Assembly: GCA_014378525.1 (NCBI GenBank)
Contig: JACMNL010000101.1
Location: 62,001-126,000 of the forward strand
DNA length: 64,000 bases
Direction: 5' to 3'
Source: Bacteriovorax sp.
GTDB lineage: Bacteria > Bdellovibrionota > Bacteriovoracia > Bacteriovoracales > Bacteriovoracaceae
The translations under genes were made by a program, and so were the position numbers. Shown in pieces: positions 1-64,000 of the stretch. Each line of letters starts with the position of its first letter. The stretch's first letter is position 1. The notes under the pieces are model-generated. The model saw nothing but the letters and a program-made list of their open reading frames with translations. It searched no databases and was not told the DNA's origin.

Positions 1-599
1 TTCTTGTATCTGTTCCGAAAGGAAGAATTTCACTATCCAGTTCAAAAACACAAAAAGATATCAGTGTTAATATTATCGAATCGAACAAAGTTTATAGCGA
101 TAATAAAAAATGTGTAAAAAGTATCGGCCTGGAAAATACGCAGCTAAACGTAAAAATCTCCAGCGAAAATATTCTTTTTGAAAAAGCAGACTGTAATTAC
201 GACGTGATGATTGTTGTTCCGATTGCACAGTCTTACGATATGGATATTTCTTCTGGAAGTGCATTAGTGACTGTAAGAAATGTTACAGGCGCAGTTAATT
301 TAAAAACCGCGACAGGAAGTGTTTCAGTAGAAGGTGATGTTGTAAAAAACATTACGGCAAAATCGGCGACCGGTAACATGAGTTTTAGCTATAAAACATG
401 CTCGGGAAGAGCAGACCTGGACATGATGAGTGCCACTGGGAAAATGAATGTGAATCTTCCTGCAACCTGTAAAATCCGGGTAGACTACAAGAGTGCTACA
501 GGTAAGTTGTTTAATGCTTTAGGGGAAACTCAGGATTACCAGGTAATGATCAATTCCAAGAGCGCTAGCGGTGACTTTACTATTGGAAAAATGCAGTAA
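1..599 (+). CDS. DUF4097-like beta-repeat protein, 5' end missing
   Basis: The reading frame is open from base 3 to the stop at 597-599, so the gene begins left of the window; the first internal ATG at 204 is not a convincing start because coding continues upstream of it. The visible 198 residues are rich in Ser, Thr, Gly and Val and carry a short repeat ending in A-T-G or A-S-G (TATGSVSV, SATGNMSF, SATGKMNV, SATGKLFN, SASGDFTI), spaced about 15-30 residues apart. This is typical of DUF4097 proteins, which fold as a stacked beta-helix and are usually envelope-associated. Two cysteines near the middle could pair. No function can be assigned. A secreted or membrane-anchored N-terminus is expected but lies outside the window. 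Confidence 0.75.
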   Translation, partial: LVSVPKGRISLSSSKTQKDISVNIIESNKVYSDNKKCVKSIGLENTQLNVKISSENILFEKADCNYDVMIVVPIAQSYDMDISSGSALVTVRNVTGAVNLKTATGSVSVEGDVVKNITAKSATGNMSFSYKTCSGRADLDMMSATGKMNVNLPATCKIRVDYKSATGKLFNALGETQDYQVMINSKSASGDFTIGKMQ

Positions 600-662
600 A
601 TTAAGGTCTGTCTAAGCGGGGTATCATCCCCAATGCTGTCTTTTTAGGTTTAAAATTACGAT

Positions 663-1589
663 ATGAAAAACATGTTTACGATAGAGGCAAATGAAAAAAT
701 ACTTAAGGCCGCAGGGATCTATAGCATCCTTTGGGGTTTTATTATTTTTTTGATCCCCAGAGTGATTTTGCAGTTTTTTGGTGTAGAGATTCCTCACGTG
801 ATCGAATTCTGGCAGTTGACTGGTATGATCGTTGGAGTAATAGGAGTTGGTTATTGCATTGCCAGTCAGGATACTGGAAAATACTGGCCGATTGTATTTG
901 TCGGTTTTCTCGGTAACCTTCTGGGTGCCCTAGTTTTTGCCAAAGCACTTGTAAGCGTAAGTCTTCCACCATTTTTCGCTTCAATATTATTAGTAAGTAC
1001 AGCAATCTGGTTAGTTCCATTTTATTTTATTCTTCATGCGGCCTACGATGAAGTTGTTCAGGAGGATAGTCCTCCAAAGCAATTTAATGACCTGATCCGT
1101 TTTGTTCGTACATCTCAGAACAAGACTTTGCTGGAATTGTCGAATCAGCAAAACGTGTTACTGGTTTTTGTGCGCCACTTTGGTTGTACATTCTGTCGTG
1201 AAACAGTTTCTGAGATGGCCAAAATCGATGAGGCCATTCTTGGAAGAAAACTCACTGTAGTTTTTGTTCACATGAGTGACAGATCATACGGAGATGAATT
1301 CTTTTCAAAATACTACGACCACGCAGTTCACCACATTTCTGATCCGGGAAGAGCGCTTTATAAAAGTTTAAATTTAAGACGCGGCTCACTTTACCAACTG
1401 CTGGGACCGATGACCTGGATCCGCGGGATCTATGCTGGAGTCTTCAAAGGCCATGGGTTGGGAGAGTTTGAAGGTGATAGTATGCAGCTCGGTGGAGTTT
1501 TCGTTCTTTCTCACGGGCAGATTATCTTTGAACAGAAGGCGAATTCTGCCTCTCACTTGTTCCAAATAAGCACTCTTCCAGAAGTATAG
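663..1589 (+). CDS. Membrane protein fused to a peroxiredoxin-like (AhpC/TSA-type) thioredoxin domain
   Basis: 308 residues in two parts. Residues about 10-125 contain four hydrophobic membrane segments. Residues about 135-305 form a thioredoxin-fold domain of the peroxiredoxin-like AhpC/TSA family: a beta strand followed by FVRHFGCTFCRET (redox CxxC at about residues 175-178), then a helix, a strand and the late motif DPGRALYKSLNL with an LGPM-W segment. Stand-alone members are usually about 170-200 residues, so the membrane domain is an addition. The CxxC suggests a disulfide or peroxide redox role facing one side of the inner membrane. The topology, and so the compartment, is not certain: an even number of segments would leave the domain cytoplasmic. 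The start is ATG 663; downstream asnB is a separate unit. Confidence 0.7.
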   Translation: MKNMFTIEANEKILKAAGIYSILWGFIIFLIPRVILQFFGVEIPHVIEFWQLTGMIVGVIGVGYCIASQDTGKYWPIVFVGFLGNLLGALVFAKALVSVSLPPFFASILLVSTAIWLVPFYFILHAAYDEVVQEDSPPKQFNDLIRFVRTSQNKTLLELSNQQNVLLVFVRHFGCTFCRETVSEMAKIDEAILGRKLTVVFVHMSDRSYGDEFFSKYYDHAVHHISDPGRALYKSLNLRRGSLYQLLGPMTWIRGIYAGVFKGHGLGEFEGDSMQLGGVFVLSHGQIIFEQKANSASHLFQISTLPEV

Positions 1590-1651
1590 TCACACATGCT
1601 ACAATAATGGTTCTTCCGGTTTCTCGGAAGTCACCTTTAGGAGCAAAGTGG

Positions 1652-3262
1652 ATGTGCGGTTTTATCGTTATAGAAGGCGAGTTTGATTCAACTTTAACTT
1701 CTTCATCACTAGGTCCTTTTAAAAATCTTTATAACAAACTCACTCACAGAGGCCCTGACGATCACAAAGTTGTGCCGTTTAAAAAAGGCGTGATTGGTTT
1801 TCACCGTCTGGCGATTATGGATTTGAGCCCGCAGGGAGCTCAGCCTTTTAAATCAAATGACAGTCTGCTGGTTTGTAACGGGGAAATTTATAATTACCCT
1901 GCTCTAAAAAAAGAATGCACTACTCATAAATTTTTATCGGGCTCAGACTGCGAAGTTTTACTTCCATTGTATGAAATGCTCGGTATTGAAAAAATGGTAA
2001 AGAAACTCGATGCTGAATATGCTCTGGTGATCTGGGATGCAAAAAAGGAAAAACTACTTGCTGCCCGCGATCCAATGGGAATCCGACCTTTGTTTTATGG
2101 AAAAACAAAAGAAGGTGGAATGTGTTTCGCCTCTGAAGTAAAAGCACTCCATGATATCTGTAAAGAAATTGCACCATTTCCACCGGGACATTACTACGAC
2201 GGTGATAAATTTATTTCTTATCTCGATTTATCTCACGTTGAAAAATTCCACGGCGATAATATGGCCCGGGTTTTAAAAGGGATCAACTCACGTTTAAGAT
2301 CAGCTGTTGATAAAAGACTACAGTCAGATGCAGAGATCGGATTTCTTTTAAGTGGTGGTCTCGATTCAAGTCTGGTGTGCGCTCTCGCACAAAAAGGCAG
2401 CAAAAAACCTATCAGGACTTTTTCAATCGGTATGACTGACGATGCGATCGACTCGAAATACGCTAAAGATGTTGCAGATTATATAGGTGCAAATCACACC
2501 AACGTTTCTATGACGGTTGAAGATGTCATCGCTGCTCTTCGCGATGTTATTTATCATTTAGAAACTTGGGACATCACAACAGTCAGAGCATCCATCGGAA
2601 TGTACCTGGTATGCAAATACATCGGCGAAAAAACCAACATCAAAGTATTACTCTCTGGTGAAGTAAGCGATGAGCTTTTTGGTTACAAATATACTGACTT
2701 TGCTCCATCGGCTTCTGAATTCCAGAATGAAGCAGCAAAAAGAATTCATGAACTTTATATCTACGACGTCCTAAGAGCTGACAGATGTATTTCAGCGCAC
2801 TCACTTGAAGCACGCGTTCCATTTTCCGATCAGGACTTCGTTCAATACGTCATGGCCATCGATCCGCAGATGAAAATGAACACCTATAAAATGGGAAAAT
2901 TCCTTTTACGTGAAGCTTTCAATGCAGCTGATGGCGAAGAAAAACTACTACCTGATCATATTCTCTGGCGCGACAAAGCGGCCTTCTCGGATGCCGTCGG
3001 TCACAGCATGGTAGATGAATTAAAATCCTTCGCAGATAAGAAGTACACAGATGATGACGTCAAAAACGCTCACAAAAAATATCCGTACAAAACTCCTTTC
3101 ACGAAAGAATCCCTGATGTACCGTGAAATCTTCGAAGAGTTTTATCCGGGGCGCGCAGAACTCATTAAAGACTTCTGGATGCCAAACCAGACCTGGGAAG
3201 GATGTAACGTGACAGATCCAAGTGCGCGCGTTCTTTCAAATTACGGGGCCTCTGGAAAATGA
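1652..3262 (+). CDS. asnB: Asparagine synthase (glutamine-hydrolysing)
   Basis: Makes asparagine from aspartate, glutamine and ATP in the cytoplasm. The start is set at ATG 1652 rather than an upstream in-frame ATG at 1607, because the mature enzyme needs Cys2 as glutaminase nucleophile (Met-Cys-Gly-Phe here) and AGGAG lies 8 bases upstream. The N-terminal Ntn glutamine amidotransferase domain shows RGPDD (33-37), HRLAI (51-55) and NGEIYNY (76-82). The C-terminal synthetase domain carries the pyrophosphate loop SGGLDSS at about 233-239. At 536 residues it is close to E. coli AsnB (554). The stop overlaps the start of the following pseudouridine synthase by 4 bases (ATGA), so the two are probably co-translated. 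Confidence 0.95.
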   Translation: MCGFIVIEGEFDSTLTSSSLGPFKNLYNKLTHRGPDDHKVVPFKKGVIGFHRLAIMDLSPQGAQPFKSNDSLLVCNGEIYNYPALKKECTTHKFLSGSDCEVLLPLYEMLGIEKMVKKLDAEYALVIWDAKKEKLLAARDPMGIRPLFYGKTKEGGMCFASEVKALHDICKEIAPFPPGHYYDGDKFISYLDLSHVEKFHGDNMARVLKGINSRLRSAVDKRLQSDAEIGFLLSGGLDSSLVCALAQKGSKKPIRTFSIGMTDDAIDSKYAKDVADYIGANHTNVSMTVEDVIAALRDVIYHLETWDITTVRASIGMYLVCKYIGEKTNIKVLLSGEVSDELFGYKYTDFAPSASEFQNEAAKRIHELYIYDVLRADRCISAHSLEARVPFSDQDFVQYVMAIDPQMKMNTYKMGKFLLREAFNAADGEEKLLPDHILWRDKAAFSDAVGHSMVDELKSFADKKYTDDDVKNAHKKYPYKTPFTKESLMYREIFEEFYPGRAELIKDFWMPNQTWEGCNVTDPSARVLSNYGASGK

Positions 3263-3912
3263 GTTACACCACAGTCTTTGAAAACGCTCACTTTATCGTA
3301 GTTGATAAAGCAGCTTTAGTATTAAGTGTGCCAGGTAGAGAAGGGGAGAAGGACGAGCGTCCGGTTTTAGGCCGCATCCTGGAAAAAGATCTCGCAATCA
3401 CTATCTATCCTGTTCACCGCCTCGACTATGAAGTGCAGGGACTCATCATGTTCGCAAAAAATCCGGCCGCGCATAAAGCAGCGAATGCCTGGTTTGAAAA
3501 AAAAGAAGTTCATAAAACTTACGTGGCCCTGACGAAAGCACTTCCTGAAACGAAGGAGAGTTTTAAAAAAGGCGAGAGCTATGAGTGGAAGTGTAAACTT
3601 CTTCGCGGGAAAAAACGCGCGTACGAGTCTCCTCACGGCAAAGACAGCACGACCATTGCTAAACTAATATCAGTGGATGAAAAGGGATATTTTCATTGGG
3701 AAATGAACCCTATTACTGGAAGATCTCACCAGCTTCGATTCGAACTTTTTCGTCACGGACATCCCATATTAGGGGACGAACTCTATTCGTCGGATGAATC
3801 TTTTAACGGTGGTGTCGGAATCGCACTCCGCGCTTTTAAAATTGATTTCACCAAATCACCTGGCAAAGAAAAATTTCTTCTTCCAGATATTTTAGAAATT
3901 AATAAATTTTAA
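3259..3912 (+). CDS. RluA-family RNA pseudouridine synthase
   Basis: Isomerises uridine to pseudouridine in rRNA or tRNA. The catalytic motif HRLDYEVQGL contains the invariant Asp (family form HRLDxxTSGL), and the C-terminal signature TGRSHQLRFEL followed by HPILGDELY is typical of RluA-type enzymes. At 217 residues it lacks an S4 domain and is short for the family, resembling the compact RluA/TruC-like group. The target base cannot be predicted. It overlaps asnB by 4 bases and is likely translationally coupled to it, with no obvious biochemical link. Confidence 0.85.
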   Translation: MSYTTVFENAHFIVVDKAALVLSVPGREGEKDERPVLGRILEKDLAITIYPVHRLDYEVQGLIMFAKNPAAHKAANAWFEKKEVHKTYVALTKALPETKESFKKGESYEWKCKLLRGKKRAYESPHGKDSTTIAKLISVDEKGYFHWEMNPITGRSHQLRFELFRHGHPILGDELYSSDESFNGGVGIALRAFKIDFTKSPGKEKFLLPDILEINKF

Positions 3913-3924
3913 TTGAAAAAATAT

Positions 3925-3954
3925 TTGCCAGCGTGTTGTCAAAATAATTATACT
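3925..3954 (+). promoter_or_regulatory. Putative sigma70-type promoter
   Basis: TTGCCA at 3925-3930 and TATACT at 3949-3954 are separated by 18 bases, a good sigma70-like arrangement, about 50 bases before the ATG of the small secreted protein at 4003. Confidence 0.5.
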
Positions 3955-4002
3955 AAAATCTATCAACATCAATGTGTCTTTTTTTTACTATGAGGGTGAA
4001 AA

Positions 4003-4404
4003 ATGGTCGTATCAAAAGTTAAAAAAACTATGTTTTTTATTATGCTCTTAACTGCGTTCAATCTTAGCGCTGCCATCAATCCACAAGCAATGAATGCTCA
4101 GAATGCCCAGATGGTTAACCTGAACCTGAAAATTAAATCAAACAACCAGACTGTGAAGTCTGATCTGATGATGCCTTTTTATCAACTTGCTTCATTCGAA
4201 AGAAAGTTCGGTTCTAAAAATGTTCTGATTGAAATGAGTCCTAAGCACGGCAAAAATGCTGATGAGATCGCACTAGAGATGAGATTCTACAAAGTAGCAG
4301 GAGCGAAAGCTTTCTACAAAAAAGATATCATCGCTAAAATCGGCGAAGAGTCTCATGTGAGCTTCCGTGGTATGTCTCTTAAGGTCACACCCGTTTTAAA
4401 TTAA
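4003..4404 (+). CDS. Small secreted protein, unknown function
   Basis: 133 residues with a Sec-type signal peptide (MVVSKVKKTMFFIMLLTAF then NLSAA). The mature part is polar, Met-rich near its N-terminus, without cysteines or a recognisable domain. AGGG lies 8 bases upstream of ATG 4003 and a good promoter precedes it, so it is probably expressed alone. Its stop overlaps the stop of the convergent RMD1-like gene by 3 bases. No function is proposed. Confidence 0.7.
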   Translation: MVVSKVKKTMFFIMLLTAFNLSAAINPQAMNAQNAQMVNLNLKIKSNNQTVKSDLMMPFYQLASFERKFGSKNVLIEMSPKHGKNADEIALEMRFYKVAGAKAFYKKDIIAKIGEESHVSFRGMSLKVTPVLN

Positions 4405-5516
4405 TGATTGAAGTAATCAGCTAGCTGCTTGATGAATGGAATCAACTCGATTGAGATGAGTGCGATGATAACCAGTTCCATGAGATGAGATCTCTTGGAA
4501 TTGATGTTATCGAGTAAGAGCTTACAAAGCTCTGCCAGGTTATCAAGCTTGTTATCGATCGAACTCTGCCAGTCAGAAAACCTGAACTTATTCGAGGCCA
4601 TTCTGAAGACTGTCGAATGATAAAGGTCCCCGATGACTTTCAGTGAGTTCTCAACACTCTCGACGATCTCTGCGATCTCGATATACTTCTGGCCCGCTTC
4701 AAGTGCCAGGTCAGTGTAGCGTGAAGAAAAAATATTCATCTCTTTAAGTTCAACTGCAGAGTAAATTTCTCTGAGTTTTTTATCTAATAAATCATCGTAG
4801 TAGCGCATTTCAAGCAGCTGGTTGAGTGCAAACTCAATAACGTCCGGGATATCGAGCGAGCCTGTGGGCTCAATGATAAAGGCCGAGTTCCAGTCAATAA
4901 TGGCCATATCATTTTTATAATACTGTAAAGTACTGCTATAAATACGCTCACGGATTTGAGTGGCCAGCAGATCCTTCTCTTCGTTGATGATCAGTGCAGC
5001 GATATCTTCCTCCTGCAATATGAGTGAAGCATCAGCATAATCATTGTCAAAACTTTCGATGAAATAAAGAATATAATCTTCATTCACTTCCCATTCATTA
5101 ATTTTCGCCATCGCAGGTTTTATCTGCTGGGTAAGCTCGCGCGCTTTTCCACGTGCATAGATATCAAGGATATCGTAGTTCTGGATTTTATCAGAGATCG
5201 CACGAAGTCCATCTATCGTCGTCCCGACAGGAATGGGAAAATCAAAAGTAAGTGAGAGTGTTCCGAACTCCCAGATCTTTGCCGTGATTTCCGGATTGAA
5301 TTCTATTCCTTGATCCTGGTACGAATAATTTCCCAAGGCCACGCTGAGCGGATCGTTGGATACGACAACAGCAGACTGGTTAATTTTCTTTAAACGAAAT
5401 TTTGCTCTCGCCGTCGTCTCTTGTTGAAGAATTTTTTCGGCCTTTTCGAGGTCGATTTCTTCTCCAATGTCGTAAACTCTGTAAACTAAGATCCGGCCTT
5501 TTTTAATGGTATTCAT
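4401..5516 (-). CDS. RMD1/YagE family protein (DUF155)
   Basis: 371 residues. The N-terminal part begins with a strand containing VYRVYDIGEEIDL and continues with the acidic and hydrophobic pattern of DUF155 (ITAKIWEFGTLSLTFDFPI, then a phosphate-loop-free alpha/beta region). The C-terminal third is helical, with ENSLKVIGDLYHS and FRFSDWQ, and ends in a single transmembrane segment (LVIIALISIELIPF). Family members such as yeast RMD1 and the mitochondrial RMND1 are membrane-anchored, and RMND1 supports mitochondrial translation. The bacterial role is unknown. It lies alone on the minus strand between plus-strand genes, so it has its own promoter. Confidence 0.75.
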   Translation of the reverse strand: MNTIKKGRILVYRVYDIGEEIDLEKAEKILQQETTARAKFRLKKINQSAVVVSNDPLSVALGNYSYQDQGIEFNPEITAKIWEFGTLSLTFDFPIPVGTTIDGLRAISDKIQNYDILDIYARGKARELTQQIKPAMAKINEWEVNEDYILYFIESFDNDYADASLILQEEDIAALIINEEKDLLATQIRERIYSSTLQYYKNDMAIIDWNSAFIIEPTGSLDIPDVIEFALNQLLEMRYYDDLLDKKLREIYSAVELKEMNIFSSRYTDLALEAGQKYIEIAEIVESVENSLKVIGDLYHSTVFRMASNKFRFSDWQSSIDNKLDNLAELCKLLLDNINSKRSHLMELVIIALISIELIPFIKQLADYFNH

Positions 5517-5651
5517 AGCTATGCTTTTTCCCCTGAATTCATTCTAACATACCTAGATTATTTAAGAATGTGGGAATAGTTTTTCTTCAGTGACTATGCT
5601 ATAAAAGCTCTATATTACGAAGACCCTGATTCCCTACTAAAAAGAGCGGTT

Positions 5652-6083
5652 ATGATTAACGACAGAATTCAGTCCCTGGTTTCGGATTTCAAACGATTTA
5701 CAGACTGGGAAGAGCGCTACAAACATTTAATCGATCTTGGCAAAAAAATGCCGGCCATGGATGAAGTTAACAGAATCCCCGAAAATTTAGTAAAGGGTTG
5801 TCAGTCACAAGTTTGGATTCACGCAGATTTAAAAGACGGTAAAATTTATTTCCAGGCAGACAGTGATGCTTCAATTGTAAAAGGCATCATCGCACTTTTA
5901 ATCGGCGTCTACACCGGATCAACTCCAGATGAAATTCTCACAACCAAACCAACTTTTTTAGAAGACATCGGTCTGCGCGAACATCTTTCGATGTCGCGAG
6001 CCAACGGCCTGAACTCAATGATGAAACAAATTTCTTTTTTCGCCATGGCCTACAAAGCTAAACTGGCGATGAATCAACAATAG
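5652..6083 (+). CDS. sufE: SufE-like sulfur acceptor
   Basis: Accepts persulfide sulfur from a SufS-type cysteine desulfurase for Fe-S cluster assembly. The acceptor cysteine sits in VKGCQSQVW (Cys50; E. coli SufE uses Cys51), followed by the family-typical ADSDASIVKG and a hydrophobic helix. At 143 residues it is full length. No sufS or sufBCD is present nearby. The gene ends 2 bases before hemB, so the two are very probably co-transcribed, pairing Fe-S assembly with tetrapyrrole synthesis. Confidence 0.92.
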   Translation: MINDRIQSLVSDFKRFTDWEERYKHLIDLGKKMPAMDEVNRIPENLVKGCQSQVWIHADLKDGKIYFQADSDASIVKGIIALLIGVYTGSTPDEILTTKPTFLEDIGLREHLSMSRANGLNSMMKQISFFAMAYKAKLAMNQQ

Positions 6084-6085
6084 GT

Positions 6086-7081
6086 ATGTACATGCTCAAT
6101 ATCAGCCGCCCTAGAAGAAACAGAAAAACAGATGCTATCAGACGTCTGGTTCGCGAAACTCATTTGTCGCCGAATGATTTGATCGCACCTTTATTTGTTA
6201 AAGAAGGAACAAATCTTAGAGAAGAAATTAAAACCATGCCGGGAGTTTTCCGTTTATCAATCGATGAACTGGTAAAAGAGTGCCGCGAACTTCACTCTCT
6301 TGGTGTTCCATGTGTTTCATTATTTCCTGCGATCGATGAAAAATTAAAAGATACACGTGCAAGCGAAGCTTATAACCCGAATGGTTTATATCAACGTGCT
6401 ATCAAGGAAGTTAAAAATGCTCTTCCTGATTTAATGGTCATGACTGATGTTGCACTCGATCCTTACTCTAGTGATGGTCATGATGGTTTAGTAGATCCAA
6501 AAACAGGTGAGATCTTAAACGATGCTACACTTGATGTGCTGGCAAAGATGTCGATCATCCAGGCGCGCTCAGGTGCTGATATCGTCGGCCCTTCAGACAT
6601 GATGGATGGGCGAATCGGATTCATCAGAGATGCTTTAGATGATGAAAACTTAATTAACGTAACGATCATGTCGTACGCTGCAAAATACGCTTCTGCTTTT
6701 TACGGGCCATTCAGGGATGCTCTTGGATCTGCTCCAAAAAAAGGTGATAAAAAAACTTATCAAATGGATTATGCCAATGTGAGAGAAGCACTTCGCGAAG
6801 CTTATCTTGATGAATCAGAAGGTGCAGACATTCTCATGGTAAAACCAGGACTGCCGTACCTGGATGTCATTAAAACTTTAAGAGACAACACTACTCTTCC
6901 AATCGCTGCTTATAATATTAGCGGAGAGTACGCGATGGTGAAGGCCGCTGCGATGATGGGAATGCTTGATGAGGAAAAAGCGATGATTGAAATGCTTTGG
7001 GCATTCAAGCGTGCGGGCTCAGATATGATTCTTACTTATTTCGCAAAAGACGCTGCACGAGTTTTAAACTCACACCATTAA
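6086..7081 (+). CDS. hemB: Porphobilinogen synthase (delta-aminolevulinate dehydratase)
   Basis: Condenses two 5-aminolevulinates to porphobilinogen. Both active-site lysine regions are present: KYASAFYGPFRDA at about residue 199 and MVKPGLPYLD with the Schiff-base lysine at 253; MMDGRIG and YNISGEY are also typical. The metal loop reads DVALDPYSSDGHDG, with Asp where zinc enzymes have three cysteines, so this is the Mg/K-dependent zinc-free type seen in Pseudomonas aeruginosa. ATG 6086 is two bases after the sufE stop; a second ATG at 6092 is an equally possible start. Confidence 0.95.
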   Translation: MYMLNISRPRRNRKTDAIRRLVRETHLSPNDLIAPLFVKEGTNLREEIKTMPGVFRLSIDELVKECRELHSLGVPCVSLFPAIDEKLKDTRASEAYNPNGLYQRAIKEVKNALPDLMVMTDVALDPYSSDGHDGLVDPKTGEILNDATLDVLAKMSIIQARSGADIVGPSDMMDGRIGFIRDALDDENLINVTIMSYAAKYASAFYGPFRDALGSAPKKGDKKTYQMDYANVREALREAYLDESEGADILMVKPGLPYLDVIKTLRDNTTLPIAAYNISGEYAMVKAAAMMGMLDEEKAMIEMLWAFKRAGSDMILTYFAKDAARVLNSHH

Positions 7082-7140
7082 AGATCTAATATTTTTGCTG
7101 TTAAACGGGCCGAGATAACATCCGGCCTGGCCTTACCAAT

Positions 7141-8079
7141 TTACCTGATGCCGGGAACTTTATTGATTCTCATTACTTTTTCATAAGTATTCCAGTGTGA
7201 GTCGCTTAAGTGTCTCGACTGCATACAACCTTTTTCCGGGCTGTAGATGAAATCTTCTGCACCCTGAACCAGAATTCCTTCAACGTTCCCGTTTCTTGCA
7301 TTGAATACCGGTGAGCCGGAGTTTCCTCCATATGAATCAAGATTGGCCGTGAAATAATGGTCGCGAAGTAAAAAAGATTTTATCGGATGCTCTCTCTCCA
7401 GATCATTCATTCTGCTGACGACAGCTCCATCAGTAGCTTTCATTGGAAGTCCCAATGGATGACCGATAACTACAAGAGGAGTGTTAAGCAACGCTCTTCC
7501 AAATTTTCTTGTATTAAGTTTTACGAATCCTTTTACCGGACGATCAAGTTCGATGACAGCGTAGTCATTAACTTCTTTGTCAGAGTAAACATATTTTTGA
7601 GCAGTAATACTTTTGCATGAATAAACTTGGGACGGTGAAAATTCAGTAACACCTTCTTTGAAACCAAACACCCATTTGTTGTCTGAACATTCTTTTGCAT
7701 TCACCATACAGTGGCCGGCCGTCACTAGAGTGGTTGGACTCACTAAAAATCCCGAGCAGTTTCCAAGTGAAACCTGTTCAGTGAAACGTTCGTCTTCACA
7801 AATCTGTGGCATGGCATTTTTTAGTACAACATTTGGAAAAAGAATTCGATTTTCATTGTCTCTGTCGACCACTAAACGTTTTTTTGGAACACGAAGTGCG
7901 ATTGAATTTGATTTGTTTATAAAGCTTGAATCGGAATACTGGTCGATCTCTACACGGTTATCACTTCCGTAGATCAGGTCTTCACCGGAAATTACCGGCA
8001 GATGTTCAAAGGCCCCTGCGCTTGTTGCAATAACAAAAATTGATGAAATCAAAATTGATTTCCTGATAGAACCCTTCAT
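7141..8079 (-). CDS. Secreted trypsin/V8-like serine protease
   Basis: 312 residues with a signal peptide (residues 1 to about 23). The chymotrypsin-fold triad is complete: His123 in TLVTAGHCM, Asp172 in VNDYAVIELD and Ser254 in YGGNSGSPVF. The GNSGSP serine motif and the compact catalytic part resemble the V8/glutamyl-endopeptidase-like S1 group. There is a propeptide-like stretch of about 75 residues ahead of the catalytic domain. At least six cysteines in the catalytic part could form disulfides. Probably periplasmic or exported. It stands alone between hemB (convergent) and the outer-membrane barrel gene. Confidence 0.85.
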   Translation of the reverse strand: MKGSIRKSILISSIFVIATSAGAFEHLPVISGEDLIYGSDNRVEIDQYSDSSFINKSNSIALRVPKKRLVVDRDNENRILFPNVVLKNAMPQICEDERFTEQVSLGNCSGFLVSPTTLVTAGHCMVNAKECSDNKWVFGFKEGVTEFSPSQVYSCKSITAQKYVYSDKEVNDYAVIELDRPVKGFVKLNTRKFGRALLNTPLVVIGHPLGLPMKATDGAVVSRMNDLEREHPIKSFLLRDHYFTANLDSYGGNSGSPVFNARNGNVEGILVQGAEDFIYSPEKGCMQSRHLSDSHWNTYEKVMRINKVPGIR

Positions 8080-8183
8080 ATTGAAGCCCCCCGGCCCAAA
8101 ACAAAAATAAATGAAATATATCCCCAGTTAGGGTGATACGGCAGCATGGGATTTTATGCAATAGATGGTGGAAAGTTTACAGT

Positions 8184-8211
8184 GTAAAAAGGCCCTCTTA
8201 TGTGAGGGCCT
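8184..8211 (-). terminator. Rho-independent terminator after the barrel gene
   Basis: An 8-bp GC-rich stem (AGGCCCTC / GAGGGCCT, 8190-8211) with a 6-base loop is followed on the minus strand by a T run. It lies just past the stop of the gene at 8232. Confidence 0.85.
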
Positions 8212-8231
8212 GTATGTGAAATTTTAAGTGA

Positions 8232-9431
8232 TTAGAACCAAAAAGAGATACTGGCAGACAGCTGATAAGCATCTGTATTGGCATTTCTTACGTCTCTTAC
8301 GAAGGCCAGGTCTTTAACACCGTTTCTAGATGTTTGCTTTTTTTCGTACAGTCCACCAAATGTCACCTGAGAGGACTTTGTAATTTTATACTTTATTCCT
8401 GTTTCTAGTTTGTATGTAAGTATCTTGTAGGTTGCACCACTTTTTTCTGCTTGAAATGTAGTCGGATTATAAGTCACACCATCTTCAACGAATGTTGTAT
8501 AAGTGTGTTGTAGATCTTTAACATAAAGTCCTTCAACGTTTTCTACTAAACTCCATTTCTCGTTTAAGTAATACTCCATACCCAATTGAAGAAAATATTC
8601 GTTTTTTGCTTTGGTTGTATATGAGTCATATGGAAGCCTAGATGAAAATCCGTAGATCGCATCCATCCAGAATTCCATAGCATTACTTTCGTAGTTTGCA
8701 CCAATATCAAAACTATAGTTTGCTTTTTCAGCTCCCATTCTGTTTTTGTAATACATTTGACCGAAGTTTACTTTCCAGGCATCAGTCAAATACAAATCAA
8801 ATTTATTCGCTAGTCCCAGTTGTTTTGCTGTATCAAAACCAGCGACTTCTTCTGTTCTATAACCTGTAATTGTTTTTACAGTTGCAGAACCAGTTGAGAC
8901 GTATGATGCAGAACCTTTTTCGTCTGAGTACATTTGTGTACTGTCACCCCAAACTGTAAATTGATCAATGAATCCTTTTGAACGGCCACCATATGAAACT
9001 GAAGCAAAAGCTTTGTTGGAAATTTTTCTAATTTGATTTTCAGTACCGATAATTGTTCCACCATCTTGATAAGTATTTTCGATTACGCCCCAGTGAAGGT
9101 TTTGAAATCTAACAATTCCTTTTCCTAGTGAAAACCTGAAATCCGGAACACCTTTGTATGTTACATATGCTTCTTCAAATAAAGTATTCTGACGATCAAG
9201 TTTTCCGTCAAGGTTAAGCTTTATCGCCGCTGCCATATCATCTTGTTCAGCAAATACTTTTAAATCAAGTACGCCGATACCGATTACAGTAGAACCTTTT
9301 TGTCCTGAAATTTTTTCGAAATTTAGTGCATCAAGTGCGATGAAACCGCGAACTGAAGTGTCGAAAGACCAGGCATTATTAAGTGGCAGTAAGCTAGATA
9401 ATAAAACAAGCGTGCAAAGTAGCTTCTTCAT
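8232..9431 (-). CDS. Outer-membrane beta-barrel protein (porin-like)
   Basis: 399 residues: signal peptide (MKKLLCTLVLLSSLLPL then NNAWS), then alternating-hydrophobicity strands throughout (for example FRFSLGKGIVRF, AMEFWMDAIYG, QVTFGGLYEKK), ending SISFWF with the C-terminal Phe recognised by the BAM machinery. The composition, rich in Tyr, Gly, Asn and Thr with no cysteines in the mature part, fits an integral barrel of roughly 16 or more strands. Substrate or ligand is not predictable. The small lipoprotein gene 39 bases upstream is likely in the same transcript, and a strong terminator follows. Confidence 0.8.
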   Translation of the reverse strand: MKKLLCTLVLLSSLLPLNNAWSFDTSVRGFIALDALNFEKISGQKGSTVIGIGVLDLKVFAEQDDMAAAIKLNLDGKLDRQNTLFEEAYVTYKGVPDFRFSLGKGIVRFQNLHWGVIENTYQDGGTIIGTENQIRKISNKAFASVSYGGRSKGFIDQFTVWGDSTQMYSDEKGSASYVSTGSATVKTITGYRTEEVAGFDTAKQLGLANKFDLYLTDAWKVNFGQMYYKNRMGAEKANYSFDIGANYESNAMEFWMDAIYGFSSRLPYDSYTTKAKNEYFLQLGMEYYLNEKWSLVENVEGLYVKDLQHTYTTFVEDGVTYNPTTFQAEKSGATYKILTYKLETGIKYKITKSSQVTFGGLYEKKQTSRNGVKDLAFVRDVRNANTDAYQLSASISFWF

Positions 9432-9470
9432 GATTCCCCCGTAACATCAATTTAGATGGGGGGATTCGTA

Positions 9471-9665
9471 TCACTTTTGACTTTCTTTTTCCAGACATCT
9501 TTCGACTTCATCGAAATAAGAGTGGTACTCACCTTTAGTTGGGCATCCTTTTGAGGCAACATATCTATCAGGTGTATCAGATTCACCTGTTGTCTGGTGT
9601 GAACATGACACCATTATTGATCCAAGTGTAAGAATTAAGCCTAATGTGATGACAGATTTTTTCAT
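9471..9665 (-). CDS. Small putative lipoprotein
   Basis: 64 residues: a hydrophobic leader with a lipobox-like SIMVSC (Cys21), then a polar tail with two more cysteines (KGCPTKGEYHS and VERCLEKES). AGGAG precedes the ATG (rc of ctcct near 9670). Upstream partner of the barrel gene; a role as barrel-associated lipoprotein is only a guess. Confidence 0.6.
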   Translation of the reverse strand: MKKSVITLGLILTLGSIMVSCSHQTTGESDTPDRYVASKGCPTKGEYHSYFDEVERCLEKESQK

Positions 9666-9787
9666 ATCATTCTCCTTAGAAATATCGTACTCCCACTTTG
9701 AAATCTGGAGAAGTGATTAATACTTGCCGATTGCGATCAATCAGAAGAAATAAAAATAATTTTAATGAAGTAGTTTAGTGGGTTTAT

Positions 9788-10708
9788 TTATAGAAAATTT
9801 TCAAGCCCGTGATATTCATAAGGACGTTCGGCCGCCAAAAAAACTAACCCAATCTTAACAGTCGGGTGTTCGAAGCTGGAGCTAATGATAGTTCGTTTTT
9901 TAGAATGAGTTTGCATCCAATTATATATGGAGCTAATGCCGAAAAGGGATGCTTTGATGACGACGGGAATATTTTGAGGGAAATCTTTTTCAGAAAGCTG
10001 ATTGTAAGTTGAAAATGATTCATCCATCGCGATTTTTAAATCACATTTTTTTTGAAATATAAAAGTATCGGTGAAATTTTTAAATGGTTCTTCGATGTAA
10101 TCAATCAATGAATACGATTCTGCAGAAATACTTATTTTCAGGTGTTCAACAAAAGTTTTCATCTCATTAATTTCAAATTGTCTGTTTCCATCAAGTCGTA
10201 AAATCAGGCCGCTATTAATTCTGTGAAGTTCATTAATCAATCGGACTGTCTTTTCAACAGATGCTGGTGCAATCTTTATTTTGAGGCATTTCGAGGAGGC
10301 GTAATGTGACGGCCCTGAGCTCGCACGATAAAGTTCATTCTGCATAACTTCGTTGTTATTAAACAGGCCTGGATGAGTTTTCCTGATCATTCCCAGTAAA
10401 AGCACTTCAATGTTAAATAATGTTTCACTGTGAAGCTCTTCAATAAAATCATCGACTGGCACCAGGTTAAATAATTTAACTGCGAAATTAATTTCCTTGA
10501 AATCCAGAGTATACGTGGAAAAAAAGCGTTTTATTTTGAATGCTATTTCTTCAAGAGTGGCCTCATGAAGGCCTGGAAGGACGGAAATGAAATAGTCCTG
10601 TTCAAGTAGAGTTACTTTGAGAAAACGATTTTCACTGATAATTTTTCCACGTACAGGAACAGGTTCCTTGTACGCGAAAGTTTCGTAGCTGACTGTAATA
10701 TCAATCAT
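9788..10708 (-). CDS. menC: o-Succinylbenzoate synthase
   Basis: Enolase-superfamily dehydratase converting SHCHC to o-succinylbenzoate in menaquinone synthesis. Motifs appear in the correct order: the KxK pair in CLKIKIAP (about 146-150), metal ligand Asp in LRLDGNRQF, Glu in DYIEEPF, Asp in IAMDES and a second-half lysine in VVIKASLFG. At 306 residues it is close to the family norm. The start ATGA overlaps the menA stop by 4 bases. It is the last gene of the leftward men cluster. Confidence 0.9.
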   Translation of the reverse strand: MIDITVSYETFAYKEPVPVRGKIISENRFLKVTLLEQDYFISVLPGLHEATLEEIAFKIKRFFSTYTLDFKEINFAVKLFNLVPVDDFIEELHSETLFNIEVLLLGMIRKTHPGLFNNNEVMQNELYRASSGPSHYASSKCLKIKIAPASVEKTVRLINELHRINSGLILRLDGNRQFEINEMKTFVEHLKISISAESYSLIDYIEEPFKNFTDTFIFQKKCDLKIAMDESFSTYNQLSEKDFPQNIPVVIKASLFGISSIYNWMQTHSKKRTIISSSFEHPTVKIGLVFLAAERPYEYHGLENFL

Positions 10709-11586
10709 ACTTTAAAGCTTATAATCATGCCCACTGAAGTTAGCAGGCAATAAAGCAGGTTGTACTGGGCCGTTCTCGCCAGTGCCTGATTAAGTTTTGA
10801 ATCAATAGGTTTATAAAGTATCTGCAACCAGGTTTTGTGAAATAAAAATGGAAGTATGATGACCGGAAAGATCCAGACGAAATGGTAGGTAATCATCAGA
10901 TAGAGGCAGATTAAAATACTTAAAGCGATCGTTGTAATACAAAGTTTTCTCTGGAAACCCTCACCAAAACGTACTGCAAGTGTCCTCTTGTTTGTTTCAC
11001 GGTCTGAAACGATATCTCGAAGATTGTTAACTGCCAGTATGCAGGCAGAAATAAATCCCGGCCCCATTCCTGCGATGACAGCAAGGTGAGTGACGTTGTG
11101 AGTTTGAAGAAAGCTGGTTCCGACAACTGCTACCGGCCCGAAGAAAATAAAGGCCGCTGTTTCTCCCAGTCCATTGTATGAAAGCGGGAAAGGACCACCT
11201 GTATATCCGTAGGCAAAATATATTGAAAGAAGCCCGATGAAAATAATAAACGGTCCGCCGACAATCATCAGATAGATACCAAGCAGAAAGGCGATTCCCA
11301 ATGTCAGTATCAACGCATTTTTCATCTTACTTACAGAAATCAATCCCATACTTGTCACTCTCGTGGGCCCGAGGCGTGTCTCATTATCAACACCTCTGAC
11401 AGCATCGAGATAATCATTGGCAAGATTACTCGCTATCTGCAGAACTAAAGCGCAAAGCAGAGTGAGAACAGCGACAAGGGTATTTAAATGATTATTTTCA
11501 ATATACGCAATAGCAAGACCAAGGAGAACAGGTGCGATTGAAGCAAATAGAGTTTTAGGGCGAATTGCGAGCATCCAGTTTTTCAT
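10705..11586 (-). CDS. menA: 1,4-Dihydroxy-2-naphthoate polyprenyltransferase
   Basis: UbiA-superfamily integral membrane enzyme that attaches the polyprenyl chain to DHNA. The first Asp-rich motif appears as NLANDYLDAVRGVD and the second as NNLRDIVSDRETNKRTLAVR. Eight to nine hydrophobic segments span the 293 residues, starting NWMLAIRPKTLFASIAPVLLG. Sits between menD (10-base gap) and menC (4-base overlap). Its lipid substrate is probably made by the divergent polyprenyl synthase at 15453. Confidence 0.93.
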   Translation of the reverse strand: MKNWMLAIRPKTLFASIAPVLLGLAIAYIENNHLNTLVAVLTLLCALVLQIASNLANDYLDAVRGVDNETRLGPTRVTSMGLISVSKMKNALILTLGIAFLLGIYLMIVGGPFIIFIGLLSIYFAYGYTGGPFPLSYNGLGETAAFIFFGPVAVVGTSFLQTHNVTHLAVIAGMGPGFISACILAVNNLRDIVSDRETNKRTLAVRFGEGFQRKLCITTIALSILICLYLMITYHFVWIFPVIILPFLFHKTWLQILYKPIDSKLNQALARTAQYNLLYCLLTSVGMIISFKV

Positions 11587-11596
11587 ATTTTCCGTT

Positions 11597-13345
11597 CTAG
11601 TATTTAATGGTTCTCAGCTGATCGTAGACACCTTTGTTGGTATCGTGATCGATGAAGACTTCCATGATTGTGTGAGTGGTTTTTGTCTGCATTGCGAGAA
11701 ATCCGGTTTTAAATTCTTCGCGGTTTGATGCCGCAATATAGTCGATTCCAAAACTCTCTGCAGTTTTCTTAAATGTTTGCCCGTGCGGACTTGAAATATA
11801 ATCCAGGACGGATTTTTCTTTGTGAATTGGAAGAAGAGTGAAAATTCCTCCACCGTCGTTGTTCACTAGAATAATTTTCATCGGAGTCTTCAGGTCTTTT
11901 AAAAATAACAGTGAATTTAAATCGTGAATGAAAGCAACGTCTCCAATAATCAGATAAACTTCTTTTTGTGTTCCATCGATGAATCCTGCAGTCGAAGCAA
12001 TGAATCCTTCGATACCACTCACACCACGGTTGGTTGCTACTTTAATTTTTTTCTTATTGTCATATGAAAAATACGAATCAAATGTGCGAACAACAGTTGA
12101 GTTTCCGATGTATAAAATAGAATTGTCAGGAATGTTATCAATAATTGTTTTACTGATGCTCGGATAGGCCAGAGGTCCGTCGTCGATCAACTTAATTTTA
12201 CTTTTAGTAAACGATTCAAAGTTAAGGTTCAAAGATTTTTTAGGAAGTTTCATTCCATCAAAGCGGCCCATGATAGATTCAAGAGTTGAATTGATGTGAG
12301 CATTGATTCTCATTTTCGTATGATGTGAAGGATCTTCTTTCTCCAGATTCAGACTCAACGTAATTAAATTGATCGTCGGGACCTGTTTCAGGAAAGAGTA
12401 GTAGTGTTTGCTCGTTAAACGTCCACCGATATGAAAAACAGTTTCGGGTGGATTGTTTACCAGATCAAGCTGAAATTCCGGATGATCAAAAGTCGGAAGA
12501 GCGCCATCATTTAAATTGAATGCATATTTTAGTGAACTAGAAACATCAAAGTATGTCGGCCAGTTTAAAACTTTTACAAACTCTTCAACCATTTCTGTCG
12601 ATTCATGAGGAGCTAAACTTCCTACAACCAGAAGTCCGGTTTTTGAGTTTTTTAAAAGAGCGGCGATTTCATTGATAGAATTTTTATCCGGTCTCGTTTC
12701 AAGATTCACATAACGGGTTGAAGGCCCCGTTCTTTCAATCTGAATTTTTGCCAGGTTTAAATAATCTATTGGCACAGGAACAATTGTATCTTCAAGTGGC
12801 TCTCTAAAAGCACAGTTAAAATGAACCGGTCCCTTTTGCGGGAAGAGAGATTTATGAATCAGGTTTGATAAACTTGAAGTCATGGCAAGAGGACTGATTT
12901 CAACAGTGGGAGCACCTAGGGCCATTTGCCCCTGAATAAAATCACCGAAAAATTTTGTCTGATCAATTGTCTGGTTGTCATCACAGAAAGTCAGTTCTGC
13001 CGGGCGGTCAGCAGATAAAATTATGAGCGGAAGATTAGATTTTTTTGCTTCTACAACGGCCGGCATATAATTGGCCATTGCCGTCCCGCTTGTACAGATT
13101 AGGACCGCTGGATTTCCTGTGGCCTTAGAGTATCCAAGAGCGCGGTAAGAAGCTCCTCTTTCATCAATACATAAAACAATGTTTAATCTTGAATCAAATT
13201 TCTGGAAGTGCACCATGGCCGCAATCAGTGGAGCATTTCGCATACCAGGCGAAAGATAAAATTGTGTAATCCCATTTTTTAAAAATTCATCGATGATCAG
13301 GCCTGACCAGATTCGATTAATATTTTGAGATAATAATTTTTCCAT
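11597..13345 (-). CDS. menD: 2-Succinyl-5-enolpyruvyl-6-hydroxy-3-cyclohexene-1-carboxylate synthase
   Basis: Thiamine-diphosphate enzyme joining isochorismate and 2-oxoglutarate. The N-terminal Pyr domain shows FYLSPGMRNAPLIAAM with the active-site Glu region CIDERGASYRALGYSKATG; the middle domain is present; the C-terminal PP domain has the TDP motif IIGDVAFIHDLNSLL followed by VNNDGGGIFTLLP. At 582 residues it is full length. Lies between menF and menA with gaps of 13 and 10 bases. Confidence 0.95.
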   Translation of the reverse strand: MEKLLSQNINRIWSGLIIDEFLKNGITQFYLSPGMRNAPLIAAMVHFQKFDSRLNIVLCIDERGASYRALGYSKATGNPAVLICTSGTAMANYMPAVVEAKKSNLPLIILSADRPAELTFCDDNQTIDQTKFFGDFIQGQMALGAPTVEISPLAMTSSLSNLIHKSLFPQKGPVHFNCAFREPLEDTIVPVPIDYLNLAKIQIERTGPSTRYVNLETRPDKNSINEIAALLKNSKTGLLVVGSLAPHESTEMVEEFVKVLNWPTYFDVSSSLKYAFNLNDGALPTFDHPEFQLDLVNNPPETVFHIGGRLTSKHYYSFLKQVPTINLITLSLNLEKEDPSHHTKMRINAHINSTLESIMGRFDGMKLPKKSLNLNFESFTKSKIKLIDDGPLAYPSISKTIIDNIPDNSILYIGNSTVVRTFDSYFSYDNKKKIKVATNRGVSGIEGFIASTAGFIDGTQKEVYLIIGDVAFIHDLNSLLFLKDLKTPMKIILVNNDGGGIFTLLPIHKEKSVLDYISSPHGQTFKKTAESFGIDYIAASNREEFKTGFLAMQTKTTHTIMEVFIDHDTNKGVYDQLRTIKY

Positions 13346-13358
13346 AAAATATGTCCGT

Positions 13359-14615
13359 TTAAATTACACTCTTATTGATGACTTTTATAAAAGGATGCAT
13401 CTTCGTGCCGGTCTCAATCCATTCTTCTTCTGCTATTGAACCAGCGACAATCCCAGCACCACCGTAAACAGTGATCACCGGACCTTCGATAAGAGCAGAC
13501 CTGATGCCGACAGCGATCTCTGTAAAATCTTTTGAGATGATTCCAACTGGTGCGGCATAAAATCCACGTTTCTCTTTTTCGATTTCTAAAATTCTTATGC
13601 GTGCTTTTTCAAAAGGAATTCCGCCTACTGCAGGAGTAGGATGAAGCAGATCTATCAAGCTGATCACATCAGTATTCTTTTTTAAAACAGCTTTAATCGT
13701 CGCTTGTCTGTGCTGAATGTAGGGAAGTTTCATTGTGAAAAGCGGGGAGATTTCAAGTTTATCTGCGACAGTAGAAAGTTTTTCTTTAATCGCATTGGTA
13801 ACAATTGAATGCTCGCGTGTAAGCTTATCAGAGTTTTTTAAAGTCTCTTCAAGCGCCTGATCTTCAGTTTCATCCTTGCCTCTCATAATACTTCCGGCAA
13901 GCGAGATCGTTTCAAGGTTTTTATTTTTAAGTGTAAAAAGTCTTTCAGGAGTAAAAGAAATAAATGCCTGGTTATATTGCAGCTGATGAAATACAGAAAA
14001 ATGAGAACTGTTCTGGTTGCCTTGATAAAGCTCCCTGAACATCACTGGCATTTCAATCATTTCATCGTAGCTGAAAATTTTCTTTCTAGATAAAACAATT
14101 TTTTCCAGCTCTTTTTTTGAAAAGAGTCTAAGACTTTGATCAATCATGGTTTTCCATTCATCACTTTCCGGACGTTCTTCGTACGAAGTCCAATGATTAA
14201 CGAATGACTCCCAGATCTGGGTATTGAAAATAATATTACTTGGTGAATAGGATTTATAATCGTTTGAGTGGTGGAGCTTAAGTGTAATCTCTCCGCCTTT
14301 TTTTACAAAGCACCATTCAGGTAAATAAACCAGTCGTGGAGATTCATCTTCAAAGTGCGATTGATATACCAGGATTTCATGAGATTTTTTTTCAATGTGC
14401 TTTTGAACTTCGGCCGTACTCAGAATTTTACTTTTGCCTAAACCTAAAAAAGAAAAGTCTTCTTCTTTTGATTCAAAGAAAAAAACTTCTTCAGTCGCTG
14501 CGAACGGAAGCAGGTCAACGAGAGAGAATTCCGGATAAACGAACAGGGAGTTTCCCTGCCTTACACCGAAGTCAATTTTTTGAAGTTCCTCTTTTAAGAA
14601 ACTTTCCGCGTTCAT
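13359..14615 (-). CDS. menF: Isochorismate synthase
   Basis: Chorismate-binding enzyme for the first committed step of menaquinone synthesis. Signatures: LEKIVLSRKKIF (general-base lysine region), LAGSIMRGKDE, TREHSIV, HPTPAVGGIPFEKA and the C-terminal YGGAGIVAGS followed by EEWIETGTKM. At 418 residues it has the usual N-terminal non-conserved half. It shares its first base with the last base of ubiE (position 14615), so translation is probably coupled. A salicylate/siderophore isochorismate synthase is excluded by the neighbours. Confidence 0.93.
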   Translation of the reverse strand: MNAESFLKEELQKIDFGVRQGNSLFVYPEFSLVDLLPFAATEEVFFFESKEEDFSFLGLGKSKILSTAEVQKHIEKKSHEILVYQSHFEDESPRLVYLPEWCFVKKGGEITLKLHHSNDYKSYSPSNIIFNTQIWESFVNHWTSYEERPESDEWKTMIDQSLRLFSKKELEKIVLSRKKIFSYDEMIEMPVMFRELYQGNQNSSHFSVFHQLQYNQAFISFTPERLFTLKNKNLETISLAGSIMRGKDETEDQALEETLKNSDKLTREHSIVTNAIKEKLSTVADKLEISPLFTMKLPYIQHRQATIKAVLKKNTDVISLIDLLHPTPAVGGIPFEKARIRILEIEKEKRGFYAAPVGIISKDFTEIAVGIRSALIEGPVITVYGGAGIVAGSIAEEEWIETGTKMHPFIKVINKSVI

Positions 14616-15340
14616 TATTTTTTATCACCGATATACAAAGTTGCGATACCAAAAGTCAGCGGGATCATTTTTAAATCCGTGAAACCGGCATTTCTCATAA
14701 GGGCCAGGAAGTTCTCTCCATAAGGAAAGTCTTCAACGCTTTTATTTAAGTAGGTATAGGCATCTTTGTGTTTAGAAACAATATTTCCTACGAATGGAAG
14801 TAAATGTCTGAAGTAGAAGAAATAAACATTTCTTACGATGAAGTTCGACGGAATTGAAAATTCCATGATCATCAGACGTCCGTCCTTTTTTAGTACACGG
14901 TGAATGTCATGAAGAGATTTTTGCGGGTCAGAAAAGTTTCTGATTCCAAAAGAAATTGTTGTTAAGTCATAAGCATTGTCAGCAGACTGAATGTTCACGC
15001 CATCACCAAGCATTAAAAAAATCTTTTTATCCAGCCCTTTCTTTTTTACTTTTTCAATTCCTATATCGACCATTCCTTTTGAAAGATCGATGCCGGTAAT
15101 TTTTTTGATTCGTTTATCTGCAATCAAAGTTAACGGAACGTCACCTGTTCCTGTTGCCAGGTCGAGAGCGTTAATTGTTTCTTTGTTCGGCAAATGCTTA
15201 AGCATTTTTTTGCGCCAGTAAATATCAATCCCCATAGAGAGTGTATGATTTAAGACGTCATAAGTTCCGGCGATTTCATCAAAAATTTTATAAGATTCTT
15301 TTTTTCTTTCGCCTAGCTCAGGCGTGCTATTTGTTGTCAT
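14615..15340 (-). CDS. ubiE: Demethylmenaquinone methyltransferase
   Basis: SAM-dependent methylation of demethylmenaquinone, the last step. SAM motif I is DLATGTGDVPL (about residue 60); the UbiE/COQ5 signatures SFGIRNFSDPQKSL and RLMIMEFSIP are clear. 241 residues. First gene of the leftward men cluster; menB, menE and menH are not in the window. Also called menG. With no ubiquinone genes seen here, a menaquinone-only role is likely. Confidence 0.93.
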   Translation of the reverse strand: MTTNSTPELGERKKESYKIFDEIAGTYDVLNHTLSMGIDIYWRKKMLKHLPNKETINALDLATGTGDVPLTLIADKRIKKITGIDLSKGMVDIGIEKVKKKGLDKKIFLMLGDGVNIQSADNAYDLTTISFGIRNFSDPQKSLHDIHRVLKKDGRLMIMEFSIPSNFIVRNVYFFYFRHLLPFVGNIVSKHKDAYTYLNKSVEDFPYGENFLALMRNAGFTDLKMIPLTFGIATLYIGDKK

Positions 15341-15452
15341 TTTTCCATCCTTTTAGTCATCCCCTTTTTACCTTAAACTTCATGCACATAGCAAGTTTGG
15401 GTTTACTTTAATTTGCTCAAATGCTACCTTGTCGTTCATAGGGGAAACCACA

Positions 15453-16430
15453 ATGATCGCAGACTTTCTCGACGCTCTTCCAAAAGAGGCCCTCGAGAGT
15501 TCAAAAAATATGGATTTACAGATCCGCTCGGTGAACGCTCACCAGGCGATCGACGCCGTATTGTCTCAAAGTGTACTAAGAGGTGGAAAAAGGTTGCGAC
15601 CACTCCTGACTTTTCTTGTGGCCCATTTGTTTAAGGTAGATTTTAAGACTGTAACTCCCTATGCACGGGCCTCTGAACTGGTTCACGCTGCATCCCTTTC
15701 TCACGATGACGTTATCGATAACGCAACTATGAGAAGAGGAACTCCCTCAATAAATATTCTCTCATCAAATAAAAAAGCTGTTCTGGCCGGAGATTATCTC
15801 CTGTCGTCAGTGATTGTAGATCTCACTAATGCTGGAAATTTAGAACTCGTCCGTGAGATGTCTTTAGTCATTAAAGATTTATCAGAAGGTGAGTGGCTGC
15901 AGCTGGATTTAATAAGCGATAGAAATTATACACGTGAATTAATCCGTGAAGTCGCCGAGAAAAAAACATCTTCAGTGATGAGTTACTGCTCAGTTGCTCC
16001 GGCGATTTTAAGTGGAGCAAATAAAAGTACAGTTGAACTTTGTCGTGAATTCGGAAGACACCTTGGTCTTGCATTTCAGATGATCGACGATACTCTGGAC
16101 TACTCAGGCGACTCACAGAAAGATCAGGAACTCGATTTAAAAAACGGAATTGTAAATTCTGTTGTATTTGAAATGCTTGAATCTAATCCCGAATTATTTG
16201 TTCGTTTTAAAAACGGCGAAAATCTTCAGGAAGTTGTAGCAAGAATTTCATTTAATGAGTTTGTTGAAAAAATAAGCAAAGAAGCTCATTCTCATCTGGA
16301 AGAATCGAAAAAAATTCTGGAAAAATTAGAAGTAATATTAGCTCCAAAATTTTCAGACATTAAAGATTTAAAATCCAGAATTGGTGCTCTCGAATTGATT
16401 ATTTCTTATATGGCCTTGAGACAAAACTAA
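15453..16430 (+). CDS. Polyprenyl diphosphate synthase (quinone side chain)
   Basis: Elongates isoprenoid diphosphate for the menaquinone side chain. The trans-prenyltransferase motifs are GGKRLRPLL, the first Asp-rich motif SHDDVIDNA and the second QMIDDTLDY. The start is ATG 1545 bases into the 13.9-kb block, at 15453, with AGGGGA 7 bases upstream; an in-frame TTG at 15429 is less likely. 325 residues is normal for octaprenyl/heptaprenyl synthases. It is divergent from ubiE, and the shared upstream region of about 110 bases could coordinate ring and chain supply. Product length cannot be read reliably. Confidence 0.88.
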   Translation: MIADFLDALPKEALESSKNMDLQIRSVNAHQAIDAVLSQSVLRGGKRLRPLLTFLVAHLFKVDFKTVTPYARASELVHAASLSHDDVIDNATMRRGTPSINILSSNKKAVLAGDYLLSSVIVDLTNAGNLELVREMSLVIKDLSEGEWLQLDLISDRNYTRELIREVAEKKTSSVMSYCSVAPAILSGANKSTVELCREFGRHLGLAFQMIDDTLDYSGDSQKDQELDLKNGIVNSVVFEMLESNPELFVRFKNGENLQEVVARISFNEFVEKISKEAHSHLEESKKILEKLEVILAPKFSDIKDLKSRIGALELIISYMALRQN

Positions 16431-16431
16431 A

Positions 16432-17340
16432 TTAGCTTTTCGCTTTAACAAGCCAGTTCACTTCATAAATATTTTGAATCAAATTATTTTTTGGAACCCA
16501 AATCGTTCCATGTGCTTTATCGCATTCATAAATTGAATTTTTTGGACAACGGTTTCCTGCACTATCTTTAATTTTATAATCACATTCACCAGTGTCTTTA
16601 TTCAATCTTCTTCCGATGATTGTTGAAGAGTGGTTAGACTCTTTTTTCTTATAGTCTTTATTATTTATTATGAAATCCCAGTCATAGCTGATCGAAGCGG
16701 GATTGCTTGTTGATAATAAAATATCGAGTTTATCTACGATTTTCTCAGGTGGATACTGCTCGATGGTTCTGCTTCCAACACCGTATTTCCCCAGCTGATA
16801 ACGTTTTCCACAAGTGAGATCAAGTAAGGCCGCAGTTTTTTTATCACCGGTTAACTTATCAAGAATTTTTAAAATATTTTGCGGAATTTCTTTAAATGGT
16901 TCTGTGTCTTCCAGTTTGTTCTGGCAGATGATTTGCGAAAGTTTTTTAGCAGGTGAGCTTATTTTTTTGAAGAGAACACTTAATTCTGACCAGTCACCAT
17001 TGGTGAAATTGGTCTGCGATTCAAGACAAAGTCCTTTTCCCTGAAGTCCGATTATGAGGGCCGCTGACATATTCGCGCCGTTATCAGAGTAGTCTTTGAT
17101 TTCTTCCGTGCGAACGATATTGTTATTAAAATACTGTAAGGCCAGGTCGTAGCTTGAAAGCGGTGTTTTTTCGTAATAAGAAAAGAGATCAACACCTGTC
17201 CAGAAGACACACCAGTTATGCTCGTTTTGATTATTATTTTTCGGCATATTCTCTGTGCTGATGGAAACATCAGTGCACACTAATTCTTGAGCATAAGCGT
17301 GAAAGGAAAACATAAATGAGACGATAAGAAGAATTCTCAT
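16432..17340 (-). CDS. Secreted papain-like protein (putative cysteine peptidase)
   Basis: 302 residues with a signal peptide ending near HAYA. A papain-like pattern is visible: Cys with surrounding aromatics in HNWCVFWTGVDLFSYYE (about 42-57), where the helix after Cys and a downstream LSSYDLALQYFNN match C1-type enzymes; then NHSSTIIGRRL (candidate His) and CDYKIKDSAGNRC (candidate Asn/Asp strand). The usual Q-x-G-x-C-W oxyanion motif is altered, so activity is uncertain. Eight or more cysteines suggest disulfides. It is convergent with the polyprenyl synthase, 1 base apart. Confidence 0.6.
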   Translation of the reverse strand: MRILLIVSFMFSFHAYAQELVCTDVSISTENMPKNNNQNEHNWCVFWTGVDLFSYYEKTPLSSYDLALQYFNNNIVRTEEIKDYSDNGANMSAALIIGLQGKGLCLESQTNFTNGDWSELSVLFKKISSPAKKLSQIICQNKLEDTEPFKEIPQNILKILDKLTGDKKTAALLDLTCGKRYQLGKYGVGSRTIEQYPPEKIVDKLDILLSTSNPASISYDWDFIINNKDYKKKESNHSSTIIGRRLNKDTGECDYKIKDSAGNRCPKNSIYECDKAHGTIWVPKNNLIQNIYEVNWLVKAKS

Positions 17341-17409
17341 AAATGATTATCGGAGAGATTAAGCGGAAGTTTAAAAAAGAGAGAAATTAAAATAGTCGGG
17401 AAATGAAAT

Positions 17410-17430
17410 AAGGCCCCAAAAAGGGGCCTT
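17410..17430 (-). terminator. Hairpin terminator
   Basis: Perfect 8-bp stem AAGGCCCC / GGGGCCTT with an A5 loop, just downstream (minus strand) of the gene at 17443; the following bases are T-rich (ATTTCATTT). Confidence 0.6.
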
Positions 17431-17442
17431 GGATTTAAAAAA

Positions 17443-17910
17443 TTAACCGTCAATTCTACAAGTCTGACGTCCACGAAGGTCGTAAGAACATTGCTGAAGA
17501 GCTTGTCTGCAGGCCTGGTCTTTTACATTCGATCCCCATGGGCCAGTTGCCTGTCCATAGTAAGACTGAATGAAAAATCCGGCCGGGTCAAAGCGTGAAG
17601 CACGACATTGCTCAGTTGTTTGTTGTGGTGGACGAGGAGGTCGTGGATATCCTCCGCCTCTCGTTTCACAACGAAAACCATTTTCATATCTTTGAAGTTC
17701 ATAATCGCAGAACTGTTCAGATTGTCTACAGGCTTCGTACTGGTCATACCCGTTACCAGAAAAACTTCTTACGACATTTCCATATAAATCAATCAGATCA
17801 GTTGTACACATTGCTTGTGTACTCGTTGGTGGAATTGGTGGAACATTGATGATGTCTCCAAAACTCATAGTCGATAAACTCAAAAGAAAAATCGCCAATA
17901 GTGTTTTCAT
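17443..17910 (-). CDS. Secreted protein with two four-cysteine domains
   Basis: 155 residues with a signal peptide (to about residue 18). The mature protein has two copies of one domain joined by a Pro/Gly-rich linker (about 85-98). Cysteines are at 35, 61, 68, 81 and at 102, 134, 141, 151, with the central motif EACRQSEQFC in copy 1 and QACRQALQQC in copy 2. The adjacent upstream gene carries a third copy. I do not recognise the domain. Four cysteines per copy with invariant x6 spacing between the middle pair imply two disulfides in the periplasm or outside the cell. Followed by a hairpin terminator. Confidence 0.75.
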   Translation of the reverse strand: MKTLLAIFLLSLSTMSFGDIINVPPIPPTSTQAMCTTDLIDLYGNVVRSFSGNGYDQYEACRQSEQFCDYELQRYENGFRCETRGGGYPRPPRPPQQTTEQCRASRFDPAGFFIQSYYGQATGPWGSNVKDQACRQALQQCSYDLRGRQTCRIDG

Positions 17911-17958
17911 AAAATTTTATCCTCGTTCGTTGTTGTATTAAAAACTTAAGTTAAAAAA

Positions 17959-18537
17959 CTATCTACGTGGTGGACGTGGTCCTGGCCCAGGTCCTGGTCT
18001 GCCCGGTTCTCTTCCTGGATCTCTACCCGGGAACCCTGGATTTTGTCCGTGGTTATCACCTGGTCTGCGTGGAGGAGTTGGATCATTTGGATATGATGGG
18101 TAATGCGGGTCACGTGGTGGATTTGGGTACGATGGGTAATGTGGATCACGTGGTGGATTCGGGTAACTTGGGTAAGACGGATATGATGGGTAAGATGGAT
18201 ATGTTGGATAGTTCGGGTAAGAAGGAGCTGGTGGATACGATGGGTACGACGGGTAATTAGGAGCAGGGTATGAAGGAGTTGTATCCGACGTGTCTCTGAT
18301 CGCACAAACTGCTGTACGGTAGTAACCTTGAGATTGATAATCTGATAATTTCACCTGGCAGTTGTAAGTTGCCTGTGAACAAGCTGAGTCTACTGAGTAT
18401 GACGACGAGATAAATGTGTCGTAGTCATAAGTGTAGCTGCCTTGATAGTCGCGAATAACTGTCGTACATAAATCAGCAGAAGCTCCAACTGAAAAACATG
18501 CAGCAGCACTTAGTAATAATGTTTTTAATCCCTTCAT
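17959..18537 (-). CDS. Secreted four-cysteine-domain protein with Pro/Tyr repeat tail
   Basis: 192 residues: signal peptide (to about 21), one four-cysteine domain (Cys24, 53, 60, 78, motif SACSQATYNC), then a low-complexity tail. Residues about 88-150 are built of P-S-Y and P-N-Y triplets with an 11-residue unit NPPRDPHYPSY repeated twice; residues 151-192 are Pro/Gly/Arg-rich and end RPPRR. The tail looks surface-exposed and adhesive or peptidoglycan-contacting, but that is inference. The gene lies 48 bases upstream of its paralogue at 17443 in the same direction. Confidence 0.75.
   Translation of the reverse strand: MKGLKTLLLSAAACFSVGASADLCTTVIRDYQGSYTYDYDTFISSSYSVDSACSQATYNCQVKLSDYQSQGYYRTAVCAIRDTSDTTPSYPAPNYPSYPSYPPAPSYPNYPTYPSYPSYPSYPSYPNPPRDPHYPSYPNPPRDPHYPSYPNDPTPPRRPGDNHGQNPGFPGRDPGREPGRPGPGPGPRPPRR
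18088..18276 (-). repeat. In-frame tandem repeat encoding the Pro-Ser-Tyr tail
   Basis: Short direct repeats of 9 bases (Pro-Ser-Tyr) and a duplicated 33-base unit. The repeats stay in frame and encode the proline/tyrosine tail of the gene at 17959, so they are coding repeats that could vary in number by slippage. Confidence 0.8.
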
Positions 18538-18623
18538 CTTATTTCTCCAAATAAAGATTTAATTCTCTCTAACTGAGGTTTATCTAAGAATTTATTGAAT
18601 AACAACGGTAGTCAGCACTTAAT

Positions 18624-18650
18624 AAAAAAAATGGCCGTTTTCACGGCCAT
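18624..18650 (-). terminator. Strong Rho-independent terminator of the liv-lysS operon
   Basis: Stem ATGGCCGT / ACGGCCAT with a tetraloop at 18631-18650, followed on the minus strand by a T7-8 run. It lies 40 bases past the lysS stop. Confidence 0.88.
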
Positions 18651-18689
18651 TGTAAGTATTTTTTTCATGCTAGGGTGAAATCAGTTTCA

Positions 18690-20279
18690 TTATGGCACTA
18701 GTAATCTTGAGACTCTCTCAAGACCAATCGTTCTGATGAAGCCCGCAAGCTTCGGCCCTTTCTCTAAATTAATGAGCTTCTTATAAAGAAGAGTGAAAAC
18801 AGTCATCGGTTCTAATTCATGCGCATTGATGATCTCATACATTTTTTCATGAAGCGCTTTATCATCAGCGATGTTGTTGAACTCGGCCTTTAAATAGCCG
18901 TTAAGCTCATTTAAGAACGCTGTTTGTTTTGCATCTATGTCCATCTTCACTGGTTCTTTATTAAGTGAAAATTTAAATTCATCCGGAGCCGAGTTTTCGA
19001 TCCAGTAAGCAGCTCTTTGAGCGCGCTCCTGAAATCTTCTTTCGTCACGTTCATTTTTAATTTCTGCATCGTAAAATCCGCGTGCGCGTTTAACGTCGAG
19101 ATCATTGATTTGAAGAACGTTGCAGAGGTGACGGAAAGCTGGCTGAAACGGCATCTCTTTTGGAGTCTCTCCAATTTGAGAAAGTTCATAAACTCTTTTT
19201 GCCATCGCGACTTTCTTTTCGGATCCAAGCTCCAGACCGAAAGCAAGTCTCTCCATTCTGTCGAAGTCTTCGTAGTTTTTAATAACATCTAAGTCGAATG
19301 ATAATCCGAAATCGATGTTGGTCTTATAAGACGCGAAAATCCAGCGGACCATTTCCGGTTCGTAAACATCAAGAACATCATTTACGGTGACAAGGTTCCC
19401 TTTTGAAGAACTCATTTTTCCGCCCATACCTTTGATCGATACGAAATCGTACTGCAGGTACATTGGTGCTTTCCATCCGTAGACTTCAGCGACGATATCT
19501 TTTGCTGTCGTGAAAGATCCACCTTGAGACGAGTGGTCTTTTCCACCTGGCTCGAAATCGACTTTTTCAACTGACCATCTCATTGGCCAGTCCATACGCC
19601 ATGGAAGTTTTGCTCTCGAAGTTGTATCGAGGTCAAGTGAGCCCGAAAATTTACAATCTTCAGCATCACAAACGTAATCAAGTTTATTTTTTCCATCATA
19701 CTTAGTGGCCATCGTTTTATCGCGGTTACAATTTTCACAATAAACTGAAACAGGCATCCAGGAAGCAGGAAGTGGTTCTGATCTCCACTTATTTAAGATG
19801 GCCGCTATCGTATCTTTTTTCTCAAGAGTTAATTTAATCTGGTCTTTGTAAGCTCCGCCTCTGTATTTTGTCGCCTGATAAATCGGCTCAAGTTGAATCC
19901 CCATTTTTTTTAATTGAGATTCAAAAGATTTTTCATGGTGAGCAGCGTACGACTCGTGATCACCGAAAGGATCCGGAGTATCAACGATAGGCTGGAATAA
20001 ATATTTTGCCAGCTCATCTTGCTTAGGAAGATTTGCAGGAACTTTTCTGAATGTATCGTAGTCGTCCCATGAGAAAATAAAGCGAACTTTTTTTCCGCGT
20101 TTTTTTAATCCACGTGCAACTAATTCAGTTGTCATTACTTCGCGGAAGTTTCCGAAGTGAACAACACCTGAAGGTGTGATCCCTGAAGCGAGAGTGTATG
20201 TGTCCTTGTCTTCCTGACGAATTAATTTATCGGCAGTAAGATCGGCCCAGTGAACAGCATCGTTTAGTGCTTGAGACAT
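18690..20279 (-). CDS. lysS: Class I lysyl-tRNA synthetase
   Basis: Charges tRNA-Lys with lysine. It is the class I (archaeal/spirochaete/alphaproteobacterial) form, not the common class II enzyme: the Rossmann-fold HIGH motif appears as VVHFGNFREV and the KMSKS loop as KMSSSKGN. A zinc-binding segment (CENCNRDK and CDAEDC) lies at about residues 178-210. At 529 residues it is full length. The alpha-helical anticodon domain follows. It is the last gene of the leftward liv operon, 23 bases after a small ORF, and a strong terminator closes the unit. Confidence 0.95.
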   Translation of the reverse strand: MSQALNDAVHWADLTADKLIRQEDKDTYTLASGITPSGVVHFGNFREVMTTELVARGLKKRGKKVRFIFSWDDYDTFRKVPANLPKQDELAKYLFQPIVDTPDPFGDHESYAAHHEKSFESQLKKMGIQLEPIYQATKYRGGAYKDQIKLTLEKKDTIAAILNKWRSEPLPASWMPVSVYCENCNRDKTMATKYDGKNKLDYVCDAEDCKFSGSLDLDTTSRAKLPWRMDWPMRWSVEKVDFEPGGKDHSSQGGSFTTAKDIVAEVYGWKAPMYLQYDFVSIKGMGGKMSSSKGNLVTVNDVLDVYEPEMVRWIFASYKTNIDFGLSFDLDVIKNYEDFDRMERLAFGLELGSEKKVAMAKRVYELSQIGETPKEMPFQPAFRHLCNVLQINDLDVKRARGFYDAEIKNERDERRFQERAQRAAYWIENSAPDEFKFSLNKEPVKMDIDAKQTAFLNELNGYLKAEFNNIADDKALHEKMYEIINAHELEPMTVFTLLYKKLINLEKGPKLAGFIRTIGLERVSRLLVP

Positions 20280-20302
20280 AGAATTTCCTTTTGACTTATA
20301 TT

Positions 20303-20503
20303 TTACTCAAGGCCAAGACGTGCTTTTAATTCGTCCTGAGTGAGTGTTCCTTTTTCAACTTCGAGTTGGGCGTACATAAGTGCTTCCTGGTAAACGCGAC
20401 GTTCGTCCGCTACACAAAGAGAAAAGTCCAAATGCTTTTGATTTTTTACTTCCGACCATTTCACTGCTTTTCTTAAAAGTGTAATAGCTGCATCTAATGT
20501 CAT
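20303..20503 (-). CDS. Small conserved-looking protein, unknown
   Basis: 66 residues, predicted all-helical, no signal peptide: AAITLLRKAVKWSEVKNQ, then an acidic/aromatic helix and a C-terminal LTQDELKARLGLE. It sits 14 bases after livF and 23 before lysS in the same direction, so it is a genuine operon member by spacing. No function recognised. Confidence 0.65.
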   Translation of the reverse strand: MTLDAAITLLRKAVKWSEVKNQKHLDFSLCVADERRVYQEALMYAQLEVEKGTLTQDELKARLGLE

Positions 20504-20517
20504 GAAATAATCCCTTA

Positions 20518-21237
20518 CTAGCTGCCTAAATAGGCCTTTTTGATTTCAGGGTTAGATAATAATTCAGCGGAAGGGCCTTGCAAAGTGATTTCACCATTGG
20601 TGAGAACATAAGCGCGGTGAGAAACTTTCAGAGCTAAATTGGCATTTTGCTCGACTAATAAAATGGTCATTCCCAACTGGTTTATTTCGGTGATGGCACG
20701 AAAAATTGTTCCCACCAGAATAGGCGCAATTCCCAGTGAAGGCTCATCCAGTAAAAGAAGTTTTGGTTTACTCATGTAAGCGCGAGCAATCGCAAGCATT
20801 TGCTGTTCTCCACCCGAAAGTGTCTGTGCCAGCTGAGATTTTCGCTCTAGTAATTTTGGAAATAAGTTATAAACAAATTCTAAATCAGTTTTTATTCCTG
20901 AAGTGTCACTGCGCAAGTAAGCACCCATATCCAGGTTTTCTTTGATCGATAGATTGGCAAAAATCTGGCGTCCTTCCGGAGACTGGGCAAGTCCCAGGGC
21001 CGTGATGCGGTGAGCGGGAAGTTTTTCGATAGATTGGTTGTCGAAATTAATTTCACCGGAGCTCGCTTTTAGAAGGCCTGAAATTGTGTGAAGGGTAGTG
21101 GTTTTACCTGCACCGTTACTTCCAAGTAAGGTAACGATTTCGCCTTTCTGGATTTCAAGACTGATGTTTTTAACAGCGTGAATATTTCCGTAATAAGTAT
21201 TGAGGTCTTTAATTTCTAAAATTGGTTGTGTGTGCAT
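20518..21237 (-). CDS. livF: Branched-chain amino-acid-type ABC transporter ATPase
   Basis: Second ATPase of a HAAT-family importer. Walker A is LLGSNGAGKTT, signature TLSGGEQQMLAIARA, Walker B LLLLDEPSLGIAP and the switch histidine region ILLVEQNANLAL; the last is diagnostic of LivF. 239 residues. It starts directly after livG (no gap). Confidence 0.95.
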   Translation of the reverse strand: MHTQPILEIKDLNTYYGNIHAVKNISLEIQKGEIVTLLGSNGAGKTTTLHTISGLLKASSGEINFDNQSIEKLPAHRITALGLAQSPEGRQIFANLSIKENLDMGAYLRSDTSGIKTDLEFVYNLFPKLLERKSQLAQTLSGGEQQMLAIARAYMSKPKLLLLDEPSLGIAPILVGTIFRAITEINQLGMTILLVEQNANLALKVSHRAYVLTNGEITLQGPSAELLSNPEIKKAYLGS

Positions 21238-22020
21238 TTAAATTTCTGCTCCCAGATAAGCTTCAACAACTTTTGGATTGTTCTGCACATCTTTGGCAGA
21301 TCCGCTGGCAATAAGATTTCCGTAATCGAGTACAAATATCTTTTCTGCGATTTCCATCACGAGTCTCATATCGTGTTCGATTAAGATCACTGCAATCTGA
21401 AATTCTTCGCGGATGAAATGGATCAGTTCACTTAATTCTTTTGTTTCTGTCGGATTCATTCCGGCCGCAGGTTCATCGAGTAAAAGAAGTTTTGGTTTGG
21501 TCGCAAGTGCGCGGGCCATCTCCAGTTTTCTTTGAGCTCCATAGGGAAGATTTTTTGCGAGCAGATCTTTTTTGGAATCGAGATTAAAAAGTGCCAGAAG
21601 TTTAATTGATTCTTCTTCGATCATTTTTTCTTCAGCTCTATATTTTTTTGTTTTAAAAATTCCGTCGAAGAATGAGTATTTAATACGCGTGTGACGGGCA
21701 ATTTTAATATTGTCGAGAACACTCAGGTTGTTAAACAGTCTTATGTTCTGAAAAGTTCTGGCGATTCCAAGGTCAGTAATTTCGCTGGCCATTTTTTTAT
21801 TTAAAGGAAGGCCATCCAAAACAACACTTCCAATAGTTGGCTCATATATTCCGGTGATCATGTTAAAGAGTGTCGTTTTACCGGCACCATTAGGTCCGAT
21901 AACAGCGACCAGATCTTTTTTCTGAACTGTGAAGCTCACATCGCGAACGGCAGTTAGACCGCCGAATTTCATTGTGACATTTTGAATATCTAATAGGGGT
22001 GTTGTCATACTATGCGACAC
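21238..22020 (-). CDS. livG: Branched-chain amino-acid-type ABC transporter ATPase
   Basis: First ATPase of the importer. Walker A is VIGPNGAGKTTLFNMITG, Walker B LLLLDEPAAGMNPTET and the switch region ILIEHDMRLVM, typical of LivG. The ABC signature is altered to NLPYGAQRKLEMARA, as is usual in LivG proteins. 260 residues. Its start overlaps the livM stop by 11 bases. Confidence 0.95.
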   Translation of the reverse strand: MSHSMTTPLLDIQNVTMKFGGLTAVRDVSFTVQKKDLVAVIGPNGAGKTTLFNMITGIYEPTIGSVVLDGLPLNKKMASEITDLGIARTFQNIRLFNNLSVLDNIKIARHTRIKYSFFDGIFKTKKYRAEEKMIEEESIKLLALFNLDSKKDLLAKNLPYGAQRKLEMARALATKPKLLLLDEPAAGMNPTETKELSELIHFIREEFQIAVILIEHDMRLVMEIAEKIFVLDYGNLIASGSAKDVQNNPKVVEAYLGAEI

Positions 22021-22879
22021 CTTTTAAACGCTTTTTCTCAAACAATTCGTGTGGCCCGAAAATTCCCTGAGGACGAGTCAGCATCAGGATAATCATGAGA
22101 GCAGCGTAAATTGAAACTCGCCAGGTAGAAACATTAGAGCCAATTAGTTTTAAAATTTCAGGTAAAATTGTTAAGATAACTGCACCGACGATTGACCCGC
22201 TGACAGAACCCTGGCCTCCTAAAATCACCATAACTAAAATGCAGACACTCCACATGAAACTAAAATTGTTCGGGTGTAAAAACTGCTGGTCGTGGGCGAC
22301 TAAACTTCCGGCCATACCAGCGATACCTGCACCGACGATGAATGAAAAAAGTTTGTAGCGAAATAAATTCACTCCCATGGTTTCCGCAGCGATTTCATCT
22401 TCACGAATGGAGATGATCGCGCGTCCGTGAGCAGAGCGTTTTAGATTAAGCATGAAAAGTGTAACGGCGAGAGCGATACCCCAGACCCACCAGCTGTTGG
22501 ACCATCTAGGAATATTCGTGAAGCCGCGCGGGCCTCCGATGCTTTCAGTATTCATGATGATGATGCGAAGAATTTCACTGAAGCCAATGGTGGCAATAGC
22601 GAGGTAGTCGCCTTTTAATCTGAGACAGGGAATTCCAATTAATAATCCACAAAGCGCAGCGGCCACAAAACCAATAGAAAGAGCGATGGCCATGTTTAAG
22701 GCCGGATCAATGGGTAAAGCAAAGTACACACCGTAAACGGCGCTGGCGTAAGCTCCCACGCCCCAGAATCCTGCATGCCCTAAAGAAAACTGGCCGCAGT
22801 ATCCGTTAATTAAATTTAAGCTCAACGTAAGCGTAATAAAAATTCCTACGTTGGTAAGAATTTGTAGATAATAATCCAT
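22010..22879 (-). CDS. livM: Branched-chain amino-acid-type ABC transporter permease
   Basis: Inner-membrane permease of about eight hydrophobic segments, 289 residues. Family markers: LINGYCGQFSLGHAGFWGVGAY near the N-terminus, the coupling-helix region SIREDEIAAETMGVNLFRYK and GGQGSVSGSIVGA. Starts 1 base before livH ends, so translation is tightly coupled. Confidence 0.94.
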   Translation of the reverse strand: MDYYLQILTNVGIFITLTLSLNLINGYCGQFSLGHAGFWGVGAYASAVYGVYFALPIDPALNMAIALSIGFVAAALCGLLIGIPCLRLKGDYLAIATIGFSEILRIIIMNTESIGGPRGFTNIPRWSNSWWVWGIALAVTLFMLNLKRSAHGRAIISIREDEIAAETMGVNLFRYKLFSFIVGAGIAGMAGSLVAHDQQFLHPNNFSFMWSVCILVMVILGGQGSVSGSIVGAVILTILPEILKLIGSNVSTWRVSIYAALMIILMLTRPQGIFGPHELFEKKRLKGVA

Positions 22880-23776
22880 CTAAACTTTTTCCTTCACGTT
22901 TTTACCGAGAATTCCTGACGGTTTAATTAAAAGAATTATAATTAAAATAAAAAATGAAACTCCATCCCTGAAGCTTGATTTATATAATCCAGCGACCATG
23001 TTCTCTGCGATTCCCAAAATGAAACCACCAAGAGCTGCTCCTGGAATAACACCAATGCCGCCGACAACTGCCGCAACAAAGGCCTTAAGTCCTAAGCTCA
23101 TTCCCATCATAGGCTCTACTGACATTGTGTAGCCCATAAGGATTCCGGCAAGCCCCGCAAGAGACGCTCCCAGAAAAAAAGTAAATGCGATAATTTTGTT
23201 GGTGTTGATTCCCATGAGTTCAGCTGCCTTTAAATTAAAAGACGTCGCTCTCATAGCTACACCGATTTTTGTATAATGAGTAAGCCACCACAAAAATAAA
23301 AGTATAAGTAATGTTAAACCGAAAATAAAAACCTGAATGTTGGAAACATTCACTTCGCCGAAAGTGTAGAGCACTTCTTTGAAAACCGGTGGAACTGTTT
23401 TTGGATCTGCACCAAAAACCAGCTGGCCTGTGTATTGGAAAAATAGTGAAGCACCAATCGCTGTGATGAGTGCCGGAATTCTTCCTTCATTTCTAATCGG
23501 CCTGTAAATCATTCGCTCAACAATGAGAGCGACAATCCCTGCGCCTAACATTGAAGCGATAATCGCTACCGGCATCGGTAAATGAAATTTAAGAGCGAAG
23601 TATCCACAGAATGCACCCAGCATGAGGAACTCACCGTGAGCGAAGTTCACCAGCCGGATGATTCCGTAAACCATGGTGTAACCCAGGGCCACTATTGCGT
23701 ATAGTGAACCCTGGGCGATACCGTTGATTAAATACTGTAAACAATCCCAGAAAAAATAGATTGTATTTTGAGTCAT
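22880..23776 (-). CDS. livH: Branched-chain amino-acid-type ABC transporter permease
   Basis: Partner permease, 298 residues, multiple membrane segments. Markers: GSLYAIVALGYTMVYGIIRLVNFAHGE, quoted in two parts as GSLYAIVALGYTMVYG and IRLVNFAHGE; the coupling helix MRATSFNLKAAELMGIN and AAVVGGIGVIPGAALGG. It starts 4 bases after livK ends. Confidence 0.94.
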   Translation of the reverse strand: MTQNTIYFFWDCLQYLINGIAQGSLYAIVALGYTMVYGIIRLVNFAHGEFLMLGAFCGYFALKFHLPMPVAIIASMLGAGIVALIVERMIYRPIRNEGRIPALITAIGASLFFQYTGQLVFGADPKTVPPVFKEVLYTFGEVNVSNIQVFIFGLTLLILLFLWWLTHYTKIGVAMRATSFNLKAAELMGINTNKIIAFTFFLGASLAGLAGILMGYTMSVEPMMGMSLGLKAFVAAVVGGIGVIPGAALGGFILGIAENMVAGLYKSSFRDGVSFFILIIILLIKPSGILGKNVKEKV

Positions 23777-23780
23777 ACTT

Positions 23781-24908
23781 TTATGGATTCACTCGTGAGT
23801 GGAAAACGTAACCAGACGGTGTTGCTTCTAAAACAACAGCAGACTTAGTCGGGTTTCTGTCTTTATCAAAAGTAATTGTCCCTGTAATTCCCTGGTAACC
23901 TTTAGTTGCTACAAGAGCAGCTCTGATGTCAGCAGGCTTAGATGATTTAGCGCGCTTAATAGCATCAACTAAAATTCCAAGAGAGTCGTATCCAAGAGCA
24001 GCGAATGATCCTGGTTTTGATCCGTAAGCTTTTTCGTATTCTTTTACGAAGTTTTGTACCACTGGAGATTTATCATCCGGAGCAAAGTGATTAGAGATGA
24101 ATGATCCCTTAACTGCTTCACCGGCGATCTCAAATAATTTTGGAGAATCCCAACCGTCACCACCAAGGAATGGAACGTTGATCCCAAGAGCGCGGGCCTG
24201 TTTTAACATCAGACCAACTTCAACGTAGTAACCTGGAACGAAAACGAAATCTGGGTTAGCACGTTTTACTTTTCTTAAAAGAGACTGGAAGTCTGTATCT
24301 TTTGCAGCGTATGTTAATTCTTCAGTTGAAACCATTTTCCCGCCAAGTTTTGTGAACTCGTCAGTGAATGCTTTAGCTAGTCCTTTAGAATAGTCTGAAG
24401 TGTTTTCAATTAAAACTAAACCTTTTGTTTTTTTCAGTGTGTTCACAGCGAATTTCGCCATAACTACACCCTGGAAATCATCAGTGAAACAAGCACGTGT
24501 GATATAATCACCAACCTGAGTTACTTTTACGTTTGTTGCAGTTGGAGTAATGAATGGAATTTTTGCTTCCTGAACGATTGGAGCAGATGCCAGTGCAAGT
24601 GAAGAAGTCGGAGCTCCGATCATTGCAGAAACTTTATCTACTGATAAAAGTTTTCTAGTAGCATTTGTCGATTCAATCGCTTCAGACTTATCGTCTTCAA
24701 TAATTAAATCAAATTTTTTGCCCGGGCCTTTCTTGAACTTTTCGTACGCCAGTTTAATACCGTTCGTATTTTCTTGTCCGAAAGTAGCAGTCGCACCAGT
24801 CATAGGTGAAACAACTCCGATCTTAAGATCAGCAGCAGCAGCAGTTCCAACAACTAATAGAGTTGTTAAGATCGCCAACAATTTGTGTGACACTGAGTTC
24901 ATTTTCAT
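23781..24908 (-). CDS. livK: Periplasmic branched-chain amino-acid-type binding protein
   Basis: Solute-binding protein (375 residues) of the HAAT importer, type I periplasmic-binding fold. Start set at 24908 because AAAGGAG lies 6 bases upstream and a clean signal peptide follows (KLLAILTTLLVVGTAAAA); a longer in-frame ATG at 25013 would bury it. Markers: LKIGVVSPMTGATATFGQ, then FITPTATN, and AALGYDSLGILVDAIKRA. The natural ligand could be Leu/Ile/Val or another amino acid or small acid. First gene of the unit livK-H-M-G-F-small ORF-lysS. Confidence 0.92.
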   Translation of the reverse strand: MKMNSVSHKLLAILTTLLVVGTAAAADLKIGVVSPMTGATATFGQENTNGIKLAYEKFKKGPGKKFDLIIEDDKSEAIESTNATRKLLSVDKVSAMIGAPTSSLALASAPIVQEAKIPFITPTATNVKVTQVGDYITRACFTDDFQGVVMAKFAVNTLKKTKGLVLIENTSDYSKGLAKAFTDEFTKLGGKMVSTEELTYAAKDTDFQSLLRKVKRANPDFVFVPGYYVEVGLMLKQARALGINVPFLGGDGWDSPKLFEIAGEAVKGSFISNHFAPDDKSPVVQNFVKEYEKAYGSKPGSFAALGYDSLGILVDAIKRAKSSKPADIRAALVATKGYQGITGTITFDKDRNPTKSAVVLEATPSGYVFHSRVNP

Positions 24909-25130
24909 TAAGCACTCCTTTGTAAAATGAAGTAGATGCATTTTGTCGTGTAAAGATTTAACAATAAATACAGTAACATGGGAGATCAAGTTGTAAAGAA
25001 ATTTAGACAACAATTATTGAGCAGTTGTAAGTTACTAAAATGGTGCTGATTTTTGAATTAGAAAAGGATCCTGGTGATAGATCATATACTCAATCATGGT
25101 TACGAATGAGCTCAACCCTGGACGGTATTA

Positions 25131-25379
25131 ATGAACGACGACTTTAAACAAACCCTGATCAAACAATACTCCGAAGTAATAGAGGAGATGATTGTTGAAA
25201 GTGAAACTGTGTACAGGTCACATCTCGACTTCGATGAACTCGATTTCCGCGTGCGAGGGTTGATTCAAGCTGCTCGGGTAGATGGTCTCGATGAAAATAT
25301 CATCTGGGGCATACTAGAAAGACGCGTTCCCGATTATTATCATTTCGCTAAGAATACTTCTTACAAAATCGCAGCTTAA
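25131..25379 (+). CDS. Small acidic protein, unknown
   Basis: 82 residues, predicted helical and acidic, no signal peptide or cysteines: YSEVIEEMIVESETVYRSH, then a second half with GLIQAARVDGLDENIIWG and a basic/aromatic C-terminus. Divergent from livK and convergent with the NamZ-like gene 10 bases beyond its stop. No function recognised. Confidence 0.6.
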   Translation: MNDDFKQTLIKQYSEVIEEMIVESETVYRSHLDFDELDFRVRGLIQAARVDGLDENIIWGILERRVPDYYHFAKNTSYKIAA

Positions 25380-25389
25380 TTTTAGTAAA

Positions 25390-26580
25390 CTAGTATAGAA
25401 GCGCGCTTTCTCTTTGATTTAAATATTTATCGTGACCTTGGGTTTCGATTTTCTGTAGTTCAGAAAGTGACCCAAGGTTATTCACCCAGTGTCTCACTTC
25501 GTCTGTTCCGTTAATTAAATCGATCGCCAGTTTATGAAATTCATATTCGTAAGGTTTATTGTGGAATTCAAATTTATCACCTAACTCGCGCTTGAACTCG
25601 CGGCAGATCATCTGCATAACTGTCCACGATTTAAATTTCGCATTTTCCGTCGGATGAATGTGAACACCACCGCAATTAAGGCCAGCGTGTTTTTGAAATG
25701 TAGGCAAGAAAATAATCGGTCGAAGATTAAAACCTTCTGTTAGTCCTTCTTCCTTAAATCTTTTTTGCATTTTTGCGACGAAATCAAATGATTCGATTCC
25801 AGGATATCCTGCGACTTCCAGAGGGCGAGTTGTTCCGCGGCCTTCACTAATATTTGTTCCTTCCAGTAAAACAGTTCCTACAAAAGTAATTGCTCCAACC
25901 ATAGTCGGAAGATTAGGTGAAGGAAGAACCCATGGAAGTCCTGTATCTTCAAAATACATTGAACGTTTCCAGTTGTTCATTTTAATGACGTCTAAATTGC
26001 AGTCAGTTTTCAAAACGGTCTGTCCGAATTTTCCAACTTCACCCATTGTAAGAGAGTGACGTTGAGGAATCGGATAACGGCCGACGAAAGATTCATATCC
26101 CGGTTTTAAAACTGTTCCTTCAATCATCTCTCCGCCAACTGGATTCGGACGATCTAAGACAACCAGCTTAATATCTCTTCCCGCACATTTTTCCATAATC
26201 AATGAAAGCGTAGAAATATAAGTGTAAACGCGCGTGCCAACATCCTGCAGATCAATAATTAAAGTATCGATGTCTTTTAACATTTCATCTGTCGGAGTTC
26301 TTGTTTCTGAATAAAGTGAGTACACAGGAATTTTAAAATAGGGATGAATATAGTGAGCAGTCTCCATCATGTTATCCTGAACATCTGTCACGAATCCATG
26401 TTGTGGCCCGAAAAGTTTAATCAACCGTTTCCCAAAAAGATTTTGTAGAAGAACAACTCCGGTATTGAATTTTGAATCAATCGAAGCGCTATGGCAAAGG
26501 TATCCGATATTTCCTTTGATACTGTCTTGCAAGGATTTTTCGTTCATTAGTCTTTCAAGACCAGTCACTACCTTTGTCAT
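25390..26580 (-). CDS. NamZ-family (DUF1343) exo-beta-N-acetylmuramidase
   Basis: 396 residues with the whole DUF1343 pattern: GYLCHSASID, LFGPQHGF, YSLYSETRTPTDEML, LIIDLQDVGTRVYTYISTL, VLDRPNPVGGEMIEG, LPWVLPSPNLPT and NISEGRGTTRP. The characterised member, Bacillus subtilis NamZ, releases terminal MurNAc from peptidoglycan fragments. No signal peptide is seen at the annotated start, so the enzyme would be cytoplasmic and act on imported muropeptides, or be exported by another route. In a predator-like genome it could salvage prey cell wall; that is inference. Confidence 0.82.
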   Translation of the reverse strand: MTKVVTGLERLMNEKSLQDSIKGNIGYLCHSASIDSKFNTGVVLLQNLFGKRLIKLFGPQHGFVTDVQDNMMETAHYIHPYFKIPVYSLYSETRTPTDEMLKDIDTLIIDLQDVGTRVYTYISTLSLIMEKCAGRDIKLVVLDRPNPVGGEMIEGTVLKPGYESFVGRYPIPQRHSLTMGEVGKFGQTVLKTDCNLDVIKMNNWKRSMYFEDTGLPWVLPSPNLPTMVGAITFVGTVLLEGTNISEGRGTTRPLEVAGYPGIESFDFVAKMQKRFKEEGLTEGFNLRPIIFLPTFQKHAGLNCGGVHIHPTENAKFKSWTVMQMICREFKRELGDKFEFHNKPYEYEFHKLAIDLINGTDEVRHWVNNLGSLSELQKIETQGHDKYLNQRESALLY

Positions 26581-26848
26581 ATAAACTTCCTAGATTCCTT
26601 AAGGTTCTTATTTTTGAATACTTTAATTTTGGTAGGGACCGGAATTTTTGTAAAGATAAAAGAGCGGTAAGGTTAAGTTGGTTGAAGTCGGGTGCAAAAT
26701 ATTGCTAGGATTATAAAACTGATGGGGGATATATGATGTCCGAGTTTGCAGCTTCTGGATTTTTTCGCCCATCAGAATACTTCGCAAATTCTTGATAAGC
26801 CTTTTCAGGCTCAATAACATTCGAGTATAACCATTAATTAAATTACGT
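26581..26848. other. Non-coding gap upstream of the thyA promoter
   Basis: No convincing gene. It should hold the promoter of the leftward NamZ-like gene. A minus-strand open frame (26623-26820) has atypical composition and no ribosome site. A weak AGCCT/AGGCT hairpin occurs near 26797-26810. Confidence 0.5.
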
Positions 26849-26876
26849 TTGAATACTGAAAAGTTTTTTCTAAACT
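26849..26876 (+). promoter_or_regulatory. Putative promoter of thyA-folA
   Basis: TTGAAT (26849-26854) and TAAACT (26871-26876) with 16 bases between. Transcription would start near 26883 and give an untranslated leader of about 145 bases containing two hairpins. Confidence 0.45.
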
Positions 26877-26904
26877 GAAAAAGAAGCTTTTATATTTCTG
26901 GCTT

Positions 26905-26991
26905 AAGTTCTGGAATTTTGGAGAGTTGAGTAGTCAGAACAATTCCAGAAACTTACGTTGTAAACCTTTGCTCAAAAGTTTACAATTTTAT
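26905..26991 (+). promoter_or_regulatory. Structured leader of thyA (two hairpins)
   Basis: Hairpin 1 pairs AAGTTCTGGAATT (26905-26917) with AATTCCAGAAACTT (26941-26954), 13 pairs with one bulged A. Hairpin 2 pairs TTGTAAAC (26958-26965) with GTTTACAA (26978-26985) and is followed by TTTTAT, like a weak terminator. The arrangement suits attenuation or a ligand-sensing leader, but the sequence does not match a riboswitch class I can name with confidence. Confidence 0.55.
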
Positions 26992-27027
26992 AAGAGCACA
27001 CACTCACCACACACAAGGAAAAAGAAT

Positions 27028-27822
27028 ATGAAGCAATATCACGATCTGATGGAGCACGTTCTTAAAAATGGCGCGAAAAAAGAAGACCGTACCGGGACTG
27101 GTACACTTTCTGTTTTCGGTTATCAGGCACGCTACAATCTTGCTGAAGGATTTCCTTCAGTGACGACAAAAAAACTGCATTTAAAATCAATCATTCATGA
27201 ACTACTATGGTTTCTTCAAGGTGAAACCAATATTAAATATCTAAAAGACAACGGCGTTTCTATCTGGGACGAGTGGGCAGATGAAGATGGAAACTTAGGT
27301 CCAGTGTACGGCTCTCAATGGAGAAGCTGGCAAGGTGCCAATGGTGAAACCATTGATCAGATTACATCTGTTGTGAATCAAATTAAAAAAAATCCGGACT
27401 CGAGACGTTTAATTGTTTCTGCATGGAACGTTGCTGAGATCGAAAAGATGGCACTTCCTCCATGTCATGCTTTTTTTCAATTTTATGTAGCAGATGGAAA
27501 ACTATCTTGTCAGTTATATCAAAGATCAGCGGATATCTTTTTAGGTGTTCCGTTTAACATTGCCTCTTACGCACTTTTAACAATGATGATGGCACAGGTT
27601 TGCGGTCTTGGTTATGGTGATTTCGTTCATACAATGGGTGACGCTCACTTGTATTCAAATCATATTGAACAAACAAAACTCCAGCTGACTCGTGAATTTA
27701 AAATGCTTCCGCAGATGAAATTAAATCCTGACATTAAAAATATTTTTGATTTTAAATTCGAAGACTTTAAACTGGAAGGATACGATCCGCATCCAACAAT
27801 TAAAGCTCCAATTGCTATATAG
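27028..27822 (+). CDS. thyA: Thymidylate synthase
   Basis: Methylates dUMP to dTMP using methylene-tetrahydrofolate. The start is ATG 27028 (AAGGAA 7 bases upstream), giving 264 residues, the same as E. coli ThyA; an upstream in-frame alternative start at 26926 would run through the leader hairpins. Catalytic Cys146 lies in [10 protein letters not shown]; other markers are [28 protein letters not shown] and [12 protein letters not shown]. folA follows after 6 bases, the classic pairing that regenerates tetrahydrofolate. Confidence 0.97.
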
Positions 27823-27828
27823 GTTATT

Positions 27829-28317
27829 ATGCATATTTCAATGGTCGTGGCCCAAGGGCCTAAAGGTGAAATCGGTCTCGGCAATAAACTTCTTTGGCAC
27901 ATTCCAGAGGACCTGAAGAATTTTAAAAAAATTACGACGGGTAAAATGATTGTCATGGGAAGAAAGACTTTCGAGTCAATTGGAAAACCTCTTCCGAATC
28001 GTGCGAATGTGGTAATCACCCGCGATTTAAATTTCAAGCCTGATGACGTGATTGTGATCAACGATCCAATGATGGCCTTTGATTTAGCCCTTGAAGCTGA
28101 AGATGATTTAGGCGAAGATGATTTTGAAATGATGGTCATTGGCGGTGGTGAAATTTTTAATTTTTTCATGCCATATACGCAGACAATTTATCTTTCAGAA
28201 GTTGAGTATCAAGGCCCTGCTGATGCTCACTTTCCAGCGATTGATTACAAGGAATGGGAAGTCGAGAAGACGGAAAAGTTTCCAGAGTTCACATTCAAAG
28301 TTTTAAACCGTATTTAA
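27829..28317 (+). CDS. folA: Dihydrofolate reductase
   Basis: Reduces dihydrofolate produced by ThyA, using NADPH. 162 residues with GLGNKLLWHIPEDLKNFKK (substrate-binding acidic residue in the PEDLK helix), GKMIVMGRKTFESIG and MVIGGGEIFNFF. It is 6 bases after thyA and probably translated from the same message. Its stop abuts the convergent secreted-protein gene (1 base gap). Confidence 0.96.
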   Translation: MHISMVVAQGPKGEIGLGNKLLWHIPEDLKNFKKITTGKMIVMGRKTFESIGKPLPNRANVVITRDLNFKPDDVIVINDPMMAFDLALEAEDDLGEDDFEMMVIGGGEIFNFFMPYTQTIYLSEVEYQGPADAHFPAIDYKEWEVEKTEKFPEFTFKVLNRI

Positions 28318-28318
28318 A

Positions 28319-29173
28319 TTATTTTAAGTGGGATTTTGCTTCTGCAAGATCCTGCTCATATCCCTTGGCCCATTCAGACGGATTAGAGTCATTGACTCCT
28401 TTCACTCCACAAAATGATTTCCCGACACTTGTTAAGCGTTCTTCTTCACGTGTAAATTCCAGGTAAGGAACAAAGTTTCCGTAACCTTTTTCAAAAAAAC
28501 TTTCATCGCCAATTTTATAAGAATAGTTTTCGCTCATTCTTGGATTGTTGGAATCTATAAGACCGATTTCAAATCCGTTCGGGCCGGGCTTCATTCCAAT
28601 CATCAGCCATGCGTGGGATGTGATCCCTTTGATCTGCAATTTCTGGTATGCGATTTTTTTACTCACTTCAATGTATTTAAAAGTTGTGGCCATCATTTTT
28701 TGCAATTCTTCAGAAGCGACTTTTGTATCGCCTTTAAGTCCATCAATCCAGCTTCCTAAGATTACACCATCATACAATTGCCAGCTTTCAAGTTCAGCGA
28801 GAATTTCCTTAGTGTAAGCAGTGCTAAAATCAGAAAAATTTGCAAAGCCCGGGATTGTCACAACTGATTCACCTGCGCGGATTTCTTTAATTAAAGCTCT
28901 TACTTCAGAGGCCGTAGGTTTTTTTAAATCCGGACGGAAGATTGATAAGTATAAAATGTTTCTTTGGAAACGTGAGTGCCACCAGCATACGCCACCGTTA
29001 AAGAGGCCACCTTGGTTTTTAAAGGCCATTAGATTGCTGGTCTCAGATGAGTATGTGGAAAGAACACTGGAGTCTTGAAAACGAGTGCAGAAATCTGCTT
29101 TCGTTGTGGGAAGAGTTCCCGCCAATGCATTGAGTGATAAAATTAGGAGAGTTGTGGCAATAATATTTTTCAT
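28319..29173 (-). CDS. Secreted protein with papain-like Cys/His/Asn pattern
   Basis: 284 residues with a signal peptide (residues 1 to about 18, ending NALAG). A possible cysteine-peptidase triad appears in order: Cys in NGGVCWWHSRFQRNILYL (helix after Cys, about residue 63), His in SHAWLMIGM (about 203) and Asn in GLIDSNNP. The spacing suits a papain/transglutaminase-like fold but no family name is certain. The mature protein has only three cysteines. It is probably periplasmic or exported, and expressed alone. Confidence 0.6.
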   Translation of the reverse strand: MKNIIATTLLILSLNALAGTLPTTKADFCTRFQDSSVLSTYSSETSNLMAFKNQGGLFNGGVCWWHSRFQRNILYLSIFRPDLKKPTASEVRALIKEIRAGESVVTIPGFANFSDFSTAYTKEILAELESWQLYDGVILGSWIDGLKGDTKVASEELQKMMATTFKYIEVSKKIAYQKLQIKGITSHAWLMIGMKPGPNGFEIGLIDSNNPRMSENYSYKIGDESFFEKGYGNFVPYLEFTREEERLTSVGKSFCGVKGVNDSNPSEWAKGYEQDLAEAKSHLK

Positions 29174-29475
29174 TCTTAAAGAATGAAGAGTCTGTTATGG
29201 CGTGACGACTAAAATAAACTTACATTAAGTTCATTTGTTTAAATCTTGTTTCATATGCTGGCAATTGCGCGTGATTCGATCCATGACCGCCAAAATCCTT
29301 ATTTTTTTAAGGTATGAATTGAAATTCTTGGCCTTCGATAACAAAAGCAGTCCTTATTAGTTTTCAGGCCGTTGAGTCTAGCCCCTGGGGTGAAAGACGA
29401 AAGTATCGTGAACAAAGGGCAAGTCGCAGTCATTTAATTATTGAACACGAACCATCATCACGATATTATTAATTC
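29174..29475. other. Non-coding gap of about 300 bases
   Basis: Between two divergent secreted-protein genes. I see no ORF, tRNA or clear riboswitch. A short CCTTA/TAAGG hairpin with a T-rich loop is near 29305-29320. Beyond promoters for both flanking genes nothing can be supported; an unidentified small RNA is possible. Confidence 0.5.
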
Positions 29476-29796
29476 ATGAAAAAAAATTTCCTTGGTATAA
29501 TTATATTCTTGATTACATTGACCGTTTTCGCAGAAGAGCTCAAGCCAAATGATTCATGGTTTCAATGCCAAAAAGATAGTGAGTGTATTAATATAGATTA
29601 TAACTGTGCAGGAAACGTCGTAAACACCGCTTTCGCAAAAATCGCTAAAGATTATTATGAATTGGAGAATGCTAGGTCAAATTGTATTCGACAAGAACCT
29701 ACGGAAGCTCAAAAAAAAATTCCATACAAAGTTTTCTGCAAATCCAATAAGTGCGGCGTACAAGGTATAAACCCAAAAAAACCTGGATTCAGCTGA
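29476..29796 (+). CDS. Small secreted cysteine-containing protein
   Basis: 106 residues: signal peptide (residues 1 to about 19, ending TVFAE), then a mature part with six cysteines, beginning SWFQCQKDSECINIDYNC and ending KVFCKSNKCG. The C-x5-C opening resembles small disulfide-rich periplasmic proteins. Unknown function. Followed by a bidirectional terminator. Confidence 0.7.
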   Translation: MKKNFLGIIIFLITLTVFAEELKPNDSWFQCQKDSECINIDYNCAGNVVNTAFAKIAKDYYELENARSNCIRQEPTEAQKKIPYKVFCKSNKCGVQGINPKKPGFS

Positions 29797-29850
29797 TCTT
29801 AAAAACCTACTAATCGATAGAAATTTTGTTATCAAGGACAAACAATTAAT

Positions 29851-29879
29851 AAAAATGGCTTCAAACTGAAGCCATTTTT
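29851..29879. terminator. Bidirectional terminator
   Basis: 13-bp perfect stem AAAAATGGCTTCA / TGAAGCCATTTTT with a 3-base loop between convergent genes; A and T tracts flank it so it can act both ways. Confidence 0.88.
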
Positions 29880-30549
29880 ATTTTGAATATAATTTTTCTA
29901 ACTGTTCTTTTAAAGGTTCATAAAGAATTTCATGTTTACCTTGGTATTCAATAAGTTTCACTTGCGCTTTTAAAGTTTGAAGATGATTTATGTAATTTCT
30001 CACGGGGGCTTGATTCGCACCATCGTTAGAACCAAGCATAATTATAAGATTAGGCATACAGTTTAAAAGTTTTTTTGGATCAGAGGAAAACCATCCGCCG
30101 CCTGCTCCTATACTGATGGCAGTTTTGAATCCTGGATTCTCACAAAGTCTTAGAAATGCAGAGACAGCAGCACCACCATTCGAGAACCCAACTACATTGT
30201 AATCTTTGTTTGGAAAACACTCCGTACTTGCTTCTTTTATTGAAGTAAAAGTAGGTTCAAGATCTTTTTTATATTGGGCTTCCCATACCCAACAAAGTAG
30301 ATCTTTATCTTGAGGACATTTAGTTTTAGCTCGCGGTAATGCAATTTTTAGAGATAAATTATTTGCTAGCTTCTTAAGAATTTCACGATTTTTTATTTCT
30401 TGTGGACTGAATTCTTCTCTATCTATTCCATGAAGATAGATAATGTATTTTGAAGCATTTGTTGGCCCTATACATTCCACTGATGCATTAGCAAAAAAAG
30501 GAAACAGAATAAGGAAAAATAACTTAAACATTTTATTATTTTGCATCAA
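29878..30549 (-). CDS. Secreted alpha/beta hydrolase (esterase-like)
   Basis: 223 residues with a signal peptide (residues 1 to about 22). Alpha/beta-hydrolase features: oxyanion HGID after the first strand (YIIYLHGIDRE), nucleophile elbow VVGFSNGGAAV (Ser in GFSNG), probable acid in LGSNDGANQ and His in YQGKHEILYEPL. Short for the fold, so the cap is minimal. Cysteine pairs CPQDKDLLCW suggest a disulfide. The substrate is unknown; phospholipase/carboxylesterase-like or feruloyl-esterase-like enzymes are the nearest kinds. Confidence 0.75.
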   Translation of the reverse strand: MMQNNKMFKLFFLILFPFFANASVECIGPTNASKYIIYLHGIDREEFSPQEIKNREILKKLANNLSLKIALPRAKTKCPQDKDLLCWVWEAQYKKDLEPTFTSIKEASTECFPNKDYNVVGFSNGGAAVSAFLRLCENPGFKTAISIGAGGGWFSSDPKKLLNCMPNLIIMLGSNDGANQAPVRNYINHLQTLKAQVKLIEYQGKHEILYEPLKEQLEKLYSK

Positions 30550-30673
30550 AGGTTTTATATTGCCAAGGCAATGGATTTAATCCTAATGGTTGATAAGTGA
30601 AATATAAAGCTGAAGTCTTCGACTTTTGATCTAGCTTTGGTGAGAAATCCCGATTGCTCGGGCCTGTGATTTT

Positions 30674-31297
30674 TTAATCTTCTATAATTAATTCGTTCTT
30701 AATCTCATTTTTTCTTGGCCTTCCGTCGGCCGGAAAGTATTTTTCCAGAACTAAAGAAGTCGCAATGATTGTACTTTTAAGTGCCTCGACAAATTCACCA
30801 GAGCTGACTTTCGCGGTGAAGTCGACAATTATCTCGTCCCAGATTTTCTGATCAACTTTTGCTTTGACTCCAACGTCAGTGATGATTTTAATTTTTCTCT
30901 CCATAATGGAAATGAAAATTAAAACGCCGTTGTGTTTTTCTGTCGTATGAAGATTGTGATCAAAAAAAGCTTCGATCGCTCTTTGTGTGACTTCATATTC
31001 AACTTCTCTTTTAGTAATTAAATGTCTTGTGAATGCCGGAAGACATCCAAGAGCATATCCTAAAAGAAGTCCTGGAATTTGAATCCATAAAAAATAAATA
31101 GGGTTAATGATGGAAAAAGGCGAGAGGTATAGGCCCACTGAAAAAATAAATGAAACAATGATCGCTGCACGAAACTGAGCTGCAGGATAAAGATCACTAT
31201 GACCTACGATCATCGGAATCAATTCACTGTTTGATTTTGTTTCTGCATCTGTGATGAGTTGCTTAATTTGTTCTTTGTCTCTGTTTGAAATATTCAT
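30674..31297 (-). CDS. TPM-domain membrane protein
   Basis: 207 residues. N-terminal TPM part (DKEQIKQLITDAETKSNSELIP), two adjoining membrane segments at about 42-85, and the TPM continuation GVLIFISIMERKIKIITDVGVKA. Third gene of the leftward lemA-TPM-TPM group. TPM proteins in such clusters are linked to envelope or photosystem-II-like assembly functions; the role here is unknown. Confidence 0.8.
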   Translation of the reverse strand: MNISNRDKEQIKQLITDAETKSNSELIPMIVGHSDLYPAAQFRAAIIVSFIFSVGLYLSPFSIINPIYFLWIQIPGLLLGYALGCLPAFTRHLITKREVEYEVTQRAIEAFFDHNLHTTEKHNGVLIFISIMERKIKIITDVGVKAKVDQKIWDEIIVDFTAKVSSGEFVEALKSTIIATSLVLEKYFPADGRPRKNEIKNELIIED

Positions 31298-31322
31298 AAT
31301 GTTTCCTTAAAATTTTTTCGTA

Positions 31323-32054
31323 TTACCAGCTACCAGAAGATCCGCCGCCGGAGAATCCTCCGCCGCCACCGCCCCAAGAGCTTCCTCCGCCGCCACCGCC
31401 GCCGAATCCGCCTCCACCAAAGCCTCCGCCTCCCCACATTCCACCGCGACCACCAGGGCCTCCGCGTCCGTTAGGAAAGAAAAACTGCAGGAAGAAAATG
31501 AGTCCGAAAATGGCGATGAGTACCATCGATGCACTTCCGCCTTTTCTCTGGTGACGTGGTTGAACTGCGTTTCCGAATTTTAATTCTTTGCCGTCAGCTC
31601 GTGCCATGAGTGCAAGACCCAGGGCCACGCCGTTATCGTAGTCGCCTGCTTTGAAGTGAGGTTTCACTTCATTTAAAATACGATTGGTCATGAGGTCAGT
31701 CAGTGTTCCTTCAAGGCCGCGGCCGACTTCGATTCGCATTTTGTGATCATCGAGGGCAATAAGAAATAAAGCGGCACGGTCATCGCCTTTTTTTCCCAGC
31801 TGCCATTTATCGACAACCTTGATCGAATAACCTTCGAGAGATTCGTCTTCGAGTCTTGGTACAATCAAAACCTGGAATTGAACTCCATCAGTCTGATAAA
31901 AGCTTTGAAGAGCACCTTCAATGGCGGCCTTTGCATCACCACTTAAGAATTGTGCTTCATCTACTACCGGGCCAGTGAGTGCCGGAACTCCCAATGCAAA
32001 CGCATTAAACGTCAGCGCAAAAAAGAGTAAAAATATTTTAAGAAAAGAATTCAT
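31323..32054 (-). CDS. YgcG-type TPM-domain protein with Gly-rich tail
   Basis: 243 residues: signal peptide, a TPM domain (VVDEAQFLSGDAKAAIEG, then FQVLIVPRLEDESLEGYS and IEVGRGLEGTLTD), one membrane segment (MVLIAIFGLIFFLQFFF) and a C-terminal tail almost entirely Gly/Ser/Trp ending SGSW. This layout is standard for the protein encoded next to LemA. It shares one base with lemA (32054), so is co-translated. Confidence 0.88.
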   Translation of the reverse strand: MNSFLKIFLLFFALTFNAFALGVPALTGPVVDEAQFLSGDAKAAIEGALQSFYQTDGVQFQVLIVPRLEDESLEGYSIKVVDKWQLGKKGDDRAALFLIALDDHKMRIEVGRGLEGTLTDLMTNRILNEVKPHFKAGDYDNGVALGLALMARADGKELKFGNAVQPRHQRKGGSASMVLIAIFGLIFFLQFFFPNGRGGPGGRGGMWGGGGFGGGGFGGGGGGGSSWGGGGGGFSGGGSSGSW

Positions 32055-32629
32055 TAAAATTTAACCGCTGGAGCTTTTTGAGCTTCTTCGATATTTTCAA
32101 CAGCGAACTGTGGCTTCTTCGGATTATGAAGGAAAAGTGCGTTTGTCCAAGATGTCGGAGGAACTGTGATCAGATTGTTGTAACCTTGAATGGCCGCGAT
32201 ATATCTGTTTCTTGCAACAGTGATTCTGTTTTCTGTTCCTTCAAGCTGAGCTTGTAGATCGCGGAAATTTTCGTTTGCTTTCAGGTCAGGGTACTTTTCA
32301 ACAGTCACCATTAAGCGGGAAAGAGCAGAGCTTAATCCACCTTGAGCTTGTTGGAATTTTTTCATGTTTTCATCCGTTAACTGGTCTGCTGTAAAGTTAA
32401 CTTGTGTAGCTTTAGCACGGGCCTCAATGACTCCAACTAAAGTTTCTTTTTCGTGACTAGCATAGCCCTTAACAACCTCTACCAGGTTGGGAACCAGGTC
32501 CGCACGTCTTTTATATTGGTTTTGAACTTCTGCCCAGTCTGCATCTACCTGATTTAGCGCTGTCGGGATGCTTTGAATTCCGCACGATACAGAAAGTAAC
32601 AGGACAATTAAAAGTGATAAATATTTCAT
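32054..32629 (-). CDS. LemA family protein
   Basis: 191 residues from ATG 32629, chosen because GAGGAG lies 6 bases upstream and the hydrophobic leader then begins immediately (MKYLSLLIVLLLSVSCG, possible lipid attachment at the Cys). The LemA helical domain follows with NQVDADWAEVQNQYKRRADL and LVEVVKGYASHEKETL. It heads the lemA-TPM-TPM operon, with the divergent U32 gene 42 bases away. Function unknown in general. Confidence 0.88.
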   Translation of the reverse strand: MKYLSLLIVLLLSVSCGIQSIPTALNQVDADWAEVQNQYKRRADLVPNLVEVVKGYASHEKETLVGVIEARAKATQVNFTADQLTDENMKKFQQAQGGLSSALSRLMVTVEKYPDLKANENFRDLQAQLEGTENRITVARNRYIAAIQGYNNLITVPPTSWTNALFLHNPKKPQFAVENIEEAQKAPAVKF

Positions 32630-32671
32630 ATGTGTCTCCTCATAATGTGTTAATTGAATTAGAACTAGCTT

Positions 32672-35167
32672 ATGTCTAAGAATCAAAAAAGTGAACTACT
32701 TCTTCCAGTTGGGAACATGAATATGTGCCTTGCCGCCATTCACAATGGCGCAGATGCAATTTATGTTGGGATGCCTCACTTCAACGCCCGTGGAAGAACC
32801 ACAGATTTTTCAGTTACAGAATTAAAAGAAATGATTGATACCTGTCACTTGTACGGTGTAAGAGTCAACCTCGCGTTCAACGTTGTTATCTATCAAGAAG
32901 AGATCGAAGAGGTCGTTAAACTCCTGAAAGAAGTGCTTCCTTTAGCGCCTGATGCTTTGATTGTTCAGGACGTGGGGCTGGCAAAGCTGGTGCGAGAAAT
33001 GGCGCCAAACCAAATCATTCACGGTTCAACTCAAATGACGGTTACCAATCACGAGGCCATGAGTTTACTTTCTGATTTAAAAATAAAAAGATTTGTTTTA
33101 GGCAGAGAAGTTAGTCTTTCTGAAATGCGGGCCATTAAAGAAAAAACCGAATGTGAACTTGAAGTCTTCGTTCACGGTGCCCTCTGTGTCGCTTATTCCG
33201 GGCAGTGTTTTACTTCTGAAAGTATTGGCGGGCGAAGTGCCAACCGAGGCCAGTGCGCCCAAAGCTGTCGTCTCGAATATGAAATGATCGTCGATGGACA
33301 AAAGCGTGAGTTGGGGGATGTGAAATATCTCGTTTCTCCAAAAGATCTTTGCGGTATTGCCGAGATTCCTGAGCTGTTAAACATTGGAATTGAAAGTTTC
33401 AAAGTCGAAGGAAGGTTGAAGACCCCCGAGTATGTCGCATCGACCGCTAAAAATTATCGTGAGGCCATTGATCACGCAGAAAGCGGGTCCAATTTATCAG
33501 AAAAAGAAATTGATTCAGCAAAAACTGAAATGGGTTTAACTTATTCGCGTGGATTTTTTTCCGGATGGCTTCATGGAGTGGATCATCAAAAATTAGTTGA
33601 TGGAAAATTTGGAGCTCACCGGGGAGTTGAAATTGGGATCGTTACTAAAATTAAACCAAAGTCCGTTGTGGTTGAGGTCAATTACCCTCATTTAAAAAAT
33701 GGTGATGGCCTGTTAATTGCCGGGGCCCTTCGTGGGAAAAAAACAGAAGTAGGGGGAAATCTCTACGGAGTTCAAAAAATTAATAACAACTGTTATGAAC
33801 TAACTTTTGGTAAAGAATTTAATCTGTCATCGATTCAAAATGGCTTTCTGGTTTATTTTAATCACGATGCAATTATTGAAAAAAAGTTAACACTTTCTTA
33901 TACCGATAAAAATTCTAAAAAAAGAATTCCAGTCAGCGTTTTAGTTGAGGCCGTAATCGGTTCTCCGCTTGTCGTTACTGTGAGTGATGGACAAAATATT
34001 GTGACGGTGAGGAGCTCTGAGGATGAAATTGTCGAAGTTTCTAAAGCGAGTCCGATAACGAAATGGGCCCTGTCTGAAGAGCTAGGTGCTCTTGGTGGAA
34101 CGTGCTTCATTCTGGATGAGTTGTCATTAACTGCAAAAAAATCTTTTTATATTCACCAGAAAATTCTTAAAAAAGTTCGCCGTGAATTCACTGAAAAGTT
34201 AATGGAAAAAAGAGTCGCTCGAGAGGTGATCGTCACTTTTGAACCGACCTATCCGGTTGTGGATCATCAAAGTAATAAACAGACTAAATTGAATGTCATG
34301 CTTCGGGAAATGGATCAGGTCACAGACTTTTTGGAATTTTATGAAAAACTGGGAGACACTCTCGGTGTCGTTTATTTAGATTATGAATTCGGTAAAGGTT
34401 ATGCTGAATCTGTTGCCATGTTAAAAACGAAAGGCCTTAGAGTCGGAATCGCCACGACTAGAATTTTAAAACCGAATGAGTATTACAATTTTAAAATTAT
34501 CGAGCGTGCAAATCCAGATATCGTTCTTTGCCGCAATCTAGGGGCCGTGTCTTATTTTCAAGATAAAAACTTTGAGCTTCGCGGAGACTTTAGCTTAAAT
34601 GTTACTAATTCAATGACGGCCAATTATTTTTTCAATAAAAAACTAAGTACGCTTTGTGCTTCATACGATCTGAGTTCGACTCAGTTAATTGATCTTATAC
34701 GCCACACTGACGCAGCTAAAGTTGAAGTCACCACTCACCAGTATATGCCGTCGTTTCATATGGAACATTGTGTGTTTGCGGCCTTTATGAGCAAAGGATC
34801 GAGTTTCAAAGATTGTGGAAAGCCTTGTGAAAAGCACCGACTTGAGTTGAAAGATCAATTCGGAAATCACCATCAGATAAAGGCTGATCAGGAGTGCCGT
34901 AATACGATGTTTAATGCAACTCCACAGTCGGCCGCAAAACTTATTCCGTCATTGATTGAGCTGGGCGTGGGGGAGCTGCGTTTTGAAGCACTTTATGAAA
35001 GAAAAGAAGAATTATCAAAAAAAATATTGGGTTATGTGCAATTGATCTTAAATCAAAATGGAAATCTAACCAGTGATATAATCAGTCACATTGGTGTTTT
35101 GGAAAAATACGGTCTTTCAGACGGATCTCAAAAAGAGCGCGAATTCAAAGACAGAAAAAAGATGTAG
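32672..35167 (+). CDS. U32 peptidase-family protein, RlhA-like RNA hydroxylase
   Basis: 831 residues. The N-terminal half is the U32 domain: LLLPVGNMNMCLAAIHNGAD, DAIYVGMPHFNARGRT, the cysteine cluster HGALCVAYSGQCF ... GGRSANRGQCAQSCR that binds an Fe-S cluster in this family, and SFKVEGRLKTPEYVA. RlhA (E. coli 23S rRNA C2501 hydroxylase) shares this arrangement but is about 650 residues; the extra C-terminal region here includes another cysteine group (HMEHCVFAAFM, DCGKPCEKH). Activity on rRNA or tRNA is expected over proteolysis. Confidence 0.8.
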   Translation: MSKNQKSELLLPVGNMNMCLAAIHNGADAIYVGMPHFNARGRTTDFSVTELKEMIDTCHLYGVRVNLAFNVVIYQEEIEEVVKLLKEVLPLAPDALIVQDVGLAKLVREMAPNQIIHGSTQMTVTNHEAMSLLSDLKIKRFVLGREVSLSEMRAIKEKTECELEVFVHGALCVAYSGQCFTSESIGGRSANRGQCAQSCRLEYEMIVDGQKRELGDVKYLVSPKDLCGIAEIPELLNIGIESFKVEGRLKTPEYVASTAKNYREAIDHAESGSNLSEKEIDSAKTEMGLTYSRGFFSGWLHGVDHQKLVDGKFGAHRGVEIGIVTKIKPKSVVVEVNYPHLKNGDGLLIAGALRGKKTEVGGNLYGVQKINNNCYELTFGKEFNLSSIQNGFLVYFNHDAIIEKKLTLSYTDKNSKKRIPVSVLVEAVIGSPLVVTVSDGQNIVTVRSSEDEIVEVSKASPITKWALSEELGALGGTCFILDELSLTAKKSFYIHQKILKKVRREFTEKLMEKRVAREVIVTFEPTYPVVDHQSNKQTKLNVMLREMDQVTDFLEFYEKLGDTLGVVYLDYEFGKGYAESVAMLKTKGLRVGIATTRILKPNEYYNFKIIERANPDIVLCRNLGAVSYFQDKNFELRGDFSLNVTNSMTANYFFNKKLSTLCASYDLSSTQLIDLIRHTDAAKVEVTTHQYMPSFHMEHCVFAAFMSKGSSFKDCGKPCEKHRLELKDQFGNHHQIKADQECRNTMFNATPQSAAKLIPSLIELGVGELRFEALYERKEELSKKILGYVQLILNQNGNLTSDIISHIGVLEKYGLSDGSQKEREFKDRKKM

Positions 35168-35215
35168 GTCGAACTCAGATTCGAAGATTATTGTTTAACG
35201 TTTTCATTACGATGT

Positions 35216-35240
35216 AAAAATAGTCCACTGGACTATTTTT
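35216..35240. terminator. Bidirectional terminator
   Basis: 11-bp perfect stem AAAAATAGTCC / GGACTATTTTT with a 3-base loop between the convergent U32 gene and the gene at 35246. Confidence 0.85.
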
Positions 35241-35245
35241 TCGAC

Positions 35246-35761
35246 CTAATCTTTAAGGGACTCCAGCCAGTCTGTGAAAAGTTTTGAAACAGTTGGGGAC
35301 TTAAGAGATAAAACTTCCGGCTCACTTTTTAAAATATCACCGTAAATTTCAGAAATATCTACACTGTTCATACCATCAAAAATAACTTCAAGTTTCCCGT
35401 TTTTATCGACAGCGTAGAAATATAACTGTGGTTCTTTTTCATATTGAATGATGAGTGCAGTAGCAACAGAGGATTCAATCAATGGAACCAGGGCCTGCAA
35501 TTTGACAGTGTAATCGTTGCTTTTCTTTTCAGAGATAATTCTGATTAATTTTAAGAGAGATTCTTTTCCGGCATCATCGCTTTGAAGAATGATTTCATTC
35601 GGGTGATTGGCCTCATCTATTTTGCCTGATTCTTTTTTTAAGCAGCTTTTTAATTCGTTGGTGTCAGTGCCCGAACATTGAAGCCCAAACGCTGATATTT
35701 CAGCATGTACATTTAACGTCATAAGTATAGAAAGTATGATTATCAGGAAGGGCATTTTCAT
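35246..35761 (-). CDS. Secreted protein, unknown
   Basis: 171 residues from ATG 35761 with a signal peptide (MKMPFLIIILSILMTL then NVHA). The mature part is acidic/polar with two cysteines (LQCSGTDTNELKSC) and a repeated charged helix pattern. GGAG sits 10 bases upstream but inside the 3' arm of a hairpin (35770-35802). The gene follows the RND pump in the same direction. Confidence 0.65.
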   Translation of the reverse strand: MKMPFLIIILSILMTLNVHAEISAFGLQCSGTDTNELKSCLKKESGKIDEANHPNEIILQSDDAGKESLLKLIRIISEKKSNDYTVKLQALVPLIESSVATALIIQYEKEPQLYFYAVDKNGKLEVIFDGMNSVDISEIYGDILKSEPEVLSLKSPTVSKLFTDWLESLKD

Positions 35762-35769
35762 TGCTAATG

Positions 35770-35802
35770 TCTCCAGTGCCGGCAATATACCAGCACTGGA
35801 GA
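35770..35802 (-). promoter_or_regulatory. Hairpin covering the ribosome-binding site
   Basis: Perfect 9-10 bp stem CTCCAGTGC / GCACTGGAG with a 13-base loop. On the minus strand the 3' arm contains the GGAG that serves the gene starting at 35761. It could regulate translation or end the RND transcript; there is no T run, which favours the first. Confidence 0.5.
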
Positions 35803-35828
35803 TTTAATGTATAAAACTTGTAATTTTT

Positions 35829-38800
35829 TTAGTGTTTTTCAGGTTGTGCTTTTGGAGTCTTCTTAGCTGGAGCAGGAATCAATCCTTTAGCAATCTGATC
35901 TTCAATGTAGGCCTTTCTTACTGGAGACTCCTTGCTTTCAAGACCTGTCAGAATCAAGTAAAGCGACGGCACTACAAAGAGAGTCAGGATCGTCGAAATG
36001 ATTGTTCCCCCGATGATTGAAAGACCCATTGGAATTCTGGTTTCAATTCCAATTCCGTGACCGATAACAAGAGGACCAGCGGCCGCAACTGTCGCAACAG
36101 AAGTCATGATGATCGGACGGAGACGAATTGGACAGGCCTCTAGTAGACCGTCAAAGGCCGTATAAACTTTCCCGTCGTGATGCCCGGTACGAACCTGGTT
36201 GGTGAATTCCACCAGCATAATCGAGTTCTTTTTCGCGATACCCATCAGAACGATGAGACCGATGAAAGAGAATAAGTTTAATGAAGCTCCAAAAATAAAT
36301 AAAGCAATCAGGGCACCAGTCACCGAGAATGGCAGGGCCACAAGAACTGAGATCGGGTGAATGAATGAATCGAATTGAACTGCGAGAATCAAGAACGCAA
36401 CTAAGATACCAATCATCAGAGCGTAGAATAAACTTGAGAACGCAGAAGAGAATCCGGCAGACGCACCTTCAAGAGCGAAAGTGTACCCTTGTGGAAGAAT
36501 TTCTTTTGCGATCACGGCAGCTCTTTCAAGAACTTTAGATTGAGATAATCCCGGTGCTAAGTTTCCAAAGATTGAAATAGATCTTTGACGGTTAACACGT
36601 GCAATGGCCTGAATTGCTTTTCCTTCTTCAATTGTAACGAGTTCATAAAATGGAATCAGGTTTCCGGCACCGTTTCTAACGTAGAGATGTTTAAAGTCTT
36701 CAGGTTTTGTTATCTGGTCTTCGTTTATTTTAAATCTAATATCGTAACGTTTTCCATCGAAAGTGTATTTCCCTTGAGGAGTACCACCGACACCGGCAGC
36801 GAGAATGGCACCGACAACGTCAACTGCAACGCCTCGATCTGCCATTGCTTTTCTGTTGGGCTTAATTAAGAGTTCAGGAATTCCAGTGCGGAAATCCGTA
36901 TCCATATCAATACCAAGATGCTCGTCTTCTAAACGTTTCATAAATTCTTTTGATTTCTCATCAAGAACTTTTAAGTCCGGCCCTCTGATGTTGATACCAA
37001 TCGGGTTTTGGCGACCTGACGATAAGTTTCTGGCAGAGTTATCACGAAGAGTTACTTTTACACCTTCAATGTTTTTAAATTCTTTACGGAGTTCGGCCAT
37101 GATTTCAATATGGCCTTTGTCACGCTGGTCTCTTGGGATAAGTGTGATTGGAATGAAGGCCTGATTGGAGGATGTTGAAGCACCAATTCCACCCACACTC
37201 GTAAAAAAACCTTTAACGTCTTTACGTTTTTTAATGATGGCCTCTAGAGTTTCAACTTTTTTACTGGTTTCTTCCAGAGCTGTTCCTGGTTTTGTCTGCA
37301 CCTGCATGATGATTAAATCCTGATCCTGAAGCGGCACGAATTCCTGGCGAACTTTACTTACAAGAACTAAAGAGAGAACGAAGAATAAAACCGAAGCACC
37401 TACAACAATATATTTATGTTTTAAACAGACAGCTAAAACTTTCTGGTACTTTAATCCGAAGTTATGGAAAATTTCATCGAGCTTGTGTTCGAATTTTGAA
37501 ATTTCAGGTTCTGTACTTAACAGGGCAGCAGCTCTCATCGGTGTAATTGTCATCGCCTCTAATAATGAGATGAGAACACAGGCACACATCGTAACCCCGA
37601 ACTGGAAGAAGAATTTACCAATAATCCCGTCCATGAATACAACCGGAAGGAATACGGCAACAACCGCAAATGTCGCGGCAATAGCAGCAGGAAGAACTTC
37701 TTTTGCTCCGTCAGCAGCGGCAATCTTCGATGGTTTTCCCATTCGATAATGTCGTACGATGTTTTCAAGTAACATGATGGCATCATCAACAACGATAGAA
37801 ATGGAAAGTGTTAAAGCTAGTAGTGTAAACAGGTTCAGTGTGAAACCTGAAAAATAGAGAACTAAAAACGTACCGACAATTGATGTGGGAATCGAGAATA
37901 GAATGTTCAGAGCGGCCTGGAAGCTACCTAAGAAAAGAAAACAAATAATAATGGTTATACAGGCAGCCACCCATAATTTTTCAATCGTAAGGTGAACTGT
38001 GGCGTCTGTAGACTTTGTGTAGTCAACGATGATTCTGTATTTAAGTCCTTTGGGAAAGTTCGGCTGAATCTCTTCAAGTTTTTTGATAACAGATTTTGCA
38101 ACTTCAACTTCATTTGTTCCACGTTGCTTTTTAATCTGCATACCAATTGCTTGCTGACCGTTAACTCGGAATAGTCTCAGGATGTCCGAGAGTCCGTCTT
38201 CAACCATCGCAATATCTTTGATGTAAATATTCTTGTTGAAAATTTTATCGCCACCGCGTTTTAAAATCCTTATGTTTCTTATTTCATCAAGATTAGTCGC
38301 TTCTCCCAGCCAGCGTACGCGAAGTTCACGTGATGCCTGAGTGTATTGTCCTGCCGCACTTTCTACGTGCTGTGAATTGAGGGCCGCGATAACATCTGTA
38401 ACTGTTAATTCATATTTCTCAAGCTTTTTTGTATCAAGCCAGATACGAAGGTTACGTTGTGAAGCCCCTCCTAAAGTCACTTCCCCAACGCCAGGAAGAA
38501 ACCTGATTTGATCGAGCAGATAGTTATCGGTCCACGCAAGCATGTCTTTTAATGTTTCATCACCGTAAATTGAAACAATCAGAATTGGATCTTCTTCCGG
38601 GTTTTGTTTTCTAACTACAGCAGGATCTAATCCCGCAGGCATTTTAAACTGGCTGAGTGCCGATTGAACTTCCTGAAGTGCAACGTCAACATTTCTGTTG
38701 ATATCAAATTCCAGCGTTACTGAACCTGCACCCTGGCGGGCACTGGATCTCATCTCTTTAACACCTTCGATTGTTAAAAGTCTTTGCTCGATTGGATCGA

Positions 38801-38990
38801 TAAGTTCAGACTCAACAACTTCCGGAGCTGCTCCATCGTAATTAAGAGCGACGTTAACAATAGGGAAATCGACATCTGGTAATTGTGAAATTCCCATTCT
38901 GTTTACACAGATTGCACCAAAGCAGATAAGGGAGAACATAAGAACCCATGCAAAGACGGGACGTCTGATGGAAAGATCGATAAGATTCAT
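35829..38990 (-). CDS. RND (HAE1-type) efflux pump inner-membrane subunit
   Basis: 1053 residues, full length for AcrB/MexB-like transporters. Proton-relay residues are present: adjacent Asp pair in SISIVVDDAIMLLEN (about residue 405) and Lys in VLMGIAKKNSIMLVEF (about 945). Twelve membrane segments and two large periplasmic loops are evident; the first transmembrane helix is preceded by MNLIDLSIRRPVFAWVLMF. No membrane-fusion or TolC-like gene is adjacent, so partners must be elsewhere. Substrates could include drugs, detergents or fatty acids. Confidence 0.92.
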   Translation of the reverse strand: MNLIDLSIRRPVFAWVLMFSLICFGAICVNRMGISQLPDVDFPIVNVALNYDGAAPEVVESELIDPIEQRLLTIEGVKEMRSSARQGAGSVTLEFDINRNVDVALQEVQSALSQFKMPAGLDPAVVRKQNPEEDPILIVSIYGDETLKDMLAWTDNYLLDQIRFLPGVGEVTLGGASQRNLRIWLDTKKLEKYELTVTDVIAALNSQHVESAAGQYTQASRELRVRWLGEATNLDEIRNIRILKRGGDKIFNKNIYIKDIAMVEDGLSDILRLFRVNGQQAIGMQIKKQRGTNEVEVAKSVIKKLEEIQPNFPKGLKYRIIVDYTKSTDATVHLTIEKLWVAACITIIICFLFLGSFQAALNILFSIPTSIVGTFLVLYFSGFTLNLFTLLALTLSISIVVDDAIMLLENIVRHYRMGKPSKIAAADGAKEVLPAAIAATFAVVAVFLPVVFMDGIIGKFFFQFGVTMCACVLISLLEAMTITPMRAAALLSTEPEISKFEHKLDEIFHNFGLKYQKVLAVCLKHKYIVVGASVLFFVLSLVLVSKVRQEFVPLQDQDLIIMQVQTKPGTALEETSKKVETLEAIIKKRKDVKGFFTSVGGIGASTSSNQAFIPITLIPRDQRDKGHIEIMAELRKEFKNIEGVKVTLRDNSARNLSSGRQNPIGINIRGPDLKVLDEKSKEFMKRLEDEHLGIDMDTDFRTGIPELLIKPNRKAMADRGVAVDVVGAILAAGVGGTPQGKYTFDGKRYDIRFKINEDQITKPEDFKHLYVRNGAGNLIPFYELVTIEEGKAIQAIARVNRQRSISIFGNLAPGLSQSKVLERAAVIAKEILPQGYTFALEGASAGFSSAFSSLFYALMIGILVAFLILAVQFDSFIHPISVLVALPFSVTGALIALFIFGASLNLFSFIGLIVLMGIAKKNSIMLVEFTNQVRTGHHDGKVYTAFDGLLEACPIRLRPIIMTSVATVAAAGPLVIGHGIGIETRIPMGLSIIGGTIISTILTLFVVPSLYLILTGLESKESPVRKAYIEDQIAKGLIPAPAKKTPKAQPEKH

Positions 38991-39066
38991 TCAGTGATTC
39001 CTTTTCTAGATATTGTAGAAAGTATACGAAACAAAAAATGAAAAGTTTCGAAAAAAGACCGGTAAT

Positions 39067-39618
39067 TTAAAGGATATCGCTCTTTTTTATTTCCACCCAC
39101 TGGCCGGGGGCAAGTTCTCCGAGCTTATACTTTCCCACCTGTATTCTGATGAGACGCAAAGTCGGGTGATTGATACTCGCTGTCATTCGTCTGACCTGGC
39201 GGTTTTTGCCTTCGCTGATTTTAATTTCCAGCCAGCAAGTAGGAACAGTCAGGCGAGAGCGGATAGGAGGCGTTCTCTCTGGCATCACAGGCCGTGGATC
39301 GAGAATATGTACACTGGCAGGCTTCGTTTTATAATCCTGAATGACGACACCACCACGGCGTAAAACATCAAGAGATTCTTCTGTGGGAATTTTTTCAACT
39401 TGCACCCAATAAATTTTTTCTTTATCAAATTTTGGATTCAAAAGCTGATCGATAAAAGCACCGTCATCACTCAAAATGAGAAGGCCTTCAGAGTCTTTAT
39501 CGAGACGGCCTGAAGGATAGACATCCTTTGGTAAGTTAAAATTGCTCAGCGTCTCTTCCTGATTATCAGAGGTGAACTGGCTCAAAATTCCATAGGGTTT
39601 AAAAAATGCGATATACAT
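39067..39618 (-). CDS. RsuA/RluE-family 23S rRNA pseudouridine synthase
   Basis: 183 residues without an S4 domain, matching RluE (which modifies U2457). Catalytic Asp is in PSGRLDKDSEGLLILS; other markers are KPYGILSQF and ISEGKNRQVRRM near the C-terminus. Directly downstream of the RND gene on the same strand but with a 76-base gap. RluE is preferred over RsuA/RluB from size and absence of the S4 domain. Confidence 0.88.
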   Translation of the reverse strand: MYIAFFKPYGILSQFTSDNQEETLSNFNLPKDVYPSGRLDKDSEGLLILSDDGAFIDQLLNPKFDKEKIYWVQVEKIPTEESLDVLRRGGVVIQDYKTKPASVHILDPRPVMPERTPPIRSRLTVPTCWLEIKISEGKNRQVRRMTASINHPTLRLIRIQVGKYKLGELAPGQWVEIKKSDIL

Positions 39619-39792
39619 TTGGAGAGTTTATCAGAATAGTTCTTCAGTTCAAAATGCAAAGAACGTAGATTCCTGAGCTTTTTATGTACCTAACTTACTA
39701 AAAACAAAAGACCGCCCTTTAAGGCTTGCCACAACGGACAGACTCCATAAAAATACCTGAGCTTTAATTTTTTAATATATAGAGAGATCAAT

Positions 39793-40074
39793 ATGTTTAA
39801 GACATTTGTGACGGCAGCTCTGACATTTTTATTCTTGTTTACCAGCTTCAACAGCGAAGTGATGGCCGCGACTAAAAAGAAACGAAGTAAAAAAACGACT
39901 GATGGAAAGTTTGTCAGCAGAAAAAAATCAGGGAAAAAATATGCAAAAAATCCGAAGTCGAGAAGACATAGAGGAAGCTCTGTAGACCTGAAAGCACTTA
40001 CAACTGAATCACCATACACAGAAAATACAGATAACGGTGTTAATCCCGTAGAAACTAAACCAGGAATACAATAG
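39793..40074 (+). CDS. Small basic secreted protein
   Basis: 93 residues: signal peptide (MFKTFVTAALTFLFLFTSF, cleavage after VMAA), then a strikingly lysine/arginine-rich stretch (TKKKRSKKTTDGKFVSRKK) and an acidic Thr/Glu tail. AGAGAG lies 6-8 bases upstream. The basic stretch might bind envelope polyanions such as peptidoglycan or LPS; inference. It shares an operon with the next gene, 1 base apart. Confidence 0.65.
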   Translation: MFKTFVTAALTFLFLFTSFNSEVMAATKKKRSKKTTDGKFVSRKKSGKKYAKNPKSRRHRGSSVDLKALTTESPYTENTDNGVNPVETKPGIQ

Positions 40075-40075
40075 A

Positions 40076-40498
40076 ATGAAAAATTTAATTTTAACTCTTG
40101 CTCTAATTCTTCCATTTTCAGTTTTTGCTGAAACAATCAGTTTTCAGTGCACATCAGTTGATCTTGATGGTATTCACAAATTTGATGCTCATGGAATTGT
40201 AACTGTTGATGACAACAATAAAGTTGAAGGTATCGCTAACGTGATCACTGAAAAGGCCGGCGCTGTTCATTCGACACAAACTTTTGATGATGTACATGTG
40301 ACTGGATATATCCGTCATTTCCCAGCTGGAGAAATTACAAAAACTCCTTTTGACCAACTTGTTTTAAAAACAGACGCAGATTACTTAAAAACATTAAACC
40401 TGCTTTTAGGAATTGATGTAAAAATTGCTTCACGTGTTTTATCAATTGATAACTTTGCTTATAGATCGAATTGTAAAATGACTGAAAAATTTAACTAG
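40076..40498 (+). CDS. Secreted protein, unknown
   Basis: 140 residues with a signal peptide (residues 1 to about 18) and two mature cysteines (FQCTSVDLDG and RSNCKMTEKF), probably disulfide-bonded. Mostly beta by composition (KVEGIANVIT, GIDVKIASRVL). No recognised domain. It is 1 base after the basic secreted-protein gene and the pair may act together. A hairpin follows at 40509. Confidence 0.7.
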   Translation: MKNLILTLALILPFSVFAETISFQCTSVDLDGIHKFDAHGIVTVDDNNKVEGIANVITEKAGAVHSTQTFDDVHVTGYIRHFPAGEITKTPFDQLVLKTDADYLKTLNLLLGIDVKIASRVLSIDNFAYRSNCKMTEKFN

Positions 40499-40508
40499 AT
40501 ATTTTTAA

Positions 40509-40538
40509 GGCCTTCGAAAGTTTTAGTTTTCGAAGGCC
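40509..40538 (+). terminator. Hairpin at the convergent junction
   Basis: Stem GGCCTTCGAAA / TTTCGAAGGCC (11 bp) with an 8-base loop. It overlaps the 3' end of the minus-strand DTW gene. It lacks a long T run so termination efficiency is doubtful. Confidence 0.45.
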
Positions 40539-41179
40539 GTTCTTCCTCTGACAACCCGCTCGACCATCGTATCAAAAATCTGCTCCATTTCATTTTGTAA
40601 TTCAGGACTTTCTTCTAAAATTCCAAGTGCTCTTGATATAGCTTCAAAAGTTGACAGACGATTTTCATCAGATGATTTTCTAAGTTTATATCTGCCAGGA
40701 GCTCCAGGTGGAACCATCACACATTGAATACCGGCAAGGCCCTCTTCACGGCGGTAAAATTTTACGGCCTGTGACCAGGTACCGTCTGGAACAATGAGGT
40801 GAAATTTTTTGTCTTTATTTTTTTCCATGAATGCCGGATTGAGTTCTATGGCCCCTTCGTGCGGAAATAAATATATCGGAGTTTCATCAGAATTTAATTT
40901 TAAAGATTCAGCTGAAAAAGGTTTGTCAGGAAGTCCTCTTAACAAAATTTCTGAATTTGGCAGTGAGAGTTTTGCAAGATTTGCCGTATTAGACGTAAGG
41001 TGAGTTTCACGGTGATGCATGATAATTGAAACGCGTGTTTTTGTTTTCACATCGTGAATGGCATCACAAAAACATAATGTCTTATGAATTTTACAGCGTG
41101 GGCAGCGGCTGCCGGTAGTGGAACGTCTTTTATTCACGGTACATTGTTGCAACTTCAGCATCGAGACGAGCAATAGCAT
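40523..41179 (-). CDS. DTW-domain protein (TapT-like tRNA acp transferase)
   Basis: 218 residues. An N-terminal CPRCKIHKTLCFC zinc-type cluster is followed by IIMHHRETHLTSNTANL, then YLFPHEGAIEL, the DTW signature PDGTWSQA and LRKSSDENRLSTFEA. DTW proteins such as E. coli TapT transfer the 3-amino-3-carboxypropyl group of SAM to U47 of tRNA. The start is uncertain: ATG 41179, ATG 41161 and GTG 41137 all lie within or at the end of the upstream plsC gene, with no clear ribosome site for any. Translational coupling to plsC is likely. Confidence 0.85.
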   Translation of the reverse strand: MLLLVSMLKLQQCTVNKRRSTTGSRCPRCKIHKTLCFCDAIHDVKTKTRVSIIMHHRETHLTSNTANLAKLSLPNSEILLRGLPDKPFSAESLKLNSDETPIYLFPHEGAIELNPAFMEKNKDKKFHLIVPDGTWSQAVKFYRREEGLAGIQCVMVPPGAPGRYKLRKSSDENRLSTFEAISRALGILEESPELQNEMEQIFDTMVERVVRGRTAFEN

Positions 41180-41858
41180 CTTTCATCATTGCATGAACAC
41201 GGTCTTTTAATTCTGTAGCATCATTAACAGTTAAACCTTTCGTTGATACCGGTGGAAGAATTTCCATAAGAATTGTTCCAGCATCCCATTTGTTAAGATT
41301 AATTAATTTTACGTAATTGCTCCAGGCATAGGGAACTATCGGAACATCTGCTTTTATTGCAGTGATAAATGGACCTTTTTTGAAGGGAAGAAGGCCCCTT
41401 CCCTTTGAACGTGTTCCTTCCGGCATAATCCAAACAGAAATATTTTTCTCTTTTATGGTTTTTGCGGCCACATCCATAGTCTCAAAAGCTGAACGTTTAT
41501 TTTTTCTGTTGATCAGGATATTTCCCGACAACCAGTAATAAATTCCAAAAAAGGGAATCCATAAAATATTTCTTTTTCCGATACTCACTGTTCTTTCAGG
41601 CAGACAAAAAGCTCCTGGAAAAATATCGAGATTGTCCTGGTGATTACTTACGAAAACACATGGGCGATTTTGGTCTGCAATTTCAGGGTGACGTAAAATT
41701 AATTTAATTCCTAAAATAAAACGGCCATATTTTAAGAGGTCAGTGGTGACCTTGATGTTTTTTGGATTAAAAGGACGAAAAATTGAAACAACAATTCCAC
41801 ACGTCGTAGAAAAAATAACCCAAATAAGAATGAGAGGAATACGTATTGCAATTAACAT
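41130..41858 (-). CDS. 1-Acyl-sn-glycerol-3-phosphate acyltransferase (PlsC family)
   Basis: 242 residues. N-terminal membrane segment, then the acyltransferase motifs: HxxxxD in VSNHQDNLDIFPG, the glycerophosphate motif RKNKRSAFETMD region and the PEGTRS block (WIMPEGTRSKGRGLLPFKKG), finally VPIVPYAWSNY. It makes phosphatidic acid at the inner membrane. The stop lies inside the start region of the DTW gene. Confidence 0.9.
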   Translation of the reverse strand: MLIAIRIPLILIWVIFSTTCGIVVSIFRPFNPKNIKVTTDLLKYGRFILGIKLILRHPEIADQNRPCVFVSNHQDNLDIFPGAFCLPERTVSIGKRNILWIPFFGIYYWLSGNILINRKNKRSAFETMDVAAKTIKEKNISVWIMPEGTRSKGRGLLPFKKGPFITAIKADVPIVPYAWSNYVKLINLNKWDAGTILMEILPPVSTKGLTVNDATELKDRVHAMMKDAIARLDAEVATMYRE

Positions 41859-41903
41859 AGTCGCTCATTTTTGCATAAAAAAGATGGTTTTTCCAAGCTA
41901 ATC

Positions 41904-42935
41904 TCAGTGATAACGTTTGGATTTAAGAGAAAGTGTGCGTTTATCTATATAGGTCTGCGTGATTTTTGCGTCTTTATGGTTCAAATAATCGCGTACAAAT
42001 AATAAATCTTTTGATTTTAAATAAAGTTCAGTGGCACAGGCCTTTCGAAAACTGTGCGGTGTAATTTTAGTTGTAAGTTGATTATCGGGAATGGCCCGCT
42101 CGATAATTTTGATGATCTTATTGTACATGGCCTTCTTTGACAGCGCACGACCCGATTTCGTCTGAAAAAGAAAAATTTTATTGAATTCGTTTTCACCAAT
42201 ATAATAATTAAAATTTTTAAATATAATTTCGTCTTTTTGTATTACCAGCGTGTGAACGTATCCACCTTTACGGTTAAAGGTTATCGTACGTGAAGAACGG
42301 TCAAAATTTTCAATTTTTAAGTCGCATAATTCACTCAATCGCAGGCCGCCGTAATAGAGCAGATAAATAATGAGCCTTTCGCTGGTTCTGAAAGTTTTTT
42401 CTTCAATTTTTTTGAAATCTTCTTTAGCAATCATTGTCGTCGGAGTGACGTCTATTTCTTTAAGAGTAATTGCGTGGATTTTACTCTTAACTGGATTTTT
42501 TAGGAATTTATCTGAAGTATCTTCATGAACTTCTTTCAAATATTCGAAGAAATTTTTCAGGCTGGATAAATGGCGGCGTTTTGATGAGACGGATAACGGG
42601 TCCTGAAAAAAGAGCAGGTATTTTTCCGTTCTTTTTTTAAAGAAGGCCTTCCCGATTATGAACCTGAACCACAGTAAAAAATGAATCCCCGGATTGGCCG
42701 CCAATCTTCCAATTTCCCGATAAACATTTCCACCGCTGGATAAAAATTCTTTATAGAGACCTATGGTTTCGCCGTTCACTTTTTCAATTTTTAGGTGCTG
42801 CTCGTGTTCGATCCAGTTAAAAAATTTGAGCAAATCAGCTCTATAGTTTTTGATGGTATGTTCCGATTTGTTGAGGCGTCTTAGATTCAACAAATAGTTT
42901 TCAAGAAGAATGTGAGAAGTCTGGTTCTGGTCCAA
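41904..42935 (-). CDS. Tyrosine recombinase with extended core-binding domain
   Basis: 343 residues. The SAM-like core-binding domain (LRRLNKSEHTIKNYRADLL) is followed by an unusual hydrophobic/basic stretch of about 45 residues (ending YLLFFQDPL) before the second helical part (KRRHLSSLKNFFEYL). The catalytic set is complete: Arg in YGGLRLSEL, Lys in FNRKGGY, HSFR in TPHSFRKACATEL, His in YLNHKD and Tyr in TQTYID. Xer proteins are about 300 residues, so the insertion accounts for the extra length. No phage genes are nearby. A 14-bp palindrome lies 43 bases upstream of its start. Confidence 0.88.
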   Translation of the reverse strand: MDQNQTSHILLENYLLNLRRLNKSEHTIKNYRADLLKFFNWIEHEQHLKIEKVNGETIGLYKEFLSSGGNVYREIGRLAANPGIHFLLWFRFIIGKAFFKKRTEKYLLFFQDPLSVSSKRRHLSSLKNFFEYLKEVHEDTSDKFLKNPVKSKIHAITLKEIDVTPTTMIAKEDFKKIEEKTFRTSERLIIYLLYYGGLRLSELCDLKIENFDRSSRTITFNRKGGYVHTLVIQKDEIIFKNFNYYIGENEFNKIFLFQTKSGRALSKKAMYNKIIKIIERAIPDNQLTTKITPHSFRKACATELYLKSKDLLFVRDYLNHKDAKITQTYIDKRTLSLKSKRYH

Positions 42936-42973
42936 CTTTTTTAAATCCTTTTAAAAAAATCAATTGAGAAGCT

Positions 42974-43009
42974 AAAAAAGCTACATATAATTTATATTAT
43001 ATGTAGCTT
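42974..43009 (-). terminator. 14-bp AT-rich palindrome: terminator, or dif-like site
   Basis: Perfect inverted repeat AAGCTACATATAAT / ATTATATGTAGCTT around TTAT (42978-43009), followed on the minus strand by T6, so it can terminate the gene at 43065. Its core ATAA-TTTATA-TTAT differs by a single base from the centre of E. coli dif (ATAA-TGTATA-TTAT), and a tyrosine recombinase starts 43 bases away; recombination-site function is an alternative. Confidence 0.55.
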
Positions 43010-43064
43010 AAGACTCACAAGTAAATAATATTGTTCATTTTTTCTGTAATGATCGATTTAAGGC

Positions 43065-45077
43065 TTAAATTTCTCCGGGTGCTGGTATTCCTTCGTATAA
43101 ATCTTCTTCTGCAGAAGTATTTTCCATTTCATGATCCTGATCCGTCACGCGAAGGTCATATGAACGGTTTGTAATGCGTGCCTGAACCTCAGTTAATTCT
43201 TTATAAAGAGCACGGTAATTTAATGTTCCAAATTCAAAAGAAACAGGCTTCAATTTTTTAGCAGTCATCTCAAGTTTGAAATAAATTAAATCTTTCAACT
43301 GATCCTGCGGTAAAAGTGAGATTAAAAATCCCACACCAATTTTGTCAAAAACTCCGTGGTCATTTAGCTTCACAAGTTTTGAAAGCATAATCTCAGAATT
43401 GCCTTCTTTGTTTTCTAAAATTATATAAAGTTTTGAGGCCAGCTGCTTCAGGCTCGACTTGGTTACAAAACGATTCACAAAAAGGAAGTCTTTTAATTTT
43501 TCCAAGCCTACATCTTCATCAAGCATATGAAGTGTCTTAATGTGTTCAACGTATGCCTGAAGTGCGGTATTCAGCTGTTCTTCTGAATAACCAGACAGGT
43601 ATTTAAAGCCCTGTGATTTTAAAATTAGCTGGAAAAATACGCGGGAGTCAGTTCTATCTGCAACTTTTTTCCATTCACTCATATCAATTAGCGGGCCGAA
43701 CACTTCAGGTATCTGGCCGATCATATATTTTTGAACCATTCTTTGCTCGATTGATCTGAAGAGTTTATCCCTGCGCTCAAAACTCAATCCGAAGTCGGGA
43801 TTTTTTACGTTTATATCTTCTGTGTTCAGACGTGGAATCAAACCAAAATTGTTCATGAAAGTCTGGTCTTTAAAATCAAAAATCCATTTACCGAATTTCG
43901 TCGTGATATATTTTGAGTATGTAGGGTAAAAGAAATGAAGGTTATTTTCATTTTTATCGATGAATGTAACTTTGTTTTCCGTGTAAGCAGTATCTTTTGT
44001 GTAGCTGGTAACCAGAAGAGCAAATTTTACTTTTTTCGTGTCGCCACGGAAATCGTTAAAGCCCTTGAAGATTCTTGAAATACGACGGTCTTTTGGTTCT
44101 TTTAATTTATCTTCAGCAAAAATCTTTTCTGCTTTTTCGAATGAAGAAATCAACTTATCTTTAAGCACTGATGCATTATCAAGTTTGTTGATAACAACAG
44201 CATCTTTAAACTTAAGTGTCGTTTTTAAAATCTGATCGTAGGCCTCTTTTGACTCATCATTTTTTAAGTCAAAAATATAGTCTGCAATAAACTGTGCACC
44301 AGGATTAATCTGGTATCCAAGCTGAACCAGGTCACGGTCAAATAAGTGATCGATCTGTTTATCAAGAATTCTGATCCCGAAAAGCTTGAATGAAAGACCT
44401 GCACCACCACTTACTCCACGGTTGTATCCACGGGTTGAAATAAGTTTTAAACGAACGTGTGATTCATCGATCTTGAAGACCTGAATAATAAACTCTCCAC
44501 TTAATACATAATAAACACCGGCATTAGCACTTAAAACAACGGGAGTTACTGAAGCGGAATTAGCACGTGCTTCGATGGCCACGTTAAGGTTCGCGGGAAT
44601 ACTTACGAAGTCACCAGGGTTTAAACTTTTAAGAGCTAAGTCCGCCGTTAAAGGTAAATGTTTTGGAGAGTATGGTAGAGCAAGTAGAGCTTCTTTTTTC
44701 TTTTTAAATTGTCTTACGAAGAAAAAACTCTGTTCGCGGTTTACTGAAAATGAAAAAGGAAGATCGACAAAATTATCGACGATATCGCCGACATTAATGG
44801 CCCCTTTTAAATCCCACTTATCGATACGTGTATAAAACTGATCCTGATAAGATGCTTCAACATCGTAACTATACTTAGATGAAATGTTGATTCCATCAAT
44901 GAGATCAATATTGGCGATATCAGCACCAAACTGAATATCAAGGTTCGCAATTTCTTTTTTTACTTTTCCAGGAATATCTTTTGTTTCAAGATAATCGTGG
45001 AGACTGGCGTGCGAATTGGCAGTTAGTAAAACTGTAAGAATCGACGCTAGAATAAATTTAAGTGATAGCTTTTTCAT
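43065..45077 (-). CDS. Large secreted protein, unknown
   Basis: 670 residues from ATG 45077 (AGGGA 6 bases upstream) with a signal peptide (KFILASILTVLLTANSHA). The first 270 residues are beta-rich with barrel-like alternation (FSFSVNREQSFFFVRQF, KLFGIRILDKQIDHLF, LVQLGYQINPGAQ), then a mixed region and a helical C-terminal third (LIYFKLEMTAKKL). No cysteines in the mature protein. Ends acidic (HEMENTSAEEDLYEGIPAP). No family recognised; export to the periplasm or outer membrane is the only safe statement. Confidence 0.7.
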   Translation of the reverse strand: MKKLSLKFILASILTVLLTANSHASLHDYLETKDIPGKVKKEIANLDIQFGADIANIDLIDGINISSKYSYDVEASYQDQFYTRIDKWDLKGAINVGDIVDNFVDLPFSFSVNREQSFFFVRQFKKKKEALLALPYSPKHLPLTADLALKSLNPGDFVSIPANLNVAIEARANSASVTPVVLSANAGVYYVLSGEFIIQVFKIDESHVRLKLISTRGYNRGVSGGAGLSFKLFGIRILDKQIDHLFDRDLVQLGYQINPGAQFIADYIFDLKNDESKEAYDQILKTTLKFKDAVVINKLDNASVLKDKLISSFEKAEKIFAEDKLKEPKDRRISRIFKGFNDFRGDTKKVKFALLVTSYTKDTAYTENKVTFIDKNENNLHFFYPTYSKYITTKFGKWIFDFKDQTFMNNFGLIPRLNTEDINVKNPDFGLSFERRDKLFRSIEQRMVQKYMIGQIPEVFGPLIDMSEWKKVADRTDSRVFFQLILKSQGFKYLSGYSEEQLNTALQAYVEHIKTLHMLDEDVGLEKLKDFLFVNRFVTKSSLKQLASKLYIILENKEGNSEIMLSKLVKLNDHGVFDKIGVGFLISLLPQDQLKDLIYFKLEMTAKKLKPVSFEFGTLNYRALYKELTEVQARITNRSYDLRVTDQDHEMENTSAEEDLYEGIPAPGEI

Positions 45078-45198
45078 AGTAGTTCCCTGTTGTATACGCA
45101 CATTTTAAGGTGTTACCGGACCGCGCACCATGCAAGTATTTGGAGTATGCATTTTTTACTAGGTGTGTACAAAATGTGCTGATAAGCTCTCTAGTAAT

Positions 45199-45813
45199 AT
45201 GGATATGTTCGAACCCTTATTGCAGATTTCCAGCGATCCTTTGCTCTTTTTCCAGTTCTTTGGCTACTGGGGTTTAGCAGCTATTTTGTTCGCTGAAGTC
45301 GGTCTTTTTGCCTTTTTCCTTCCTGGAGACTCCCTTCTTTTTACCCTAGGCCTGATGTCTTATAAGAGTGGAATCGATATCAAAGTTCTCATTCCAGTCT
45401 TACTTGCGGCCACTATTTTAGGGGATCATTTCAGTTATTTTCTAGGGCGAAAATTTGCAGATTTTACGAGAAGAAATCTTGGAAAAATATTTTTGGAAGA
45501 AAAACATCTTGAAATGGCCCACAACTTTTATTTAAAGCATGGTGGTAAAACAATTCTCTTTTGCAAGTTCATCGCATTCGTCAGAACTTTTGCACCCTTC
45601 ATTGCAGGCACAAGTAAAATGAAATACTGGCGCTTCACGCTTTATGAAGTATCCGGAGCTATTTTGTGGGTTGGGGGTATCGTCGGTGGAAGCCATTACC
45701 TTGGTAAAAAGGTCGACTTTGACATGGCCGCATACTTTCATTATTTCGTCATTTTGTTGATTTTTTTGCTCCTTTCACCATTTTTTTTAAAATATTTCAA
45801 GAATAAGCGATAA
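45199..45813 (+). CDS. DedA/SNARE-associated family membrane protein
   Basis: 204 residues from ATG 45199; an in-frame GTG at 45163 would only add a polar tail. DedA markers: FAEVGLFAFFLPGDSLLF near the N-terminus (the E and R/D membrane-embedded pair), FLGRKFADFTRRNLGK and the C-terminal FVRTFAPFIAGTSKMKYWRF. DedA proteins have been implicated in lipid carrier (undecaprenyl-phosphate or phospholipid) flipping. It may be co-transcribed with the aminomutase gene (18-48 bases downstream). Confidence 0.9.
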   Translation: MDMFEPLLQISSDPLLFFQFFGYWGLAAILFAEVGLFAFFLPGDSLLFTLGLMSYKSGIDIKVLIPVLLAATILGDHFSYFLGRKFADFTRRNLGKIFLEEKHLEMAHNFYLKHGGKTILFCKFIAFVRTFAPFIAGTSKMKYWRFTLYEVSGAILWVGGIVGGSHYLGKKVDFDMAAYFHYFVILLIFLLLSPFFLKYFKNKR

Positions 45814-45861
45814 TAGAAATATAAAATATTCATGCAGTTATTGTTCAAATCAAGAGGATTT

Positions 45862-47217
45862 ATGAAAGGCCAAAACTCTACTAAAAAAGACCTTAGACTA
45901 ACACTTCCAGATGGTATCCACCGTCACTTCCGTACAGATGATTTCTGGAGAGTTATTCCTGCGTGGAAAGACGTTACGAAAGAAGAATTCGGCGATCACA
46001 TGTGGCAGATGAAAAACTCAATCAAAAAAGTTGAACAGGTAAAAACTGTTTTAGGTGAATTGTGTACGGAATCTTTTTATCAGGACATGCTGGAAGGACA
46101 AAAATTTACTCCGATGAACATCAGGATCACTCCATATGTTTTTGCACTGATCGACTGGAAAGATCCGGACAATGATCCACTTAGAAAACAATTTCTTCCG
46201 ATTGGTTCTCAGTTTTTACCAGATCATCCATTTTATGAAGCAGATTCACTACATGAAGATGTTGATGCTCCTGTTCCGGGACTGACTCACAGATATTACG
46301 ATAAGGTTTTATTTTTACCGACGACAATCTGTCCGGTTTATTGTTCGTACTGTACACGTTCTCGTTTAATCGGTGGATCGACTGAGACAGTGGAAAAAGA
46401 AACATACGGTGTAAACACGGCGAGAATGGAAGCTGCGTTTGAATATATTAGATCAAAACCTCAAGTGGAAGACGTTGTTATTTCCGGAGGGGACGCTTTC
46501 ATGTTAACGAGTAAACAACTTACTTATATTGGTGAGAGTTTATTAAATATACCTCATATCAGACGCATTCGTTTTGCAACTAAAGGGATTGCGATTTATC
46601 CACAAAAAATTACGAGTGACCACGAATGGTTTAAGGCCCTTTGTGATGTTCACCAGAAAGGTAAAGAGATGGGGAAATCTGTTGTGGTTCACACACACTT
46701 TTCTTCTCCGAAAGAAATTACGATTTATTCGAAGTTGGCAATGGACAGACTTTTCGCAGCAGGGATTATCGTAAGAAACCAGGCCGTGCTTCAGGAAGGT
46801 GTTAACGATTCAATCAACGATATGGTTCTTCTGATCCGTCAGATGGAGTACATGAACGTTCAGCCTTATTATGTTTACATTCACGATATGGTTCCTGGGT
46901 GCGAGCACTTCAGAACAACAATCGCTGAATCTGTGGCGCTTGAAAAGGCAATGCGTGGAACTACTGCAGGCTTCAATACACCGACTTTCGTGTGTGATGC
47001 TCCTGGTGGTGGTGGTAAACGCCATATCGCTTCTTACGAATATTATGATGAAGAAAACGGTATTTCTGTATGGACCGCTCCAAACGTAAAACCAGGCGAA
47101 GTGTTTTTCTATTTTGATCCAATTAGAAAATTATCTCCTGAAGCGCAGGCAAGATGGGCCGACCCGAAAATGCGCGAACAGATGATAGCCGACGCCAAAA
47201 AGAAAGCAGGATTTTAA
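45862..47217 (+). CDS. kamA: KamA-family radical SAM aminomutase (lysine 2,3-aminomutase-like)
   Basis: 451 residues from ATG 45862 (AGAGGA just upstream; ATG 45832 is less likely). Radical SAM cluster CPVYCSYC (about 157-164) follows VPGLTHRYYDKVLFLPTT. SAM/PLP regions: VVISGGDAF, FATKGIAIYP and DAPGGGGKRHI, the last with the PLP lysine. Both aspartates that bind the lysine substrate in characterised LAM (IHDMVPGCEHFRT and CDAPGGGGK) are conserved, so lysine to beta-lysine is the best guess; EF-P-modifying EpmB is shorter. Followed by a terminator. Confidence 0.85.
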   Translation: MKGQNSTKKDLRLTLPDGIHRHFRTDDFWRVIPAWKDVTKEEFGDHMWQMKNSIKKVEQVKTVLGELCTESFYQDMLEGQKFTPMNIRITPYVFALIDWKDPDNDPLRKQFLPIGSQFLPDHPFYEADSLHEDVDAPVPGLTHRYYDKVLFLPTTICPVYCSYCTRSRLIGGSTETVEKETYGVNTARMEAAFEYIRSKPQVEDVVISGGDAFMLTSKQLTYIGESLLNIPHIRRIRFATKGIAIYPQKITSDHEWFKALCDVHQKGKEMGKSVVVHTHFSSPKEITIYSKLAMDRLFAAGIIVRNQAVLQEGVNDSINDMVLLIRQMEYMNVQPYYVYIHDMVPGCEHFRTTIAESVALEKAMRGTTAGFNTPTFVCDAPGGGGKRHIASYEYYDEENGISVWTAPNVKPGEVFFYFDPIRKLSPEAQARWADPKMREQMIADAKKKAGF

Positions 47218-47228
47218 TTCAAAATATC

Positions 47229-47257
47229 CGGGAGTGCTAAAACACTCCCGATTTTCT
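47229..47257 (+). terminator. Rho-independent terminator after kamA
   Basis: 8-bp stem CGGGAGTG / CACTCCCG with a 6-base loop, then ATTTTCTTT, starting 12 bases past the kamA stop. Confidence 0.85.
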
Positions 47258-47366
47258 TTCACTATGTTTTAAACGAACGATTCAATCAGCTTTTTGGAAT
47301 TTATTCTAGTCATCCAGCATGCTAAATTTTATTATTGTCTAAAAAATATCATTTGGAGAGAGCTCA

Positions 47367-48263
47367 ATGCTTAAACGTATTCTTTTAATGTTCGCAGTCT
47401 CGTTACTCATTTCAATTATGATCAGTATCATTTTCTCAATACTGGGAATCGGTTCATATATCGCTCAGGGTGGAATTCAATACGGCCCTCTCATGGCGTT
47501 TTGTCTTTTATGGGGAATGGGTGGTTCATTCATTTCACTTCTGCTTTCTAAAAAAATTGCCAAGTGGACCATGGGAGTTCAGATCGTCACTCTCGAAGGA
47601 CCGCATAGAGCAACTGTTGAAAAAGTTCACCGTCTGGCCAGAAGAGCAGGGATTACTGAAATGCCTGAAGTCGGTATCTATCAGTCACCTGAGGTTAATG
47701 CATTCGCCACGGGGAGATCAAAAAATTCTTCTATGGTTGCTGTCTCTACAGGACTTTTAAGTTTAATGGATGACACTGAAGTAGAAGGTGTACTCGCTCA
47801 CGAAGTCGCTCACATCGCCAATGGCGACATGGTGACGATGACTTTAGTTCAGGGTGTAGTGAATGCCTTCGTCATGTTCCTGTCGCGCGTGGTGGCCTTT
47901 GCGCTTGCTCAGGCAATGAAAGATAAGGATGATGACAGACCGGCAAATCCATGGATGATGATGGGTCTCACAATGTTGTTTGATATCGTATTCGGATTTT
48001 TAGCAGCACCAATAGTGGCTTGGTTTTCCCGCTACAGAGAGTTCCGTGCGGATAAAGGCGGAGCAGATCTTGCGGGTAAGGATAAAATGATTGCAGCTCT
48101 TGAATCACTTCAAAGAGCGTATCCACAATTATTACTTGAAGATAAATCACAGCAACCGAATCCGAACTTCAGGTCAATGCAGATTTCTTCTAAAGGTGCG
48201 TTCATGCAACTGTTCTCAACACATCCACCGCTTGAAGTGCGAATAGCTGCTTTAAAAAGATAG
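47367..48263 (+). CDS. htpX: HtpX membrane protease
   Basis: 298 residues, M48B metalloprotease of the inner membrane quality-control system. Two N-terminal membrane segments (LKRILLMFAVSLLISIMIS, and about 45-62), the zinc motif EVAHIANGD (HEVAH at about 145-149), two more segments, and third ligand region YREFRADKGGADLAG. Length equals E. coli HtpX (293). Its 3' end overlaps the convergent flavoprotein gene by 12 bases. Confidence 0.95.
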   Translation: MLKRILLMFAVSLLISIMISIIFSILGIGSYIAQGGIQYGPLMAFCLLWGMGGSFISLLLSKKIAKWTMGVQIVTLEGPHRATVEKVHRLARRAGITEMPEVGIYQSPEVNAFATGRSKNSSMVAVSTGLLSLMDDTEVEGVLAHEVAHIANGDMVTMTLVQGVVNAFVMFLSRVVAFALAQAMKDKDDDRPANPWMMMGLTMLFDIVFGFLAAPIVAWFSRYREFRADKGGADLAGKDKMIAALESLQRAYPQLLLEDKSQQPNPNFRSMQISSKGAFMQLFSTHPPLEVRIAALKR

Positions 48264-49211
48264 ATTTTTTGGAAGTCTCGAAATAGTTTTTTGGTAATCA
48301 TCAATTAATTCTCTCATGACTTCCGCCACACTCGGAACAGACTTGATCAGACTGACCACCTGTCCGATTTCCAACTCTCCCTGATCCAGCTCACCTTTAT
48401 GCATTCCGTTCATCGCACGGAATTTTCCCAGGTGTTCTGTGAGTTTTGTTTTTAATTCATCGCCGGTATAAGTCTCTTCTATTTTTTTTATTTCGTTTGC
48501 AAACTGGTTATTTAAAAGCCTGACTGGAACAGTACTTCTCATGGCCATCTGAGTAGAATGGGGAAGCGATTGTAGTGCTAAATTTTTAAAATTTTCATGT
48601 GCACTTGATTCTTTTGTCATGAGAAAACGCGTGCCCATTTGTACACCTGAAGCTCCGAGAGCTAAACATGCAGCGATCCCTGCACCAGTGGCAATTCCAC
48701 CAGCAGCAATCACCGGTATGTTAACTTTTGCACAGACCTGGGGAATAAGAGTCATCGTCGTAATTTCTTCGCGACCGTTATGTCCACCGGCCTCATAACC
48801 TTCGGCCACGATGGCATCAACACCCGCATCCATACATTTTACGGCAAGCTCCGGTGAAGAAGTTACGTGCACGACAACTGCACCCTTATTTTTTAAATAG
48901 GCAGTAAATTTTTTAGGAGTTCCTGCAGAAGTAAAAAATATTTTTACACCCAGATCCAGTGCACAGTTTATCTGTTCTTCAGCACCAGAATAAAGCAGCG
49001 GAACATTCACCCCAAAAGGTTTTGAAGTTAATGACTGAGCTTTTAAAATATGTTCTTTCAAAACATCCGGTTTCATCGAGCCAGCGCCGATAATTCCGAG
49101 TCCGCCGGCGCTTGAAACCGCGGCCGCAAGTTTTGAACCAGAGACCCAGATCATTCCACCCTGAACGATTGGATATTCAACATTAAAAAGTTTTGTAATT
49201 GGATTGCTCAT
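48252..49211 (-). CDS. FabK/nitronate-monooxygenase-type flavoprotein
   Basis: 319-residue TIM-barrel FMN protein. N-terminal PIVQGGMIWVSGSKLAAAVS, the motif EGYEAGGHNGREE (FabK and NMO proteins have EG.E.GGH.G here) and PVIAAGGIATGAG, then QMGTRFLMTKESSAHE. These fit enoyl-ACP reductase II (FabK) as well as nitronate monooxygenase. No fatty-acid genes are adjacent, so I keep the broad call. Convergent overlap of 12 bases with htpX. Confidence 0.8.
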   Translation of the reverse strand: MSNPITKLFNVEYPIVQGGMIWVSGSKLAAAVSSAGGLGIIGAGSMKPDVLKEHILKAQSLTSKPFGVNVPLLYSGAEEQINCALDLGVKIFFTSAGTPKKFTAYLKNKGAVVVHVTSSPELAVKCMDAGVDAIVAEGYEAGGHNGREEITTMTLIPQVCAKVNIPVIAAGGIATGAGIAACLALGASGVQMGTRFLMTKESSAHENFKNLALQSLPHSTQMAMRSTVPVRLLNNQFANEIKKIEETYTGDELKTKLTEHLGKFRAMNGMHKGELDQGELEIGQVVSLIKSVPSVAEVMRELIDDYQKTISRLPKNLSF

Positions 49212-49229
49212 GAATAGAGGATAGCTGAA

Positions 49230-49850
49230 TTACGCCTTCTTAGGAAAATATAATCTGACGATCATCCCGGAGTAATCGAGGCGGCGTGTCCATTCAACTT
49301 TTCCGCCGATACTCTGCATATTCTGCATCATAATTTCTTTGCCGATGCCATGAGGAATGATTGAAGAAACTTCCATGGAGATGTCTGGATTCACAGAATT
49401 TTTCCCGCTGCCGTTATCGACAATTTCATAGATACAATAATCTTTAGTTTCCAAAATTCTGACAATTAGTTTGGTCGCACTGGCCTTGACTGAATTATCT
49501 ATGGCATTCTCGATCACCTGAAATATCTGGCCGATATTAAATTCTGTAAAAAAATGAAGATTCGATTTAAAGTCACGGACCTCATTTTGAAAAGTGATAT
49601 GAAATAATAATTCTACAGTCTCTGTCAGTAGATCCATCTGGCGGACAAATTCTTCGGGAGAGTAAGTGAGAAGGGAATCTTCTTTTTCCTGTTTTAAATG
49701 CCTGTAAGCATCGTTAATGAGCTCACTGATGCGAACCAGATTCGTTCTGATGGGAATGAAGTCTTCCTCTCCATATTTCTTGGAAAGAAGAGCGGTATGT
49801 CCGGAAATAAGTGTGAGCTTATTTCGTATATCATGCAGGTATGTCAGCAT
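49230..49850 (-). CDS. Minimal histidine kinase
   Basis: 206 residues, no sensor or membrane domain. The dimerisation H-box comes at the very N-terminus (LHDIRNKLTLISGH, His6). The ATP-binding domain has N-box VIENAIDNSVKAS, G1 IVDNGSGKN and a late HGIGKEIM. Last gene of the leftward signalling operon, 90 bases after the HTH gene at 49941. The partner response regulator is not obvious, because the operon's own receiver lacks the acceptor Asp. Confidence 0.75.
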   Translation of the reverse strand: MLTYLHDIRNKLTLISGHTALLSKKYGEEDFIPIRTNLVRISELINDAYRHLKQEKEDSLLTYSPEEFVRQMDLLTETVELLFHITFQNEVRDFKSNLHFFTEFNIGQIFQVIENAIDNSVKASATKLIVRILETKDYCIYEIVDNGSGKNSVNPDISMEVSSIIPHGIGKEIMMQNMQSIGGKVEWTRRLDYSGMIVRLYFPKKA

Positions 49851-49940
49851 TTGTTAAAGTTCTCCTCAATCTAATCTACCTTTAAAATAGTATTCCTAAA
49901 AGAATGAGTTAAGGGGCGATTATATTGCCTCTAAATTAAT

Positions 49941-50852
49941 CTAGTGAAGTAAAGAAGGGGATGAAAGGAGAGTGAGTTTTGCCTTAAAAAATGGATTCAT
50001 ATCAAAAAGGTAACGATTAGAATTATCACCATCTAATACGGATGCAATTTTAGTCACTGGAGCGTTCTTACCATATTTGTACCAGGTAATACTTGATAAA
50101 ACCCCAAGTCTGGTCAGGCAGGCCTCTTCATTGGAAAATTCCGACATTCCTAAACCGAGTTCTTCGATGACATGTTTAATCGGAGTTGCATCGATCACTG
50201 CCTGACCGTTATGCATGCTGAAGATTTTGTAATCATAATTTTTATCAAACAGGTCAGTGCACTCTTCAAAAAAACATGACACAACTTCTTCAATGCTTTT
50301 TGGTGCGGTCAATTTATCGCGCAGGAAATTCCCTTTAACAACATGAGGAGTTCTGTGCCCCATGGCCAGGAATTCAGCATCAGTGAAGTTGTAGGTCTTT
50401 TTTAAATAAGTCGTGATATCAGAAATAAGAAAGATGTTTGCTTTCTGGTTTTCGCGGTTAAAAAATTCTTCAGTTAACTGAAACTTTCTGATGAGGTTGG
50501 TTTTAGCGCGAAGGCCCCTTACATTCTCAAGATAGTTAATGATGTTTCTAATAGGGAGAACTTCGCTATATGTAGCGTAAGTATATCTTTCAGGCACTGG
50601 AATATCATTTTCTTTAATACATAATGAGTTGAGCTTAAAATCCTGGGCCAGTAGGTCTTCAAAATGAAAGTTCATTTTTTCAGCGAATTCGAATACGCAG
50701 TTAAGTGGAAGCATTTTTACTGCTTGTCTGAATTTTAAATATTCTTTTAATGAAAGCCCTAATGAGTCCGCAAATTCCTGGTCGCTAAACAACAGAGAAT
50801 CCTTGATTCTCTCCATGTTTAACCAGAAAATCTGGTTCTCGTTAAGAAGCAT
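49941..50852 (-). CDS. HTH-containing putative regulator A
   Basis: 303 residues. The N-terminal segment SDQEFADSLGLSLKEYLKFR resembles an Xre/Cro-type helix-turn-helix, degenerate. The long C-terminal region (about 90-300) has no family I can name and includes SMHNGQAVIDATPIKHVIEE. The start overlaps the end of regulator B by 11 bases, so the two are translationally coupled and may act as a pair. Confidence 0.55.
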   Translation of the reverse strand: MLLNENQIFWLNMERIKDSLLFSDQEFADSLGLSLKEYLKFRQAVKMLPLNCVFEFAEKMNFHFEDLLAQDFKLNSLCIKENDIPVPERYTYATYSEVLPIRNIINYLENVRGLRAKTNLIRKFQLTEEFFNRENQKANIFLISDITTYLKKTYNFTDAEFLAMGHRTPHVVKGNFLRDKLTAPKSIEEVVSCFFEECTDLFDKNYDYKIFSMHNGQAVIDATPIKHVIEELGLGMSEFSNEEACLTRLGVLSSITWYKYGKNAPVTKIASVLDGDNSNRYLFDMNPFFKAKLTLLSSPSLLH

Positions 50853-51666
50853 ACGTCACTTGCCATCGCTGATCTTTTTTCACCTCATGGATGACAGGGT
50901 TTGAACCCTTGATCGTCTTAGCTGATTTCATCACATGGTAAGGGTAAAGAAGATTGTAGTTCATTACCAGGTCTGATTTTTCCAGTGATCTGATGAATGG
51001 AAGATTTTTCTTCTTCAAGTTAATGAAGTATTCACCTTTGTTGTCAGACATTTCATAGTCCAGAAATGTATCGCTATCTTCATTGATGACAGAAAAAATA
51101 TCTGCAGAAACTGCCAGGTCTTTCATCTGTCTGCCAAGAGCGTGTTCGAAGTTCAGGTCTAGAAGAGCTACAGACTTAGCGTTGATTTTGTTTTCTTCAA
51201 GGAATGAGAAAAATTTATCAGCAAATTCAGTAGTGATCGGGTGATTTAAAATGAAGAAAATTTCTTTGCCGATTTTGTTGTCTTTTAAAAATGTTTCAAA
51301 AGTTTTTGCGTGGTTTTTAACCAGGAAATCGTAAAGAGGTCTCAGTTTTCTTGAACTGAAGATATAATTACCTTTTTTGAAATCAAAATTTGGTGCCAGT
51401 GATGAACCTTCAGTTTTTAAAACCTGAAATGCATTTTCATTGAATTCTACACCGTAGTAAGTGAAGCAGTATGGATCCTGAATATTGAATGCTCTTAAAA
51501 ATTTAAACCACAATCCAAGCTCTGGGCTCATAGATCCAGCTTCAATCTTTGAGATTGTCCCTTGAGTTACACCGAGGATAGCAGAAAATTCAGTTTGCTG
51601 AAGACGGTGAAAGCGTCGAGTAGATTTAAATAAAATCGCTATGCTGTTGTTAATCTCTTTGCTCAT
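50842..51666 (-). CDS. Xre-family putative regulator B
   Basis: 274 residues from ATG 51666 (GAGAG 6 bases upstream), which gives a natural N-terminus MSKEINNS. A clear Xre HTH is at about 10-60: FHRLQQTEFSAILGVTQGT and SKIEAGSMSPELGLWFKFL. The rest (about 90-270) is a mixed alpha/beta domain of unknown family with LRPLYDFLVKNHAKTFETF. Overlaps the hydrolase gene by 17 bases and regulator A by 11. Confidence 0.65.
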   Translation of the reverse strand: MSKEINNSIAILFKSTRRFHRLQQTEFSAILGVTQGTISKIEAGSMSPELGLWFKFLRAFNIQDPYCFTYYGVEFNENAFQVLKTEGSSLAPNFDFKKGNYIFSSRKLRPLYDFLVKNHAKTFETFLKDNKIGKEIFFILNHPITTEFADKFFSFLEENKINAKSVALLDLNFEHALGRQMKDLAVSADIFSVINEDSDTFLDYEMSDNKGEYFINLKKKNLPFIRSLEKSDLVMNYNLLYPYHVMKSAKTIKGSNPVIHEVKKDQRWQVTYAS

Positions 51667-52519
51667 AAGTACTCTCGGGTTTAAGGCCAATATGGTAATT
51701 TGTTTTTTTATATTTCATGAAAACATTTTTACTGAAATCCGCCAGCAATTCATTAAATAATTCACCTGCTTCAATGTGTGCCGAGTGACCTGCTGGCATT
51801 TCGACCAACGTTAAATTCTCTGTGGTCTGAAATTCATTAAGAATATATTCATTATTAATCAGGCCGTCTGATGTTGCCAGTAAAAAGATTACAGGGCCTT
51901 GAAAAGATTTGATCAAGGCAACCTCATTTTCATTTACACCATTAATGATATCACTGAAAATTTCTGTGCGCAGAGACTTATCAGTTCTTAAATAGTCTAC
52001 TATTCCACGGGCCATATCTTCACCATTATAATTCATTTCTGCCATTAAAGTTTCGATCTCAATCAGAGTCGACTCATTTTGAACAAGCGCTTTCGAATTG
52101 GCATTTACTAAAAACGCATTGGGATCAAATGGATTTTTTAAAGGTGGTGTTCCAAAAAGAAAGAGACCGGAAGGAGTGTAATACCTAAGTAAATTGATTG
52201 CCACATGTCCGCCCATAGAGTGGCCTACAATGATAGTTTCATTCAATTCCAGCACCTGAATGAATTGATTCATTATATGAGCAAAGTTTTTTAGAGAGTA
52301 GTTGCCGTTTTTTGAGGAATCTCCATGACCGGGCAGATCAACACAAATCAATCGATAGTCTTTAAATAAATCCGAATTTATTTGTTTCGAAAAAGTTTCG
52401 AGACTGTGAGAATTGCCATGAATAAAAAGAAGAGTCTGAGGTTTATCAGGATTGATTTCAATAAAGTTTAATTTAGTCCCGTCAATTGAAAGGTTTTTCA
52501 TAAGATTATCCAGTAGCAT
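51650..52519 (-). CDS. Alpha/beta hydrolase
   Basis: 289 residues, cytoplasmic by lack of signal peptide. Fold markers: LLFIHGNSHSLETF (oxyanion), LICVDLPGHGDSS, nucleophile elbow IVGHSMGGHVAINLL (Ser in GHSMG), a probable acid in LATSDGLIN and catalytic His in MPAGHSAHIE. Closest in style to small alpha/beta-hydrolase-1 enzymes such as haloperoxidase-like or lactone/ester hydrolases. Placed between the HD-type gene and the HTH regulators, so it may process a signal molecule; inference. Start 52519 or 52501. Confidence 0.8.
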   Translation of the reverse strand: MLLDNLMKNLSIDGTKLNFIEINPDKPQTLLFIHGNSHSLETFSKQINSDLFKDYRLICVDLPGHGDSSKNGNYSLKNFAHIMNQFIQVLELNETIIVGHSMGGHVAINLLRYYTPSGLFLFGTPPLKNPFDPNAFLVNANSKALVQNESTLIEIETLMAEMNYNGEDMARGIVDYLRTDKSLRTEIFSDIINGVNENEVALIKSFQGPVIFLLATSDGLINNEYILNEFQTTENLTLVEMPAGHSAHIEAGELFNELLADFSKNVFMKYKKTNYHIGLKPESTYEQRD

Positions 52520-52573
52520 TAGTGCTTTCGGACATTATCGTTATGAGAAGAAACTTAGGAAAGGAAATTGTAA

Positions 52574-53917
52574 TTATTTCTTCTTTTTTAGAGTGCGCTC
52601 CAGTGCTTTTATGATGATCGCCACGTCCGGGCTCGGGTAACGTCTGAATAGTTCTTCCGTGACTGGTTTAGGTTCTCCGCCTGTTTCCTTAAACTTTATA
52701 AGCTCAAGAACAAAATGGTGGGAGATTATGAATATTTTCGATAGATCGGGTAGCTTTTCAATGGCATTTGAAAACCCTTTTCCATTAAAAGCACCATGGT
52801 GATGGCGGATGATTTCGTCGGCACCGACAGGGGCTTCAGGGTGGTTTTTTATTAATTGTGAAGCTTCATTGGCGTGATTGAACACCAGATCCCAATCGGC
52901 TTCAGAGAGCTGCGCTTTCTCCAGTTCTTCAAAAGAATTTATTTTAGAAAGGTCTTCGCGTTCAGTTAACATGATGTCGTGAAAAAATGCAGCAAAAGCA
53001 ATTTTTTCATTGGCCGACTGATCACCAAGTTTTAAATTCTTGATAACTTCGCATGCTACTACAGAAGTCATGTGACTTCTTTGATAGAGAGAACCAGTCT
53101 TTGAATTGATAACTTTATGCAGGAGCCCCGACATTTCAGGAGATTTCTCAAAATTCTTCACCATGTTTTCAATAATGGTATCTGTCAGCTGGATAGTTTC
53201 ACTGTTAAATCCCAGCGTGATAATTTCTTTGGTGGCGATGTCGTAAGACTCTCCCATAAGAAGAATTTTCTGTGTCTCATCCAGATTTGGAGAGTCCATT
53301 TTTTCAACCAAACGGTTGGATAAAAAGATTGCAAAGTTTTTATGGTGCTCTTTTGGAACGTAAAAAAATTCCAGCCCCTGTTCTCCATAACGAACAATAG
53401 ATTCTTTTGAGAAAGCATCTCCGTTGTGAATTCTTTTTACATATTGGTATTCGGTAGGCGATTTTTTAATACGGATAAAGACATCACAGTTGCTGGTGTC
53501 GAGGTTTAAAAAATATCTCACTGGTACAGCAACATAATCAGGGATGGCCTTTTTGGCCAGAACATCTTCGTTGATGCCCAGAACCTGTGCACTGGTTTGA
53601 ACTACTTTTTCCCAGTCTTTATCGCTAGGAATGCTGATCGTATGCTCTGTCGGTTTTTTTACATTTCCACCGAGAACAATGAGACTGATCTCAAGATGGT
53701 TTTCAATTAAATATTCATTGATCACGTTGGCCGATTCTTCACCTTCAACATTTGCATTGCAGATAATAAGATCGATGCTCGGAAGAATTGCGAGCAGGTT
53801 TGTGGCCTCTGTTGCATTTTTTCTATGGATAAGGTCGACACCTAAATACGTTGTAAGATTCACTGAAAGTAAATCGTTCATCGTTTTGTTGCTTTCAATA
53901 AGAATGACCTGGGCCAT
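52574..53917 (-). CDS. Pseudo-receiver / HD-GYP-like signalling protein
   Basis: 447 residues. The first about 115 form a response-regulator receiver fold in which the phospho-acceptor position is Asn (DLIICNANVEG) rather than Asp. A middle linker with beta structure follows, then an HD domain with FFHDIMLT (about 315) and HHHGAFNGKGF (about 370), where the GYP motif of HD-GYP c-di-GMP phosphodiesterases is replaced by GFS. Activity may therefore be lost or altered. First or second gene of the leftward signalling operon. Confidence 0.72.
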   Translation of the reverse strand: MAQVILIESNKTMNDLLSVNLTTYLGVDLIHRKNATEATNLLAILPSIDLIICNANVEGEESANVINEYLIENHLEISLIVLGGNVKKPTEHTISIPSDKDWEKVVQTSAQVLGINEDVLAKKAIPDYVAVPVRYFLNLDTSNCDVFIRIKKSPTEYQYVKRIHNGDAFSKESIVRYGEQGLEFFYVPKEHHKNFAIFLSNRLVEKMDSPNLDETQKILLMGESYDIATKEIITLGFNSETIQLTDTIIENMVKNFEKSPEMSGLLHKVINSKTGSLYQRSHMTSVVACEVIKNLKLGDQSANEKIAFAAFFHDIMLTEREDLSKINSFEELEKAQLSEADWDLVFNHANEASQLIKNHPEAPVGADEIIRHHHGAFNGKGFSNAIEKLPDLSKIFIISHHFVLELIKFKETGGEPKPVTEELFRRYPSPDVAIIIKALERTLKKKK

Positions 53918-53968
53918 GGAAAAAATCCTTGTGATAAAACTTTGGAAGTCTAATATAACTATTTTAGC

Positions 53969-54739
53969 TTAGATATCATGAAGTTCAAGTGTAGGTGATC
54001 TGGCGAGATCTGCCGCAAGTGTACTATTTGTCTCTCCAATGAGACGTGCTTTGGTCATGGTTCTTTTCTGTCCGAAGCCTTTGGCACTTTCAATTTTCCA
54101 TCCGGCCGCAATCATCGACTTCCTTACACTGACAGAAGCACTATAGGTGGACATATAAACTTCTTCAGTAGACATAAAACTCAAATCACTAAACCATTCA
54201 GTGGTCCAGAGTGCCGGATTTTTTTTGGGAGAAAAGGCGTCCTGAAAAATCGCTGTGAAAGGTGAAAAGTTATTTTGTTTAAAAGCGGATGGAATAGTTA
54301 TACGTCCGTCTCCAATCAAAACCATCACCGAAAGGGGAATGCCGGCATTTAAAATAAACGTGCAGGTATAAACATTTTCATTTTTTATGAATGTATATTC
54401 CGGGAAATTGTTTTTTACTGACCATAAAAAAAGGTCTTCATCCAGCTCCATGGAAACATAACTGAAAGTACGATCAGAAAGGTTTTCATGTTTATTTATT
54501 TCATCTGCAAATGCCTTGAGACCAACACCCAGACCGAAACCTACATCGAGAACACATATAATATTACCTGATGTGATTTGCTCGGGTATGTTGCATCCGT
54601 GTATGTAATTGTAGAGCGTTTCTTCATAGGCACCAGAAAGATTATGGCAGGCCTCAGCGAAATATTCCGACCAAAGTGTTTTAGTCTTGTCCTCGGTTTC
54701 AATAATTTTGTAAAGCCCAAGCTTTCCTTTGAATTCCAC
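53969..54739 (-). CDS. MnmD-like tRNA methyltransferase (MnmC N-terminal family)
   Basis: 256 residues. SAM motif VLDVGFGLGVGLKAF, acidic motif FQDAFSPKKNPALWTTEWF and the terminal GFGQKRTMTKA match the methyltransferase domain of MnmC (mnm5s2U34 formation in tRNA). Preceding ETLYNYIHG is also typical. As in other bacteria lacking the fused oxidase, it is a stand-alone enzyme. Divergent from the lipoprotein gene at 54785 and 51 bases before the pseudo-receiver gene. Confidence 0.85.
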   Translation of the reverse strand: MEFKGKLGLYKIIETEDKTKTLWSEYFAEACHNLSGAYEETLYNYIHGCNIPEQITSGNIICVLDVGFGLGVGLKAFADEINKHENLSDRTFSYVSMELDEDLFLWSVKNNFPEYTFIKNENVYTCTFILNAGIPLSVMVLIGDGRITIPSAFKQNNFSPFTAIFQDAFSPKKNPALWTTEWFSDLSFMSTEEVYMSTYSASVSVRKSMIAAGWKIESAKGFGQKRTMTKARLIGETNSTLAADLARSPTLELHDI

Positions 54740-54784
54740 TAAAACTTCCGTTAATTAATTGCGTTGAATACCGATACTTTCATT

Positions 54785-55489
54785 ATGAAAAGAATTTCGC
54801 GATTCGACCATTTTATTCTTATGACTTCGGCCTTACTTATTGTAAGCGGCTGTGGTGCAAATAAAAGCATCGAGTCCACGTCGTTTTCAACTTCTGCCAT
54901 CATGGTAGCAACACGTGACCTGACAACTGCAGAGCGTACGATCGCGACCCGTATCTGTTATGCTTATCAATCAAAAAATACAAGTTTTAAAACTCAGACA
55001 TATTACGGCGGAACTTTTAATTTCAACATGAATTATAAAGACTGTAGTAATGTAAAGTCGGCCTATTCAGTGGCCGGAATTCTTTCGACTTCAACTACAG
55101 ACACCAGAGCTTTGGTGTATTCAACTGATACGACTATGCAATTTAATAAAGCGGTACAAACGGCCCAGGCCGGTTACCTTTCACAGCTTTGCACTAAAAT
55201 CCAGAACAACCTTGTCATCAGTAATACAGTTGTCGACGGGAGCACGCGAGTGCAGCTGAGCTTTACTGCAACAGATATGGACTCATACACTCTCCAGTAT
55301 TTTTCACCGGTGAACAATGAAATGAAAATCCAGTCTGCTGAAACTTTCAAGGTCAGGACTCAATTTAATATTGTGGCAAACCAGATTTTAGGGATGGATG
55401 AAACATATGTCCGCCAGCAGATTTGTACAGGTGACGCCAATGCGTTTACTGAACTTAATCAGGTCTACGTAAACTACACACCAAAATAA
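54785..55489 (+). CDS. Lipoprotein, unknown
   Basis: 234 residues from ATG 54785 (a TTG at 54764 would only lengthen the cytoplasmic tail). Lipobox LLIVSGC makes Cys22 the lipid-attachment site. The mature protein is Thr/Ser-rich and beta-like (TRVQLSFTATDMDSYTLQY) with four further cysteines. Convergent with the gene at 55494, 4 bases apart. No domain recognised; anchored in the outer or inner membrane. Confidence 0.7.
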   Translation: MKRISRFDHFILMTSALLIVSGCGANKSIESTSFSTSAIMVATRDLTTAERTIATRICYAYQSKNTSFKTQTYYGGTFNFNMNYKDCSNVKSAYSVAGILSTSTTDTRALVYSTDTTMQFNKAVQTAQAGYLSQLCTKIQNNLVISNTVVDGSTRVQLSFTATDMDSYTLQYFSPVNNEMKIQSAETFKVRTQFNIVANQILGMDETYVRQQICTGDANAFTELNQVYVNYTPK

Positions 55490-55493
55490 ATTA

Positions 55494-57290
55494 TTATTTC
55501 TTCTTGGTAGGATCTTCCGGCTGAGTAGAATACTTCATGAAATCATTGTTGATGGTTTTAATGTCAAGATTCGTAGCACTTGTCTGTCCGCTTTTAAATG
55601 AAGGTGCGGAGAGTTTAGCGGTTTCAATTTGTTTATTTAAGGCCTTCGCATCATCACCACTCATGTCTTTTACTTCGCCAAATAATGAAGCTGTATTTCG
55701 CGAAACTTCCTTGGAATTAGATCCCTCAGGAGTAATTTGCAAATAAGATGAAACGATGTTGTCGAACTTAACCAGGTTTGAAAGATCTTTTGTTCTCGAA
55801 GACATTTCCTCTGAAATGGCCTTTATCTTTCCGATGTCAGTCAGTGATTGCGGGTCAATCTTGCCTTCAGTTGAAGATGTTTTTGCATTAATTTTTGCGG
55901 CCATTTCAGCTACGATAGCTTCTTTCTGGTTTTTGTAACGATCCATGATTTCTTGTTTTGTCTGATCGATCACACCTTTTTTTGTCATCGCATCGATGTC
56001 GGTCTGGGCGTATCCTTCCTGTTTTAGATAGTCCTTAACTTTATCAGGAGAAGAATCCAGTTCTTTTTCCAGAATATCCTGTTGAGCAAGCTGGCGCATT
56101 CCAAGCTCGGCAATGGCATTTTCATTGGCCTCTTTATTTGTGCTTAGAATTTTTTTACAAGCTTCTGCATTGGTGATTGTTCCAGTTGAACCATCAGCAT
56201 TGGCCTTATAACAGGCATCCATATCTGCCTTTGCCTGTGTCATCGGTTCTTTCATATTAGTTTCTATGTCTTTAGAAGACACTTCAAGAACAGCATCCGA
56301 TGAAGATTTTTGCGCATCCATTTGTTTTGTATTCTGGACAGCGTTTACAGGCCGGTCTTTTGCCAGGTCATCATAAAATTTGTTCTGGGCATCTGCCAGC
56401 ATAATATTTTTTCGTGCCGATGATACATAATCCATAATCAGGCATGAACGTTTTACAGTTTCATCCTGGGTAAAAGTATTGTTAGAGGCCGTGGCTTCAA
56501 TACAATGTTGTGGGACTGAAGTGATACAGCCTTTCCATTTTTTAGCGGCCAGACTATTGCTGTCTAAATCAATTCCTGCAAGCGATTTTATATTTGTATC
56601 TCTGTCAGTTTTCATCTTGCTGGAATCAATTTTACAACTTAGGGTACATCCAGTGGGCTCACAATTACATGTCGCCGGATCTGTATCGAGACAATAAGAG
56701 GTGAAAGCACTGATGATTGTTTTACCGAGTTCAGATTTATAAAGTTCGATAAACTTTCTATGATCTACAGCAATGATGATGTTCTTTTTAATATCGTCTT
56801 TATTCGGATCGAGGATTTCATCCAGTTTTTTTTCATAGTATTTACTTAAAGCGATAACACCCGGATCTTTTTCATAATCCATATCAACACTGACTTTTTT
56901 AGTAATGATATCAGGAGCAGTGGCCGCTTTAGGTGCTTTCGGATCCGCGCTGGCAGGAGCTCTTCCAGCAGCGGCAGAAGTCCCGGCCTTGGCATCGTCA
57001 GCATAGGCATTCATGACTTTCTTTTTCAGGTCATCATCTTTTTGAACATCTTTCCATAAACATGAAAGCACTGTTTGAGTTCTGTCGTTCTCTGATAGAT
57101 TGATTCCCGGGTTATCTTTTTTGCAGGTATCGTAAATTGTTTTTACGCCCTTGATATCCATTAACTTTTGAAGCGAACTATTAATGACAACGCCACCTTC
57201 AGTCTCTGATTTTTTAACAGTTTTATCTGCCGCATACAGCGAACCCGAAATAATAAGTGTAATGAGTAATAATGCTTTCATAAGCTCCAT
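55494..57290 (-). CDS. Large secreted helical protein, unknown
   Basis: 598 residues with a signal peptide (ALLLITLIISGSLYAA). The mature protein is Ala/Lys/Asp-rich and mostly helical, with probable coiled-coil (QIETAKLSAPSFKS, DRYKNQKEAIVAEMAAKIN) and an early cysteine-rich part (about 195-290: CLDTDPATCNCEPTGC, CKIDSSKMK). A low-complexity Ala/Pro linker lies at about 105-125. Probably structural or envelope-spanning; no family recognised. The start may instead be ATG 57281, which has GGAG close upstream. Confidence 0.7.
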   Translation of the reverse strand: MELMKALLLITLIISGSLYAADKTVKKSETEGGVVINSSLQKLMDIKGVKTIYDTCKKDNPGINLSENDRTQTVLSCLWKDVQKDDDLKKKVMNAYADDAKAGTSAAAGRAPASADPKAPKAATAPDIITKKVSVDMDYEKDPGVIALSKYYEKKLDEILDPNKDDIKKNIIIAVDHRKFIELYKSELGKTIISAFTSYCLDTDPATCNCEPTGCTLSCKIDSSKMKTDRDTNIKSLAGIDLDSNSLAAKKWKGCITSVPQHCIEATASNNTFTQDETVKRSCLIMDYVSSARKNIMLADAQNKFYDDLAKDRPVNAVQNTKQMDAQKSSSDAVLEVSSKDIETNMKEPMTQAKADMDACYKANADGSTGTITNAEACKKILSTNKEANENAIAELGMRQLAQQDILEKELDSSPDKVKDYLKQEGYAQTDIDAMTKKGVIDQTKQEIMDRYKNQKEAIVAEMAAKINAKTSSTEGKIDPQSLTDIGKIKAISEEMSSRTKDLSNLVKFDNIVSSYLQITPEGSNSKEVSRNTASLFGEVKDMSGDDAKALNKQIETAKLSAPSFKSGQTSATNLDIKTINNDFMKYSTQPEDPTKKK

Positions 57291-57382
57291 AGAAGTATTC
57301 TACCAAACCTATCGGTTATTCTTCTAAAAACTGTACTTTTGGGGGTTTTTCTGCGATTTGCTGCCAATGATTATTGGCTGTT

Positions 57383-58372
57383 TTAAGACTCTTTTTTGGC
57401 CTTCATAAAACCCAGCCCAAATACCGGGCTTTCCGAGAGTTTTTGGCGTCTCTTATTATACTCTTCAGTGGTTTTAACTGAAGCATGGCCCACGTCTTTG
57501 GAGATTTTGTAAAGGTCAACACCGGCATCCAGGGCCGATCCGATGTAACTCGCACGAGCTGAATGGGGAGAAATCCTGTGGTCGATTCCGGCCTTTTTAC
57601 ACCATGTTTTGATGATGTAATCGACAGACTTCGGGTTCAAAGGTTTAATGATGTTTTCCGGCTCAAGTGGATTTTTTGAAGGCCTGAAAATCCAGTCTTC
57701 AGGATGTACTTTCTCACCGAGACTTTCGATGTATGAAATATACTCGAGAATTATTTCTGCACACTGTGGATGCACGACTTTTGTAAGCTGTTTTCCACCT
57801 TTGGCGCGGACTTCGATCAGGTAGTGTGAGTCTCTGAGAAAGAAATTTTTTCTGCGTAAATTAATCAACTCTGCCTTACGTATTCCGGTCGTAAAAAGTG
57901 TGTAGATCACGGCCTTGTGAAGAAGTCCCGGACCTTTTAATACAGACACCAGTTCAAAAAGATTCGTTATCTGCTCGTCACTTAAATCATTTGTTGGTTG
58001 AATAACTTCCTGTCTCGGTCTTTTTATAGATGAGCAGGGATTGAACTGAATCATGTTTTTTTCAATGAGAAAATCGAAGAAGCTCGAGTTCGCTGCGAGT
58101 TTTCTGTTTATGGTTTTCGGAGCTAAATTATTATCGGTTAGCCAGTTTCTAAAGGCCACAACATGGACTCGCTCAATAGCTGTATACCCATTCACATCCT
58201 TGAAGTTTTCCTTAAGGAAATCAAAAAATTGAGTGATATCTGCCCTGTATGATTTACGGGTATGAGGCGACTCGAAGTTATTAAAAAACTCGTATTCGAG
58301 TTTATAATTAAACGATCCCTGATCCTGGTAAATCTTAAGAGAACTATCATTTTTTTTAGCGGGTACATTCAT
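57383..58372 (-). CDS. Tyrosine recombinase/integrase
   Basis: 329 residues. Core-binding domain with SPHTRKSYRADITQFFDFL, then the catalytic domain: Arg in FTTGIRKAELINL, Lys in RAKGGKQL, HSAR in SPHSARASYIGS, His in DVGHASV and Tyr in TTEEYNKRR. This set is complete. The arrangement resembles plasmid or chromosomal integrases more than XerC/D. Divergent from the receiver gene at 58446. No flanking repeats or phage genes are visible, so it could be housekeeping or a remnant of a mobile element. Confidence 0.87.
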   Translation of the reverse strand: MNVPAKKNDSSLKIYQDQGSFNYKLEYEFFNNFESPHTRKSYRADITQFFDFLKENFKDVNGYTAIERVHVVAFRNWLTDNNLAPKTINRKLAANSSFFDFLIEKNMIQFNPCSSIKRPRQEVIQPTNDLSDEQITNLFELVSVLKGPGLLHKAVIYTLFTTGIRKAELINLRRKNFFLRDSHYLIEVRAKGGKQLTKVVHPQCAEIILEYISYIESLGEKVHPEDWIFRPSKNPLEPENIIKPLNPKSVDYIIKTWCKKAGIDHRISPHSARASYIGSALDAGVDLYKISKDVGHASVKTTEEYNKRRQKLSESPVFGLGFMKAKKES

Positions 58373-58445
58373 GGTTAACTTAATTGTATAACAGTCGATA
58401 GGTTAGGGAAGTCTAGGTAAAAAAGGGCATTTATAGGAGCGGGTT

Positions 58446-59249
58446 GTGACAATTTCAAATGTAAATATTGCTTTTTGTTTTAACAATGAAACAGAAGCAA
58501 AAAATATGGCCGCAAAACTAAATGCACTTTCACCTGAAATACATTTTATTACCGCACCGACATTCGATGGATTTTTAAAGGCCATCGCAGCAGTTCCGAA
58601 AGTTGATTATTTTATTATCGAAGATAATTTTAAAGAATGTCAGGCAACGGATTTAATATATAAATTGAAGGCGAGTCAGCGCTATAAAAAATCGCTCATT
58701 TCAGTTTATTCAACAAACCATAGAAATATCAATCCAAAATTTATGGAGTTTGACCTCGATTATATTTTTGATACGAAAACAGATATTAACGAAGTTCATG
58801 CGGAGCTGGAAAAATCGATTATAAAAAGTTTGACTCCAGAAATACCAAAACATTTTAATATTCTGGCGATTGATGATGATCCAGGAATTCTGGAATTGAT
58901 TTCAATGCACATACGTGAATTGGGCCACGAAAATCTGGACATCTGTACAAATGTTCTGGATGTTAAAAAACAGCTTTCTGAAAAAGAATATGACCTTTTA
59001 CTTCTGGACTGGAATTTAAAGGATGGAACCTGCATCGATATTATGGATTACATTAAAAAAAATCCGGTCTGTACACGTACAAAAAATGCTTTGACTGTCG
59101 TCATCACCGGCCGCAACGATGTGGACGACATCATGACGTTGCTTCGTTATGGAGTCAAAGATACCATTATTAAGCCATTTGATTTTCGCGAATTTGAAGA
59201 TAAAATATCTTATGCTTTAGAAAAGCACCTCAAAAATCCCAAGTCCTAG
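58446..59249 (+). CDS. Double-receiver response regulator
   Basis: 267 residues starting at GTG 58446, with AGGAG 6 bases upstream. The N-terminal receiver (about 5-125) is degenerate (YFIIEDNFKE). The C-terminal receiver (about 138-262) is canonical: acidic pocket AIDDDPG, acceptor Asp in LLLLDWNLKDG (about 188), Thr/Ser in VITGR and Lys in IIKPFDFRE. No output domain. It probably relays phosphate from the neighbouring hybrid kinase, which starts 143 bases downstream. Confidence 0.82.
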   Translation: MTISNVNIAFCFNNETEAKNMAAKLNALSPEIHFITAPTFDGFLKAIAAVPKVDYFIIEDNFKECQATDLIYKLKASQRYKKSLISVYSTNHRNINPKFMEFDLDYIFDTKTDINEVHAELEKSIIKSLTPEIPKHFNILAIDDDPGILELISMHIRELGHENLDICTNVLDVKKQLSEKEYDLLLLDWNLKDGTCIDIMDYIKKNPVCTRTKNALTVVITGRNDVDDIMTLLRYGVKDTIIKPFDFREFEDKISYALEKHLKNPKS

Positions 59250-59275
59250 GGATTACAGACGACTCAATTGCCGCG

Positions 59276-59310
59276 TCTACCCGATAACTTCCATTATCGG
59301 GTAGAGACTT
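59276..59310 (+). terminator. Hairpin after the receiver gene
   Basis: 12-bp stem TCTACCCGATAA / TTATCGGGTAGA with a 6-base loop, 26 bases past the stop, followed by a short T-containing run. Terminates or attenuates before the hybrid kinase gene. Confidence 0.55.
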
Positions 59311-59391
59311 TAGAGTAAATCTTGCCTTAATCTTGGGCCATAATTAAACAAAAAACCATACATTTCACAACTTTTAAGATAAAAATTCAGC

Positions 59392-62300
59392 ATGAAATCC
59401 CTGTTCGATATCCGTGCATTTTTAAGATATGTTGTATGGTGTGTTGCCTTTGCAGCGATTTATTTTTACGTGGCCGATATATCACTGCAAATTACAAAAA
59501 CTCCCGGGCAAGCATCGGCGTTTTTTATTCCTTCAGGTTTTGCGGTTGCCGTATTAATTATATTTGGCGCCCGATATTTACCCGCCATTTTTATCGCTAA
59601 ATTTTTACTAGGATTATCCAATAACCGCACATTGTACCTAAATGTTGTCAGTTGTTTTGCTTCTGTGGCCGAAGCATATGTCGGCCTTTATATTTACAGA
59701 TCTTTTAAGAATTTAATTGAAGAATTTTTTGAATTTCAATCGGTATTAGCGCTGGTGTTACTGGTGGCGTTTACGGCACCGGTTTTTTCAGCACTAATTG
59801 GTGTCACAAATCTTTATTATCTGGGAATTGTCCCTGAAGATGCTTATTTTTCAAGTATCATGACCTGGTATGCAGGCGATGCTTTAAGCATACTGATATT
59901 TCTGCCGGGATTTTTGTGTTTTCACAGAGAAAAACATAGATTTTTTGATTTTGTAGCTCCGGTTCTGGCCTTTTTTTGCACCTATATTTTTAAATTTCAT
60001 CTCTTCGGTCCATATTTATTCGTGATTTTCGGAGCGATTTTAATTCCATGTTTATTTGGATCGGTTATGGGCGTTTATTATTCGCTGATGACTATTGCTT
60101 TGGTTTTAAACTGGTTTTTGATTAATCATGTCGGGCCTTTTTCATTGGGAAATTACACCGACAATATGGCCTCAATGCAGTTATTTTTACTGGCCATTGG
60201 TATCAGTGCGCTGGCACTTGAAGGGTTTAAACGGACTAAACTTTTAAAATATGCCATTATTCCATTAATTTCTTTCTGGTTTATTACCGGTTCAGTTTAC
60301 TTTTATTATCATACGCAAAAAGACATCGTTAACAACAAGACTATGTCTGATGTCATCGACGATTTCGAAGGCCGCCTGATTGAAAAAATGAATTATTATG
60401 AAAATACCATTCGAGGGGCATCGGGATTTATGGCCGGCTCGCAGAATGTTCAGGCAGATGAATGGCAGGAATATGTAAAGTCAATTTCACTGATAAATAA
60501 AGAAAATGGGGTTATTGGTTTTGCGATTATTGTACCCGGGACTCCTAAATCTACCGGGCATACGTATGTCGTTCCAGAAGAAATGAATAACGGTGGAAAT
60601 CTCAAAAACATTATCACCCATCCAGAATTAAAACATTTTTTTGAAGAATCTATCTACCGGCCGAATCCGGTCTTAACTCCAGCGATTAAAATAAATTTAA
60701 CTGGTGGCACTCATCTGGATTTTGTTTCGTTTTTAATTTCTCCGGTGAAAAAGAATGATAAATTTGTCGCATGGATTGTTGCTCCTATTCTAATGCAGAA
60801 TTTTTTCAAGGCCATGGCCGAAACTAAATACCCGGCCATTGATATTGATGTTTACGATGGTGAAAGTAATTTTGAGCTAAGGAAAATTTATTCTAAAGTT
60901 GTCGATGAACGTTTGAGAAAAGGCGATGGTCCGAATGCACGTTTGACTACTGTGCTTCTCGCCGACCGCTCGTTTACCATCGACTGGAATGAAACCCTTA
61001 GATATGTGACTGCTCATAGCTCTCAAAATTCGCTTTTTATTTTAGTCGGCGCCATTTTCAGCGTTGTTGTGACGGGTTTTATTTTAAATTTAAAGCTGGT
61101 CAGTGTGAAGGCCAATTCAATTGCCCACTCAAAGACACGAGAACTTCGTGAATCTGAAGAGAGATTTAAATCGCTGTTTGAAAATTCCAGCGATGCTGTT
61201 ATTTTATTCAACCAGGAAATCATCGATTGTAATCCGGAAAGCATAAAACTTTTCGGAAAACGCTCTAAAAAAGAACTGCTCGCTACACCGCTGATTGATT
61301 TTTTTGCGATTAGGGATCTGGACTCTGACGACAACAACTTATTCATCAATAAGGTCCGTGAAGTTCAGTATAAAAAGATGGTGAAGTTTGAGTGTTTCTG
61401 CCTGCGTACGGGACTCCCCTTCTTCGCCGAAATCCATTTGCATTACATTGAGATCAATGACAATTTCATTTATCAGGCAGTTGTACGCGACATTTCTGAG
61501 CGTAAAAAGATTGAACAGAATCTGACGAAATCAAAAGAGCTTGCTGAAGACGCAGCAAAAGCAAAGACCAATTTCCTGTCTACGATGAGTCACGAGATCA
61601 GAACTCCATTAAATGGTGTCATTGGAATGATCAATATTATTCTCGATGAAAATCCGAAGTCTGATATCCGCGAAGATTTAGAAACTATTAAATACTCGGC
61701 CGACAATCTGCTTCATATTGTTAATGAAGTCCTCGACTACAATAAAATTGAATCGGGAAAAATTGTTCTGGAGAAAAAATTATTTTCTCTGAAAAATTTA
61801 AGCGAAAGTATTTTAAAAATTCACCGTCCAAAGGCCGTCGAAAAACACCTGCGTCTGCTGTTGGAATGCGATGTTAAAATTCCGGACATGGTGATCGGAG
61901 ATGAATACAGGAATACCCAGATTCTCAACAATCTTTTGAGCAATTCCCTTAAATTTACGGAGTCCGGCGACGTAACTTTGAGTCTAAGACTTAAAAATAA
62001 AAAAGAAGATTCGTGTGTTATCGAATTTAAAGTTAGTGACACAGGAATCGGAATCGATAAAAATAAACAACGTGAAATCTTTAAAGACTTTACACAGGCC
62101 GAAAGTGACCACACCAGAAAATATGGCGGCACAGGTCTGGGATTAGCGATTACAAAGCGTCTGGTGGAAATCCAGAACGGGAAAATTGATGTTATCTCGG
62201 GTCGAGGCCAGGGTACGAGCTTTGTTTACACAATCCATTTTAATCTTCGTCCGGAAACTTCTATGAATGCTACATCAAACCCCAATCAAAAAAATCTGGA

Positions 62301-62664
62301 TAGCTTCAACAACCAGCGTGTTCTTTTAGTTGAAGATAATCAGGTCAATATTATTGTAACGAAGAAATTCCTGGAAAAATGGGGATTAAAAGTTGATGTG
62401 GCGATCAACGGGCTCGAGGCCGTTAATCACGCGCGCGCAATTAAATACGATCTGATTCTGATGGATTTGCACATGCCTTTAATGGACGGCTTTGAAGCGA
62501 CGAAAAAAATCAGAGAATTTAATAAAATAACCCCTATCATAGGTCTGTCGGCCGACGTTATGACTGAAAGTGTGACCTCTCTTCAGGCAATTGGAATGAA
62601 TGATTTTGTCACTAAACCCTTCCGTCCCAATGACTTTTTTAATAAGCTCAAATCTTTTTTGTAG
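59392..62664 (+). CDS. Hybrid histidine kinase (MASE1-CHASE-PAS-HisKA-HATPase-REC)
   Basis: 1090 residues. Eight N-terminal membrane segments form a MASE1 domain (FFIPSGFAVAVLIIFGARYL). A periplasmic CHASE-type sensor (about 320-520: IRGASGFMAGSQNVQ, FAIIVPGTP) and another membrane segment follow, then a PAS domain (EERFKSLFENSSDAVILFN). HisKA H-box is STMSHEIRTPLNG (about 733). HATPase has LNNLLSNSLKFTE and SDTGIGID, then GGTGLGLAITKRL. The C-terminal receiver has acceptor Asp in LILMDLHMP (about 1024) and KPFRP. It senses an external small molecule and feeds a phosphorelay. Confidence 0.93.
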   Translation: MKSLFDIRAFLRYVVWCVAFAAIYFYVADISLQITKTPGQASAFFIPSGFAVAVLIIFGARYLPAIFIAKFLLGLSNNRTLYLNVVSCFASVAEAYVGLYIYRSFKNLIEEFFEFQSVLALVLLVAFTAPVFSALIGVTNLYYLGIVPEDAYFSSIMTWYAGDALSILIFLPGFLCFHREKHRFFDFVAPVLAFFCTYIFKFHLFGPYLFVIFGAILIPCLFGSVMGVYYSLMTIALVLNWFLINHVGPFSLGNYTDNMASMQLFLLAIGISALALEGFKRTKLLKYAIIPLISFWFITGSVYFYYHTQKDIVNNKTMSDVIDDFEGRLIEKMNYYENTIRGASGFMAGSQNVQADEWQEYVKSISLINKENGVIGFAIIVPGTPKSTGHTYVVPEEMNNGGNLKNIITHPELKHFFEESIYRPNPVLTPAIKINLTGGTHLDFVSFLISPVKKNDKFVAWIVAPILMQNFFKAMAETKYPAIDIDVYDGESNFELRKIYSKVVDERLRKGDGPNARLTTVLLADRSFTIDWNETLRYVTAHSSQNSLFILVGAIFSVVVTGFILNLKLVSVKANSIAHSKTRELRESEERFKSLFENSSDAVILFNQEIIDCNPESIKLFGKRSKKELLATPLIDFFAIRDLDSDDNNLFINKVREVQYKKMVKFECFCLRTGLPFFAEIHLHYIEINDNFIYQAVVRDISERKKIEQNLTKSKELAEDAAKAKTNFLSTMSHEIRTPLNGVIGMINIILDENPKSDIREDLETIKYSADNLLHIVNEVLDYNKIESGKIVLEKKLFSLKNLSESILKIHRPKAVEKHLRLLLECDVKIPDMVIGDEYRNTQILNNLLSNSLKFTESGDVTLSLRLKNKKEDSCVIEFKVSDTGIGIDKNKQREIFKDFTQAESDHTRKYGGTGLGLAITKRLVEIQNGKIDVISGRGQGTSFVYTIHFNLRPETSMNATSNPNQKNLDSFNNQRVLLVEDNQVNIIVTKKFLEKWGLKVDVAINGLEAVNHARAIKYDLILMDLHMPLMDGFEATKKIREFNKITPIIGLSADVMTESVTSLQAIGMNDFVTKPFRPNDFFNKLKSFL

Positions 62665-62710
62665 TTTAAAAAAACGCTCAGGAATCTACGACCTATAGTT
62701 GTATTTAAAA

Positions 62711-62739
62711 TTGACAGAACTACTCAATTCCCTTTGAAT
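62711..62739 (+). promoter_or_regulatory. Putative sigma70 promoter of the PuuD-like pair
   Basis: Consensus TTGACA (62711-62716) and a weaker TTGAAT (62734-62739) with 17 bases between, about 50 bases before the ATG at 62791. Confidence 0.5.
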
Positions 62740-62790
62740 AATACCTAATACAAATCATTTATTTCCATAACTTTTAACCTTGGGGCCTCA

Positions 62791-63522
62791 ATGACATTTT
62801 CATTATTTTCATCAGGTGGTTTAGAACTTTTTCTTCGCTACATTCACTACTTTGCTGGAGTGATCTGGATCGGAATGCTTTACTACTTCAACTTCGTTCA
62901 AGGTGAATGGTTCAAAACTCTTGATGCTGACGAAAAACTAAAACCAGCTCGTGGAATCGCAGTAAGAACTTTAGTACCTCGCGTACTTGGATGGTTCAGA
63001 TACGGAGCCCTTGCTACCTGGATCTCTGGTGTTTGTATTCTTGCTGTTAAAGGCCCTGCAATGGGTTCAGCGATGCTTGCAACTTCTTGGTGGGCATTCA
63101 TCGGTACAGGTGCTCTTCTAGGTACAATCATGTTCTTAAACGTTTGGCTGATCATCTGGCCGAATCAGAAAATAGTTATCGCTTCTGCAACTCAAGTTGC
63201 AGCTGGCGGAGCTGCTCTTCCTGAAGCGGCCGGTGCTGCTGCAAAAGCAGGTCTTGCTTCAAGACACAACACACTTTTTTCTCTTCCAATGTTATTTTTA
63301 ATGGGAGCTGCATCTCACCTTCCAGCTCAAGTTAACCCGGACTACAACGGTAAAATCCTTGCTCTAATTTTAGTGGTAATCATCGGTCTACTTGAATTAA
63401 ACGCAATCAAAGGAAAAACAGACACAATTAAAATTACATCTATTAAAGGTGTGGTTCACATGGGAATTCTTTTAACTGCAATTCTTTATGTTGTGATTGA
63501 ATTCGGAATTCAAAAACTTTAA
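62791..63522 (+). CDS. PuuD-like membrane protein (urate oxidase N-terminal family)
   Basis: 243 residues, five to six membrane segments. Diagnostic stretches of the PF06181/DUF989 family: LRYIHYFAGVIWIGMLYYFN, then VLGWFRYGALATWISG, LGTIMFLNVWLIIWPNQK and ASRHNTLFSLPMLFLMGA with ASHLP. In Agrobacterium PuuD this domain is fused to a C-terminal cytochrome c and oxidises urate; here it is separate. An Ala-rich loop lies at about 140-160. The cytochrome gene follows after 2 bases. Whether urate is the substrate is unproven, because no purine-catabolism genes are nearby. Confidence 0.82.
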   Translation: MTFSLFSSGGLELFLRYIHYFAGVIWIGMLYYFNFVQGEWFKTLDADEKLKPARGIAVRTLVPRVLGWFRYGALATWISGVCILAVKGPAMGSAMLATSWWAFIGTGALLGTIMFLNVWLIIWPNQKIVIASATQVAAGGAALPEAAGAAAKAGLASRHNTLFSLPMLFLMGAASHLPAQVNPDYNGKILALILVVIIGLLELNAIKGKTDTIKITSIKGVVHMGILLTAILYVVIEFGIQKL

Positions 63523-63524
63523 TT

Positions 63525-63887
63525 ATGATTTCAAAAAATTCTAAAAAAATTTTAGCAATAGTGGGGGCAGCATGTCTGCTCTCACTTTTTTCTTCATGCC
63601 AGAAAAATTCTACGACAGAAGCTCCATTATCCCCGCTGGAAGCGCGCGGTAAGGGTGTCTTCATGTCGAACTGTATTGCCTGTCATAACCCGAATCCCTC
63701 TCTGGATGGAAGTATCGGGCCTGCGATTGCAGGATCAAGTTTAGAACTTATAACGGCGAGAGTGCTCACACGCGGCTATCCGCCAGGCTACAAACCAAAA
63801 CGTACATCAGGAGTAATGCCGGACTTTCCTCAGCTGAAAAACGACATTCCTGCGATCCATGCTTATCTTGCTACATTTAAGAAATAG
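63525..63887 (+). CDS. Lipoprotein cytochrome c
   Basis: 120 residues. Lipobox-like SLFSSC (Cys26) follows a hydrophobic leader. Haem c site CIACH at about 49-53 after KGVFMSN, and a distal Met ligand in SGVMPDFPQL; also the typical GPAIAGS. Two bases after the PuuD-like gene, so made with it, and probably accepts its electrons on the periplasmic side. Its stop is inside the 3' end of the opposite-strand gene. Confidence 0.88.
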   Translation: MISKNSKKILAIVGAACLLSLFSSCQKNSTTEAPLSPLEARGKGVFMSNCIACHNPNPSLDGSIGPAIAGSSLELITARVLTRGYPPGYKPKRTSGVMPDFPQLKNDIPAIHAYLATFKK

Positions 63888-64000
63888 ATTTTGAACGACG
63901 GAATTCAATCAGCTCAGTGATTGAAACAATCTGAATGTTGAAATGAGCGGCGAATTCGCGAAGTAAATCACCTTTTAACGGAACTCCATCAGCACTCAGT
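63877..64000 (-). CDS. 3' end of a RibB-like gene (3,4-dihydroxy-2-butanone-4-phosphate synthase)
   Basis: The last 41 codons of a gene that enters from the right edge; the stop is at 63877-63879. The peptide begins LSADGVPLKGDLLREFAAHF and ends IVSITELIEFRRSKSIS. The pattern of a D-G motif, a helix with an L-x-x-F-A, and a final ISI-x-x-LI-x-FRR matches the C-terminus of RibB or the RibB half of RibBA, riboflavin synthesis. The stop is 11 bases inside the opposite-strand cytochrome gene. The identity needs the next window. Confidence 0.6.
   Translation of the reverse strand, partial: LSADGVPLKGDLLREFAAHFNIQIVSITELIEFRRSKSIS

Follow-up and report, generated by a model that had tools for sequence, protein, structure and literature searches.

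Candidate signal-reading genes of a proposed acyl-signal system in the Bdellovibrionota that resembles LuxI/LuxR but has receptors of another kind

In LuxI/LuxR systems, the gene for one acyltransferase-type synthase adjoins the gene for one ligand-domain transcription factor, often in convergent orientation; a short palindromic operator lies in the promoters, and some genomes have the receptor only. We find the same arrangement across the Bdellovibrionota in loci related to the one described here, with ATTC-N6-GAAT as the operator. The proteins, however, differ. The receptors are XRE plus V4R-like proteins, not LuxR (HTH_LuxR/Autoind_bind, GerE HTH), the enzyme has no Autoind_synth (PF00765) match, and its companion is a methyltransferase or a ThiF-type enzyme, with no indication of lactone formation. 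The enzyme shows a distant, whole-length profile similarity to FeeM-type N-acyl amino acid synthases (PF21926) and exosortase-linked acyltransferases (TIGR03694) but forms a family separate from them. V4R, known from regulators of the XylR/DmpR/MopR type, is the top Pfam match of the C-terminal segment in relatives of one receptor, RegB. In XylR/DmpR/MopR-type sensors, the V4R cysteines bind zinc; several RegB members lack those cysteines. In the RegB family, the V4R-like segment follows an XRE HTH at the N terminus, and a sigma54 AAA+ domain is absent. The N-acyl amino acid methyl esters of Roseovarius tolerans were described as structural AHL analogues that have no action in AHL signalling (PMC11580390). 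A methyl-capped acyltransferase product would resemble them, although we guess this chemistry from gene content. For the phylum of Bdellovibrio and Bacteriovorax, the literature that we found on signals concerns prey signals (e.g., PMC8461301), and in the open-access papers searched we found no earlier report of a dedicated signal-making and signal-reading system.

The window, a 64-kb stretch of a draft Bacteriovorax sp. genome, contains six leftward ORFs at 49230 to 54739 (Table 1), which the original prediction had joined into one chemical signalling module. All six were found in their predicted places, and the predicted gaps of 51, 54, -17, -11, and 90 bases hold if the ATG at 51666, and not the TTG at 51690, is taken as the regA start. 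The same-strand run extends into fabK and thus comprises seven genes, not six. We refer to abH, regA, regB, and HK as the cassette. Domain, motif, and profile matches bore out the families proposed for its members, a hydrolase, two HTH proteins, and a sensorless kinase. AbH carries the nucleophile motif GHSMG and the His of a C-terminal AGH. HK matches HATPase_c (2.8e-6; 28.2 bits against a cutoff of 26.4) and has the phospho-acceptor His of the H-box at residue 6, followed by N, G1, and G2 boxes, as expected of a histidine kinase; its HisKA score of 15.2 bits is under the cutoff, and it has no sensor domain.

Table 1. Genes and operator of the cassette and its flanks (positions in the window)
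Feature	Position	Strand	Remarks
MnmC2-like tRNA methyltransferase, 256 aa	53969..54739	-	Flank, outside cassette; older operon
Pseudo-receiver/modified HD protein, 447 aa	52574..53917	-	Flank, outside cassette; older operon
abH, alpha/beta hydrolase, 289 aa	51650..52519	-	Cassette; GHSMG and AGH motifs
regA, XRE/HTH_3 regulator, 282 aa	50842..51690	-	Cassette; HTH_3 match; likely start ATG 51666
regB, XRE-type regulator, 303 aa	49941..50852	-	Cassette; matches XRE HTH structures through its family profile
Operator box ATTCCTAAAAGAAT (consensus ATTC-N6-GAAT)	49892..49905	.	42 bp upstream of HK start
HK, sensorless histidine kinase, 206 aa	49230..49850	-	Cassette; HATPase_c and H/N/G1/G2 boxes
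FabK-like enoyl-ACP reductase	48252..49211	-	Flank, outside cassette; 18 bp downstream of HK

RegA is an XRE/HTH_3 regulator: its HTH_3 match (4.6e-8) reaches 33.4 bits against a cutoff of 23, and 16 of 16 RegA relatives match the same model. Its C-terminal domain of about 200 aa is homologous to that of RegB, and the homology of the two proteins spans 299 columns in a profile-profile comparison (E = 2.4e-39). RegB from the window has no Pfam match on its own, and it is assigned to the XRE type by its family profile only. All nine divergent RegB relatives match V4R (PF02830) at the C terminus, at 2e-5 to 0.06, with the best at 25 bits against a cutoff of 31. We read RegB as a putative divergent HTH followed by a V4R-like ligand domain; the window copy lacks the V4R cysteines present in some relatives. 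An AlphaFold model of this protein from a three-row alignment had a mean of 50, with pLDDT of 77 to 89 in the HTH (residues ~10 to 50) and low values in the remainder. No matches came from viral contigs, from plasmids, or, for regA, from phages, and no named relatives of regA were present among the genome contigs.

Across the phylum, gene neighborhoods link RegB-type genes to one predicted acyltransferase-like enzyme. The two genes lie within 3 kb of each other in 56 of 58 loci, and 44 of 55 pairs are convergent, tail to tail. Among 353 genomes, 78 have both, 12 have RegB only, 7 have the enzyme only, and 256 have neither; the distances of the enzyme and of its neighboring RegB correlate (r = 0.71). 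A methyltransferase and a ThiF-type enzyme serve as alternative companions of the pair and are mutually exclusive at these loci (32 versus 19, with both in 1). Further companions are hydrolases, a PLP enzyme, and sometimes an acyl-CoA dehydrogenase, for which there are three genes. The AbH family occurs within 3 kb of the predicted synthase at 13 of the 58 loci, and a second hydrolase family does so at 20. The enzyme itself matched no family above the cutoff in Pfam or NCBIfam and gave no meaningful match in the PDB. None of 46 members scanned against Pfam matched PF00765, which was also silent in the window's genome and in the control genomes. Single weak matches to FeeM-type/TIGR03694 models were at 0.0066 and 0.033. 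When the enzyme profile was compared with the FeeM family by hhalign, the two aligned over 230 columns (E = 3.2e-6, probability 75%, ~10% identity), against E of at least 0.4 for unrelated families, 0.07 for the best of 25 shuffles, and 0.12 for the reversed control. AlphaFold failed on the enzyme as a single sequence (pLDDT 36). These comparisons suggest a separate acyltransferase-like family, distantly similar to FeeM and autoinducer synthases. Genuine FeeM genes are also present in the window's genome.

The promoters of cassette genes share a palindrome phylum-wide. ATTC-N6-GAAT ranked first of 4,352 dyads (P = 4e-37), and 47 of its 77 copies in 1.04 Mb fall in the 36 kb of sequence that makes up the upstream regions of cassette genes. 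By this motif, the RegB, enzyme, and methyltransferase or ThiF genes and the cassette share one predicted operator. The only copy in the window precedes HK, and a box also stands ahead of HK in L033 (44 bp) and L035 (41 bp); in other species, genes for small kinases or receivers have cassette-linked boxes ahead of them. Genome-wide, box counts showed no excess over the control, and the motif by itself therefore does not define the regulon. Our first operator candidate, TTCCGA-N12-TCGGAA, was convincing at three promoters within the genus and less so at a fourth; it was not phylum-wide and was replaced. The window's genome has one perfect copy of it.

Probably, the genes in the window form the receiving side of an acyl-signal system that resembles LuxI/LuxR, is widespread in the Bdellovibrionota, and has receptors of unrelated origin. 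Co-regulation of the cassette is well supported; for the chemistry, the identity of the ligand, and whether regulation is positive or negative, we infer the following. The enzyme would acylate an amine or an amino-acid-like substrate, and the methyltransferase or ThiF-type enzyme would cap or activate the carboxylate of the product. This product would bind the V4R-like domains of RegB, RegA, or both. RegA, since its presence tracks the operator (25/35 versus 2/21), would be the protein that binds the box, most likely as a repressor until the ligand arrives. The hydrolase may turn the signal over. The predicted output is the box-controlled HK, a small cytoplasmic kinase replaced in other species by a receiver protein, which would feed existing phosphorelays. 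We are evenly divided on the broader proposal of a phylum-wide quorum-sensing class, with a new acyltransferase family, a methyl-capped or ThiF-processed acyl signal, paired XRE-V4R receptors, the ATTC-N6-GAAT operator, and a dedicated kinase or receiver output. If true, predatory bacteria possess their own cell-cell language, 85 of the 353 species sampled, about a quarter, carry such a system, and its acyltransferase and receptor form a new class outside LuxI/LuxR. There would then be a gene, an operator, and a reporter for examining whether predatory bacteria sense their own numbers.

The same genes could instead form a biosynthetic cluster that makes a lipid-, siderophore-, or antibiotic-like metabolite for use, with RegA and RegB sensing an intermediate or the product to tune the pathway. 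The variable tailoring set (methyltransferase, ThiF, PLP enzyme, acyl-CoA dehydrogenase) would suit such a cluster, the boxes lie mainly ahead of its own genes, and dedicated regulators could equally serve a product that is not a signal. We nevertheless consider it unlikely. Genes for transport or uptake do not recur, and the sole constant pairing is that of one acyltransferase with one ligand-domain regulator. Histidine kinases and receivers are also under box control, although a plain metabolite pathway would have no use for them. Furthermore, the 12 of 353 genomes with RegB and no enzyme recall LuxR solos.

The window's genome is one of the two exceptions to the linkage of RegB and the enzyme. 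The regulators sit in the window, and the single enzyme copy, together with a methyltransferase, is at G000:C72, on another contig. Comparison supported and extended the proposed signalling module as regards the hydrolase, the two regulators, and the kinase without a sensor; its key enzyme lies outside the window. In this species, the window regulators could be a listener or a remnant, unpaired with the C72 synthase and sensing a foreign signal or some other ligand. The split between synthase and regulators is consistent with this, as is the synthase promoter, where the strict box is absent and a related palindrome, TTCCGAAC-N8-GTTCGGAA, is found. Genome G008 keeps abH-regA-regB-HK with no detectable synthase, G003 lacks regB at the cassette site, and a second, lone RegB stands at G000:C53. 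Against this reading, which we find doubtful, the genome retains exactly one synthase with its methyltransferase, in a neighborhood syntenic with G003:C1, where synthase and regulators stand together. The window genes are also intact, and three species retain the box ahead of HK.

The receiving half proposed here is confined to the cassette; its flanks have another history. Synteny indicates that mnmC2-HD-fabK is an old operon kept across the family. HD and fabK are spaced 12 to 45 bp apart in 11 relatives without the cassette, and abH-regA-regB-HK lies between them in four close species only; sequence comparison thereby shows the cassette to be an insertion into the operon. The gene order that the original prediction proposed to check is kept only in those four species; in the other relatives that have the HD orthologue, HD adjoins fabK. 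We consider it very improbable that the six genes form a single signalling operon including the HD protein and the tRNA methyltransferase. They share a strand with short gaps, and the upstream operon may read through the cassette in the four species; however, mnmC2-HD-fabK is cassette-free in most relatives, and cassette genes are found at other loci that have neither HD nor mnmC2. Membership of mnmC2, HD, and fabK in the module was ruled out on this synteny. The 90-bp gap ahead of HK contains an operator for this gene, so the run need not form one transcript, and readthrough from the HK promoter may reach fabK. Acetyltransferase-fold toxins paired with small DNA-binding antitoxins are known, a precedent for reading the enzyme and an XRE regulator as a toxin-antitoxin or defense pair, but we dropped this barely credible reading on gene size (regulators of ~300 aa with a ligand-type domain, an enzyme of ~250 aa) and on the conserved methyltransferase, ThiF, hydrolase, and kinase partners, and the genes are mostly convergent, not a tight antitoxin-toxin operon.

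Of the two upstream proteins of the older operon, the tRNA methyltransferase is MnmC2-like, with a score against NF033855 of 107 bits, below the cutoff of 136. In the HD protein, described earlier as a receiver lacking its acceptor Asp with a modified HD-GYP domain, the acceptor region does carry Asn (IDLIICNANVEG), but Pfam finds no receiver domain. The HD is kept at residue 313, and HHHGAFNGKGF replaces the HD-GYP motif, with GKGF in place of the GYP of HD-GYP phosphodiesterases. Scores against HD_5/HD are weak, with HD_5 below the cutoff, and a PDB search found no relatives. This genome has about 13 paralogues of this kind, the HD protein among them.

The six leftward reading frames that the original prediction joined into one signaling operon, and the gaps between them, were confirmed on the window sequence, and the run extends 18 bp beyond into a FabK-like gene (fabK). 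The window comes from a 3.6-Mb draft genome, 93% complete; among named organisms, those most closely related to it are Bacteriovorax sp. and Bacteriovoracaceae bacteria of the phylum Bdellovibrionota. We ran each gene by tblastn against the neighborhoods of orthologs of the pseudo-receiver/modified HD protein (HD) in relatives. Genes for an MnmC2-like tRNA methyltransferase, HD, and fabK form the old unit; 11 relatives have 12 to 45 bp and no gene between HD and fabK. Additional genes occur there only in the window genome and in G012, G003, and G008. The window genome carries a hydrolase gene (abH), the regulator genes regA and regB, and a small kinase gene (HK); G012 adds a methyltransferase and a ~250-amino-acid protein, and the G003 insert lacks regB. 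The GC content of abH, regA, and regB is 35 to 37.5%, while most neighbors are at 39 to 44%. The conserved HD-fabK adjacency, the restriction of extra genes to four genomes, and the low GC establish, at the level of synteny, that the single operon is instead a cassette inserted into an older one. HD itself belongs to a large paralogous family, with 13 matches in the window genome and up to 25 in one relative; across the sampled phylum, its members are far more numerous in this bacterial family than elsewhere. Past mnmC2 lie a lipoprotein-like reading frame, a 598-amino-acid coiled-coil-like protein, and a tyrosine recombinase, in an order conserved in the genus.

A search of relatives found regA and regB adjacent to each other at quite different chromosomal places. 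Clustering of the surrounding reading frames gave four recurrent companions: the ~250-amino-acid protein (here, the enzyme), a methyltransferase, an alpha/beta hydrolase, and a ~205-amino-acid kinase. A profile search of 353 genomes from the phylum detected the enzyme in 85, mostly as one copy each and in several families. The window genome has exactly one copy, on contig C72, divergent from a methyltransferase. This locus is syntenic with one in G003 (contig C1), where regB, regA, and the methyltransferase and enzyme genes lie together; with its regulators in the window, the system thus appears split in two. A second, lone regB (47% identity to the window copy) lies elsewhere in this genome, without regA, enzyme, or operator box. 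Contig C72 also carries two genuine FeeM-family (PF21926) genes. In genome G017, where no enzyme was found, regA-like genes occur together with a box placed 2 bp ahead of a small kinase; this genome is possibly a listener.

Linkage was counted for 58 enzyme copies at 57 loci, with companions scored within 3 kb. RegB accompanies 56 copies (45 within 300 bp), the exceptions being the window genome and locus L178. RegA is near 36 copies, the methyltransferase near 33, a ThiF-type enzyme (identity confirmed by Pfam) near 20, and two hydrolase families near 13 and 20. The enzyme and RegB genes converge in 44 of 55 cases, and 38 of these pairs overlap or are at most 64 bp apart. Methyltransferase and ThiF behave as mutually exclusive, putatively alternative tailoring enzymes (1 locus has both, 32 have just the methyltransferase, 19 just ThiF, and 5 have neither; Fisher P = 1e-9; P values for linkage and co-occurrence were computed without removing genome relatedness, with several families represented). 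Of the 353 genomes, 78 have both the enzyme and RegB (E ≤ 1e-20), 12 have RegB only, 7 the enzyme only, and 256 neither. Enzyme distances correlate with those of the neighboring RegBs (r = 0.71; 0 of 2,000 permutations), to which shared ancestry contributes. Outside the window's family, five loci (L148, L157, L161, L166, and L118) have a cysteine-synthase-like PLP enzyme, a ThiF-like protein, the enzyme, and regB in a row, without regA or box; PLP and ThiF were Pfam-tested in L148 only.

The enzyme has no family in the family libraries. In a profile-profile comparison, it matched FeeM-type N-acyl amino acid synthases gathered from the same phylum (E = 3.2e-6 over 230 columns). Four unrelated families gave E ≥ 0.4, and the controls, 25 column shuffles and one reversed profile, gave E ≥ 0.07. 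The two profiles align collinearly, with the conserved SxxxIxPxxR-type segments of both families coinciding; the enzyme probably has an acyltransferase, autoinducer-synthase-like fold. At three loci, acyl-CoA dehydrogenases adjoin it, and a PLP enzyme adjoins ThiF; acyl and amino-acid chemistry would agree with such neighbors. Homology between RegA and RegB spans the full length of both proteins (E = 2.4e-39). The HTH_3 of RegA is good; the XRE-type HTH of RegB was found only via the family profile and is the sole confident part of its AlphaFold model, the rest being poor. All nine divergent RegB relatives have a C-terminal V4R match, each under the Pfam cut-off.

The palindrome ATTC-N6-GAAT was first picked by eye from promoters, and hence we afterwards tested all 4,352 dyads (256 half-sites × 17 spacers) against other intergenic DNA. 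The box ranked first (47 versus 9, P = 4e-37), followed by offset versions of itself; the next independent dyad reached ~4e-4. It has 77 copies in 1.04 Mb of loci; 47 of them fall in the regions preceding cassette genes, which total 36 kb (expected, 1.1). It is present at 25 of 35 loci with RegA versus 2 of 21 without (Fisher, 6e-6). Since the box follows RegA, which has the better HTH, this suggests RegA as the predicted binding protein. A TTAACT/TTGACG-like -35 and an AT-rich -10 flank the window box; in G012 and G003, the box is 44 and 41 bp upstream of the kinase. At several enzyme promoters it lies ~20 bp before the start codon, and these positions would suit a repressor. The window genome's enzyme promoter has a palindrome related to, but different from, the box; in this species, therefore, a response of the window regulators to that enzyme is only a possibility. 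Within the window genome, TTCCGA-N12-TCGGAA occurs in perfect form just once, as TTCCGAACTACATATTGTTCGGAA between the enzyme and the methyltransferase; this spacing recurs in enzyme promoters of G003 (perfect), G001 (1 mismatch), and G009 (weaker).

Nine box copies fall in other intergenic DNA: six precede small kinases or receiver proteins next to the cassette, and another lies 164 bp ahead of a regA gene. Taken with the window kinase and its counterparts, these copies suggest that the regular output would be a two-component protein.

Features and loci with coordinates where available
Feature	Location	Coordinates	Remark
Box	Window	49892-49905	42 bp upstream of HK; single copy in 64 kb
HD gene	Window	52574-53917	
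Genes after mnmC2	Window	54764-58372	
Enzyme gene	G000:C72	36467-37207	
FeeM-family gene	G000:C72	18017-18502	
FeeM-family gene	G000:C72 (L190)	25547-26032	
Intergenic box	G000:C72 (L256)	2552-2567	
Lone regB	G000:C53 (L086)	7842-8789	
TTCCGA-N12-TCGGAA	L116	10230-10253	
regA-like genes, box, kinase	G017 (L099)	9983-14054	
Box before kinase	L089		Beside cassette
Box before kinase	L143		Beside cassette
Box before kinase	L142		Beside cassette
Box before receiver protein	L091		Beside cassette
Box before receiver protein	L098		Beside cassette
Box before receiver protein	L168		Beside cassette

Sequence comparison establishes the insertion, the linkage, the co-occurrence, the predicted alternative tailoring enzymes, and a common putative operator; by position, the kinase or receiver is the predicted box-controlled gene. 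In the mechanism we propose, the enzyme would make an N-acyl compound that diffuses and is bound by the V4R-like domains; binding would lift repression, and the hydrolase would remove the product. We hold this signaling reading as a whole to be reasonably probable. Its main rival, a metabolite cluster that carries regulators of its own, seems rather unlikely. The signaling system would work like LuxI/LuxR, yet is not a member, as neither defining protein family was found. Searches of open-access literature found no account of the enzyme-RegB gene pair, nor of an autoinducer system of these bacteria's own, though either may have been reported elsewhere.

Genome-wide, strict box matches were few, with no excess over the control, and the inspected copies outside cassettes lie mostly within genes, so the predicted regulon looks mostly local. 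One intergenic box on contig C72, flanked by genes for a 447-amino-acid response regulator and a 470-amino-acid oxidoreductase-like protein, is a possible second target.
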